This document shows positions 1 to 64,000 of a DNA stretch of 64,000 bases, one piece after another. The notes beneath the pieces were generated by a model. It saw nothing but the letters and a program-made list of their open reading frames with translations. It made no database searches and was not told the origin of the DNA. This stretch comes from Polytrichum commune (taxonomy: Eukaryota; Streptophyta; Polytrichopsida; Polytrichales; Polytrichaceae). The position numbers were made by a program, and so were the translations under genes. Location: the NCBI GenBank assembly GCA_950295325.1, contig OX485805.1, positions 49,128,758 through 49,192,757 on the forward strand. The letters run 5' to 3'. Each line of letters opens with the position of its first letter. Position 1 is the stretch's first letter.

Positions 1-1
1 C

Positions 2-280
2 AACCAGTCTGTTGCGAAACATAGGGCAGCCGATTTGGAAGAGCTGGAGGCGTGGATAGACACTGGGTTTGGCGAAACAACTGAAGCTTGCAATAATTAC
101 ACGCGGCATGAAGAGGGCAGTAATCCACACGAGAAGCTGCTGGAGCATCTTGACACAGCCGAACTGGAGCGCTTAATAGCATCATACTCCTCGTATGACG
201 AACAATATCCCAGATACGACTCGCTTGCAGAGGTCCACGACCCCATCGCTTACGGAGGAGGGTTGTGGCACTTCTCGTAA
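2..280 (+). CDS. 3' end of an unidentified protein-coding gene
   Basis: A reading frame open from the window edge runs 92 codons to a TAA at 278-280. No ATG lies near its left edge, so this is the tail of a gene or last exon that begins outside the window. The peptide is acidic and rich in Glu, Leu and Tyr (for example ELERLIASYSSYDEQYP) and ends in GGGLWHFS. I do not recognise the family. A possible splice donor (GTAATG) overlaps the stop, so the stop could lie in an intron. Length and amino-acid composition favour real coding sequence over chance. Confidence 0.4.
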   Translation, partial: NQSVAKHRAADLEELEAWIDTGFGETTEACNNYTRHEEGSNPHEKLLEHLDTAELERLIASYSSYDEQYPRYDSLAEVHDPIAYGGGLWHFS

Positions 281-2531
281 TGTCGATGAATTCCTACACT
301 ACAGCGCCAGGCTCATGAGTAATAGAAGTACAAATCTAGTGAGGCGCTAAATCAAGTGGCCGAGAGCAATCTATTGACACGGAGGAGATTCAGAAGTTCG
401 ATCGGAAGCTCTTCCAAGATTCAAGGAAGACTACTCAAATGTCAATCATCCTTGTGTAAGTTTAGTATCAACCTTCCACTGGGGTCATTGAGTTTGGTGT
501 TGGATTGTTGAATCTTTGAATTTCTGATCTGTAGACGCAAAATACTGATACATGGCTGAATTCTATTACATAACATTGTTGCGCTACATGGTCCCGCTAC
601 ATGGCTCGAAACGGCACAAATTATAATAGTCTCACTTTTTCATTTGAATCAGCTAATAAATAGGAGAGTGTACCTAGAGTCTGTGGTGGGCATGCTTGTT
701 GAGTGGTTGAAATGTTGAACTTGCTTTCTGAATCTTGTCCTGTATAGCTAGGCATTGTACAAGAAATTGAGCTTCTTGCAGAATTGGCTTCTACCATGGC
801 TCCAATTGCAATTTGTGAAGTTTGTGACTGACCTTGCATCTTTGGAGCTTGTGGAGAGCATGAAGAACAGAAGGAGCTGCATCTCTCTGGTTGACACTGA
901 AGGAGTGTAAGCACAGATCATCCCTCGTTGGCACTCCATACTTGTCTTGTGGTTAAATATGGTATGATGTGATGTTTGAACTGTTATGATGATGATATTC
1001 CACGTTGGCGTACCTAATTGCTTGGACGCAATCCTTCCTGACACTTAGTGTGTTATAGAGGATAAATGTTAGCAAGCAGCAGACGGACAACGGCTAATAT
1101 TTGCCAGCACCGCCATTCTACGAAATAATATAATGTGAGCACATTGTACAAAACCAACATCAAAGAGGGTGTAGATTGGTTTGGTAGACCAGGGCAATTG
1201 TATATGCAGTAGGCAGACAGCAGACAGCAAGAGAATAGACTTTAGCCTCCACTGCATTAGTTAGAGTTAGCAATTTCAAGTTGAGTAGTATGTCAGTATT
1301 TGAAGTTTGCACAGTTTGAGACCATTCATGTTGTTCTTAGGTTAGCAAGATGAGAGTGAACTGAAGTTAGCCAATTCTATGGTTGAACTGGCTGGATGGA
1401 AGTGAGCTAAAGCTATGTACAAATTGTCCATCTTGTGTGGATAAAGTGTAATCCAAGTTATATAATTTTTACAAATTAAATGTTTGAGGTGTACCCAATA
1501 TTCAATATGATAACGTGTATTATTTGGTTAGTAACCCTTACAGGACTCCTTGATGTCATGAATCATGAATATTGGTATCCTGTAAGACAAGATGCAAGTG
1601 TCACAAATTTTTCTCAAAGATGAAGAATAGGGAAATTCATGTATGGGTTATTTTAAACAGGGTTGCTTGTGACATAATTATCTAAAAATGGAAGTATGAA
1701 GCTCTAGTACATGTTTCTTTTCATGAATCTATACTGAAAACAAAGGCCGAACTTAAAATTAAGCCTGTCAATAACTGAAACGGGAAAATCCAGCTATGAT
1801 CCTGTCTTCAGAGTGAAAGGATTGTGGGTAGGAGAGAAGCATTCACGCTCTTGTCAACTCCATGATCTCTGGAAACTTAGACAAACTCAGTAACATCGAC
1901 AGAAACAGTGAGTGATACTATGTGTTTGAAAATGAAATAATAACTTTGATGGAAAATGGGTCCAGTTGTAGGTTTATAAGCACTCTAACCCAAATTCTTT
2001 CTTCAACATGAAACTAATTCTTGGTCGTCTGCAATCTCACTCCTTGTCTGTTCTAATTACAAGTAGCATCCTTCAATATTCACTTGTTTGGAGTAGCTTT
2101 AAGGTAAAGCACCAGAAAAGCAGTCAACCAAGCTGTACTAGACTTCTTAGGTACTCTGATGATACTTCTCATCCGATACAAAATCAATGTCAAATACAGA
2201 TTTCAGCCTATGAAGTTAGACCTAGCCTATTCACATGAGGTGTATGATGCAATCCAGACCTTGTGACGGAGTCACAGATTTTGGCAAGGTTCATCATATG
2301 CTAACAATCACAAACCGCCACAACTATGTACTGACTTCAATAGATTCAAAAACAAGTGCTCTGTATGAGAAGATTATTATAAGGAATCTATTCTCTAACA
2401 AAAGGACAATACAACAGTCTCAATGTTAAGTGACCAAAGGTTCTACGTAGTGAATCCTTTTTGCCAGAGAAATGTTTTAATGAGGTGCTGTTTGGTATGC
2501 ATGTTGCACCAAAACGCTTGAAATAGTTGCA
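281..2531. other. Spacer, no supported gene
   Basis: AT-rich sequence with only short open frames. One stretch at about 781-909 (plus) follows a good splice acceptor and reads as a plausible short terminal exon ending in TAA, but it cannot be joined to the 1-280 frame directly. The right part is probably the 3' UTR and downstream region of the DUF3754 gene, which ends at 2532 on the minus strand. Confidence 0.5.
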
Positions 2532-5500
2532 TCATCGCCGTTGAATCTTTTGTTCCACAAGCTCATCAGTTGTTACACCTATGGCGTCATTGGCTTTCTT
2601 CAGAGGTATATGAGAGTATCTCCCATTTGCATCCTGAAATTAGGTTGTATCAGTAAACATTACCCTTTGACTTCATAAATGATCCATTTGTAGAGAAGAA
2701 ACAGGTGGTTCTTGCATTCAACAACTTCAGAGGAGAAAAATGTTTATATAAAGATGAGTAAGAACAAGTCAGTGTGCGATCAGTGACCATCACTAGGAAT
2801 ATGCAACAAGTGCTCAATAAACATGAAGACAATGCAAATGTACAGCAATACCCAAGACGGCACCAGGCTTACTTTCATAATGATGTCTAACTTTTCGGAC
2901 TTGGCAATCGCATCATACACTTCGAAGTCACATTTCTCATGAAACTTAGTTTCCATCAACTTCTCACAGCGTCTGTCCAATTCCTGCTTTGCCAGAGACA
3001 AACGTCAGCATAGGTGCTTAGAATGTTAGTGTAGAGCTCCACCACTCTGCAGAGCAGAATACACAAACATCGAGCTTCCATAGCTTTCAATAAAGTACAT
3101 ATACTTGTTTCAATGTACTCTCATTCGTTTTACATTTCTCTATTATGACCATCCTTCATTGCTCACCTCCACAGTAGCTTTGCCTTCACTCATCAGCATA
3201 AAGTATGCGAGAATCACTTCTTTGACCTGCACAATCAGTGCTGTTGATGATAATTGAATCTTGAATGAATGCCTCCAATCACAAGACACATTCACACTTA
3301 TAATCAACTTCTAGTTGCCAAGTCTGCAAGCAACAACTTATGGGACAATACTAGCGAATTACTTGTTCTTGAATTGCAATTTCCTACATTGCAATTAACA
3401 TTCATACTTTGACAGGTTTGGATAAAACCTCAATATAACTAGGCCTTGAAATATGGGTCAGGACAACGTCTACTGCTATGGACAAAATAAGAGAATCTTT
3501 GAGTACTCGGGTTGATACCCTAATGATACTAGAATGGTTTTAGGGAGGTATAAAGGTTTTTGAATGTTGTATAGACCTGAATGGTATCAAAAAAATATCA
3601 ATCTCCATACCTGTACCCTAGTAGTATCCAAAAGCTGTAAAATCTTTATGACATATATACCCGAGTAGTATCAAAAAAAGGTGATACCAGGCCAACACTG
3701 GCCCCTACTGCAGACAAGGGCAAACATAACTGAACTGGAGTGATGTATTTTTGGGCACCCTAGATGGACAACATACCTCTTGCTGGATGACATCATCACA
3801 GAGATGGAGAAGGGTGCCCCTTCCACTGTCAAGTTGCTTGTCATACAAGGATTTGGTGATGAGATTCTGATAGAGCACAAGATTTGCCTGAAATCTGCAG
3901 AACATCACAAAGGAGATGTCCGTTCATCTTAGCTCAGACAGTTAGAGGCCAGCCTCCATTTTATCTTTAATTTGCTACAAGTAACCTAAATTGCTTGGCA
4001 AACTTTGGCAACATGGTTGTTCACATGAGTGTTGCATATCTTTATCTATCGTCTGCATTGCTGACATGCACACATCCTATTGGATATGGTGCAGACTCCC
4101 TCAAGAGGGTTTGTATATCGACAGAGTTAGCAGGCTTCTTCCCCATTTCTCCAAAATCTCCATGTTTTATTTGACCAAGTCCATTTCATCAGTAATAGCA
4201 AGTTTCCAAACAAGGGAAGCACTTACCCAAAATATATCTTTGCGATGTATCCAATAATGCCACCCAGGACCGCTATTAACAGCCAAACATCAACCTTCCC
4301 CACTTCTGTAGATCCAATCAAAGCAACCTGCAGAAAAAGGTTTGTCAAATTATGATTTGATGAAGAATAAAGAAACCCAATCCTTTTACTAGTCGATCTA
4401 GAAATTCAATGCCCAATAGGGGCCCAATGACATTGTCCTAACCATCAGAATCTGAAAGGTCCCTTCTAACAGTTTAACTCCAGACATGAATGCACCCAAT
4501 TCCTCCTGACTGTGTGCAGCTACGAATAAATCCTCAACCTACACATGACAAGCTTACCAGGCCAAGAACTGCAGATATAGATAACTTGACCCAATCCATT
4601 GGTGTCAAACCTGGGTTCTTCTTCTCAGGCTGCAACGGCAACAGATACAAGGTTCAAAAAGTGTTGTTTTCATATAAAAGGAGTCTCACTGACATAAAAT
4701 CCAACTAAAGAAGCACTTGAGAGGAAAATACAAATGAAGTACCACAGGGTTCTGTCTCGTTCAACACAAAAGAGTTATTTTTTGGAAGAAATTTGCCACG
4801 TGTTAGATTCACATTCGTCAAAACCTCGTTGAATCCACATGGAAGTTACCTTTCGGCAATCAGTCTTGAAACAGACATATCTCTAAGGATAGACCTCAAA
4901 GTTTATCAACCTTAAGTTGGTGACTGACCTCGATTGTAGACTTTCATATACCTATAGAGGAAATAGTCAGACATAAAGATACAACAGTCAATGAAGCAGT
5001 TGGACTAGAAAATCGCCATTGTAAGACTTACAAGGACAAGTTCCATGTCTGCCATGGGTATTTTCTGGAAGTGACGAATATGGATGGCCCGGTCTCCCAA
5101 CGGATCAAGGATATGATGAGGTTTGGAGGCTTTCCTGTTCAGCAGAAAGTTTCAAAGTCATCATAAATTGGTTGACATATTGGACTTGGAAGAGTCATCC
5201 TGAAAGCAATGAAGGAATGAATTGGACGAAGAAACTATCCTTGTTCAAAGTGCCCTTACGGCACCTTTGACAATATATAATATGTGCATCAAAAAGGTCC
5301 GCCTCCCTCACAGGTGCTCATATTTTAATGTGTATTGTGCACCAAGTAACTGAAATGACTACCTGTAAACCACAATTATGCGTTCAAATGTTGGCTCCTG
5401 AACGGTATTCTCTGTAAAGAGATTCTTGAAACTGCAAGCACAATACTTCAGTTTGTCAATTTGAAACCGGATATAAATAGTGTTGAACCCAACTTCATCA

Positions 5501-8204
5501 TGGAGAACATTGACATCATTGGATGGCAATATTCTTGACGTTTGGTTATTCCTATACCTTCCCTAAAATCTCCTTTCTCCTAAATCTGGTTTTTTATAAG
5601 GTCTCATCCTACTGATCATCTCTTCCTCAAGAAGTTGCTTAGATCAACAATCCAGAATTTAATTCTCATACTACAATCCCACATTTATACCACAAAAAAT
5701 TGTCTTCTACTTCCTCAATGGGCCTTCATATTCAATAACTCTACTACTGTAAAGTGCTCCAGGCTTTGGCTTTTAACAAATGATTGTTCTTGAAATTTTG
5801 CCACATGGCAGACTTACATTGCTTAACACCAACTCCAATCTCATGTGGAAATTATAGTTCGGGATAAACAAACAAAACCAGGAAGCACCTTACAGTACTT
5901 TTCGACCTTGTGTGGGGCATCAAAAATGAATGTTCCCAAGCCAAATCGAGGTAACTTATAAAGTTCTAATTTATCAAGTGGTACATTACACATACCTGAT
6001 GTCCATATTCTGGATTCTGATACGTTCAAAGTAAAGGTCCTGTTCATCATGCTTAGCAGATGTTTCTGCCTCATCTGTAGTGTTCTGTGGTATTGGATTG
6101 TCTTTTGGCTTCTTCCTTGACAAAGAATGTGAAAGAACAACTGGCTCATGATGCACTTTTTTCATGCTGTATATGCAAACAGAAAGAAATCGTGTTTTGC
6201 GAATTAGTCCTCCTTAATTGCTCAGAAAAGAGGAATTTTGAGCAAGGCAAGATATGCAGAACTTAGTTTTCAGGCATGAACTGTGCATTCTATACTTGTA
6301 TAAAGTAGCGCATTTGAGAAAAGACAAATACACTGGTTTTCCACATGTGACTATTGGAACTTCGTAAGTTGGGCTCCTTTATGGCAGAATTCATACCCTA
6401 CTTTCTGCAGAATCCAGTTCCATGTGCGTGAAATGAGGAGGTCCAGCTTTTGCATGATGAAGTAGTCAGTTGTTTTATCAAGTCCTACCCCGCGACGGAA
6501 AATTACATACTGGTAGCAGAAGAACCAGCAAAGTGAACAGATCAGTAAATGTGGAATAAGAATCATCAGAACCTGCGCTTAACAGTTACTGTAAGTAGAA
6601 TAGAGTGAAATTAACTAGAGTTGAGAAGCACTGTAAAAGAGTCTAATACCTGATTTGCAAACGAAGGGACTTCATCAACTTCATTCTCCTTGAAATAGGT
6701 GGTAAACAACTTCTTATCCAACTGCAAGCACCCATCATCTTTGAATAGTCACTAAAACAATCTCAGAAAGTTTGCAGCAACCAAAAACATTTACTTACTG
6801 AGAAATTCCAATAATGACCTGTCTAAGCTAGCACTTAGCCTGAAATTCCACAAGTTGTGAAAGCAAGAACATCAATGCTAGAAGATGTTCATGTTTAGAG
6901 ACAAGAAAATTATTGAGACTCCGAAGTTTACCCTCACAGGAAGAAAACAATAGAACATGAAGGCAAGCCACAAAGAGAAGCACCTTAGCTTTGTCAACAG
7001 CAATTGGCATGTTCAGTAGGTACTGGCCTGCAGTTGCGACTTCCACCTCAGCATCATTCAGTAACTTAAAGTTGCTCTTATTCATCACCTGATGTATAAG
7101 AATGGTAGGGAAATCAGTTTCTAACCATCAAGAGATTTTTGAACCACTTCGTGCGCTTTGGACATTCCATTATAACTTGCTTCTGGAACAAATACAAACA
7201 TAGGTTACACAAGCTTTCTTTGCACCTGGAATAAGATCTTCAAAAAGCGTTGCTCCAGTTGGTCCACCTTTGCAGGACCATGATGGAGTTGCTCCAACTT
7301 CCTCTTGCCATTCACTGGGTCAAACAAGGAATACAGCTGCTGCAAACCACAATATAAGATGATTAATGATGATAGTCTACACCACTTAATGATGATCTGT
7401 CCTGAAGATAGGTTACAATGAGGTGTCAACTAATGAGAGCTTGCCACTTGACTATGCTTGGCATTCATGCATGTGATCAAGGACCTTGATTCTTGAGATT
7501 TCATTGAAGCTAGAACAAAAAGAGAACATCTGGTCCTTACACATGCTTAAAAATGCCATGAAACATGACTTTTACCAAAGTTGACAACCTATTGTCTTTT
7601 CTAAGATGTCACTTGATATTGAATGATCAGGTCCAGATGAGATTCCATTATGAAGTGGTGGGATACAGAGTTTTGAGACAACATTCTGGAAAATAAAGAT
7701 GGCAGTCTTACATTCAGATCTTCAAACTGGAGGTGGTACCAAGCACGAACAGTTGCTTCAATGCGCTTGCACAAAACTCTGAATTCCTGTCTCTCATCTG
7801 GACCTGTCATTCAATATTTCCAGAGTAATAAGGCCAGGTTACAATCAATGCCAAGTAGAAGTATGGACAATGAAAAAAACTATCTGCGTCATGTCAACAA
7901 TTACCCATTTCCTGCAATTCCTACCTTTTCAATTTATGCCTCACCATTTACATGTACAACCATTGTTTGTGGTTAAATTCCAATATCAAAGTTATAAGAT
8001 CATTGTTTTCTTGCCATTTTCACTCTCCTGCTCTCAAGAAAGAATAGTATGCCTAAATCACAAGCCAGAAACTTACAAACATGGTTTACTCTGGACAAAG
8101 ATATTACCTGTAAGATTACACAATCCCTCAATGAGTTTTGTCTTGGAAATGGCAATCACACTCTCCCGGTCAATCTGCAAAATGTCTTTCCTTTTCTGCA
8201 TCAT
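2532..8204 (-). CDS. DUF3754 (TMEM143-like) membrane protein, 15 exons
   Basis: Complete multi-exon gene of the plant DUF3754 family; biochemical function unknown. Exons (minus): 8204-8108, 7803-7712, 7339-7226, 7088-6984, 6721-6650, 6509-6397, 6166-5996, 5431-5363, 5134-5032, 4629-4558, 4327-4227, 3894-3777, 3226-3167, 2983-2873, 2633-2532. All junctions are GT-AG, phases agree, and the exons total 1,500 nt (499 aa plus stop). Recognisable blocks in order: [87 protein letters not shown], two adjacent hydrophobic membrane helices, then [20 protein letters not shown] and a C-terminal regulatory-looking helix-rich part. From memory the Arabidopsis homologue has nearly the same length and start. 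The chosen ATG is the first of an ATG pair in the 5'-most exon; that exon is open up to a splice acceptor after 8228, so an upstream 5' UTR intron or extra coding exon is possible. No interruption seen. Confidence 0.93.
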
Positions 8205-8228
8205 TTCCGCTCCCCTTGAAAGCCACTC

Positions 8229-11200
8229 CTGCATTCAATCCAATGTTAAGAATGAATGTGTCCATATGTGGTTCTCAAATAAAACCACACACCTTAAATT
8301 GAGGGTATTCTAGGGCATCCAATTAAACGAATTGTGTGTTCGCTGAAAGCACAGGACATGTCCAAATGTGTCCACACATGGGTAACATTAGACCCCATTT
8401 TATGTACCTTAAATATTTTAAATGGACAATAGTGTTCCCAGCTCAGAAGAATTAACAATAGCTGATACCCAACCGCTAAAGTTTTCTAATCCTCTTCTTT
8501 ATGTCCAGAACATCAAAGCCTAGATTACCGAAAGTTTTCATTGTGTGTGGTGAGAATAATTCGGCAGTGCAGTTTGAAGCCTTACTTGCACTATGAGCTA
8601 GTCAACCTCAAGGGCCAAAAACGTTTTAAACTCAGTAGCTGTACTGAAATGTGAAAACTGATACACCAAATATGTGATAAAGTGTGGGTAAGACAATAAT
8701 CGGGATACCAACCAATCAGAGGATGTAAGTCAAGATTGGATCGAAAAGTGCTCCAAATTGGAACAGTAAATAAACCTCCTAAAATTTGCAGCGGTCCTCA
8801 GTATATCACGTACTTGATGTAGCATTAAGCAAGATAAAACAAACAGAATAGGAACAAAACTATCCAGAAAAGGTTGTGGTGCTAATTAGTCGTTTGCTTC
8901 ATCAATGTCCTCAAGATGAAGGAAGAAACCAGACACAGCAAGGGGATGATAAAAAAAATACTTCCAGTGTCAGGATGCACGTGGAATGTGGACAACACTG
9001 TCAGTTGAGAATGAGTGGTAGCTCCAACATTTGGCTGTGACGTCACTAATTTTTAATCCTTAATAAAAGTGGAGCATATTGCTGACAACTTCTACAACTT
9101 CTAACGTATTATATCCGATCTTGATAGAAGAAAAAAAAATTAGTGCAGAAAAATGGATACATGTCCATTTTATCCAACCTTGAAAGGAGAAAAGACGCTG
9201 GAGGAAGATCACAGGAAAAGAATCCCCCTCTGTAGATTAAATCTCTTCAGACATAATGACATCTAAACTCATAAATCCATGTCAAATATGGATACTGTCA
9301 GGAGAGAGCAAATTGCAGCCCTAACTTCTGGTGAAGAAATCGATAAGGTGCTGGGCATTCACAAAATGGAGGACACTGCCGTCATTCTCACTCACTTACT
9401 ACCAAGTCATCTTGAATGACATGTCAATATTTAGGGAAACGGGATGTGTACCCACACTTCATAGAAAAGTATAGTCACCCACTTTTCTTTCTAGCGCCAT
9501 ATCCAACATACTTACATGTCACGGTGGCCATCACCCCAAATGCACCACCAGCAAGCTTTGAAATTTTGAAGCCTGCGAATCCTCATCTACAAACAAGAGG
9601 CTCAAAAAAAATTTGCAAGAACCCAGGCAGAATGCTGCATTTTCAGAGGATCAAGAAAGGAAAATTGTTCCAGCAATCTACCCTGCGCAGTGTGCTATAC
9701 CTTCGTACAAGCAGAGGTGCTCAATTTGTAGAAAGAAGAAGCAGCTCACAAGTGACGTAATATGAAAGCTGTGCAACGCATTGCAACAATAGAGGCACGA
9801 ACCAATTTCACTTTCCGAAACTGGATGTTCGAGTGAGTAGAAAGAAACCCCAAAACTACAGGATAACAGGCTCGCAGACCACCACCCAATGGCTCGAACC
9901 TGCGGGCAAAAAAGCTTTAAAATTCGTCTACTCTCAGCATTCAAATTACCTTGGAACGGCGACAAAAGAAGAATTTGCGAATTCCCAAGGCTCAAACACC
10001 TTGAAACATGGCACAAAAGGCACGGGAAACGGCTCCTAGCTGCCCGGGCGCGTGATCCAGAGGCGAAGAAGTGTGATGTCGTAGCTGGAAAGCGCTTTTG
10101 CATTTGTTTGAAAAAGTCGGAGAAGGAGGAGCTAGTAAAGCATCCTCGTTGTGCTACTAAAAGTTGATGGTCGGTGCTGGAGCTCACCAATAGACCAGGA
10201 GAGTGCCGGTCCACCTCGGATCCCACGCTGGACGCAGATTCTGCTTAGGTGGAATGAAAAGCCACGTCACCCACGAGCATAGACGCAAATCTCCTCACTA
10301 ACCATAAGGTAAGCAGGCCACCTCCGAGTAGGCAACTCACTCCCTTGCACCAGGTTTTAATCACTAATAATGCACTCTATTGTAACATGCAGTGTTATAA
10401 TGTTTCACACTTTATAATTAAAACATGTCAATCATGGAAGTAGGCTTTAAATTATAGTACCTACTTATTGGGCATTCTATTAAATATAGCAGACCCCCCT
10501 CGTAAATATTTAAGGAAAGCAAAACACACACTAGAGAATCACCCCACCAACACCACTTTGAATGGTTGGAGTAAACACACATGGTGTCTTGCAGTCCATG
10601 CTCGAAGCCTCTCTCCCTCATTGCTAGTCCAACATAAACTTTGCCTAACCCTACAAGCTCCCCTACAGCAAGATCTTCACCTCCCACAAAATCATAACTC
10701 GCTTATGAATATTGTATGAAAGCTAAGAAGTTGCACAAGTTGGACATCAAGTGGTATCTTTGCACTTGTACACTTAAGAAACAAGATACATGTAATCGCA
10801 CATACAAGTGTAACTATTTGGACTTTATATATATATATATATGCAAAATACAAATTCTAAATTAATTTGGTAGCCAAAAAGTAGCCAACTTTGTAAAGGT
10901 GTTGTTGTACATGTTTGAACTTAAACACCCTTGATAGACTTTCTACTCCACTCATAATATAGTCAACATTGTAAAAATACCAAGATTATTGGAAAATAAA
11001 AAAATGTAGGCAATTTTTGGAGGTTTCGTTTTTTAGATATTGTAATGTGAACCTCTAATGAGTTGTGTTGCCTATAAGACTTGCATATGATATTGCATTA
11101 CCTACGTGGAGTGCACTTGTGCCCACCCATATGCCAAGTGGGTTGGGAGTCTTTTCATACAAATCAAGGAACCCATCCCCATTAAGGATGGGTGGGTGAC

Positions 11201-12780
11201 ATGCTCATATGGGTGGATTGGCAAAGTTTGACTTACATTCCCACTCATTTGGGAGGGTAACCCACCTTGGACCTACCTTACTCTAAATGAACATAGGCTT
11301 TGCCAAGTGGTTGATTCTTAGCACTAGCATATACATTATGGTTATTTAATCATAATTCGATATCAGTCTCCCAAACACCTTCATATTAATCCAAGCATGT
11401 AACACTAGGTAATAGACATTTAATAGTTGTTAGATAGTTTTTTGGTTTCAATTGAAAGGGCCAAGTGTCACATGATAAGGGTCCTACATGCCTACCCGGT
11501 TTGGCCATACTACATGGCCCGCTTGTCAAGGGTAGGGTTGGGGGCAAATGGAGGTAGCCCCTTAAACATACACTTTTAGCTTTGCACTCGCCTCTTGTAG
11601 GATAAGAAAGACTCAATTTGTGCAAGCTACTTAGCAAATCTAAATCTTGCATGTAGCTATTTTCCTGATAATTTTTGGAGCTTATAGGAGTAATATTATT
11701 TTATCTATAGTCAAAGTGAAGATTTTATTTCTCATCCAATATTTGATTCATACATGTCCCTCAATTATGTTGACTATGAAAACTTACACACAATACATCC
11801 ATCCTAGATTTTGCTTTCTACTTCAAGTCTACACTTGTCTTTCTCATATCCATCCATAGGAACAAGACATAGTAACAACAAATTACCACTAAAGAATGTT
11901 TGAATAAAAATAGCGGTTAACCCCTGATGTCCCACAAGACCACATTGTGGTCTTGGGTTTGGGGATAGTACCCCCTAAGCATTGATTGAAGGTCCTTTTT
12001 GAGAAGTCTAGATAGTATTTTTTGGGGAAGTGTGCAAGGTTCACTTCAATAAGATGATTCGAAAAGTGGATTTGGGTTTCCCATATTGTTTATGGTTCTC
12101 CATTGAGCTCATGACCAACCTCCCAACCAATGAACGGTTTTCCCAACATAATCACTATATTCATGAGAACTTTTGATTGCAATCCTTGAATGGTGTTTAT
12201 TTTCAAAGAAAGCTTGTTGGGAATATATTTCTCTATCCATGCAAAAAAGAAAAAATATAAAGCTTTGATTAGTTAAATATTACTTAATCTAAAAATGAAT
12301 TTAAATAATTCAAACGACATGCTTATCGTATTAGTTTTGTTTCATATCTGGTATGTGTGTCACCACAATGATTTTGTATGTAGCACAAAATGGTAGAGAC
12401 AAAACATCAACTTTGATAATCTAAATGATAAGTTTTGTTGACACTCTACACAAAGAGTCGTATTCTTTCATGCATTTAAAAGGAGTTATAAGTCTTCATA
12501 AGATGAACATGTCCACAAATTATCTAAGAAAACTAATGTCATCTTCATTTAGTGAAGTTTTTCTTTAGTTTTATCTTTGAAAATGCTTACACAAAGCATA
12601 TGACCTTATGTAATGATACCCATCATATGGATATGTTCTTCAACTTTGTGTCATCAATTTTGCTTCCTGAATGTTTCATAAAGGAAGCTTGCAAATTTCA
12701 CCTCATATATTGATCCTAAAAATACATATAACCCTAAGGATAGTAAAGGTTAAGAAAGAACACAATCTACTTTGACAGAC
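8229..12780. other. 5' region of the DUF3754 gene and repeat-rich spacer
   Basis: No gene supported. A 182-codon minus-strand frame at 9678-10226 lies on the 5' side of the DUF3754 gene and could belong to a first exon or 5' UTR, but no splice phase linking it to the exon at 8228 could be found, and plus-strand frames overlap it. From 10.3 kb on the sequence is AT-rich (TA microsatellite at about 10828-10842) with diverged repeat copies. Confidence 0.4.
11620..11790 (+). repeat. Dispersed direct repeat, copy 1
   Basis: About 170 bp here (blocks such as AGCAAATCTAAAT, TTTTTGGAGCT, TCAAAGTGAAGATT, GTCCCTCAATTAT) recur in the same order and orientation at 13900-14060, inside the 4.2-kb inverted-repeat element. 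Non-coding; family unknown. Confidence 0.55.
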
Positions 12781-12884
12781 ACAACCAACAATTTCTTTAA
12801 ATAGTCCTTCTAGTGTGGGCCATAGAAACTCTCTAAAGCCCACATTATTTCTCAAATGAAAGTTAATTTGACCCACAACAATTC

Positions 12885-13096
12885 TCGGCCCACATCAAAT
12901 CTCTGGCTCAAAATTACAGTGAGTCACATTAATTGTTTTCCTAAGAAAATGATGTAAGTGCATGTTTTAATTTATGCTCCCTTTATCCTATTTTTGATAT
13001 AAAGTGACTACTTTATATTATATGAGGTGTTCGTTAGAAGTCTTAAGAAAGATTGAGGGGAAGATCCAAGGCCTTGGATGCACGTTATTTGCTCGA
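12885..13096 (+). repeat. Left outer arm of a long inverted repeat (part A)
   Basis: About 210 bp that reappears inverted at 33175-33365. Shared blocks, in order: CAAATCTCT, CACATTA, AAGAAAAT, CTATTTTTGAT, AAAGTGACTA/AAGGTGACTA, TTTATAT..TATGAG, AAGATTGAGGGGAAGATCC (AAGATTAAGAGG in the other arm), then GTTATTTGC. The inner edge is cut by the 4.2-kb element starting at about 13098. The remaining inner piece of this arm is at 17277-17312. Confidence 0.7.
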
Positions 13097-13289
13097 GCCA
13101 ACTAGACAATTAGAATGGCTCATGTTATTTGTTTCCTCGCTAATTTCCCATATACTTGAAACATGCAACCACTGAAAAACACACTGCTTTTCGCAAAACA
13201 AGCAACCGGAGAGACAACCCCACAAATAAAGCCCAAATTCAAACCCCAATTCCAAAACACGAACCCACTAACCGACTCCCATAGCATAA

Positions 13290-13455
13290 CATAACATTAT
13301 TCAGATCCATAACAATGTTATGTGGGATTGAGAATATTCATAGAATATTCTCTGATTTTCTTCACATTCTGTCCGAATGTGGGAAATATAAGGGATAATT
13401 GTGTGGAATGTTGTCAGTCCCATGAGACGTTGTTATGGATCTGAATAATGTTATG
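13290..13455. mobile_element. MITE, 166 bp, perfect 26-bp terminal inverted repeats
   Basis: 13290-13315 (begins CATAACATTATTCAGATCC) is the exact reverse complement of 13430-13455. The interior has no coding capacity and contains a small palindrome (ACATTC..GAATGT). It lies inside the left arm of the 4.2-kb element. An AA dinucleotide flanks both sides, which is too little to call a target duplication. Confidence 0.8.
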
Positions 13456-13899
13456 AACACCCAAACTTACCAATCATGGTTAGTTTTTGGGTCAACCATG
13501 ATAAGGTGTATCACTAACGACGAAATAGAAAGGAATCCTCATGTTTCATATCAAGGACTCATGTTTGAGACAATGTTATTGATAAAATCACTAATCATCA
13601 ATCAACTGTGATGACGAGTTCTATAATTGTGCTAAGTCTTCAATATGAACTTGAGTAAAGTTCAAACTAAAAGCATGAGAACTATTCAAAGAGGTGTCAA
13701 GGACTTTGGAAAAAAGGTGATGGGAAAAGGTGACCCTTTTTCTTAAAGAAAATGTGACTCAACCCCCTCGGCCAATGAAGTAAAAAGCACGCTACTTATT
13801 GGCTTAGAATAGTTAGTTCAATTAAGAAACATGTAATCTAATCTCTTTTAAGCACGTGTCTTTACCATATCACTTATCTTAGAATATGATCCATGCAAT

Positions 13900-14060
13900 T
13901 AGTACAAGATGGTTAGCAAATCCAAATGAAGGTTGTAGCCACTTTCCTCATAAATTTTTGGAGCTCACTTGAATAACTTAACATTCATTATCAAAGTGAA
14001 GATTCTTGTGCTCACTAAACGGTTGTATAGGTCCCTCCAATTATCTTGACTGTTGAACCT
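13900..14060 (+). repeat. Dispersed direct repeat, copy 2
   Basis: Diverged second copy of the 11620-11790 sequence, same orientation, carried within the 4.2-kb element. Confidence 0.55.
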
Positions 14061-15074
14061 AGAATGGTTATCATATTTTGAGCATGCAGTCCAATCTCTT
14101 TCAAACATATATATTTTGATATTTGTTCTTGAAGTCACACCTAACCGGCTAACCACTCAAATATAAGTGTCCAATTGAAATATGTAGCCAAATTACACAC
14201 GTCTACCTTTCACTATACCATGGTAGGTACATTTACAGTTTGCATGATGGATTGTAATTTGATTGTGCCACATTAGCTGTAGTTGTCATGGTTTCAATCA
14301 TTACATTGATTATCCAATTTAGTATGTGTGGTACTAGTTCCCAAAACACACACTAACTTGGCAATCTCAAAATGAGTGAAAGCTGATTTTGTTTTTACTA
14401 AGTGAGACTAAATTCATGAATACAATGTTCATTTACCATATATTTCAAGAAATGTAGTGAGTTGTAAGGTTTTTGGAGAGTGTATAATTTTGTTTTGCTG
14501 AGCTTGAAAAGGCTTCTTCTTCTTTTTTGTTGGTGCCACTCACTCCCAAGACATCTCCTAACACTAAGAAACTGAAGAAAGCTTGCATTGAGAGTTTTTG
14601 ACACTTTGACACTTCGGACTACCAAAACCCTAGATCTTATGATGGCATTAAATTCATAGCATAAAGAAATAAAGTATCACCTTCACTAATTTCCCACATG
14701 CATTTATAGCCCACCCTCACTAAATAGGATAATCAATGTACTTATGTGACAATTCTATTTCAAAAGTAAGCTAAGTTACAACATAAACATTTTTTTCATT
14801 TATCTACTACATTTCTTGGGCGATGTATGATTCAACAAAAAATAATAATGATTTGCAAAGATACTTGCCACGTTAGTAGTGTTCATATTGGTGAAGACCA
14901 AATTGAATCCCATGTGGCAATTGGCTTTCAATACTCTAAATGTTCAACTAGACATAGCCTTTACAACACACTTACCACCACAAATGAGACATGCTGGCTA
15001 GAGAGGTTAGGAAGTTACCCTAAGTGACAAGTATTCTTCTTTCTGAAAGAGCTCCTTATTATTTCCTTCTAATC

Positions 15075-15304
15075 AGTGATTGGGGAGATTTTTGGGCATG
15101 CATAATCGGTTGAGATCCTAGTGTTTGCAAGTCCAACCGGTTCCATGTTGACAACCTTCGGTTTTTCTATATTAATTTGAGGTATATTCTTTTATAAATT
15201 CCTCCAAAGTGATCGGTAATTCTCCTGCAGTCTTGAACTTCAACCGGTTATTTCTCAAACCCAACCGGTTCATCTGTAACTAACTGCCAGTTCTCCCCCA
15301 TCAT
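15075..15304 (+). mobile_element. GATC-ended MITE, copy A
   Basis: About 230 bp beginning GATTGGGGAGATTTTTGGGC and ending in CTGCCAGTTCTCCCCC. It matches six further copies at 58.9-62.4 kb. The interior has recurrent CAACCGGTT palindromes. Ends are inverted (GATCNGGGAGA in better-preserved copies). Non-coding. This is the only copy of the family outside the 58.9-62.4 kb cluster in this window. Confidence 0.75.
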
Positions 15305-15437
15305 AGCTTGTAATACATCTACGAGTTTAAGACCTGTTATTAATATTATATTGTAAAGACTTGCAACATGTGTAGAATGAGGACATTGGGAGGAATCCAA
15401 TGTCTTCATAAGTGTCTAAATCGGATAAGATGTGGAC

Positions 15438-15818
15438 TACAATCATAATTATATGATATTTAGTGTCATATGGTGTTTTATGTCACTATGGTAACTTTTC
15501 AGATGACACTTCTTATGAACAGGTGAACAAATACTCTCATGGATGATGGATGAGTTCATCCATTGGCCAAAACCCCTCCTTCTCTTGTCAGCAACTTGTG
15601 ATGAAATATTGTCATGGTAGATTGAAATTTGGATGAAAAATCACTTCATAAGTGACAGTAATTGCCACATTGTAAATCTATAATCCCCCCCAAAATCTAC
15701 AAGGAATGACAAATAATGTTGGGTTAACATTTAGGGTTGGTGACACTATACCGCGGTTTACAGTTAGTATTGAGCAAGACAATCAGAATTGGTGACACTA
15801 AATATCATATTTAGTGTA
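15438..15818. mobile_element. MITE with TTTAGTGTC-type inverted ends
   Basis: The right end carries GACACTAAATATCATATTTA and the left end ATGATATTTAGTGTC as inverted repeats; the left end has a small extra insertion. Related ends are found at 26841-27152. About 380 bp, no coding capacity. Confidence 0.55.
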
Positions 15819-16062
15819 GCTTCTTCTTTCAACCATGAGTGGTAAGGTATGTGGGTGTTATTTGGTTCATTTTTCATGTTCTCCAACTTCTACTGATTAG
15901 ATTTACACAATAAAATTAATGTTGTCTTAGCAGATCTACCATGAAACATATGCAAAAATCACATTGGAGATTAGACCTCCCTTCATTTCATTCATATGGC
16001 TATTGTAAGTGCATGTTTGCTGATTTCTCAATTGAACACATAAGTTTCCCAATTATGTTCAT

Positions 16063-16147
16063 TATTGAGTGTAGAGTAGTTAATACCATTGAGTGTAGAG
16101 TAGTTATTACTATTGAGTGTAGAGTAGTTATCACTATTGAGTGTAGT
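16063..16147 (+). repeat. 24-bp minisatellite, about 3.5 units
   Basis: The unit ATTGAGTGTAGAGTAGTTA plus five variable bases is repeated head to tail. As 24 is a multiple of three, the array reads open as an artefactual repeating peptide (IECRVV). Confidence 0.85.
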
Positions 16148-16437
16148 CTACCTTTTTGTAAACATGTGTCTTTATGATGTTTGCTCTTAGATCCTCACTG
16201 AACCACATACCAACCAAATCTAAGGGGTCCAATTAAGAAAACGAGACACTTAAGACCCATCTACCTTAGTCTCCAAGGGCTCTTGGAGAATTCTAGCCAA
16301 GTTCCAAATTTATTTAAAAGAAGTTATGAGTCTCCAAATGTACATATCACAATGATTTACCACTGTGCTTTCGCTTTTTGGAGAATCCTACTACCAATGA
16401 ACTTGCCACACCTTTGAGTCAGAGAGTGCCACAAATT

Positions 16438-16438
<1 letters not shown>

Positions 16439-16470
<32 letters not shown>
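16439..16470 (+). repeat. (AAT)n microsatellite
   Basis: About ten uninterrupted AAT units. Confidence 0.95.
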
Positions 16471-16521
16471 CTTTATTACCTGCGACCTCATAACATAAGT
16501 AGCAAGCTCGGATTGACCTTT

Positions 16522-16567
16522 TTGAAAGAGCATCAAACTGGCGCATGCCGGTATGATGCTCTTTCAA
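16522..16567. repeat. Hairpin with perfect 14-bp arms
   Basis: TTGAAAGAGCATCA at 16522-16535 is inverted at 16554-16567 around an 18-base loop that is itself partly palindromic (CGCATGCCGG). It may be the end of a small decayed element; no function is evident. Confidence 0.7.
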
Positions 16568-17276
16568 GAGCAAAAGTAGCATTAAGTTTGAGTTTTTCTT
16601 AGGCTATTTTTAATTTATTTGGGTAGTTACTTTCAATGCTTAGAATTAGTTATGTCGGTTTCTAGGACAAAACTAATGCCAAGTGGTGGTAAAGGTTCTA
16701 ATATAGGCTAAATTACTATCCAAACAAATCTAAATAGCTATAAAACAACGGGAAAGTTGGTGAGGTCCAAAAGGTAGTTGCACTTTTTGGAAAAATCTCC
16801 CAACATCCGCATTGGAAACCTCTTTGATACCTTTTTGACGCTTCTATATTTGATTAATTATCCATTCATTCACCCTTACTTTGCAAGCTTTTCCCTTCTT
16901 GTGGAGGTAATTTTGTGGGTACTCAAAGGGGCCCTCCTAGCATTGCTACTTAATGTTATGCTGGACACACTCTCTTACTAGAATTTTGTGTTATTGTTTC
17001 TATCAAATTGATTTTGTGGAAGCCTATATCTTTGAGTGTGTATTAAATTCTCGAGTTTGCTCGAGTGGAAATGTTGCCCAAGATGAGAGCTGTGTAAGTT
17101 TTGTGGGTCTATGTTTTCAAATCGGGGTTTTAATTTTTGGCTTTCTTTGTGGGGTTGTATCTCCAGTTGCTTATTTTGCAATAAGAAATGTATTTTTCAG
17201 TGCTTGCATGTTTCAAGTACATGGAAATTTAGCGAGGAAATAATTAACATGGGCCATTCTAATTGGCTAGTTAACC

Positions 17277-17312
17277 CATAACACTATATTCGTTAATTGG
17301 AGACTTTTTGAT
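17277..17312 (+). repeat. Left outer arm of the long inverted repeat (part B)
   Basis: AACACTATATTCGTTAAT then GGAGACTTT matches the reverse complement of 33139-33168 with about one mismatch. In the right arm this piece joins part A directly; here they are separated by the 4.2-kb element. It lies about 0.5 kb beyond the last possible exon of gene X. Confidence 0.65.
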
Positions 17313-17803
17313 GACTTTGAGACTTATTAAGGCCGCAAATTTTAAATTTGGACCAATAATGACAGCATAAAGGGCCCATATATAAGGTTTTGCATATAAT
17401 TATCGGACAAAGTGCATGTAAGTGGAAACAAATATGAAGCATACATGAGAACATTTGCGTATGAAATAAGAAATCGATGCTGATGGAAGGGAGTATGAGG
17501 ACAACAATTGCAAATTGAATAAATTAAATGGGCTCGAAATACAAATATAATGGAAATACCATCAATGTATTGGAGAAATTCATAGCCTATAGAGAACCAA
17601 GCACTACGTTCCGTTACTAGTACGTTTGAAATAGATGTTTGTAGTCCCACTATTTTTTTTGGGCGGCTAAGTCCTTTTTTTTGGCGGCCTCCATGGCTCT
17701 AAAAATCTCAGGCCCACGACTGTATCCTTGTGTGTTGCCTGGACAAGAATATGTGTCGTTCTTGCATATTTCAGGACGCGCTCCCGAATTGTACGAGTTG
17801 GTA

Positions 17804-18625
17804 TTATAAGTAGAATACAAGGGCGTTTGCGAAAGGGAACGTCTTGCGCTTCTCCGGAGGGCCAGACAACGATTGGACTCGGAAGATGCGGCCTTGAGGG
17901 CGTGCCTTGGCAATGACGAAATCGAGGAGGGTTGGCCACCAAGCGAGCAGGGAGCCACCTGCCAAGAAACACCATAGGAAGATAATAATAAGAACGGAGT
18001 GGGGAAAATGGGGAAGGGCGGTTTGAGATGGGCGCTCGTAAACCTCTTGGCACGCGGAAACAAAGAGGAAAGCAACGGTGAATATGGGTTTAGGGACAAA
18101 GAAGGGCACCTTGGATTTGGTGACATCGATCCCGGGGACGATGGGGGCGTCGAGGAGAGCATACGAATCCGGTTGAATTGCGGCGTTGTTGAGTAATGTG
18201 GGGGAAGCATAGCAAGGAGGGCCAACGACCGGGGATGGGTTTGCAGGAGGAGGAACGGGGACGATGGGGGAGGGATCGCACCGGGTTGCTTCCAGGTGGA
18301 GACGTCGGCTCGGCCCACGACGAGCGACGGCGTCGTCCCTCGAGGGCGACACATGCCCCAAACGAACGAGCGTCCGCTTCTCCTTGGATAGGGGGGAGGG
18401 CGACGGGGCGAACACGCGGGGGACAACCCTGGGGGGCGGGCTGTTGACAACACCATCGTCGACGTCGACGTCCCGGGAGTAGTCCACGGCCGAGGCTGCA
18501 TCCACCGCCGAGAAGTGATAGAGTGAGGGGACCTCGGACTCCGGGACGTCGCGGGAAGGGGAGCGTGGGGACGAGGGGGGACGGGAAAGGCCATCGAGGA
18601 CGGGGGCGTCACATACGGGGGCACA
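17804..18625 (-). CDS. Possible last exon of gene X or separate Pro/Ser-rich protein
   Basis: A 273-codon open frame that begins right after a splice acceptor (CCCATAG, 18632-18626) and ends at 17804. The first half is rich in Pro, Ser, Arg and Asp; the second half has two hydrophobic segments (around IFTVAFLFVSAC and SVLIIIFLWCFLAGG) that could cross a membrane. A good donor (AAT, then GTATAT at 18773) inside the preceding FCP1-like exon is in the same phase, so this could be exon 5 of gene X with a 148-bp intron; otherwise gene X stops at 18726 and this is an unrelated frame. A second low-complexity frame (17650-18729) overlaps on the same strand, which weakens the call. No family recognised. 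Confidence 0.3.
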   Translation of the reverse strand, partial: CAPVCDAPVLDGLSRPPSSPRSPSRDVPESEVPSLYHFSAVDAASAVDYSRDVDVDDGVVNSPPPRVVPRVFAPSPSPLSKEKRTLVRLGHVSPSRDDAVARRGPSRRLHLEATRCDPSPIVPVPPPANPSPVVGPPCYASPTLLNNAAIQPDSYALLDAPIVPGIDVTKSKVPFFVPKPIFTVAFLFVSACQEVYERPSQTALPHFPHSVLIIIFLWCFLAGGSLLAWWPTLLDFVIAKARPQGRIFRVQSLSGPPEKRKTFPFANALVFYL

Positions 18626-18725
18626 CTATGGGCAACAACAACATCAACAAGAACAAAGACATCCAAAAACGGATGAAACATTAGATACGTGAACCACATG
18701 ATAACAAACATGAAATGGAGATATT

Positions 18726-21700
18726 TCAAATCAATTTATTAAATTTTGCGAGCCTCATGATGCTCTTATATACATTATCGCGGGGGCTTAGCCCCGCATT
18801 GCCGATGGGGTTGGACCTAACAAAAAAGGGGATGCTACCGGCGTGGAGCACAAGCCTTCTAAGGTAAGGCGCTAGAGTCTTGATAAAAAATGTGTCCTTC
18901 CTATCGCCGGTCCACGTTTCGGGAAAGATGACGTTTCCCGGGGGGTTCAAAACGCTCTTCGCGGGGCTGTCGTCGACGAGGAGGGTGTTCTCCGGAGTAG
19001 GCCATCACCCGTGGGGTGTCCCCTGCAGCTGGGGGACGCCGCGCCACAGTCTGGACCTGAGGACCTTCAGGAATTGCTGTCCTCCGCCACGACCGCCGAA
19101 CTTCGGAACCGGCAGACACTTTTCGTCGAGCAATTCATCGCAGTCCTCTTGCCCGAGGACTAGGCAAGGGCTCGGGAGATCACGGAATAGAAACTCGACG
19201 ATGGGTTCAATGTTCTCCATGACCATGGAGCTCCACACAACGACGTGAGCTACGTCGAGCACCTCGCGAAGGAAGTCACGCGGGCCGGGACGGGCGCGGA
19301 CAACCTTGCGGTTGATGAGGGTGTCGAGCTCTCCGTCGTAGTCCCTTTCATCGGGGTGACGGAAGAGACGCGTGGGGACCCTGGGGATGTGTTGGGTGTG
19401 ACACAAAACCCCGTTGAGGTCAAACACGATGAACGGTTTGTTTCGGGTCTGAGGTGCACTGGTCGAGGGGTTGCGACCTATCTCCGGGGGATCCTGTGAT
19501 TAACAATTCGACTAGTTTAATGCTATGATCCAATAAAGAATTTTGCATCAAATATGAAGACGATGCATTATGGAAAAATACTAAGGGCGAGAACATGATT
19601 GTAAGGAGAATGTGCTGAAGGGCACATTTGCGAACGCTCGTTCGTGAATGAAGGCCAGAAAGTGGCGAGGTGCATAATTCACGAACGCTCGTTCGTGAAA
19701 GAAGGCCAGCAGTGACTAGGCGCACCATTCACTTACGAACGGTCGTTCGTGAAAGAGATGGACGAGGGGTCGGATCCTTTTACGAGCGTCCGTTCGTAAA
19801 CGAGGTTGAATTGCACAAGAAAGTGAACCCGCATGTACATACACAATACAAGGAATACAATTTAATACAAAGTGTGTGCGATTCGATGCAAAGCTCATTT
19901 CATTATATGAAATCCGTCAAAATTTACAGTTTCTCTCATGGTACACTATCACACAGGTTCCTAAGGCAACAGGATGCCGTGTCCTACAAAACTGATCGAC
20001 ATAAGGTCGTACACAAAATGGGCTCTCGCAGGTCTCGGATGTCGATGCAGACAACGCGCCAAAAACACAGCGAAGGTGGTTAGGAGGTTACGAACGAGCG
20101 TTCGTCAAAACAGGTGGCAATCTCAGAGATGAGTTACCTCGTCATCGGAGGGAGCGGCAGCGGCGCTGGAGCGTGCGGCAGCTCCCTCCTCAGTGATTAA
20201 CGAACGCGCGTTCGTCACATCCACCGCCGCATGTGCCTCCATCTCCATAGGGTCGTCTGAACGCGCCGCCTGAGACGCCTGGGTCTGTTGTATGTCGTTG
20301 TCTTCGACACCCAGGTCGAGCGTCTCCATTCGCACATCCCCCATGTATGCGGGGGGATGTCGGTCTGTCGCGGGGCTGTCATCGACGTCCATCCTCTGGA
20401 CCCCTGCCGTGTCACTCGGGCTCCCTTGCGTGTCCTCCACAATGAGCATGTCAGTGTGTCGCGCAGTGTCATCGCCCCTTGTCCTATATACTCTCCTGGG
20501 GACGACGGTGGAAGGTGTCGTGTCCGTCTGTGAAGGCAGTCCTACCGTTGGTGGGGGAGGGGTGAGGACTGTTTGACCTGAAGGTTCACGAACGCGCGTT
20601 CGTAAACCCTCATCCTCACGGATGGCCGCCGAGACTGCATCGTGGATGTTGGCGGTGTCCGCGGGCATTGCAGAGGGTGGAGTCACCACCGGCGTTGGGT
20701 GGGGCGTTGGCTGGTACGACGGCCCTGCGGGGAAAGGAGCGTGCGTGGGGTATCCCGCAGGGAACGGGTACGCCGGCTGAGGGGCAACAGCGAAGTTTTG
20801 CAGCCTCGTCAGCATCGCCAGTATGGCATCCGTCTTCTCGTTTGAGGACTTCAGCTCCTCCTCAATTTTTCGCATTTTCCGAGCATTCTCCTCTGCAGCC
20901 GCCGCCATGTCCTCCTTCATCTTCTGCTCGAGCTTTGCGTTAAGCTCGGCGACGGAAAGGGCCTCCTCCTTGACCCTCTTGTTCTTGTCGAACTCCACCC
21001 CAAGCTCGACCATAATGTCAATGTCCCCCTCGTCCTTGTCGGAGACCTCGATGATCGCTCCCTCGGGCAACTCCACGTACGGGGTCTTCTTCATCCTCCG
21101 TCGCGTGTTGCGGAACAAGTCCAACGTGGGACAGGAGTGTTGGTCGAGGACATTGAGGGTCTCCATTTTGGGGACCACCTGCCTGGGCCTGGGGGACACC
21201 GATGTCGAACAACCGCCTGGCGTGCCGAAGGCCTCTGCGCCAGAGAATCGCGCGGGAAGCACATCGTGGGAGGCCCCCGCTGAGGACCCAGTACAACCAC
21301 CTGGAGTCCCTTGGGGTTCCGACGGTTCCCGGGATGGGGCCAACATCCAGAGAGGAGTGACGTCCAAAGACTGGATGATGGCATCGACGTTGACGGATGG
21401 GCCAGGCTCATCGTCGTCTGTTTCCATGGGTGGCATGCCTTCGTCGGTCGGCATGTTGAAGTCCGTCCTGGGCACGGACATGTCACTCAGGTCCATCGTC
21501 GACGCTTTGGTCTTGTGGAACTTGTAGTCCTCCTCGTCGACGGCGTCAACATATGTATTGACGCACAACCCCAACATCTGAGAAAAGAAGGCAAAGAGTC
21601 AGTCATATACGAACGCACGTTCGTGAACATGAACCCTTTGAGCGAAGCAATAATAACAAATTAATTCACAAATGATTAAAACGTATCAGTTGCCTAAGAG

Positions 21701-24514
21701 TAATTGTTTGGAGCATGCAGTGATTACGAACGTGCGTTCGTAAAAGTGCTCTGAGATGGTTTACCATGGCCGCGTACATAAATTTGTTGCCCCCGAAGAC
21801 GTTGTAGATAGTCTCGCCATTCATTGCCAAACCCTGCAATATGGACACGTAAAACTCCATCCTCAACTCGAGCGCCGGGTAGACCGTGAAGAGCGTCTCC
21901 TGGAAGATGTCCTTTGGAGGGGGGTGAGGGATATTGTAGATCTTCTTGAACGTGTTGCTCGCCTTGATGGGTGCTCGCCCATTTCTCAGCGCATTGTACG
22001 TCAAGAAGATGAGGCTCACCGCTCCCACCTGTTTGTTGCCTCTCGCCTCGTTTATGGCGACAATCCCCTCCGTCTTCGCGGGCACGTATGTGCTGTGGAA
22101 GATGTTGTACTCGAACTTGATTTGGTTCTCGTACAAATCGGTGACGACGGATAGCTTCTCCGTCTCCACAATCCACAGCCATACGTGCGGCTCCCTCATT
22201 GTTGGTGATTTGTGCTCCATGAATTTCGCCATGAAGGGGTTATAAAAAGGCTCCCCCTTCGCCCCCTGTTTGTAAGCACCCGGGATCCCCCTGAAGTCGA
22301 TGACCGCAAAGGGACAACCCCTTCGGTCCTCCCTGATCTCGGCCCTGCTGATGGTGCCATCCCACTTGGAAAAAGTGGTCCTCTCGACACCCGTTGTGAC
22401 CACACAAAATCTTGCGACGCCCTCGAATGTGGCGTTCTTCTTCCTCTCCAAGAAGGAGACGTACCGCTGAATCTCTTCAGGTTCAGTTTCTGTTTTTTTC
22501 GCTCTTTTGTTCCCCTTGAGCTTCAGCATGGCGACGTGTTCTTTCACCAGACTCCGCATCGAGGCACCGTTGATGTTGTACTGAGCCTTGAACTCCTTCC
22601 ATTTTGCCCAGTTGACATCGCCATCGGCTTGGAAGAGGTGCATCTCAGGCAGTAGTCCACTGATCTCCCGCATGGCAGCGGTCTTCAGCTTCCTGTGATC
22701 GCACCACTCCTTTATTGAGTATGTGCCGGGCTTGTGCTTCGGTCTCCTCAAAAATATTTTGGGATAAGGGATCGTCCTTCCCACGGTGTTACCAAGGAGG
22801 TGCACCGCACACCGTTGCAACTCTGACTCGGTCAGTCCTTGGAGGGGCCTGAAAAATTCTCTAAGTAGAGGAGGGGCCTCTCCGGTCTTGTCGTTGCTGT
22901 ACTTCTCCTCAGTGTCGGGGTTCACTACGTCGCCTGAGCTGTGCGCGTCGAAGAATTGGGTCCACAAATCCCAGGTTTCTCTGTTGCAGCAAATCAGCCG
23001 AAGCTCACCTTTGAGCTCCAGAACTGATTTTGTGCTCGTGGACTTCATGTCGATGGAGGTAAACTTGTCGACCATCGTATCACAGAACGCCTGCAACATA
23101 CAATGAAGAATGTCAGTGTTTCATATCAAACACGAACTCACGTTCGTAAGTTGACAACTTTAGAAATATGTGAATACAACTTATACTTTACGAACGCGCG
23201 TTCGTGAACTCACCTTCCACTGTAGGGATTGGGTCTTCGCGTTCTCCCTCTCTTTAGGCAGGCACCCGTGCGCTACCCAGACGTCTCTTGCCGCCACTAT
23301 ATTCGCCGCCCAGGAGGCCTCGAATGCCTTGATCTTGTTCCCATAATTCAAAAATGTGGATATCTTGCGCAGCTTGTCCCAATCGTCAGACCACACCAAA
23401 AAAACCTTCCAGTAGCGCAAGTCCGCTTTGAGCTCGTGCTGGAAGTTATCATCTTTGAGGATCAGTTGTGATGCCTCCAGGCTGTATTGTCCATCGATTA
23501 TCCAAAATTCTCCCTTCTCGATTCTTGGCCAATCCTTCTCAGTGGGGCGCGACAAAAAACCCTTGGGCATCACGCAGACGGTCTGCCTATCCCACTTGAC
23601 ATTGTTCATCAGGTTATTAATTTGCCACTTTACGCCTCCGCTTTCACGAGACCTCACCACCCACTTGTTCGGGGATTTCTCGCACTTGAAACAGTCCACG
23701 TTGAAAGTGAAGTGGCGTCCCATAGGCCAGCAATCCTTGGAGTAGTTGTTGAAATCTCGAAGGATTTTTGTCGCTTTCGCCGCGTCTGGATTTTCTCCCT
23801 TCTTCAAAGGGGTCGGCATCAGTGGCGGAGAACTCACCTCAGCGCCTTCCGTCACTCCAGACTTCTCCATATCCTCCCTTGATCTCTTGGATGGAGTTGA
23901 GTGTCTGCTGGGCCCTTCGGTCCCCCTGCTACCCGAAGGCACAGGCCGCGGAGCACTTCTCGATCCTCCGGCCCCCGAAGCAGATGGTTTTCTTGGACTT
24001 TTTTTTTATTTGCCTCCGCGGCAACACTGTTGAACTTCGAAATATTCAAGGTCAGGGCTGTCAACTTCCTCGCCGTCCAGTGTTGACTTAGGGCATATTT
24101 AGTGAAGAGAGCATCCAGGTTGAAATGCTTCGCATCGGATGCGACATTATGGCATGCATACGCGTAGGAGAATGGGTGCAATAGGTAGTTCAAAAGGAGG
24201 TTGATATGGTCTTTTTTATTTTTCATGTCCAGAATAACAAAATCTCCTTATGCCTCCACGGACTCTATCTCCCAATTCTTTGTCTGCACCCATTGGTCTG
24301 GTTGGTCAGCCCTTGTCTGCAGCTCATAAGTGAATCGCAACGCAAACAACCCTTCCTCGGTATTCGTGGGGATTGCCGTCCACTCATCCATGACTTCTTC
24401 TTTTGGGACATAGTTGTCGTTCCCATTCGTATCCGAGACACCTTCTGGAAGGCGCTCCACTGGCACTGCGAACAAGTCGATCGCGTTTCTGTTAGCTTTA
24501 GCCATCTGCATCAC
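18726..24514 (-). CDS. Gene X: ParB-like / DNA-methylase-like / FCP1-like multidomain protein, interrupted
   Basis: Four exons: 24514-23214, 23090-21765, 21577-20138, 19493-18726; three small introns (123, 187, 644 bp) with GT-AG ends and matching phase 0; about 1,600 codons. Exon 1: an N-terminal region, then RPTEKDW..IIDGQYSLEAS, resembling the ParB/Srx-fold motif (normally DGQHR; the Arg is absent). Exon 2 ends with GETIYNVFGGNKFMYAAM, running into exon 3, which resembles the FGGSG loop of DNA N4/N6 methylases. The rest of exon 3 has an acidic region, a Lys/Glu/Ala coiled coil and a Pro-rich part. Exon 4: FCP1/HAD-like, with VFDLNGVLCHT (motif I, second Asp replaced by Asn), VVVWSSM and LLVDDSP. 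Interrupted at about three places, so a decayed copy, an assembly problem, or both. Start may be 24514 or 24505; a splice acceptor precedes 24505, so an upstream exon is possible. Palindromes lie in its promoter, introns and exon 3. Frame and exon structure are well supported; domain names are inference. Confidence 0.6.
19630..19797. repeat. Palindrome cluster in gene X intron 3/5' of exon 4 (4 copies)
   Basis: Copies of ACGAACGNNCGTTCGT at 19630, 19681, 19735 and 19782 (one or two mismatches in some), spaced 47-54 bp. They sit in the 644-bp intron. The arms are conserved while the central two bases vary (CT, CT, GT, TC). Confidence 0.9.
20090..20105. repeat. 16-bp palindrome near the donor side of gene X intron 3
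   Basis: ACGAACGAGCGTTCGT, 33 bp inside the intron from the exon 3 donor. Confidence 0.9.
20200..20603. repeat. Two palindromes inside coding exon 3 of gene X
   Basis: Copies at 20200-20215 and 20588-20603 lie within the exon and are read as VTNARSL and LRTRVRE, keeping the frame. Palindromes inside coding sequence show that the motif spread after, or along with, the gene. Confidence 0.85.
21609..21741. repeat. Two palindromes in gene X intron 2
   Basis: Copies at 21609-21624 and 21726-21741, one near each end of the 187-bp intron. Confidence 0.9.
23132..23205. repeat. Two palindromes in gene X intron 1
   Basis: Copies at 23132-23147 (diverged centre) and 23190-23205; the latter begins 8 bases after the donor of exon 1. 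Confidence 0.85.
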
Positions 24515-24539
24515 ACAAATGCAAATCAGAATTGGCTTT

Positions 24540-24868
24540 ACGAACGTTCGTTCGTAAACACCGTGCCATGTAGATTATTTTCATAGTTTGGTTTTGGACA
24601 TACGAAGTTTTGAATGCTTTATGCATTTCAGGGATCGTTTCAAATACATTCACATTGGTTCACATCTTTTACGAGCGCGCGTTCGTAATTGGAGATGCCT
24701 TGTTATTAGTATTTTGTACATAACTATACGAACGTGCGTTCGTAAAGTAATGCGATATATTGGAACCTACTGAGGTAGATTTGGTGTCGTGATTGGGTTT
24801 AGGGACTTATATGAATTACAGCATGGATATAACCTATTTTGGAGGAAGGGTTTCGAACGCACGTTCGT
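24540..24868. repeat. Palindromes upstream of gene X (4 copies)
   Basis: Copies at 24540, 24671, 24728 and about 24853, irregularly spaced, starting 26 bp upstream of the first possible gene X start. They occupy the likely promoter or 5' UTR. Confidence 0.9.
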
Positions 24869-24899
24869 AAACGTAGTCTTTGAGATCCAAAGAGTCTTT

Positions 24900-25117
24900 A
24901 CGAACGCGCGTTCGTAAAAGGTATATATGATGCGCGGCACATGTATTTACGAACGCGTGTTCGTAAAAAGGGTGTATATTATGCACTTCACATGCATTTA
25001 CGAACGCGCGTTCGTAAAAAGGGTGTATATTATGCGCGGTACAGGCATTTACGAACGCGCGTTCGTAAAAAGGGTGTATATTATGCGCGGTACAGGCATT
25101 TACGAACGCGCGTTCGT
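24900..25117. repeat. Tandem array: five palindromes on a 51-bp period
   Basis: Palindromes start at 24900, 24949, 25000, 25051 and 25102 (steps 49, 51, 51, 51). The spacer (about AGGGTGTATATTATGCGCGG, then TACAGGC) is also repeated, nearly identical in the last units, so this arose by recent tandem duplication. Confidence 0.95.
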
Positions 25118-26029
25118 AAATGAGCCTGTTGTTTGTTTTTATTTTTTTATTATTATATCCGTACATATATGGATACGTATATATACGAATTCGTATACAT
25201 ACGTATGGCAAGGGGTTGCTTGCTGTGTCTCAGGAAAGCTTGCACTCGTGCCTGCAAGTCAGAAAGGTGAGATTGAAGAAAACAATACAATCAAAACATA
25301 TAGACTTGGAATGTGACAGAATTCAGAATGAGGATCCGAACTTGACTTCCAAAACATATGTCATTCAATAATGAACAAATATAGACTATGAAGGATCTGA
25401 AAAGGGAAGGAATATTGTGCTTACTCTGAAATTTTACACACCCAAAACCTGCTTGCTCCCTTGTTGAAAACCCCAGCAAACCCCACAAAAGCAAGGTGAT
25501 TTGAAAGTCAAATGCACCACTGCACCACTGAAATTGCCTTCAGACTAGTTGTTGCATGCTATATACAAACCCTAACTAAGACTCTGATGTATATGCAACT
25601 CAAAATGCTGTATCTCTCAAGCTGCTACTCTAAGACTTGCAATTATCAAGCTTCTAGCTTGAGTATCCTAATATTAAGCTTCCAACTCTCAAGCTTTAAA
25701 CTCTGCAAACTTTAAACTCTCCAACTTCAACTCTCCAACTTTCAACTCTCCTAACTCGAGTTCTCTATTCTTAAGCTGCAACTCTCAAGGGACTCTCAAG
25801 AACTCTTAACACTTGCGCCTACAAATGAAGTGCACCACACAAAACTAAAAAATGCTAGAGCTTCGCCTCTAAACCCTAAACCAACCCGGCGCTCCTCCTC
25901 TCTCTGCTCCAAATGAGAATGAGGAAGGAGAGGAGGGGGCGCGGGGAGGTAGCCCGCGCCTCTAGGGTTTCCCCTCGGGCTACCACATGGCCGCTTCCCA
26001 TTGGGGAGGGAAGTGATGGGTCATGCTAG

Positions 26030-26165
26030 CAAGATGAGGGGATTGAATGGAGAGATAGTTAGGTCCGTCGGATGAAGAGATAGGATGGGGTGGAGAGATG
26101 AGGGGATGGGATGGGGATAGGATGGGGTGTGGGATGGGTGGATGGGGGGGATGGGTTGGAATTCA
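26030..26165 (+). repeat. G-rich GATGGGG tract
   Basis: Irregular repeats of GATGGGG/GGGATGGG make the plus strand rich in G-runs; it could form G-quadruplexes. Simple-sequence origin. Confidence 0.7.
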
Positions 26166-26840
26166 TTGGGGTTTAGTAATTTAATCGAAGACATTTTCAT
26201 ACATATACATAAATACACGTCTAAGCACATAAATATATTCAATGTGACTTAATAAAGTGATTTGCAATGGAAGCACTAACCGATTTGACATAAATATATG
26301 TCATCACAATAAGAAATGTAAATATATATTACACCATTTGCACTTACTTTGAGACTTTCCCAAGTCTCTCATTAATAACGAAAATAATCCAATTTGGATG
26401 TATAAGCAATAAAGACACGTTAATTTCAAGCTTTGTAATATGTATATGCCTCCATCACATAATTTTAAAGAGTTCAATACAAATACATGTATTTAAAATG
26501 CTACATCCCCTTCATCTACTTTAGATTCATTGTAAACATCTTCTAGACAGGGAGTATGAATTCAATTTCTACAATGCACATCATGTAGTAGGGATTCGAT
26601 GGAAACCCTACCCCCAAGAATGTGTAATAATATAGTGTTTTCAAATATATAGTATTTTCATAATTGAAATACCTTTCAAGTTGTTAAATGGTTCCTCAAA
26701 TAATTTAATATAAGATCCATAAAATATGTCCCGCTTTAAGATTGGTGGGAAGGGTTTAGGATTTTCTTACAAGAGGTGCACGAAAAATCCAATTTCAAAT
26801 ATTAGGCTTTCAATTCAGTTTATTATGTATGAACTTGAAC

Positions 26841-27152
26841 TACACTAAATATGATATTTAGTGTTTGATTAGATTTAGTGTTTTACCACCCTACTATGCT
26901 CAACACTACGTTTCAATTCTTTGATAATTAGTGTTAGACATAAATGCGCCGCCGCCGCCTTCCTTGTTGCCACCTCTTTCCTACTAAACACTAAATTTGT
27001 GCATGTAATTTCACATAATTATTACATTTAATGTTTAGATGATATTTAGTGTTTGAGTTTACATTTAATGTTACTTACTTTCATATGGTTAGTGATATTT
27101 AGTGTAGTGTTCGTATTTAGTGTATCTAACACTATATATCATATTTAGTGTA
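26841..27152. mobile_element. MITE with CACTAAATATGATATTTAGTG ends, likely TA target
   Basis: The first 25 bp (TACACTAAATATGATATTTA then GTGTT) are inverted at 27128-27152 with one mismatch. The outermost TA on both sides may be a TA target duplication, as in Tc1/mariner-type MITEs. The interior has several more TTTAGTGTT motifs. 312 bp, non-coding. Confidence 0.7.
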
Positions 27153-28224
27153 CTGCATTTCACCCAATGGTCATTGAATGTTTGGCTCGCATCAAATGTC
27201 AGCTGCAAATAAATTAAGTAAGTGCAATATGGATTTATGAGTAGTGAATATAGTTTGTGTGTAAACCCTGTTATATTAACAACTGGACCCGCACATCCCT
27301 CACAAACCCTAAACCCTAAACCCTTGGTTTTCTCACCATCCCCACTATATGGGGGAATGTTGTGATCCAACCTAATAGTGTTGTGTGCATTTTAATCACA
27401 CAATGCATAAGTGGGACCCCATCTAGGTATGGTTTCAATTCATATCATTACAGTATCTTATGCACCATTCCAAATTAATTCAACATTGCCACACAATGCT
27501 GAATCAATTCACTATTTGCAAACCTAGAGTTGCATTTGAATTATTAAGATATAAAGTATATCTAGGCATGGTTTCAATTCATCTCCTTAATCTACCTTAC
27601 TAGCTTGCATGAATTCACCAGGGTTTTTTTATTGGTGTTCATGCACTTGGTGAGTATTTGCCGGAATAATGTACATAAATGTTATGTATCTACATGTAAT
27701 GTGTATATATGTAAAGTATATATATATACATGTAAGAAACATATATATAGATATATAGATATGTAAAAATATATAAGAATATACAATGTATATATAAACA
27801 TATTTATATATTATAATATAAATATAAATATATACTTCGATATGTATATAGGAATATACATTTTATTTTTTGGTTCGGGAAACCTTAGTCAAACCTAAGG
27901 TGGGCAACGGATGAACATATTATCAATGCGTGCATGCCATATATATTCAATACAGAAAGTTATTTATGTCCCGCATGAATAGAATGGCATATTGTTAGGG
28001 TAAAGTAGGCGGCGGGAATCCGCTTTTCAAAGAGCATCCAAGGGATTTTGAACCACGCGTCGAGGAGTACTTAAAGCTCTCCCCCACATTGCAGAGCTCT
28101 TTTTTGCGGCAGACTCCAAGTGTGCGCTCCAGACACCCGACGGGGGGCGCTCGACCCATTTTCCTGTGCGTGAACTGTACACTCACAGGTGTTAGACTGC
28201 CTTATTCCTCAAATACCGCCGCAA

Positions 28225-29040
28225 ATACCGGAGATTTACGAACGCGCGTTCGTAAATCTGGAGTGCGCGCATGTGTGTAGGGATCAGATATATAGAGGTT
28301 GGTTGGATATTTACGAACGTGCGTTCGTAAATACCGCTTTGACATATATTATACATCCATAGATTTATAGACCCATAGATGATTCTGCAGTCAGACAATA
28401 TGACAATGTTAACGAACGAGCGTTCGTAAATGCGAATTTGGACGTCCGACATTCACTGGCAATGGGCAAGAGTCCACGAACGCGCGTTCGTAAACATTGA
28501 AAGCGCGGAGACGGAGTATGGTTCATCCTCAAATAACAATGGGGAGTTTACGAACGTGCGTTTGTAAGTGTCAACGCTTGTTTTCAACATGCGGAGACTC
28601 ATGAATATAATGGGTAGGAATATGTATATAAAATACTGGAGATTTACGAACGCGCGTTCGTAAATCTGGAGTGAGCGCATGTGTTTAGGGAACATATATA
28701 TCGAGGTGGGTTGGATGTTTACGAACGTGCGTTCGTAAATACAAACTTGACGTATATTATACATCCAGAAATATATAGACCCATAGATGATTATGCAGTC
28801 AGACAATATGCCAATGTTAACGAACGAGCGTTCGTAAATGTGCATTTGGACGTCCGGCATTCACTGGTAATGGGCAATATACCACGAACGCGCGTTCGTA
28901 AGCATTGAAAACTCGGAGACGGAGGATGGTTCATCCTCAAATGACATTGGGTAGTTTACGAACGTCCGTTCGGAAGTGTCACCACTTATTTTGAACATCC
29001 GGAGACTCAGGATTATAAGGGGAAGGAATATCTATACGAG
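28225..29040. repeat. Two 408-bp tandem units, each with five palindromes
   Basis: Unit 1 has palindromes at 28238, 28313, 28412, 28476 and 28550; unit 2 has them at 28646, 28721, 28820, 28884 and 28958, each exactly 408 bp later. The sequence between them is also duplicated with modest divergence. 408 is a multiple of three, so long open frames with the peptide YERAFVN cross the array; they look like by-products of the palindrome rather than genes. Confidence 0.95.
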
Positions 29041-29105
29041 TTTGCAAACAGAAGTTCCTAAGTAGCATCGAGTTCACCAGATACACATATGACGTGCGAG
29101 AGTTC

Positions 29106-29520
29106 ACGAACGGGCGTTCGTGACTTCCCCATGGAAGTCTCAGCGATGCATTCAGGACACCTCCCTGGGCATGCACACACTTATATATGTATTCACAACA
29201 AAATGTGAGACATAGATACGAACGTGCGGTCGAATAAATGCAAGGAATGTCTCTAGATCATGACTTCGGGATGTGGGAAACTGCTCCATTTGCCCCACAT
29301 ATAGAGAGTATGGGCGAGGGATGTGGATGGGGGGCACATGGAAGAAGGCATTCATATGCGTCACTGACTCGGAAGTTTTGTGTACGCATACAACAAGCAT
29401 CCCTCCACAATGGATACGGTCCATGTTTTAGTTGACATACAGTATGACGGGGAACATTCGAACGCCCGTTCGTATATATGCCCAACTCAAACAGCATCGT
29501 GTCGATATGCAGACGAACGT
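29106..29520. repeat. Last palindromes before gene Y
   Basis: Copies at 29106-29121, 29218-29233 (diverged), about 29457-29472 and a half-site at about 29512, ending some 120 bp before the gene Y start. No copy is seen to the right of this point. Confidence 0.8.
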
Positions 29521-29640
29521 TTGGATATCCCCACTGTGACTTGTTCTGGATTGTGACTTAGGGAGACTAAACTCTTGCCGTCTTTGTGATTGACTTTGAC
29601 TTGTGGTGATTCCATGTTTGCGTCTTGAGGTGGGTGGGCG

Positions 29641-32600
29641 ATGGATATGGGAGATAGTGCATTTGAGTTGTTGACGAATGCTTCATCGTCGGATACGGAA
29701 TGTCGCCTTTCGTCGCCATCGGAGGATGATATTCGGTGGGTGAACGTCCTGGGTGTGTCTGGGGATTCATCCTCCCATGAGTCCTTGGAAGGGCAGGAAC
29801 ATTCCCAACATTCTGGGGATAGTAACGACGACATTCCATTGTGTGCCGGTTTCGGGAGGGAGCAGTGGGTGGACCTTGATGTTATTCTTGTGAACGAGGA
29901 TGGTGTCCCTGTGGTAAATGGCATTTGTAGAAACTCCGATCCCCTTGAATGTATCGATGCCAACCCCCTTGGATTGGATGATGTTGGTGTTTGCATCTTG
30001 AATTCTTTGCTTCCATTGGAAGTCCCGTTGACTTGGAGATTTTCCTTGCGGCGATGGCCCATGTGTCGAGTTCTCCATGAAGAAGTAAGCTTGTGGGATC
30101 ATGGGCGACGGCACAAGCAAACGCAGTCAGCTTTGTTGGCCGCAAGACATCCTCGGAAAGGTCTGCGCAAATACGATTCTAGTCGCGTGTCTGGCAAACA
30201 AAAAGAACGTAGACGGGATTGCATACTTGGAGAGGATTCTATCCGTCAAGTGTCCACAAAGGACTGTTGCGCGAAGAAATGTTGCCAATTTTTTCTGCGG
30301 GAAAAAATTAGGTCCCTGCGTCAAGAGATGTGGCTTGCAGATTTTTGTATGAGGTCAGCAAAAAAACTTGAGGTCCACAGGAATTTGCACGTTGACACCC
30401 ACGGCAATAAGGTGGTTACCCTTGAGAATGTGGAAGTGTGTTGCACTGCATGGTATTCCATCCATGCAGTCTCCAAGGCTGATTTTTATAGGTTTAGGAA
30501 GTATTCTTTGTTGGATCGCCGTTCTCGATTTCATGGCAACTCGGGCACCAAGAAACCTAGGAAGGCTACATTCCAAGCGTCCGCGACACTCTCCACCATC
30601 ATAGTGCCGTTGGCTGATGCAATGCCTCACAAGACGAGGACATTGTCGTCTGGGGAGAAAGTTGTTCAAATGGTGTTGCCCACGGGCACAAAATGGAAGA
30701 ACATCTTAACGGACATAAACGAAGTGGGTCGCAAAGCTGGATGTAGACACATTTCTTTGTCCAAGTTGAGTGTAATTAAAAACTAATAGTTTGTAGAGTA
30801 CATTTTGAAAAGACCCGGGGACAAGTTTGCTAGGTGTACGGCTTGTGAAAAATACAAAGGTCTTCGAGACGCCCATCCTATAGGCACAGAGTCCCATACT
30901 AGACACCAAAGAAAATACATTGAGCATGTCAACAAGCAGGAGGCCCACTGTCAAGATTACTACAAGAATCGTGCACTATCGATAATGAGGCCTGCGGAGG
31001 TCCTTACTGTCATCCATGATAAAATGGACCATGCCAAAACCGCGTGCCCTTGTTATGCACGCAAAATAAAAGCCACGGATGGTCTCTTCAAGTTGCATGT
31101 AGCTGTCACAGGTTCGTATGGAATCACAAATGTGTTTGGAAGGATTTCCAATGTGTTTGGGTTTGTTTGGCATATATCAAACTTCATCCGTCCGTTGAGT
31201 GGTTATCCCATATTTTTGTTGTTTATCCATCGTTTTTTTTTCGCAGGTATGATCGCCCACGGCCATGGGGACGTTAAATATGCCCATTATGGTTTGGATT
31301 TTTACCCTGGCGATGCCAACCACACGGTTTGTTCATTTGCAAAACTCTTGCGCGATCTTGAGAAACTGCCGATTCACTCTTCCCGTGCCCTTTTTGATGG
31401 TTGTGGAACGACACCCCTTTATGAGGCAGTGCTTCAGGGGAAGGAGATTTGTATGTCGGCATTACCGGAACCACCTACAGAACCCATTTGTACAAAACCA
31501 TTGCCTCCAACTCTCCATGTTCAACTTGATAATTGTGCTAAAGACAACAAATGTCGATATGTGTTTTGTTTTTGGTCATTGCTTGTGGCAAAAAACATAT
31601 TCAAAGAGGTGTTTGTATCTTTTTTGATGGTGGGACACACACACGACGACATTGATGCATCATTTGGACGTTGGAGCATGAAGTTGCATGAAGAGGATTT
31701 TCCCACCATACTGCTTCTCATGAAATCATACATGGATTTGGACAATGTGCCCGTGATCCCGCACATGATTGAGGAAGTACCAAATTTCAAGGCCTTCATC
31801 AAGCCATACATGCTAAAGGGAGAGGACCGTTTGGTGGGACATACGAAAACACAACAATTCCGCTTCTATACGAGGGATGATGGTGTCCCGGCTATGCAGT
31901 TTAAGCTTTTGTGCACATCTCCTAATTGGTCTCCAGAGGATGGTATACTCGTGTGGCGTCAGAACGAGGATGAGAAATGTTTGCTTCCGGATGGGGATCC
32001 GAAGCCTTGCAAACCCGACCCCATGAAGAATGGGTTGGAAATCATCAAAGGCATATCCGGATTCATTGAGTATTGGAAAGAGTTGTGTGAGGAAGACATT
32101 ACCAAACGTGTTAGGGATACTTATGAACCGTTGATCGTGTATTGGGATCGCATTCGCTCAGCCTTGATGACACTTGGTGGCGACACACGTATAACTTTGA
32201 CACAAGGATTTTGGCCACAAAGTCGTTTGACAGTTGTCGAGTCCGACACGATGTTCTTCGATAATGGAGAGGTCCATGAAGAGTTCGCAATGGACGAGCA
32301 TTACGTTGGTCCAGCGCGCAATCGGCCGGCACCGTCGTTTCGTGTGGGTGTTGATTGCCATGAAGGATATATGGTCCTCGTACGAGCAGGAGATGAGGAG
32401 CACCCCAAACCAATTTGGTTGGTGAAAGCATTGTCTTCACCCAATTTTGTCCGAACTAGCCCCAACTTTCGTCAAATTGAAGTGGAATATTGCCGTCCTA
32501 GCACCAAAGACCAGAACGTTCTCCGGACCTATTTAGGGTGGGACACCAAAAGAATTTCAAGTGGACAGTGGACTCAACATATGGACCGGTTTGGATAAAC

Positions 32601-32771
32601 ACGGATACAATACTTTGTGCTTGGAAACCGCGTAAGGGCTCTAAATCGGAAACAATGACCATCCCCCAAAAACATATAGATTTTGCCAAAGACAATCTGG
32701 CACGTATTGCAACTATGGAAAAAGAAGCTGAGAATGGATATGAAGCGGAATATGGAGACAGGGAAACATAA
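29641..32771 (+). CDS. Gene Y: DUF7869-like, probable transposase-related protein, interrupted
   Basis: Coding sequence in one main frame from an ATG at 29641 to 32771, with an intron at 31112-31246 (GT-AG, 135 bp, phase 1). The N-terminal about 150 residues are acidic and Ser-rich. Then comes a Cys motif (DCCAKKCCQFF), a helical region with VEVCCTAWYSIH..SKADFYRF, a CTACEKYK motif, and the family signature QLDNCAKDNKCRYVF followed by VGHTHDDIDASFGRWS. From memory this pair defines a widespread eukaryotic family (DUF7869) seen in animals, oomycetes and algae; the conserved Asp/His suggest an RNase-H-like transposase core, which is inference. The C-terminal part is basic. About three interruptions break the frame, so it is probably inactive. 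Gene Y is divergent from gene X and shares its palindrome-filled upstream region. No terminal inverted repeats directly abutting it were found. Confidence 0.6.
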
Positions 32772-33120
32772 CATAAGTTGGAATTAAATGGCTCAACATA
32801 GGGGGACTTTATAGATTTGGTATTATTGCAATTATTATATAATGTATTTATAATATTCAAATTTATAAATACGTTTGGGATGTGCCATACAATCCCATAA
32901 GACCCTTATGTATGGGATGCGCATCCTAAACTATATAATGACATAATACTATTTGATTTTGGGATTCGATTGTTTTTTCCACGTGTAGTGCATGTTTATA
33001 TTATGATATGAAGACTTGCTATTTTTAGCCCTGTGAATATTCTTCGCGGACGAATTTGTAAACCGTCATGTTCCCAAAGTTCCATATGTTCACAATATTG
33101 GCATCCCAAACTATGGGCGT

Positions 33121-33365
33121 ATTTTATTTTGAGACTTTCCAAAGTCTCCGATTAACGAATATAGTGTTCCATGCAAATAACACGGGTTCAAGACCTTGGA
33201 TCTTCCCCTCTTAATCTTTCTAAAAGCTTCCGACCAACATCTCATAAAATATAAAATAGTCACCTTACATCAAAAATAGCATACGATAAGATATACACCC
33301 GCATCAATTTTCTTATAAAAATTAATAATGTGGCCCACACTAATTGTGAACTAGAGATTTGGTAT
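33121..33365 (-). repeat. Right arm of the long inverted repeat (B then A, uninterrupted)
   Basis: Inverted copy of 12885-13096 plus 17277-17312. Here both parts are contiguous, showing the state before the 4.2-kb insertion on the left. The inner edge lies about 350 bp past the gene Y stop. The outer edge fades near 33370-33418, where CACTAG precedes GTAACAG. No target duplication could be established. Confidence 0.65.
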
Positions 33366-33418
33366 GGGTTGAGGATTAACGTGGTAACGATGGAATGGAC
33401 GCCCTGTATAAACACTAG

Positions 33419-35522
33419 TAACAGATGAGTGCTCAAGCCTCAAGAAATCTCAGATTAGTGATTTTGCATTGCAAACAGCATGATCTACTGTGCGTTTACT
33501 TACCACAGAAGATCCGCACGCCTTGCTACTATTCATTGTGCCAAGGACCCAAGGTATGTTATCCCTTGATGGAGGAACAGGAGAAGTAGTCTAATTCTGC
33601 AAATGGAAAGCTGAATGCTCTTAGCATTTGTACAGATTTCCATTGTCACAAAATTATCTGAAAACAGTAGTACTGACACGGAAACACATCTTGATGGAAA
33701 ATGTCAGAATATCTGGAACTAGCAGTAACCCAACCGCATCTAAAATAGCATCCGACACTAATGCGTTTTGACTATGTTAATGTTAGCTTATTGAGCACAA
33801 TAATGTCATAAATATGACACTTTCTCTCCGTGGAAACTGAAAATGTCACAAACTTGACAAACGAATATGACATTAAATTCATTGGGCTCCAGTAGTGTGA
33901 TGATATCAAGGAGGCTTTTCTTGATAAAGAGTGGAACTCTTTCCATCTCTTAGGGAAGAAATTAGATTACCTCCACCGCAAGGATCTTCTCAAATAAGAA
34001 TGTGAACTATACTTGAAATAATCATTGACACCACCACAACACATGATGATCATTGTCATTTACCGGACCTCGAACCATAGATGAGCCATCGAAACTGGAT
34101 GATGGTCGACTATCCCTATCTCTAGAGATACTAGACTATGACACTTTTGCTCTTGTAATACAATTGAAAATGAGGCACATTACGTGTTGGAAATGTCCCC
34201 TGTATAAGCCCATTAGAGATAAGTTTCCATCACTAGTCGAGAATGTAGTCCTCGGGAGCCTCAAGTCTTTCTTCCAAGTGGACCACCAAGGTGATATTAG
34301 CCTCTAGTATCTCACGGAGGCTACCGCACTCTGCCACTTTAGAAAATGAGCTCTTTGAAACCATCATTATGTACTTTCAATCCCATTATCCTTTCCAGCA
34401 TCCTGGACTTTGAAATCAATTTCATTTCACTTCATAAACTTAGTATACATTGCATAACGCAGTCATGACCAGGTTTTGGGCATGGCACTGTATTATGATG
34501 GATATATAATTTCATAAATTCTCAAGTGTGGTGCACATTAGGTTTCAACAACTGGCTTCTGTAAAACCAGTCTCCTTATGTTCACTCGATCTAGCAAAAT
34601 GGATTGCCTCTACTTACTGTGTTTCAATTTATATAGTAGTCTGCTTAGAGCTTGGTTGTTAAGAGTTACCTTTGGTTCCCCCTTGGTGAGTTCAACTGTC
34701 AACATACTTGGACTTGCAGAATAACATGGGAATTACCTCTACGATGGTCTAATTTCTAGTGGCTATTGGTGCAGTTCTATTACCAAGGTAGAATATACAT
34801 ATACTGCATACCAACAGTTCTGTTTCCATGACCAGTGCCTGTAAATTTTTAGTTGTATCAAGTGTGCATGCAACTGCAGTGGTCAACCTGATCAGTGCAA
34901 CCAAATCTCAATCACGTCTAGGTATTTGCTTTGGCAATTAAGCATGCAAGTTAATTCAATGAGCCACCACCATCCACTGAAGCAATATTGGACATCTTGG
35001 AAAACAGAGTGAGAGTCTAATATAATTAATGGTGGAGAACTCTACAAACCATGCATGAACCGGAGATAGAAATTCACAGCATCTACACATAGCTTCCTAC
35101 ACAGTTTCTCTCATCAACTTATAAAATGGCCCTTTTGATTGAAGTCAACTCAACTGTCCAAACCCGGAACAGCTTCAGTTACAGGTTACAGCTTCAGTTT
35201 GTGAATCCAATAGCTACCTCAAAATTACAAGGTGCAATATATATGGATCTGTTCATAGAGACTAGTCACGACAGAAGTTGATGAGAACCTTAGTAGATAA
35301 CTATCTAAGGCCTTACCTAAAACATATATAAGCAAGCTATTGAGAAGTAAGTAGCTGAGAAGTACTTCTCACTAAAACCCGTAGGCTAGGTAGTTGATGG
35401 ACTTCAGGTGCATTCTATCAGAGAATCCAGCCATGAACCGGAAAAAAATTTGCAATAGATATGTAAATCGAAGAAATTTCTGGGCTCTCAAGTATTTGCA
35501 ATTGAATTCCCCCAGATTCTCA
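33419..35522. other. Spacer downstream of the AP2-family gene
   Basis: No full gene. AT-rich sequence with one probable LINE relic (34053-34307). The part next to 35523 is likely the 3' UTR of the AP2-family gene. Confidence 0.5.
34053..34307 (+). mobile_element. Possible LINE ORF2 C-terminal relic
   Basis: An 84-codon frame with CPLYKPIRDKFPSL and LKSFFQVDHQGDISL resembles the Cys/His tail that follows reverse transcriptase in plant and charophyte LINEs (ECPLY..IR..FP pattern). Only this fragment is present. The resemblance is by eye. Confidence 0.35.
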
Positions 35523-38500
35523 TCATGCATAGCTCAGGTACGTACTAGCTGCGGCAGCAGTTTTGGTCTGCCTCTTCCTCTTTTGACCTGGACCGGTAGC
35601 TGCAGGTGGAGCAGGTGGATTAACCGCGGCTGTAGGTTTAGCTCTGGTCTGCCTCCTTCTCAACCTTGGAGCTCCGGGAACTTTTGCAACAACTTTGGGT
35701 TTAAGAGTGCGCTTCCTCTTAGGGGCGGCCGGCTTCTTCTTCGCACTCTTGGCAGCCCGGCTTGGTGCTGCGTCTTCCACAATCCCTGCTCATCATGTCA
35801 ATTGAAAGACCACATGTTAAGGTGATTTCTATTTAGATCATCATGATTTGATGCAGCAGGGTCACAACTATGTCTCAGGTTTCACCAAGCCGACACTCAT
35901 TGACTTGAAACAGCCTGCCCTCATATTGGAAGCAACATGATGTAGCTGCTATGGTAACATAGCACACTATGTAGGTGATCTTCAGTCTCATATTAACATG
36001 GTTTCCGAATCAAACCTTGATAGAGTCAAACACTAAGAATCCAAAATACCAAAATATGTAATTCAACTATCTCTTACTGATGTGTTTAGAATCATTTTTC
36101 ATACAATGACAGGTACATTTGTCAACAGTTGGTCATTTTGTTTCTTACCATCCGCTGCTTCATGAGCAGCGATGTAAGATGGTAAACTGCGAACATGGTG
36201 AGTGTTCATTATCAAGGCCGCTAACTGGTGGTTGTTCCTCCTCAAAGCTTCATTGAAGATGACCCTGCCAAACAAAAAGTTTACGTTCTAGTTATAAAAT
36301 ATTTACCTACTACACAAACATATTATGCAAACACCACATAAATTGGGAACTTTTGTAGGGGACACTTCATTCGTGAGCACTACCAGAAATGCATGTCATC
36401 ATGGAAATGGATGTTGAGGCTCGCGTTCTACAATCAACCTGATAACAAATTCAATAATCATATCAAAGTACTTTGCAGTTCACTAGATTTAGTAACAAGT
36501 TCACACACCTGCTGGCATCCCCTTCGGATGCATATAAGCCCAATATTATACACCTGCAACAAGCAAGAATACCCCCCCAAAAAAGTTTAGGAACAATTAT
36601 GTGTTCATACAAGAGATCAGTCTTTTAACTCAGGACACACTTGAATGAATCATAATGGCATGCCTTGAGCGACATTCAAACATGCATGAACCTCAAGCAA
36701 ACTTCCAATACCACTTTCATTTGGGCAAAATAGAACTTAAGAAAGAAAATGGTTAGAAACTATGAACATGCATTTGTAGATGACATATGTTGAAGATACC
36801 ATATTTCAGGGACATACATTTTGGCTTTCAAGTCAGGCTTATAACCAGCCTGATAACGGTCGTTGCCAATTTTCTTCACGCCTGGATACTTAGCTTGAGC
36901 CCCTTTGCCTCGGCTATCGCGTCGAACATAAATGATTAGCTGCTCCTTTGAGAGCTTGTAGAGCTGTAATAACATAAAAAATTAACTTGAAAACAAATCA
37001 AATAAGGCACTTTAATCACTGAAACGGTTGATTTGCAATGATTGTTAAATAGTGCACAACAATTTCTACTTGATGCTTTTGAAATATCATCAGACGAAAA
37101 CTCGGTTCAAGTCCTAGTAAGTAGGATGAACAGTACATGTGTGATCTCCACTCTGTAATCTTCTGGTGTGAAATTTATATCAGCTGTTGGTCCAGTCAAT
37201 AAGAGTGCAGCTCGATCGTAGGCCCTGCAACAAAAATTGTATGAAGAAGGTCATCCTAGATTCAGCTTAGAGCTAGACCACAAGAATTTGCAGGTACATT
37301 TTAATAATTGTTTAACAATTTAATTGACATAGATCGACTAAAATGATACTGGTCTAGTATGTGTAAATCTACCTATTTGATTATTTTTGATGTCAAATTT
37401 CTTGGACAAATTAATCAAACGAATATTGAGAAGTCTGGTCACCAGTCACAGGATGTTGCCAATTATTAGTACCTGGCTGCGTCCTCTTTAGTCTGAGAGG
37501 CACCTGCCAATAGCATGTAACAATTTGAGCGCATGTCAATGTACAAACCAAAAAAAAAATTCTTAAAAAATTCTCATCTACCATGAAAGACATCAATTTG
37601 CAAGTCTACAGAAAGCATGCTTCAATTTTTGTGGAAGGTTGATGAATGAATTTCACAGTAACTCACCGAGATATACTTGGGCATTGTTATGCCTGCACTC
37701 ACAGGGATCACACGTACAGACACAAATAAATGAGTATATGTATCGCATTATTTTGGTGTTAGTGAAAATCCGTTAGAGTTCCATATTAAAGGCCCGACAG
37801 CCATCTTAATATAATAAAATCCATTTGTTTCCAACAACCACTAAGGTTAAAAGCAATAAAACAGAAAACCTAAACTCTGACAGCAACACTAACTGCAACT
37901 GACAATTACACTTCAGACTTGCTCAAAAGATCACTTTCCAAATGTGATCATAGGCTCTCCTTACAGCATCCCATAAACAAGGACCTGCCAATAAACACAA
38001 AGCGGCAGCGGCGACCAAAGGACGCTGCACTGCAGAAACAAGATCTGACAGTTTCACATTCCATCACTCAAGTGCAGGCGCCTGTATTAACTGATGGCAT
38101 CATATAATCCAGTACTGATGGCGAGTGCAAAGATCTTGTCAACCATAACATAGAGCAGATCATGACCGACCATGAGAGCAAGCACAGATCGGGATGTGCA
38201 CAAAGAAATTTACTTCAAGGCTCACACTCCAAGACAAACTGGCAGGAATGAATACACATAATATGGATAAAGCCATGAACAAACTCATCTGTAAGATTGA
38301 GTCCAGCATTTCAGAATAATCAACACGCTGACATGAAACAATCAGCAAATGCACAGGTTGACATGAAAAAATCTACAATCATAAGGTTGACTTGAAACAA
38401 CCAACAATCTAGAAGCTACATGGAACAATCAACAATCAACAGGTTGGCATGAAACAAGCAAAACTCGAGAAGGCTAACATGAAGAAAACAGAACCTTGAC

Positions 38501-41500
38501 ACAAAACAAATCGGTAACTGTGCATACCAGATGTGTGCCTCCCAGCGGCCGGTCCTCTTGTAGAATGTAACTCCCCGAAACTCTGAGCTTTGGCTCTTGG
38601 GGCCATGGCGGGATTGCCTGCGACGCTGCACTGGCAACTGGGCAGCATTGTCGAGCACGGGTGGCTCTTCGTAGTCATGGTAATGCGCCACACCATTCGC
38701 ACGAGCGCGCAAGTAACCTCTCGGAGGAGGCATAGCTGGTACCCCGAAGAAGGCCAAGCAGTTGACACAGGGGGCGAAGGGGTCACAACGAACTGGCACA
38801 TGTTGGTCAAGGGTAGGAGCACCATCTCCTCCCCCTTCGCCCACATCTCCTCCCACTCTTCCCACAACGATGACGTGGGCTTCCTCCACAGTGGGGTCAC
38901 CGGTGCCATGGTTGACCTGTACAGTCTGCTCAATGGCATTCTGCTGCTGCACTGGGATGATGGGTTGCGGCTGAGGAGCTGCAGGAGCGGCTATGTTGAT
39001 GTTGTTCGCAGGCTGCATCTGCTCCTGCGGTCGAGGACGCACTGGGCGACCTCTTTTTCGTCGGGGCTGCACCTGGGGCTCCGGTGGAGGCGCCACTGGG
39101 GCTCCGATTATAACCCCCGGCTGGGCCTCCTCCTGGGACTGCCGGACAATGGGTAGATTTGCTTCCTCGGGCTGGGTCTCCTCCCGGGGCCGCATCATGT
39201 CCCCATGTGGGACGATTGTCCCTGACTGAACATGGGGCTCAGGGTGTAGGATGATTGCCCCTGGTTGCACAAGGGCCTGAGGATGTGGGCTATTTGTCCA
39301 TGCAGGCAAGACATCGGGCGCAGCATGTTCTTCGAATGGAATTGGCTGCTGCTCTTGGGGCGGAGCATTTCCTTCCGATGCCCCTGCAGGCTGCAGCTCT
39401 TGGGGTGGAGGATGTTGGCCGATTCTCTGTGATTGCATTTGGGGCGGAGCATGTCCTCTGAATGGTCGTGGCTTCCAGGGTAGCGGAGGTCGTCCTCCCA
39501 ATGGCCTTGCCTGCTCGTAAGGTGGAGCGTGTCCTCCGACTGCCCTCGGCTGTGGCGGAGCATATCCTCCAAATGGCCCTGGCTGTGGACGGGGCAGCAT
39601 ATGTGCATGTCTGCATGCGAATGGGGTCGTCTGGTCCTGCGACAGCATGTGAGCATGTGGGCCAAATGCCCCTGACTGCTCCTGCTGGGGCTGCTGGGGC
39701 TGCTGGGGCTGTAAGGTGACTCTTGTGGGAGCCATCTCATGAATCACAGATGGTGTGCATACTCTAGCCGGATGCGGATCCTGGGGCTGCTGTACCTGCT
39801 GCCGAGGTGCACTGGGTTGTCTAGGTATGTCACCCGACTGCTCATGGGGCTGCCAATGAGGAAGAGATACCCGTTGGTGCTCATACTGACGATTTGCGGC
39901 TGGCGGGGCGAAACCTTGCGGCTGCTGTTGCGGCTGGCGCAGTTGATAGTTCAATGTAGGCTGCCTGAACTCGCTTAAGGGCTGCTGGGGATGATTGACA
40001 TGTGAGAGGTGTCCCCAAGGCCCCGGCTGTGGCTGAGGAGGAGGAGGTGGACATGTCCAGCTGCACATTGCGCCGACATGGCTTGGAGGAGACATGATGT
40101 GTCGCTCATGCACTTGTGTGTGGTCGTCATTTACAAGACCAGCGGTAGGCATCTGAGGAGCGGGAGCATCGATGTACTCCATGGGCTCATCGGTGTCAAC
40201 GGCCTCAGGGGCTACGTTAAGGTCGTATGCCCTTCTCTGAGGAGACTGGCCAAATGCCGGTTCGTTGATGTTTGTGGAGTCTTTCGGCATGGAAGCTGCT
40301 TCGACCGAGTTGGAAGTCATCGTTCTCATGCGCTCCTCGTTTGCATGAGTAGAGAAATTGATGATGCCCGGCTCCGAAACATGTCTTGCGACGTAGGCCG
40401 GTGGGTGCATTATGTTCTGAGCATGCTGCAACCTTGGGTGACTGGCTTCGACATACCCAACCGGGTAAGGATGTGGGGCGACTGCATGTGATCCAGGCCG
40501 GTGGTGGATCACATGAGCGCTTGGAGCTCCACATGGTATGGACGCACCAGGCTGAGGCCGGAGCTGGCATGTCGCGGCAGAGTGCGGGTTCATGTTCCTC
40601 TCAACGAAATTGTCGACGAAGCGTCTCATCTCTATTTGAAACTCCTTGCGCAACCCATCCCAATACTGCTCCGTTGGCCAATTGGCCGGAGGCGGAAACT
40701 GCTCCATTGGCCGATTGGGCGGAGGCGGAAACTGCTCCGTTGGCCGATTGAGTGGAGGCGAAAACTGCTCCGTTGGCCGATTGAGTGGAGGCGAAAACTG
40801 CTCCGTTGGCCGATTGAATGGAGGCGGAAACTGCTCCGTTGGCCGATTGAGTGGAGGCGGAAACTGCTCCGTTGGCCGATTGGAAGGAGGCGGAAACTGC
40901 TCCGTTGGCCGATTGGAAGGAGGCGGAAACTGCTCCGTTGGCCGATTGGCCGGAGGCGGAAACTGCTCCGTTGGCCGATTGGCCGGAGGCGGAAGCTGCT
41001 CCTCATGGTGAACACAGCAGTCCGGTGCATTCACAACAACATCGGCTTGTGGGCGGATGTCTTCACTTTCGCTTTGACGGATATGGTGAAATGCAGAGGT
41101 GCGTCCGAGGCCTAAAGTAGCACGTGCGGCTTCGATTGGCGGTAAACTCCCAGAAGACCTCCGCAAGATATTGGGCAGGGGGTGAATCGCTCCTGTCCGT
41201 GGAGGCTCGTCTCCTGCTCGGTTTCGAAGAAGCTCGGCTCCTGGAAACAGAGGCAAAGTGCTGACACCATGATTAGGAGGCGGCGGTTGTACTGGCCGAG
41301 GCACTGCAGACACAGGTCGAGTTGCAGAGTTTCGTAAAAGTGCTTCATTTCTCCGTGCGGGTTCCTCTTGCATCCCAAACGTAGGGTCGCCGTGAGGACC
41401 TATGTCCAGGCCACGCGGCGCCACATTGCTTCGGAAAGCTGGAGAAGGATTCCTTTGCAGATGCATGTAAGTGCTATCCAAGGAAGACGGTGGACGGGTG

Positions 41501-41595
41501 ACGTCGCAAGTCGCGCCTGATGCTTGGTACTCAAGCAGTTGCTCCCGGTTTGGCGGGAACGCTCGAAACCTTTCCGCCTCCCTCATGGGATACAT
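35523..41595 (-). CDS. AP2-family transcription factor, seven exons, 1,245 aa
   Basis: Exons (minus): 41595-38528, 37692-37667, 37503-37473, 37224-37137, 36963-36818, 36264-36149, 35785-35523; all GT-AG with agreeing phases; total 3,738 nt. The large first exon encodes about 1,020 residues of low-complexity, Pro/Gln-rich sequence with an 11-residue repeat (EQFPPPxNRPT) and a short basic stretch before the domain. The AP2 DNA-binding domain starts at the end of exon 1 ([20 protein letters not shown]) and continues over tiny exons 2-4 ([37 protein letters not shown]). The form is closest to the first repeat of euAP2 proteins. Exon 5 has the typical inter-domain linker ([16 protein letters not shown]) and a degenerate second repeat ([18 protein letters not shown]). 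The C-terminus is Lys/Arg/Pro/Ala-rich, AT-hook-like, and nuclear. The start at 41595 ([10 protein letters not shown]) is the first Met of the conserved-looking part; the frame is open 29 codons further, and an acceptor-like site just before it leaves room for a 5' exon. Confidence 0.9.
40668..41005 (-). repeat. 33-bp coding minisatellite in the AP2-family gene
   Basis: About ten head-to-tail 33-bp units encode EQFPPPxNRPT with variation mainly at one residue (A, S, L, F or P). Length in multiples of three keeps the frame; copy number is likely polymorphic. Confidence 0.95.
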
Positions 41596-43165
41596 GCTTG
41601 CCGAAAGAACAGAAAATGTTACAATAGCTTGGCTTGGCCTTACTTGTGTCTGGGCTAAGATGGGTGTCGGACAAACGCACAATCTGTAGCACTGATCTTA
41701 GCCTCCTTCCTTTCTTTTTTCTTTTCTTTTCTCTTTTTTTTTTTTTTAATAAAGGATTTAGTAACCCGAGGGGGGGGGGGGGGTGGAAAGTGTTTTGGGC
41801 GGCGTCTATGTGCACCTAATGGGCTATGTGTCTCTCAAACGATCTACCCTTTCTATGACTACTTCGGCTCAACCTGAACTTGGGTACTAGTTCCTAGTTC
41901 TACTGAGAGAAGTTTTACAGTCAAGTAGGTGGCTACAACGACTCCTATGTAACTGCAGTTAAGACAAACTCATGAAAACGCAAGATCTTCGTGCCCTTTC
42001 AGGGTCTCTCCCGCCTGGTGCTGCGGTGTCGTAGTATTCAGTGCCTTCAGGCTTCGGCAAAGCGGCGAAGGCGTGTCGTATAGAGCACTCGTGAGCAGCC
42101 TACAATGCTGCAGTGTTCTCGTCGTCCAATTCCGGAAAGGAGGCTGGACGGATATTGCTGCTTTAACAGCCACTGCTGGTGCACCCACCTCCAAGCTTGA
42201 GCCGATTTTATCTCCCCGGACGCCTCAAGAACAGTCTACCTCAATGACGGACAGCCATCCAGATCGAAAGGGCTGCACATTGAGGAGCATCTCCAATGAG
42301 TACGTATGAACACAAGGGTCAACACTCCTTGGGTTAACTACAGAAAGTTACCAACAACCAGAGTGGAAGCAATAACAGTGATCCGTGAAAGCAAGCAAGG
42401 GGTTCGAGATACACGAAACTACAACGGTTACACTGGTCATTCCAAAATGCTAATGTGACATTCTAACACCAACTTCACAGCCCCCACCCAGACGAAGAAG
42501 ATGACCCAGCTATAGAAACTCCCACTTGACTAGAGGCCAGAAACCACCACGCTAAATAGCTAAGCCCCCTTGATATTTCGACAACACAACCTCTGTTTAC
42601 AAAGCTTCCACGAAAGACATCGACACTTGACAAATGGTGGGATAACACACATACCTTTACTCACAACCCGTGACTCGGAACTTGAGCAACGATCTTCACC
42701 ACAGGTGCTGCACACCTCTAGCTCACGAACGAACAAGAAACTCTTAGCACGCTGGTACACGCCAACAGACCGACATAGGCTGGTCAGCAACCCTGATCTA
42801 CCGAGCCTCCAGCGACATGCGCTGCATGATCGGAACCGGATGGTTACGATAACCAACTATCAAAGCCCGAGAGCGTGAAGCAGCTAGCACGGGGAGCACT
42901 TCCCGAGCGCCAAACACAAATCGCGACGAAACGATGCTGCGAGAGAGTACAAAGCTAGGAAGGTAGCGTTGGAAGTGCGAGTTGGTCTGTGCTGGGGTTC
43001 CCCTTTTGAGCTCTTCCTCTCCCTCTCTCTCAAGCCTCTCTCCCTCTCTCTCTCTACCTGCAGCGATGCCGATGGTGGCATGGCAGCCTGTGACCTGGTT
43101 ACCCGGCCAGTTTCATCTGAGGATCAGACTATGGCAGGCCCTGCGCTGACCACCGGCAGACTTGG
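41596..43165. promoter_or_regulatory. Probable 5' UTR and promoter region of the AP2-family gene
   Basis: Contains a T-rich tract (41707-41748), a 14-G run (41770-41783) and a CT-rich tract (about 43008-43062, runs of CTCTCTCT) such as is common in plant 5' UTRs. No further coding exon could be supported. No core promoter element is clear. Confidence 0.35.
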
Positions 43166-43169
43166 ACTA

Positions 43170-43209
43170 AATGAATGAATGAGTGAGTGAATGAATGATA
43201 GAATGAATG
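43170..43209 (+). repeat. (GAAT)n microsatellite
   Basis: Imperfect GAAT/GAGT units, about ten. Confidence 0.85.
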
Positions 43210-44100
43210 GGGTTAGCCCAAATCCCAGTTGCAAGCAGCAGCTGCTTTGTGTTTGGGTTTGGGGTGCTTGTTTACAGGCTTGCTAATCATCAATGGTGGT
43301 GTAACCTCATAAACTGAACAAAAGATAGCTATGTCTCCTCGTTTTATTGCTGCAAGTTAGCATGGATCACTATACTCTAATCCGCTTACCTTGGACTATA
43401 CGAATGCACGAGCTGAGGTTGACAACATCTTAGTACATGAGAACCAACTAATTCAAAGTTTTAAGGTATGTCATTATAAGGCTATGTGTCCTAGTAGTAG
43501 TTTGCAGATCTAGGCTGAATGAATGAAGTTAGGCCAAAGCCCAGCTGCAAGCAGGAGCTGCATTATGTTGGGTTTGGGGTGGTTGTTTCCCTTCCTGACC
43601 ATCAATGATGGTGTAACTTCATTAATTCAACAAAACATAGTAACATCTCCTCTTTTAATAGCCGCAAGCCTGAATCTCTCTACTATAATCTGGCTCGTGA
43701 CCTTGGACTAAACTACTGCAGGGCCTTCCAGGTCTATATCTTAGTATGAGAAAACAGCAATGAGTTTAGGCTACGTGCTTCTTTGGAGCCTTGTACTAGT
43801 AAAATCATAGGAAGTTAGCTGTGGCATCCAAGAACCATTCTCCTGCCGATACTATAATTGTACTGATCCAGAATGAAGGCTCAAGGCAAGCAGGAGCTTT
43901 GTTATGGGTGTAAAGTGCTTGTTTCCCTTGCTAAGTCTGAATGTGCATTAGGTTGGGGCATCCCATGCTTATGTTCTCAAGGCTCACATTCTTGAACGCA
44001 CACTGCGTAATAATGTCATATATACAATCTCTACATGGGAGTAAAGTAATGCAGGATGTGGATAAACATGAAACTAACAATTTTAAGGTACTATATAATC
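43190..44100 (+). repeat. Three diverged tandem units of about 300 bp
   Basis: Blocks GAATGAA, GCAAGCAGSAGCT, GGGTTTGGGGTGSTTGTTT, CATCAATGRTGGTGTAAC, ATCTCCTC and CTTGGACTA recur in the same order at about 43190-43490 and 43510-43800; a shorter, weaker third copy is at about 43868-44050. Non-coding. Confidence 0.7.
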
Positions 44101-46956
44101 ATTTGAAATGTACTAGTTTTGGATCCAAGAAAAAACTAGTACCATGACAGTTATGGAATTCACCACCCCCTACCAGAACACCTATATAATATCATATATA
44201 CAAGGCTCATCATCAAAAACAAGGATTTGGCATTTTATAATGAGTTCATAGTAAAGCATGAGGTGTTATAATAAAACATTCATTGCAGACATAAGGCATA
44301 TAATAAATCAAAAATGTTTTGGAAAAATCTTATTATATCCTAAATCCCATGCATAATGAATTTTCTTATTCTTTTCGTATTATCCATTGCTTGCAAAAAA
44401 TAAGGTCAAGAACGTCAAATGAGATATCATTGGTTTCATTTTCTTGAGTTCCTTGCAACAAGACCAAATTCATCTGGAGAATAAGATTTGTGAATGAAAA
44501 AACAAGGATGATTCAAAAAATGCTTATTACTTAACACATGTTGCCACCTGAGGTCACTATCATTGATCAAATTAATGGTACCAATGGTAGTCCAGACTCG
44601 AAATGGAGGCACAGTTCCAAGCAAGTGAAGGCGTTGTTTTGGTTTTAGTATGGGCTACTTTATAATCCCTTCAGCTAGCCAATAGTTAATTCCAGACAAC
44701 CACCAAAGTGGCTCCAAGCATGAATCATGGGCACAGAGGCCACAAGCTATGAAAAAATTTAAATGAGGTTAGGGTATTTAATTACACTGCTGGTACTAGT
44801 TTGCTATTCAAGAGGAAACTAGTACCATGATAACAGCTATGGAAGCAGAGTCATATTTCTTAGTACCAATGCAAGCCTACTATAGCACTCACTTCCACCT
44901 CATTATTTGAACATGGTCTTGACTTGTTCTTTCCTATAGACCTATGTTCTTCATTTTTTTCCAACTTCATATCAAGGAGTTTTACAAGGAAAAAAAGACA
45001 ACTACCTATGGATGGAAGGTTTGCTGTATGTGATTTACTTCGGACCCTATGTTGAACTGAAAGTGTTTGTACCAAAAAGACTTTGTCGAAAGTTTGAGAA
45101 AGTGAAGTCACTGGCTAACAGCTGTACTCCCAAGTAACCTATATTGGTGTATCAAGAATTAGTTGTCTTTTGGGAGTCTCTTGGGTAAGTGGATCACATC
45201 ACCCTATGTAATAACTGTAACATATAGATATCAATTTAATCGGATAAACAACGATCCTGTAGTTAGAAACCCTTTGTGTCTGAAATGAAGACCAACGAAA
45301 ATGCAGTCCCAAGAACTGGCTCTTTGATTTAGTAGTAGCCCAGTGGCCTTCATTAACACTAGAGAGATATGGTTGCTGACAAATGTGGTTCTAGGATTCC
45401 ATTTTCTAGAGTAGTTTAGGAGTACTAGTAGGTTTAAGTGTATCAAAGGGTGATGGTGCTTTCTGATCAGGGCTGGGGGTTATACTTGGCATTCTGTGCA
45501 AACAAAATGGAGGCAAGATGTGTTGGGTTTCCAATACCTCCCCCTTACCTCCAAAGGTGTGTTGTTGGTATTGATTGTATTGTTCTCAGTTTGGCACAAT
45601 CTTACCACGGTTTCCTTTTTCTTTTTCTTTTTCCTTTTTTTAAGGCCAACGAAACAAGGCTTCATTTCACTGGCATTAACCATACAAGGTCATTGATTTG
45701 TTCCCTATTGACAATCAAGAGTGAGTCGGCGCTTGGAAACATTGCAGTGTAGGTGGAGGGAATGGAGCTAGAGGTAACTCATTCAAGATAGGACACGACA
45801 ATTCACAGCTTTGAAAGACAACATCCGGAATGGCGTCATCACTAAGTGAGTCATAATATCTAGTAACCCAACTGCCTTGTGGTGCCTTCCTAGGGGTATG
45901 TTGGATAAATTGCCGGCATTGTGCCAAGATGGCATAAATAAGGTTGTCGAAATAATCTCATACTCTCCCTCGTCCTTCTCATCTTGTTTGTACCGATGCT
46001 TAAGGACATGGCATTGCAATGGTTGGCGGTTACTTGCATCCCAAAGATCCTTAGTGGTACCAAGCATGTTCTTTTTAAATTGAGTTGTCCTAGCCTTAGA
46101 GAAAGCTTATAGAGGAGGGGGGGGTGCAGTAGTCAAAAATTTAGGAACTACGTGCGATAGAATATAGGGTCTAGTATTACTTGTGGGTAAAATTTGTGAA
46201 GTAGTTACATACAATATAGGGTGTTCTAGGTGTGTGAATTAGTTTTATTTGTGACATAGCTTTTGACATAACATCATGAAATTATCCAAGTGGTACATAT
46301 GAAAATGTGCTATGGAAATAAAGGGCTAGATATGAAGAATCATATACCTTGCATTTGAATTGTGCAAATGGATGAATAGTTGTTGATTTACTATGAAGAA
46401 TCAAGGGATGAATGAAGTCACTCCCCCCAACAGCTTCTAAATCAAGGTTTCATTATTCTTTGTCTTCAGAACAACTTCAACCCAATGAACGGGGCTTAGA
46501 GTTTAGCATACACTCTAAGGACTTTGGGGAATTGGGAAAATTTCTTCACACCTTAAATCAAGCATATAAGAATTTGAAACTACCCATAAGGGTGCTAATA
46601 TTCACAATAATTTTTAAATTATTATTATTATGAAAATGAGCATGCCTTATAATCCACTCAAGTAGTTGAGTAACCCCCACCCCCATAATAGTACACTACG
46701 TTTTCGCATGTGTATACTCATTTCAAGAGGGAGTGCCCCCCTCCGCCCCCAAAGAGAGAAACCAAATTCAATACCTTTCATTTCATTATTCCACCATAGG
46801 CTAGATCATAAAACCTCATAGCTATTTATAGGTGGAAGAACTAGAACATATTCGTTAATCCTTTTCCATGCTTACCCTATCCTTTTCTAGACATGGAACC
46901 TAGAGACAGTAGGTGCTCCCTCAAAAACATTCATCATGGACTCTTGTTCCACTTGT
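44101..46956. other. Spacer, no supported gene
   Basis: AT-rich, with scattered short frames only. One copy of the ACAAGGTCATTG motif family lies at about 45650-45695, next to a T-rich tract. Confidence 0.5.
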
Positions 46957-47244
46957 TCATATGGTCGGACTTGGAGCACCAAAGTGGAAACCTAATAAGG
47001 ATGTGTAGATAATGTTTCTGCCATCAAAAACTTGCAAGACCCATTTAACAAGAAGGCTTCTAGTGGCCACCTCTAGGTCTGTGAGACTTTCCCCTCCATG
47101 TTTGAGTTTCACACAACAGTCCATCCATGCCACCCTAAATCTTACATGTGAGTTGAACCTCCCATAGATAATTCCATAACATGGCATGAACGTGTCTAAT
47201 TGCCCTTCAAGTTCTATCCTCGCCTCCCACAAAATACCATACAT
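46957..47244 (-). mobile_element. LINE reverse-transcriptase tail relic
   Basis: A 95-codon minus frame with VRFRVAWMDCCVKLKHGGES and LLVKWVLQVFDG matches the region after the catalytic domain of plant LINE ORF2 (pattern W..CC..K..GGLGL.D....ALL.KW). Only this part is preserved. By-eye assignment. Confidence 0.45.
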
Positions 47245-50206
47245 AGTTCATGCCAAAACATGGTTCACGAACGGATTCACAACAGTCCATCCACGCCACC
47301 ATAGCTCTGACCACAGGTTCATCCTTTCAACATAACATATGATGTTGTTCCCAATAAGTAGAGTGTTTTCCCTTTATCCACCAAATGCTTATACATAGTT
47401 CAGTTAGTTAGATAGGTGGGGAGTGCTTGAGTTCGATGGTAGGCTAGTAGCAGCCACAGGCTTCCTCCTGGTTACTTTACTTGCTCTCCACTTTGCCTAG
47501 GCATCCTCTTTTCAGCAAGGCTTACGGCTGGGGCTAAGTTGTTGTGGTTGTATTTTCAACTTCTTTGGCCAGTTTGTTTTCCTAAACAAACAAGGGATGG
47601 TGCACATTCCTTGGCCTTAAAGTCTACTATAGATCTGGTTGCTTCCAGGTCTTGATTTCACAGAAGATTTTAGACTGATCAATGGATAATTTGTGAAGTT
47701 CGCTGGAAAACATCGATCGAACAAGAAAAAGCTTGAAACTAAAGCCGACTTTGGCTTGTTGAAAAAACAGCTTGATAAATATAGCACTTTTTTCTCAAGT
47801 GGTCATAAATTATAGGATTATTCTAATCGATGATAAGTGATATGTAGTCACTGAGTGCTATAACAGTACAACTGTGAAGATGCAATTATGGAAAATGACC
47901 CGCATAGTACTGATGATGTCATACACTGAACATGGGGTACGTGTAAAGTATTCTGCAAGATTCTTCAATTATCTCTCGGAAGAGGCCACCTTTGGTGAAG
48001 CTTGCGCATACAACAAGTTGGCAAGGGCAACCACCTCATTCACAACTTTTACACATTTGTCTGTATTCTCTGTTCTCGAAAACCTTGAGCATTGCGGTTG
48101 TATAGGCATTTGGGGCATCCTACAGCTGCAGTGGCCTCCAGGCTAACATTGGACACCCTCAAAGCTTGCAAGCCAGATAGGCCGGATGGTGTCTTGTGAG
48201 CAAGGTCGGGTTTTTAACAAGTTTTTTAAAAAAAAATTAAAAGAGAAATAAAACATTATATGTCATTTAAGCATCATCAACTAAGCCAGCAAACGGACCA
48301 TGGTGACTAGACATTCCAAGAGATATTGGAGCTAGACCAACATTATGAAAAGTAGATTGTTTCCAAGTTGTATCAAAGTTGTCTATAATCCTGTCGTAGC
48401 TGGAGACTTCCTATGCGCTCTCAAGTGCTTAAGTCCACTCAATCCTAGCATACTTGAGAAGTTCAGCTCTTGAGTGATTTAGTCCATGCAATCCTAACAT
48501 ACTTGAGAAGATCGCTGGTCTCTTCAATCACACACGCAACTTGCAAGTTGTCATTGTAATTCACAAGGTATGTTTTCTTTCGATGATGCATAATGTTCCA
48601 CTAGAGTCCAAACCTATATACACACACACATATACTTATTTTCTTTTAATTATTGTCTTTCTTTCAAAAAGGAAGCAACAACCTTGGCGTACACTCTCAT
48701 ATCCTACTTTGACTTCCCCCTTTCATACAGACATGGATGAGACAACGAAATGAGTAAATCATTCATCCTAGTTTCATTCAATGTTAAACACTTAACCCAT
48801 AAAGCCTACTGATCCAACCATACAAATACAAATGCTATACATTTTCTAGAAGCCCTCCATACATGTACATAACTACGAGTTATAACTTGTGTAACATATG
48901 TACACATAATACAGAAAAGTTTGAATTAACACCCCTTTTGTGCAGTTACGTATACTCATACGCATGACGAAAGGTGCCACCCCCCAACATTCTATGTTGT
49001 TGAAAACTCCAAAACGTTAAGCATCGCAGTTGTGTGGGCATTCGGTAGCAATAGCCATGCATAATAACGTTGGACACCCTAAAAGCTTGCCATGAACGTG
49101 GGGTCAAGCAGCTCCTTGTGAGCAAGATGAAGCCTTCACCTCACAAGGCAGAGGGAGGAGTCCGAGCCTTGAAACCCATGGAGGGGGATCATCTCCATAG
49201 CAACGAGCCCACGAGAACATGCATAGGGAAGAAAAAAATGCTCTCTGCAGGCCCTTTACATGTCCTTACATCTTGTAATATTCAACAGTAATTTTCCTTG
49301 AAATTCTTATTGTGAGGGTTTATACTTTCCACCTTGTTGTAGACTTTGTAGGCAATTCTCGCCATTACTCGCCATTAGTGGCTTTTGCAGAGGTCGTTTT
49401 TGTTGCAGGTTGCCAGCTGCCAAGGTTTTCATGAGCGGCCTTCAGTCCCAGCAAATATCAGGAAGGACTTTCTCAAAAAAATCAGTAGCCTTTGTACCAA
49501 CTTCTGAACTAACCATCATAAGCTTATTTTTACTAATTTAGACAAAGTTTTCTTTCAGATTTTTCAAGAGAGCCGGAACGACGACAATCGTTGGAGTGAT
49601 GAAGTCACATGTGGATGAATTTGCTACATCCTTTCATTGGAACGTATCATCATGTTCATAAAAAATGTGGCAATTTCATCCACGTTTTATCAATTAGGGG
49701 TATTTTTAGCAATTTTTATCCATGAAGAAACCACAGAATATTCAGTTTTTGTATTTTATAATCACACTTGTGACTCTGGCCTTTTCCATCTTCAATAATA
49801 GGACTCCAGGATGATCAAAATATGTACTAAACCCCCCTACCCCCCCCCCCCAGTAAATATATAAGGAAAGTACAAAAAATTTGATGAGATGAGTTGTGGC
49901 ATTCGGGTGCCATTCTCCACTGACCACCACCTAAAACATGTATTTTCAAACCAATCATACCTAACTTTAAGCAACTTTGACATAATTTGTATTTGTGATT
50001 ATTTTCTAGAGAGGAATTGCTTCACAATACAATTTATGAAGATCAATGATAGTGTTGCTAGTCCTTGATATGTGAGAGTTGCATTTTTCAAAAAAAAATT
50101 GAGACATGCAAAACACTGTATTTCATTGCCTACAATTTACAATGTCATTGAGGGCTAGAGAAAAGAAAGGGGAGGCTTTTCGGGGCGCTAGTGGTGGAAC
50201 CAAATA
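47245..50206. other. Spacer with diverged repeats
   Basis: No gene. Two copies of a roughly 125-bp sequence (shared GCATYGCRGTTGTRTRGGCATT and TTGGACACCCT.AAAGCTTGC) lie at 48075-48205 and 49012-49135, same orientation. A 49-bp tandem pair (CAATCCTARCATACTTGAGAAG) lies at about 48433-48515. A C-run is at about 49839-49851. Confidence 0.55.
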
Positions 50207-50663
50207 AGGGCCATTTCACATATGAGCCAAGAGCCATGACCATGAAATTCTGAGAGCCCAAAAGAGACTATCCAAATGCCGTCCCAAGACACCTCCAAAT
50301 CATGTAATGTGGTCACGGACCCCTGAGTGTAGTGTGAAGTCATATGTATCCCGCCCTCAACCCAATGCTAAATAGAATGAATCAACGGTTGTGAGTGTTT
50401 GGAGTGCCATGGTCTCCCGGTTTTGTGTTAGGCTTACCTTCATGAGGTGGTTTTTGAAAACAATCCAAGTGACCATGAAGTATAATCCATTCGATGCCAT
50501 GTAGGAATCCATGTAGACTTTACATCCATCTTACAATCATATACTCCGTTGGTCCCTCAAGCGTAGTGTGAAGCGAACTTGGACCGGCTCCACCTTTTCC
50601 ACCAATGAGAGTGCATGAAGTGTAATAGTCACGGGCTCTCAGTCTCGTGTGTGAAGTGGCCCT
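50207..50663. mobile_element. Candidate MITE with imperfect 30-bp inverted ends
   Basis: AGGGCCATTTCACATATGAG at the left resembles the inverted right end (AGGGCCACTTCACACACGAG). About 457 bp, with GTAGTGTGAAG motifs inside both halves. No coding capacity. Confidence 0.4.
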
Positions 50664-52881
50664 CAGCGAGCAAGAAGGGTGACAAGATTCTTAAGCATGA
50701 GCAATGAAGCCAACTTTAAACAAATTTCATATTCTTGGAAATCTTGGAGCTGGACCTGAAGTAGAGCATATTTCTAACTCACAAAAGTGCGTTAAAGTTG
50801 TCAAAAAAATGGCTCATAAGAAAAGAATGATTATTGCACATACTTATGCATAATCAAGAAAGCTTTTCCAAATATTTGGCAGACCTTTTTTTATGAAACC
50901 CACATACAACAATTAAGCTCTGCAAACAAAGAGTCAGCAAGGATACATTGTAGTTATTCTTAAAAGGTCGGGATAGAGGGTAGAACACAAGGGAAATCTT
51001 GACTTTCATGGAGTTTTCATTAATTCTTTCATATTTTGGAGAAATAAAATACATTTCTTTCATTGTCAAAAAACTTACAAGGCCATTGGAACCCGAAAAA
51101 ACGGGGGAACCAAGGGGAAATGTTTTTTTTAAAAAATTTGCTGCTCTTCTTCATTCATCTTTCTTTTGTTGATGTCTAATATTTTGTCGTCAAGGGCTGG
51201 CACCACACAATAGATGAAGAAGGCCGCAACTGTTTCTTGTTTGGTTTGCACAAAAATGTTATTGGTATACCATCAACACAAGGCGTCTCCGGAACAAAGC
51301 GTAAGCAACATCCTCCTAAGCACCCAATGAAAACCACACAACCCCTAGAAGGCTAAGCATCTTAAACATGATCAACCAAGCATATGTTAGGCACCCTAGT
51401 ATTTCAAGAAATCTTTCTATGGTGAAGGATATTGTTGGAACCCCATATAATATCAAAGTGTGGGTACTTTATCACCATCATAGATGTACACCTCGCATGT
51501 TAGGACCTACAAAATTAACACATAACACTATATTAGGTCATTTGAGATTATCCGTTGTCTCAAAATCATATATGGGGATAACAACAACAAGAAGTCACCC
51601 TAAACATATGTCATAGGCTAGGATATATTAGCAAGAAACATATATCCATATTATTCCCAAAGTTTATGGTTGGCCAATATAAGCACATTAGGTAGTGACA
51701 CTTGTAACCTACTTCAAGCATGAAATGAAATAAAAATGGATATTTTTAGCTTATTTATTTAAAATTCTATATTGATAAGAATAAATTCTAACTTACAATA
51801 TCATAGTAGAATAACTCAGATGGTCAAAGAGTTCTCCTATTATTCTCGATCTCAATGGAGTTTAGTTCTCAATTTGATGCTTTTCCCAAAAGAATATGTA
51901 AACTGATTTGGAGAACTTATTGAGAGCCACAAGGAGCCACAAGCTTCGTGGGCCAATGTCTAAATTCAACCTATTTGTTGGAATTGGATAGTTCCAGCTA
52001 ACATACCAAAGAGAAGATGCATGCCAAACACCGAATGGTTGTTGCCAACCATTCAAGGATAACATGATTAATCCTAACAAAGTAAAACCCTAACATAACA
52101 CAAGTTATCCTTTATGAGATTTTGATATTGAATTGGACTCCCAGTGTGTCAAAAATATGTTGTGAAAGTCACACATGTGAAAATTTATGTTGTACATTTT
52201 GGGTTGAAGGAGATTGATCCTTTGATTTTGGGAGCCATGTGAAGGCTCAATGTGTGAAGAATTTTGCACACTACATTGGTCATAATGAGTAGTATAGGAT
52301 ATTGTATGCCTAGAGAGGCAACTCACATTTCATACATAGGGGTCTCTGAAATGATGAGGCAAATGGACATTGATAATTTTCTAGTTTAAGAAACTTTAAT
52401 GCGAGACCAAAGTTAGATTCATAGTGAGTTTTTTTAATAAAAAACATATATGAAACTCAATTACAAAATTTGAAAGTCCATCATTGCACATGATGTAAAG
52501 ACCCATACTCCACGTAATGGACCTGTAGTGCCCTCCATCATTGATTATTAAGTAACACCACCTCCAACAGGAGGCAGTAGCACTTGTCTCAAAGCCTTGT
52601 TAAGTAAACCCGCTCCAACTTAACATATCAGCTCGCAGCTATGATCAAGGTGAAGCATCCCTCATTCACGTCAACACTACTATTGGCATCATCTTTCTTT
52701 AGGTGTTTCAACCCAAAAAAGAGGGTTTTAGTGTACGAGAGCATTTTCTTGGTCCACTTTATTATGCTTACACCCATAATTAATTGCAATTCAAACAAAA
52801 CAAATAAAAAATATTCTACTAAAATAGTTGCTATAGTAATGTAAAAGTACCATGTCAATGGACCGGGCATCATGTCCTAAC
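50664..52881. other. Spacer, no supported gene
   Basis: AT-rich with short frames only. A further copy of the ACAAGGCCATTGG motif lies at about 51045-51090. GTCCTAAC at 52874-52881 is the left target duplication of the hAT element. Confidence 0.5.
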
Positions 52882-53579
52882 CAGCCCTTTTTTTTTAGGC
52901 GAAATTTCGCCAGAAAATGAAAAAAAAAAAAGTTGCGTGACACCTGTATGTTAAATTATGGGATGGAATGACGCGTGTCTCGCCGAATTCCATCCCTCGA
53001 GAGCGTTAAGTACGCCATATCCCATCATTGCCTGGGATGATTTTCGCCAGCTCACCCCCACCAACTCCGATTCGATTTGATGAGCCCTCGCCGCCTCCCG
53101 CCTCCCGTCCGTCTGTGTCTTGCCGCCTTATGGAACTTCTCTTCACCTCCTTCGCCTTTTTCCGTTGGGCAGGGTTTAAGTCGCGCCAGATGCGCTCCAT
53201 TCATCGCTCTTCGTCGCTCTCAACTCCCGCCTTCATCGCTCTCCTTCCTTCGCCCTCTTCCTCCTTCATCGCTGGGTGTACTCGCCAATTAATCTTCTTC
53301 TCTTCAATGCCAGTCGCCGTTTGCAATTGCCATTTCTGCTGATTAGTTGCTTTAGGGGCCTCCTTCACTGTCTCAGCCCTTGCACATCACATCATCTTCA
53401 AGCTCCCTTTCAATTTCCTTTGCAATGTGTGTTGATTGTGTAGGTTGTTGTTGTTCCGTGTTGCTCTCCATTGAATTGTTGCAATCATCTGCAATGGAAT
53501 TCACAAGCTTGGATTTAGTATATAATGTGCACATGCTGAATTGCATTGCACAACCTGTTCTTCTTCCTTGCGATCATCT

Positions 53580-53805
53580 TCTTTGCTCATTTGCAATCAT
53601 CTCCTTTGCTCATTTGCGATCATCTTCTGTCTTTGTTCATTTGCTCATTTGCTCCTTTGCGATCATCTCCTTTGCTCATTTGCGATCATTTTCTGTCTTT
53701 GCTCATTTGCGATCATCTTCTGTCTTTGCTCATTTGCTCATATGCTCCTTTGCTCATTTGCTCATTTGCTCATTAACTTGCTCATTTGCTCATTTGCTTA
53801 ACTCA
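53580..53805 (+). repeat. TTTGCTCATTTGCGATCATC tandem tract in the hAT 5' region
   Basis: Irregular units built from TTTGCTCATTTGC and GATCATCTTCTGTC. Lies directly upstream of the transposase start, in the 5' UTR or promoter. Confidence 0.85.
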
Positions 53806-53861
53806 TTTCCTTGTGTTTCCTTGGTGCAATCTTGTGTTTCCCTAAACCCTGTCTCCCCGCG

Positions 53862-56800
53862 ATGGATGGCGATGGCGATGTTGTATCTCCTCACCCTGGG
53901 GCCGCAAGCTGTTCTTCGCAGAGGAAGAAGAAGGCCAGCACCGATGCACACCGTGAGAGTGTGCTCAGCGCGAAGGCGGAGAGAGGCCGAGTGAAGCGCG
54001 TACATCGACAAAATACGCTGGTGTACTACGCCTCCTCCCGCAACCGTGACAATACGATGCCGCTGGAGACTCAACGCAATGTGCCGCACCCGATCTCTGA
54101 TGCGAGCGACGATTTGATGCGAGCATCTGCTGCACCGCCACCTGCACCTATGGATGATTTGGACGCCGTTGCAGCAAGTCTAGGCAAGTCCTCCGACGCA
54201 CGCCATGGGGGAGCTGCGAACTGCATCATCATCTCCACCACTTCGGAGGATGGAGGTGCAGAGACACCCACCGATCTGCAAGAGGTAAGTGTTCCTGACA
54301 CCGATGAGGATTTCGATGAGGATGGTGAGAGTCTAAATCCTAAAAAGAAACCAAGAAAAAACTATGATCTAACAAGGAAGTTTCAATTGGAGTGGGCTTG
54401 TAAACTTCCATGGGCAGAGGGAATCCTAACAAACAATGGTAGGTTGCACATGATAAAATGCACAGTTTGCTCTACCATGGAGAAATCAGATAGGTTGATG
54501 CAACCTAAGTGGGATACTCTTAAGAAGCATGAGGGAAGGCGCAAGGCAATAAGAAACATGCCGGCCTATAATGTGAAAAAAGGGGAGTGGTATATGGCTA
54601 AGGACTCTAAACATAAAAAGAATTTGGCACTGTACAATGCCTATGCTCCTGATAATGTGCTGCAACAATTGAATCAGTCGAATAGGTTAGAGAGGGAGAA
54701 GAAAAAAATGCAGTTTGCAACCCTGTTCCAAATTCTGGCCGATGGTCGTCCTATGCTGGAGTATGAGAGTAGGGCAGCCTTGTATGAATTTCTGAATGTC
54801 CCAAATTTCCCTAGGATGCATTGGTCAGACAATTCAGGTTGGATTATGGCTGATTTCATGTATGTTGAAGTGAGGACTGCCATTTCTAGAGTCTTGGTGG
54901 GTGCTAACTATGTTACACTAACATGTGATGAAGTGACCACAATTGACAATGGCTCATGGATATCCATCCATGCCTATGTGGTCCAGAATTGGAGTCGTGT
55001 CCCTTACCTGATATCACTTGAGAAGGTTGTTGAAGGATCTGGTTCAGACAACCTAACCCATGTGATCATAGACGCCTTGACCCAAGCTGCCAAATTGGAG
55101 AGGCTTGCTCTTGCCAAAATGCTGCTGTGCTTCGGTGCAGATGGTGTTAGTACTTTCCAGGGTCCAAAAACTGGTGTAACTCACCAGATTCAGAGTAAGT
55201 ATGCTCTTTTTGCACTTGGAGTGCATTGCATGGCACATAGGTGCAACTTGGCCTTCAAGACACTGTCCCAGCTTGATATAATGAGCCGTATCGAGGGTTT
55301 GCTAAAGAGCTCTCATGCTTACTTCAAGCATTCGCCGAAGAGGCATCTAGAATTTGTGAAACTTGCTGATTTGATGGAGACAAAGGGTTTGAAGCTCCTA
55401 AAACATGTGAAGACCAGATGGGTCTCTTTGATTGAACCTTTGAGACGTATTATACAAGAATACAGGGTCCTAATAGCGAAGATGAAGGCGGACAGCGATT
55501 CGAAGGAGAAGTCAGCTGAGGTAATTTGCTTGCCTTCATGTGTGTTTTTTTTTTTTTTTGTCTTGTTTGTAATTGCATGTTCAGAGTTCAATTCAGTTCA
55601 ATCTCAGTTCAATTTCAGTCAATTTCCCTTCAGTTCAGTTCATTGTTCATTGTCAATTCACTTCAGTTTCAATTTCAGTCAATTTCAGTTCAGTTCAGTT
55701 CAGTTCATTGTTCATTGTCAGTTCACTTCATTGTCAATTGTCAGTTTAGTTCATTGTTCATTGTAATTTCAGTTCAGTCAATTTCAATTTCAGTTCAGTT
55801 CAATTTCAGTTCATTGTTCATTGTTTCAATTTCAGTTCAATTTCAGTTGAATTGTTGAATTGTTGAATTGCTGTTAACATTTGCTTAACTGAATTAAACT
55901 GAATTTGCTTAACATTTGTTTCACCCTTTTGCAGGTTGTGTTGGACTTGTTGTGTGATCCCACCTGCCTCATTGGGATGTGTGCCTTGCTGCCGCTCATA
56001 GAATGCCTGGACTCCCTAATCACCTTCGCCCAGAAACGCGATGTCTTCATCTGCGATTTCATAGGGGCAGTGAAGGTGTGCGAGGGGCAGTTGTACAGCA
56101 TGTACAATTGCAATTCAGGAGCCTTCAACACCGACGAGTTCTTTCTTTTTAAGAGCATCACCGAAGGCACACATGACCACATTCACACACGTTGGGTTCA
56201 AAATGATCCCGAGAACCCAGCCATGTTTGATCTAAACTGTAATGTAGAACATCTTGCATTTGTTGTTAATGGCAGCAACATCTTTGCCAAGCGCAAGAAC
56301 GAAGAGACGGGCAGATTGGAGCCTATCACACGTGAAACATTTGCAGCAATGGTAAACGATGTGAAAACCCAATGCTCAGGTACCCTCACCCTAACCCTCT
56401 CATCTTTATGTTTGTTTAGCATGTATGTGTTTAGCCAATCCTTTGGTGTTGTGCATTTTTTATTAGATTCATGTATGGTTAAATTAACGTGTGTTAATTT
56501 ATGGTTTTGTTGCAGGGGCTGCCGCTCAGCTCATACAAGAGCTGCAGCGCCGTTTCCCCGAACACGCAGTCTTGGATGCGCTTGGCGTCATCTACCCGCA
56601 ATACTGGTTGCAGCCAGATGCTGAAGTTACATTTTCTAAGCATCTGGACACTCTTAAGAATTGGTATTGCAATGCCAAAGTTCTTGGAACTGGGGTTGAT
56701 AAGGAGGTCATTCCTGGCATCCTTGATCGATGGTCGTTGGATTCTCAACAGGGCTATTTCAAGATTGCCATGAAGAGCAACGCCCCTGCTGCCATGGAAC

Positions 56801-57123
56801 CTCCTTTTGACGTGAATCCTGTCACTAGAATATGGCGCACAAAATCTGCTTCTAGGGTGCTTTCACATGGGTTCCCCGAGTATTTGAAACTTGCAGAGAT
56901 AGCCCTGGTCCATGTGATCGGGAGTGTAGAAGATGAGCGTGTATTCTCATCAGTGTCTTTCTTGAAGACGAAACTCCGCAACTCCCTTGACCCCCATCTT
57001 GGTGTAGTTGTTGGCATGTACAGCCAAAACATATATACCTTGCAAAATTTTCCTTATGATGCCGTGTTTGATTCATGGACGAATGCTGCACCAGTGAATG
57101 GCCGCTATGGCCTTACTGCCTAG
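53862..57123 (+). CDS. hAT-family transposase, three exons, 903 aa
   Basis: Exons 53862-55520, 55935-56379 and 56516-57123; introns of 414 and 136 bp, GT-AG, phases 0 and 1; 2,712 nt in total. Order of parts: low-complexity, Pro/Ala/Asp-rich N-terminus (about 1-165); a degenerate BED-like zinc-binding region (KCTVCS..); the split RNase-H catalytic core with TLTCDEVTTIDNGSW (first Asp), FGADGVSTFQGPKTG (second Asp) and HCMAHRCNLAF; then, in exon 3, the hAT dimerisation region (IGSVEDERVFSSVSFLKTKL, RNSLDPHL). These steps are standard for cut-and-paste transposases acting in the nucleus on the element's own ends. An in-frame Met lies 17 codons upstream (53811) in the repeat-like tract, so the 53862 start after the CCCCGCG context was chosen. 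No interruptions, so either an active copy or a very young one. Confidence 0.93.
55575..55860 (+). repeat. TTCAGTTCAATTTCAGTTCA tract in hAT intron 1
   Basis: Low-complexity TTCAGTTCA/TTCATTGTTCATTG units fill most of the first intron. Confidence 0.9.
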
Positions 57124-57137
57124 ACAACAACGTGGTC

Positions 57138-57345
57138 ATCCATTTTTTTAATGTATTGTTGTATAAATTTTGGACTCATTTCAGCATCGGAGTGTGTGTT
57201 TGTTTGTTGTTTTGCAGGTAGGCAAGACCTGAAGATTGGACTTGAAAACCATCCCATTTTTTTATGTATTGTTGTATAAATTTTGAACTCATTTCAGCAT
57301 CGGAGTGTGTGTTTGTTTGTTGTTTTGCAGGCAAGACCTGAAGAC
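57138..57345 (+). repeat. 106-bp tandem duplication after the transposase stop
   Basis: CCATTTTTTTAATGTATTGT through TTGTTGTTTTGCAG and GGCAAGACCTGAAGA occurs twice, nearly identical. Each copy ends in an acceptor-like TTTTGCAG. Lies in the 3' UTR of the hAT gene. Confidence 0.9.
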
Positions 57346-57756
57346 TGAACATGAAGACCTGAATACTGAAGAACCTGAAGACTGAAGAACACTGCACTTC
57401 AAACTATAGATTTAGATGCCATATGACCATATGTTACAACAATTACTCGCCATATTACCACTTAAACAACAGTTAGTTTGCCATTTTACAAGGCATGATT
57501 TTCTAGGAGTAGCCACAATACCTTGGAGCTAGGAAAAGCTGTCGCCCGCTTTTAACTATATTTCAATAAAGACCATCGCCACATTTTTCCACATATTGTT
57601 TATGTTAGTAGCCAAATGTATGAAATTTTGTGACCATTGTTGCCAAAGAAATTAGCTTCAAACTCAATATAATCGCCACTATTGAGAAATTTAATGCTTG
57701 TTCTGTAGCCAGATGACCAACTTCCAGAAAAACAAAAAAAAAGGGCTGGTCCTAAC

Positions 57757-58619
57757 GTGACACAACATGAGAGCATCACGTTATTTGTGATGTGACATGA
57801 TATCTAGGGGCAACATCACCTCCATTTGCACATCCTTGTTGTAATGTGGGTTAATTGATCATGCTTAGGTTGGTCACCCAATACCAAGGGGATGAACTCT
57901 TCATCAGAATCCTAAATGACATGCGTGGATGATTATAAAATAAAACCCTCAATACACAAGAAATTTTTATAGAAAACCAAATTGATACACACATACAATA
58001 GCCTGGAAAATGGACTCGTGGATCTATACTAAGCTTTTGAATTAATGTCATTGTAATTGCCTCCACTAGATATGTAGAATATAAATCTAAAGAAATATGC
58101 CATTTTAACATGTATAATCCACCCTCACTTTCCAATGAGAAAGTCATTGACCATTTTCATATCCATAGGATTTAACCCATAATAATCTAACCCTAAAACA
58201 CACGTCATTAAAGTTAAGGCGATGAACTAGCACATCTAATGTCATTTTCTTACTCTAAGCCTTAGAAGCCCCTTTTGTTTATCTACCTATACTTCAAAAT
58301 TCTTTATAGCCTTCAAAAAGTCTACACACTAGAAGAAAAAGAACAATACCTCTTCTTATATATTATACTATGTACACTAACGCCTCAAATAATATCCCTT
58401 CTTGCACTCATGTTGTTTTATAAGTGGTATGAAGAGTCCACTGTCCAGGATCCTTCTCATAATTATGTGGCTCCACCATGTGCACCCTAAAACCTAAGGT
58501 TTTCGTGGAGACTAGGATGTATTCAATGAATTCCTTTAAACCGATCAGCGATTTTATTTAAATTCTTGCACGTTAATTAGTTCATTTGTATCTAGTGGTC
58601 GGTCAATCCTCCCCGTTCA
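57757..58619. other. Spacer, no supported gene
   Basis: AT-rich, short frames only. The first 8 bases to the left are the right copy of the hAT target duplication. Confidence 0.5.
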
Positions 58620-58967
58620 TTAAGCCCATGCAGCCCATGTCAACAACATCCGATGGCCTGCCAGCTTCAAGCAGGACATACGTATCAGCCATGCAGATGA
58701 ATTCATTAATGATCAAAGGCCAGCACCCTGCACTTTGAGACAGTATTCCTGCAATTCATTGCACTGTTCTAAATTAATTAGAGCCATGCAGGTAACGGAT
58801 GTTCAAGCCCTCTCAAGTGTCAAAGCTTTTCAATTGTCAGGAACAGGCTAGGGGAGTGATGACAGAAAGTTCCATAGTCCAAAGGTTGGCAGTTAAATAA
58901 CTAACTCTCCAGACACTCAAAGCCCAATGATTTTGCACAGTTACTGCAGAGTCCAGACTCCGGTCCA

Positions 58968-59426
58968 ATGATCAGGGAGAACCGGCAGTTAGTTACAGAT
59001 GAACTGGTTGAGTTTGAGAAAGAACTGGTCGAAGTTCAAGACTAGTGATCGGGGAGATTTTTGGGCATCATCGGTTGAGATCCTAGTGTTTGCAAGTCCA
59101 GCCGGTTACATGTTGACATCCTCCGGTTTTCCTTTACTAAATTGGGGTATATTTTATAAATTCCTCTAAACTGATCGGTAGTTTTCCTGCAGTCTTGAAC
59201 TCCAAGTGATTATTTTTCAAACTCAACCGGTTCATCTGTAACTAACTGCCGGTTCTCCCTGATCATAGTTCAAAGACTGTAGGAAAATTACCGATCAGTT
59301 TAGAGGAATCTATAGAATATACCCCAATGTAGTAAAGCAAAACTGGAGGATGTCAACATGTAATGGGTTGGACTTGCAAACACTAGGATCTCAACCGATT
59401 AGTATGCCCAAAAATCTCCCCGACCA
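58968..59426 (-). mobile_element. GATC-ended MITE copy B, split by copy C
   Basis: Two halves, 58968-59043 and about 59266-59426, together match one reversed family member. The halves are separated by the complete copy C. Confidence 0.85.
59047..59264 (+). mobile_element. GATC-ended MITE copy C, nested in copy B
   Basis: Full-length, 218 bp, starting GATCGGGGAGATTTTTGGGC and ending CCGGTTCTCCCTGATC. AGTTCAAGACT on the left and AGTTCAAAGACT on the right flank it, an approximate 11-bp target duplication; that size fits Mutator-like elements. Confidence 0.85.
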
Positions 59427-59534
59427 CTGCTCTGCTCGAAGTAACAACTCAAATTGATAAAATTCTTGTAACAGTACAAGTCCGAGGTCATCAAGGTCCA
59501 AAATCAGAATCACTTAAACTTGATATCAATAATA

Positions 59535-59985
59535 GTGTCCGGGGAGAATTTTGAGCATAACCGGTCAAGATCCTAATGTTCTCAAGTCCCACTGGCTACA
59601 TGTTATGATCTTTCGGTTTTCCTTTATCAGTTTCAGGTATATTCCATCAATTTTCTCCAAAAATATTGCTAATTTTCTCAAAGCCTTGAACCTCAACTGG
59701 TTATTACTCAAACTCAACCAGCTCAAACTCAACCAGTTCATCTGTAAGTAGCGATCAATGAATGGGGAGCGCCGGCAGTTAGTTACAGATGAACCGGTTG
59801 AGTTTGAGTAATAACCGGTTAAGTTCAAGACCTTTGGAAAATTAGCAATCATTTTAAAGGACTCTATGGAAATTACCTCAAGTTAACAAAGGGAAATCCA
59901 AAAGATCATAACATGTAACCGGTTGGACTTGGATACAGTAGGATCTTGACGGATTATACTCAAAATCCTCCTTGGAAACTGGTTG
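59535..59985. mobile_element. GATC-ended MITE copies D (+) and E (-), head-to-head pair
   Basis: D at 59535-59753 and E at 59757-59985 lie in opposite orientation with almost no spacer, giving a roughly 220-bp-armed inverted repeat. D has a small internal duplication (CAACCAGYTCAAACTCAACC). Both are more diverged than C. Confidence 0.8.
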
Positions 59986-60199
59986 ATTTAATTTGAAAAA
60001 CCTTTTTTTTGTCTTCGCTTTCAAATATGGTCAATAAACCAAAATCTAAAACATTGTTTGAAAATTGCAAATATTAATACTTTATACTGGATTATTTTCA
60101 CTTAACGTCGAGCCCTTTCTTCAAATCTGGAACGCCGGACTTGGGACTCAAGTGGCAATTTATATGTATATATGTACACATGTTCATTTTCTATTTATT

Positions 60200-60262
60200 T
60201 TTGGAGACAAAAATAATAGTCTTTATTTCAATGCCCACAATACCTACAAGGCCACCATGACC
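60200..60262 (+). repeat. Copy of the short TTTATTTCA..ACAAGGCCA motif family
   Basis: Shares AATARTCTTTATTTCA.TGCC and TACAAGGCCA with copies at about 45650, 50110 and 51045. Probably the preserved terminal part of a dispersed element. Confidence 0.4.
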
Positions 60263-60420
60263 CACAAAACGACAATAAAATAAACTCTTTTGGGGTAGTC
60301 TCAAACTTAGTAAAGACATCATCAATTTAGCTTCCCTCTTTGAGTCTTTGAGAAACTTTCTCATGCAGTTTTAGCATAATGAAGAAGTTCCATATCATAT
60401 GCTTCACCTTACTACTGTAA

Positions 60421-60482
60421 TGTTTATGGTATTTAGTGTCGTCACTCCAAATAGTAAGTGACAGTAAATACCATAAACAGTT
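60421..60482. mobile_element. Short hairpin element (62 bp)
   Basis: TGTTTATGGTATTTAGTGTC at 60421 is inverted at 60460-60480 (GACAGTAAATACCATAAACA) with one mismatch; the loop is about 16 bases. The TATTTAGTGTC core resembles the ends of the MITEs at 15438 and 26841, so it may be a deletion remnant of that family. Confidence 0.65.
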
Positions 60483-60771
60483 TAATAACATCCCACCTAA
60501 TTTTCAAACTTCATTGATGATCAGATTATTTCTCTCAATCCGAATGATCCCTGTGATGCATGTACAGAGGAGATAAATTCTAGTTACTGTGGCAGCTATA
60601 TAACCAACTCATCAGACACTCGAAACCCATTATATTTGTCTACTAAAATTATTATTTGAAAACATGCACACACACCAGCATGTAGAAACGTAGCTAGAAC
60701 CACACCATGCACAATGTTCAACAGATTATGAAATGATACATATGCCAATTGCAGCTCACGTTAGTGGATCT

Positions 60772-61002
60772 ATGATCGGGGAGAACCGGCAATTAGTTAC
60801 AGATGAACCGATTAAGTTTGAGATATAACTGGTTGAAGTTGGAGACTGCAGGAAAATTACCCATCACTTTTAAAGGAATCTATAGAAGAATACACCCCAA
60901 TTTCATGAAGGAAAACCGGAGGATGTCCACATGTAACCAGTTGGACTTGCAAACACTAGGATCTCAACCGATTAGAATGCCCAAAAATCTCCCCAGTCAC
61001 TG
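60772..61002 (-). mobile_element. GATC-ended MITE copy F
   Basis: Full-length reversed copy, from GATCGGGGAGAACCGGC to CCCAAAAATCTCCCC. Confidence 0.85.
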
Positions 61003-61089
61003 GTGGCAATCAACGGGCACCGTTGATCAAATCAGAGCCTAGAGTCTCTCTGGACACCCTAGTTAAGGCAAACGTAGAATTGTTTTCTT

Positions 61090-61500
61090 CCATGCAGCCC
61101 ATGTCAATGAGTGCCACTGACTTGCCAGCTTCAAACGGGAAGGTAGCCATGCAGATAAATTCATAATCATCAAAATCCAGCACCATATATGCACTATATA
61201 TACTTGAGACATTATTGAGAATTCTTCAACTTTGTCGCATTGTACTTATGTACAGAGCCATGCAGTTAACTTAATGTTCAAGCCCTGTCAAAGTGTTTCA
61301 ATTCACAGGAACACGGGAGTGATGACAAAAAGTTCCGTAGTCAAAAGGTTGGCAGTTAAATAACTAACTCACCGTACACTCGAAAGCCCAATGATAATAT
61401 TGCGCACGTGCAGACTGCAGATCCAAATTCCTGTCGGAGTAATAGATTGTAATGATCAACTTCTTCCTACCAGTCCAAGGTGATCAAGGTTTTAGATTAG
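61090..61500 (+). repeat. Diverged duplicated unit, copy 2 (without MITE)
   Basis: Aligns with 58620-59530 but lacks the MITE, so it preserves the pre-insertion site near 61425-61450. Confidence 0.75.
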
Positions 61501-62167
61501 AATCGATGAAACTTGATGTACATTGGGAAATCGAATTTTCTTTTCTTTCTTCAAGAATGTTCTATAAACAAGAATTCAGTAAAGCATTGTTTCACATTGT
61601 AGATATTACCTTCTACTGAATAGTTTATACCTAAAGTTTAAGCCCTTTCAGAGTTATTCAAAATTTAAATTATGTCTGGACCATTGGACTTGGACTAAGG
61701 AGTAATGAGTCCAGACAGAGACCAGAATCGAAAGGGTGGCAGTTATAACTAACTTGAGACACTTGGAAGCCGTTCGATTGTGCACACTCCCGTCTTGAAT
61801 AAGTTCAAATGATGGTATAATCTCCCAAAAGTCCAAGGTTATCAAGGTTCTAACAAGTTAGTGTTGAATAAACTTGATGTAAGTCAAGTGATTCGTTTTA
61901 ATCTTCACTTGCAAAAGTACAAACCAAAAACAAAACAACGAATTGATTCTCATTCTAGAAGCCTTCACTACTCAACTATTTAGGAGAATATGATAATTTC
62001 AAAATCATGCTGCCTAAATTTTTTTCTTGGTTTGGATTGACCTTGTAGATTTCCTTTTACATTCTGGAATTGCTACGAATTCACTGCAAACTTTTAATTG
62101 CTTGGAGTATGTGCAATCATTCCCCCAAAACATTACTCGTGGTCAATGGTGTCCAATGTTGAGAGCA

Positions 62168-62383
62168 GTGCCCGGAAATGTTTTTGGGCATAATCAGTCA
62201 AGATCCTAGTGATTCTAAATCCAGTCGGTTACATGTTGACATCTTCCAATTTTGTTTTAAGGTATATTCTATAGATTCATCTAAAATGATCAGTAATTCT
62301 TTTGAAGTCTTGAACTTCAACCGGTTAGTTTTCAAACTCAACTGGATCATCTATAACTAATTAACAGTTCTCCTTGGACAGTG
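62168..62383 (+). mobile_element. GATC-ended MITE copy G (diverged)
   Basis: Matches the family through GGGCATAATC, AAGATCCTAGTG, GGTTACATGTTGACATCTTC, TTGAACTTCAACCGGTTA and CAGTTCTCC; the ends are worn. Confidence 0.8.
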
Positions 62384-64000
62384 GTTGAGAGGGAAGCTAA
62401 ATTTGTATCTACAAAATTTGTCAAGAACTATCAACTCATCATGGACCAAAGTTTGTGATACCAATGAATCCTTATCAACCCTTAACTTCTCAAGCCTATG
62501 AAAGGGTTGTTTTGAGTGCATTTTACTCAATAATGATTGACATGGAATTTTCATGGACAAGTTATTAAGGTCAATATGAAATTTATCCATACTAGGATCT
62601 TGAAACATGGGAGATGGGCTATTTCAAAGGAATAAATGGGCATGATTCATCTTTTGGATTTTGTTGCTAGTGGTCAAGGGAGCTGCTCTTGCAATTGCAG
62701 ATAACTTTTGAGATGCATGGATGAACAATTAGACCAAGGGGAACATGGTAGTACGTGGGTACTAGCATGAGAGGTTGAGTATTCATAATCACATTTACAG
62801 CCTTAAGAATGACAAGCCAATGGCATATGTGTTTTGTCATTCAATTTTGGTTTCTAAATTTTAGTTGTCACCTACTATACATACTGTGAAAGGTAGTTAT
62901 TTAAATTTTCACCATTAATATTAGTGAATGAAGTCATGGAACTTATAGAATAAGTCCCACAAGATTTTTGAGCCTCATCCGATGGACCTTATTCTAATTT
63001 AGTATGTTGTGGCCTATTTTATTCATTAAGGTTGTTTGAATTATAACACTATCATGTAGACATACATCTAAACCCAAGTGCCTATTCATATGTGATTGAA
63101 TTGAATGTGGTTGCAATGAAGATGACACTCATCCTTATATGGGTTGTATTGACATTCCAAAGCTTTCTAGAATGTGTAGAATCCTATTGCCTATATTGTT
63201 ATTTTCAACTTTAATCCCCAAATGGAATTAAATTAGGCTAGGGAGTTAAATTGGAGTTTGTATTAGGACTTGTGATTTAGGTGTTGGGTATTGTTTGAAA
63301 GGTGTAGCTGATTTTAAGTCTTAATTCAAGTACATTTGTTCATTCAAGATTATAGATAGGAAATCAACAACAAATGGGGTTATGTGGTTGTCTTCACTAA
63401 GCATTGGATGTGTGCTTTTCAAGCATTGTATGTTGGGAAATAGTAGAGGAGGGTTAAAAAGCTTGATTGGAAACATAAGTATGTAATTTTGACAAATTTC
63501 AAATCTAAACGTTGCAAGTTTCCAACATGATTGTGAGTTGAAGACAATCTTCATTGAAACCACAAAAATATCACCAACACCTTGAACTCAATTTCAACAC
63601 ACATGAGTTCTATTCTAAACATGAAAATGAAACATAGATAACTATTGAAACATATAGATCAAACACATAATAAAATCTGAAAAATAAAGGAATCTAGGAC
63701 AACCATATCTAACACTTAATACTCACATAGATCAATCACCTAAATGAATTAAAAAATTTATTGCATTGCATTGAGAATTTTCAAAAATGGACCGTGGGGA
63801 ATGCCAAGCAATGGACAAATCCTGTAGTCTTCCATAAACAACTATGCACACTACTCATAATCCACAAATTATTCAAGTTTATACTTTAGTGGAATGAGCC
63901 ACAGAAGTCTAAACACCAAATGAAATCTACTCTGATGATTTACAAGAGTAGGTTTGCAAATTTTTCAATTCTAGCACTCCTCCTCTTTTCACTTTCATCT
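62384..64000. other. Spacer, no supported gene
   Basis: AT-rich, no frame longer than about 85 codons, no repeat or hairpin that stands out. Confidence 0.5.

Follow-up and report, generated by a model that had tools for sequence, protein, structure and literature searches.

Why should one short, CpG-rich palindrome recur some 33 times across a single 10-kb block of the Polytrichum commune genome, and to what kind of sequence does this block belong? The locus lies within a 64-kb stretch of contig OX485805.1 (positions 49,128,758 to 49,192,757), to which we refer as the window and whose internal coordinates we use throughout. The original prediction had described about 33 copies of a 16-bp palindrome around two genes, X and Y, and had interpreted them as dimer-type sites. 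In our analysis, the interpretation as a constrained, dimer-type palindrome stands, while the structure that encloses it, a DNA transposon at 17280-33168 that owns both genes, had been missed.

Within the window, 34 positions match ACGAACGNNCGTTCGT with at most two mismatches, 23 of them exactly; nine deviate at one position and the remaining two at two positions. The exact copies span positions 19681 to 29106. One of the two-mismatch matches, at 18362, stands apart from the cluster, albeit inside the element, and has both of its mismatches in the right arm. We set it aside and count 33 sites, which lie between 19630 and 29473 and agree with the number given originally. The comparison with shuffled sequence, which the original prediction had proposed as a control, sets these 34 matches against a mean of 0.02 and a maximum of one in 100 dinucleotide-preserving shuffles of the window. 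Likewise, none of 300 first-order Markov simulations of the block contained a match with one mismatch or fewer, in a control that scored only matches beginning with ACGA. The motif had been reported as absent elsewhere in the 64 kb, and indeed the remaining 48 kb of the window, outside 17280-33168, do not contain a single match with two mismatches or fewer. The conserved core is longer than 16 bp and comprises 22 bp, TTTACGAACGNNCGTTCGTAAA, with the form TTTACGAACG-NN-CGTTCGTAAA; the three outermost positions at either end of this core carry 0.8 to 1.7 bits, and beyond it every position within 11 bp carries at most 0.32 bits.

The architecture of the sites is strict in some respects and loose in others. 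The centres of the sites are CG (13), TG (6), AG (3), CA (3), CT (2) and TC (2), with GT, TT, GG and CC seen once each. The previously noted combination of conserved arms with a variable centre holds, and the length of the centre is 2 bp in all 23 exact arm pairs. Over the tested spacings of 0-11 bp, exact arm pairs were found at none of the other lengths (0, 1 or 3-11), and neither were direct or everted arm pairs at any of them. Solitary 7-bp half-sites are rare, with two in the rest of the element, two in the right flank and none in the left flank. This fixed spacing, combined with a free centre, suggests a symmetric dimer. Not all of the sites arose independently of each other, as some were multiplied by tandem repeats, namely a 51-bp array at 24897-25120, an array at 19631-19756 and a 408-bp duplication at 28223-29036. 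An ungapped comparison of 25-bp flanks yields 25 independent groups, a number that falls to about 22 once relatives separated by indels are merged, given that the ungapped comparison overlooks small-indel relations that are visible in the tandem-repeat analysis.

The 408-bp duplication, which is situated upstream of gene Y and provides five site pairs, also offers a measure of constraint. Between its two copies, the arms differ at 2 of 70 positions, compared with 42 of 326 outside the 16-bp cores (p 0.012), while the whole 16-bp cores differ at 3 of 80 (p 0.017) and the 22-bp cores at 5 of 110; these figures come from this one duplication and are blind to pairs in which both copies have decayed past two mismatches. 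CpG dinucleotides show the same tendency, with 1 of 22 changed in the cores against 8 of 14 outside (p 7e-4), and over all 33 sites, 129 of the 132 arm CpGs are intact. Furthermore, two sites are found in the last exon of gene X and differ in their codon phase, which argues for selection on the DNA and not on the protein. Taken together, the fixed 2-bp spacing, the conserved arms, the variable centre and the two exonic phases support the view that the palindromes represent a constrained dimer-type site and not a chance repeat.

The confinement of the motif to one block finds its explanation in the surrounding sequence, since the block is the interior of a single transposon. An inverted-repeat search identified a pair of 28-nt terminal inverted repeats (TIRs), located 15.8 kb apart at 17280-17307 on the plus strand (AACACTATATTCGTTAATTGGAGACTTT) and at 33141-33168 on the minus strand, and complementary at 27 of 28 positions (96%). 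They are flanked by the tetranucleotide CCAT on the left (17276-17279) as well as on the right (33169-33172). Moreover, a second copy of the repeat that was hit by the element is present at 12880-13271 on the opposite strand and constitutes an empty paralogous target: when the flanks are joined without the element, retaining one CCAT, they align to 13271-12880 (77.5% over 396 columns) without a gap at the junction. The paralogue does not read CCAT at this point, and the evidence for the duplication is therefore the pair of copies beside the element. The TIRs, the CCAT duplication and the uninterrupted paralogue identify 17280-33168 as a DNA transposon, which measures 15,889 bp, duplicated 4 bp of its target and contains all motif copies; in these sequence hallmarks it conforms to TIR elements of the cut-and-paste type. 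A short repeat, GAGACTT, is found at its ends (17300, 17319, 33131 and, inverted, 33142); it also occurs at 26351, 26362, 29135, 47083 and 48403 and is therefore weak as an end-specific repeat.

Between the divergently oriented genes X and Y, the element contains a motif-free, AT-rich middle stretch (25131-28220; GC 0.37, CpG observed/expected ratio 0.53), whose base composition is like that of the window flanks and which is possibly a nested insertion; when a nested element was looked for, the borders of the stretch showed no clear pair of TIRs. Within it, positions 26344-26375 resemble the inner right end of the element (33124-33155; 88% over 32 nt), and about 250 bp further, at 26628-26637, the sequence ATATAGTGTT is like the tip of the TIR. 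Judging from these similarities, the two segments are perhaps the end remnant of a related element nested in the middle gap. In addition, a near-perfect palindrome, ACACTAAATATNATATTTAGTGT, is present both outside the element, at 15795-15818, and inside it, at 26842-26865 and 27129-27152, and may represent the terminus of a small family of MITEs.

Repeats and open reading frames (ORFs) were also noted in other parts of the window. A repeat family with members of 76 to 327 bp, which are 71-89% alike and found in both orientations, occupies 58626-62384 and 15074-15306. At 53811-57123, several ORFs, broken by simple repeats, resemble a hAT-type transposase by our reading, with no Pfam match at E 0.01. 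On the minus strand, a proline/glutamine-rich ORF of 1,093 codons (38416-41697) contains 10.2 copies of a 33-bp repeat at 40665-41002 and ends in a stretch that we read as AP2-domain-like, again with no Pfam match at E 0.01. This stretch and the CpG deficit of the flanks would both, as we read them, fit a plant host. Scans of the window with Rfam, at the gathering threshold, and for tRNAs were empty.

The two genes of the original prediction had been named without coordinates; we assign X to a minus-strand gene at 24505-20123 and Y to a plus-strand gene at 29641-32598. Gene Y consists of two ORFs that share a reading frame and are separated by a pair of adjacent stops (30784-30789), which reflect either damage or an unmodelled intron, and it encodes a DUF7869 domain (PF25273; E 1.1e-39, 136.5 bits, cut-off 26). 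DUF7869 is classified in Pfam as a domain of unknown function, and our literature search found no paper naming it; we consider gene Y a putative transposase gene. Its 602-residue ORF has a sole CxxC at residue 16, a sole H(4)H at residue 76 and no H(3)H; both motifs precede the DUF7869 match at residues 235-376. A tblastn search with the second ORF of gene Y against phages gave no hits, and DUF7869 was absent from one prokaryote genome and 14 controls, a comparison that is uninformative.

Gene X, by contrast, has no recognizable family, and its introns and upstream regions are sequence-based models. On the minus strand, it comprises a first coding segment (23214-24505) that is disrupted by a single in-frame stop and by a frame shift within an A-run, a GT..AG intron 1 (23091-23213), an exon of 442 codons (21765-23090), a GT..AG intron 2 (21578-21764) and a last exon of 484 codons plus stop (20123-21577). 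None of these pieces, including the 442-codon exon, matched a family above the cut-off in searches of Pfam, NCBIfam, PHROGs and PDB, where the last exon was searched against Pfam only. The last exon has a match to HAUS-augmin3, a coiled-coil-rich family, which remains below the cut-off (E 0.0032; 17.4 bits against 29.4) and which we take as chance, together with the sub-threshold matches of gene X to EFG_III (Pfam, E 0.094), to TIGR00968 (E 0.036) and StcA (E 0.077) in NCBIfam, to two PHROGs (E 0.16 and 0.45) and to a kinase-like protein in PDB (E 0.35). A possible ParB-like reading of gene X, based on a DGQ motif in the exon at 24005-23214, gained no support at the sequence level, where no ParB/sulfiredoxin-fold domain was matched in Pfam or PDB even at E 10. 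The last exon itself has a charged stretch that appears heptad-like to us, and this coiled-coil-like stretch is compatible with, rather than proof of, a dimer. Single-sequence structure models of gene X reached mean pLDDT values of 37.0 and 33.6. No relatives were found in viral contigs for the second ORF of gene Y or for the gene X exons at 21666-23120 and 23206-24005.

A third gene, Z, is encoded on the minus strand at 18726-19499 by two same-frame ORF pieces, parted by one stop, and corresponds to an NLI-interacting-factor-like phosphatase (PF03031; E 3.8e-7 and 1.5e-5). The part of the element in which it resides (17280-19599) is unlike the flanks in its composition (GC 0.52, CpG observed/expected 1.08) and is maybe a recently captured gene. 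Since all three genes are interrupted in the ways described, this copy of the element may no longer make the protein; the interruptions may point to a defective copy, or else to unmodelled introns or sequencing errors.

With the genes in place, the distribution of the sites becomes apparent. Thirteen copies are located upstream of gene Y (28238-29473), ten of which lie in the 408-bp tandem duplication, and nine upstream of gene X (24540-25117), with six spaced by 47-51 bp. Five copies, three of them in a 51-bp tandem, occupy the spacer from the end of X to the start of Z (19630-20105), at 19630, 19681, 19735, 19782 and 20090, the last of which lies nearer to the end of X than to the start of Z. 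Both introns of gene X hold two copies each, at 23132 and 23190 in intron 1 and at 21609 and 21726 in intron 2, and the two exonic copies are found at 20200 and 20588. The original description of copies in promoters, introns, an exon and spacers therefore holds, with two in that exon. In total, 31 of the 33 sites are noncoding, although coding sequence accounts for 7,796 of the 15,889 bp of the element (binomial p 1.1e-7, a value that overstates independence, as the sites fall into about 22-25 groups). There is no copy in either TIR, and 2.35 kb separate the left end, and 3.7 kb the right end, from the nearest counted copy; for the excluded match at 18362, the distance to the left end is 1.1 kb. 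Beyond the palindromes themselves, the regions upstream of X and Y share an inverted 50-nt similarity (25072-25121 and 28309-28358; 76%) which, by reaching past the palindrome, suggests a shared promoter module.

The motif also dominates the CpG content of the introns. All eight CpGs of intron 1 and eight of the ten in intron 2 are part of motif cores, proportions based on a total of 18 CpGs. The element is not CpG-poor overall, however, and the intact CpGs of the motif could hence partly reflect youth. The observed/expected ratio is 0.82-1.08 in the genes of the element overall, 0.83-0.90 in the exons of X and 1.08 in the region of gene Z; outside the cores, the motif-rich upstream regions reach 0.73-0.82, compared with 0.37 and 0.52 in the two flanks. 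The element may thus be young or may have been unmethylated for a long time.

Several transposons with known control systems invite comparison. VANDAL elements are Mutator-like. The VANDALs of Arabidopsis resemble the present element in having a short motif that is largely specific to one family and is found in many copies in introns, intergenic regions and upstream of their own genes, and in possessing three genes (VANA, VANB and VANC; PMC5735166), as compared with X, Y and Z here. The VANC21 motif is described there as clustered in noncoding parts of VANDAL21, including introns, as often tandem and as avoiding coding sequence, and the present element shares this clustering in the noncoding surroundings and introns of its genes. 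In the same study, VANC21 expression is reported to strip non-CG methylation from the entire element and CG methylation locally at the binding sites, and VANC21 appears to be the nearest demonstrated case for the self-activation that we propose. Yet VANC motifs are, as given there, short, non-palindromic and of one orientation (YAGTATTAY; AGTTGTCC/AC), unlike the 22-bp CpG-rich palindrome, and VANC proteins hold a DUF1985 domain (PMC5735166). The present element instead combines DUF7869 with a 4-bp target duplication and 28-nt TIRs, and neither a Mutator-type transposase nor DUF1985 was matched, within the reach of HMMs, in ten ORFs and the four gene X pieces.

A second parallel concerns En/Spm and other CACTA elements, in which an element-encoded DNA-binding protein recognizes repeated motifs (PMC2613891). 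Likewise, the TnpA protein of Spm activates its element in correlation with DNA demethylation (PMC10398659). The TIR described here holds CACTA after two bases, and the size of the element is near that of the 17- and 20.5-kb CACTA elements mentioned in PMC2613891. However, its termini read AACACTA, its target duplication is 4 bp instead of 3 bp, and its motifs are internal, with all 33 sites more than 2.3 kb from the ends, even if the meaning of 'subterminal' in a 16-kb element is a matter of judgement. When CACTA is taken as the element end, we find no target duplication of 1-5 bp in the sequence, and none of the ten ORFs scanned matched a CACTA transposase family. By its termini, duplication and motif position, the element is thus judged not to be a CACTA element, nor, as far as the HMM scans reach, a VANDAL by its transposase or a VANC domain; in its workings it seems to resemble these systems. 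More distant parallels are maize MuDR, whose MURA protein lowers the methylation of its target (PMC10398659), and fungal DNA transposons bearing TET/JBP genes, in which the accessory gene may counter methylation (PMC12730594). MURA, however, acts at TIRs, which are free of the motif here, and the present element has no TET/JBP match, its signal being an array of DNA motifs. Literature searches on large bryophyte transposons, on palindromes and anti-silencing in transposable elements, on TnpA and demethylation and on 4-bp duplications in Chapaev and CACTA elements did not reveal a description of this element among the matches listed (titles and the beginnings of abstracts).

As X and Y are transposon genes, the sites appear to serve the control of the transposon itself rather than to be a host feature, and their confinement to the element together with their placement around all of its genes suggests self-regulation. 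With moderate confidence, we propose that the palindromes are self-recognition sites for a protein encoded by the transposon, which would co-activate or un-silence its genes. We infer that the binder is a dimeric element protein, most likely X, as we also do its effect and its sensitivity to methylation. In this scenario, X would bind the palindromes and activate or un-silence X, Y and Z; dense occupancy upstream of the three genes and inside X would activate them jointly and would keep the noncoding stretches clear of repressive methylation. In trans, the element could activate sister copies as well as itself, leaving host genes without the motif undisturbed. Given the four arm CpGs in each site, binding is probably sensitive to CpG methylation and could therefore act as an on/off switch.

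Clusters upstream of all three genes would also be expected if the transposon exploited the sites of a host transcription factor and encoded no binder itself, and many plant transcription factors are dimers. The copies in both modelled introns, in the exon and in the spacer behind X would nonetheless not be typical of a promoter factor. In the 48 kb of the window outside the element, though little sequence, there is no copy with two mismatches or fewer, and we know of no plant factor with this 22-bp site; we thus regard a host factor as rather unlikely. A role in transposition itself, with the sites serving as accessory sites at which the transposase or a TnpA-like partner assembles a synaptic complex, seems distinctly unlikely. 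Its precedent is found in CACTA elements, where excision requires repeated motifs to which a protein encoded by the element binds (PMC2613891). Those motifs are subterminal, however, whereas the copies described here keep their distance from both ends, and the ends have GAGACTT as a short repeat of their own, an argument that is weakened by its occurrence elsewhere.

It is also conceivable that the copies have no function and were generated by a self-spreading mini-palindrome or by simple tandem expansion, and two 51-bp arrays and the 408-bp duplication do supply part of the copy number. We consider this very improbable, because about 22-25 flank groups remain, the arms changed less than their surroundings after duplication, the centre keeps its length and not its letters, and the motif is confined to the element. 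Finally, many near-identical dimer-type palindromes in one block recall the iterons of replication or segregation systems, in which a dimeric protein of viral or plasmid type assembles on an array for maintenance; EBNA1 and papillomavirus E2 are dimeric maintenance proteins that act on palindrome arrays. This explanation has, in our view, hardly any probability, given that the element, with its TIRs and target duplication, is inserted in a chromosome, that no replication, segregation or capsid family was found among the ten ORFs scanned, and that the sites form three separate clusters upstream of genes.

The motif was also encountered beyond the window. Its 22-bp form occurs in two stretches of a prokaryote collection, with one site each, and its 19-bp form in three IMG/VR stretches, with one match each; the 16-bp form is present in 98 IMG/VR stretches, with one site each among the 80 listed. 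When sites were counted per locus, requiring CGAACG to be intact and allowing up to one mismatch, 93 of 100 loci had one and seven had two, and no motif cluster was seen in the IMG/VR and prokaryote collections. Literature matches to the two 7-letter arms look, among those listed, like lox, primer and cloning papers and are thus uninformative as to the original remark that no eukaryotic element with this motif was known to have been described.

To our knowledge, there are few plant elements for which it is understood how a transposon escapes sequence-specific silencing without harming its host. Returning to the proposed self-recognition, we put forward as a tentative extension that the element represents an independently evolved anti-silencing or self-activation system outside the Mutator and CACTA groups, in which a protein outside the known families might recognize the 22-bp palindrome, present about 33 times, as a dimer site gated by methylation and thereby switch three genes together. 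If this is true, control of the VANC/TnpA type recurs in evolution and can rely on a palindromic code with intrinsic sensing of methylation. An unrelated lineage with so clean and long a site would make the escape from silencing testable with one oligonucleotide and one protein, methylated or not, and the 22-bp site would provide a very specific DNA address for targeted epigenome control.
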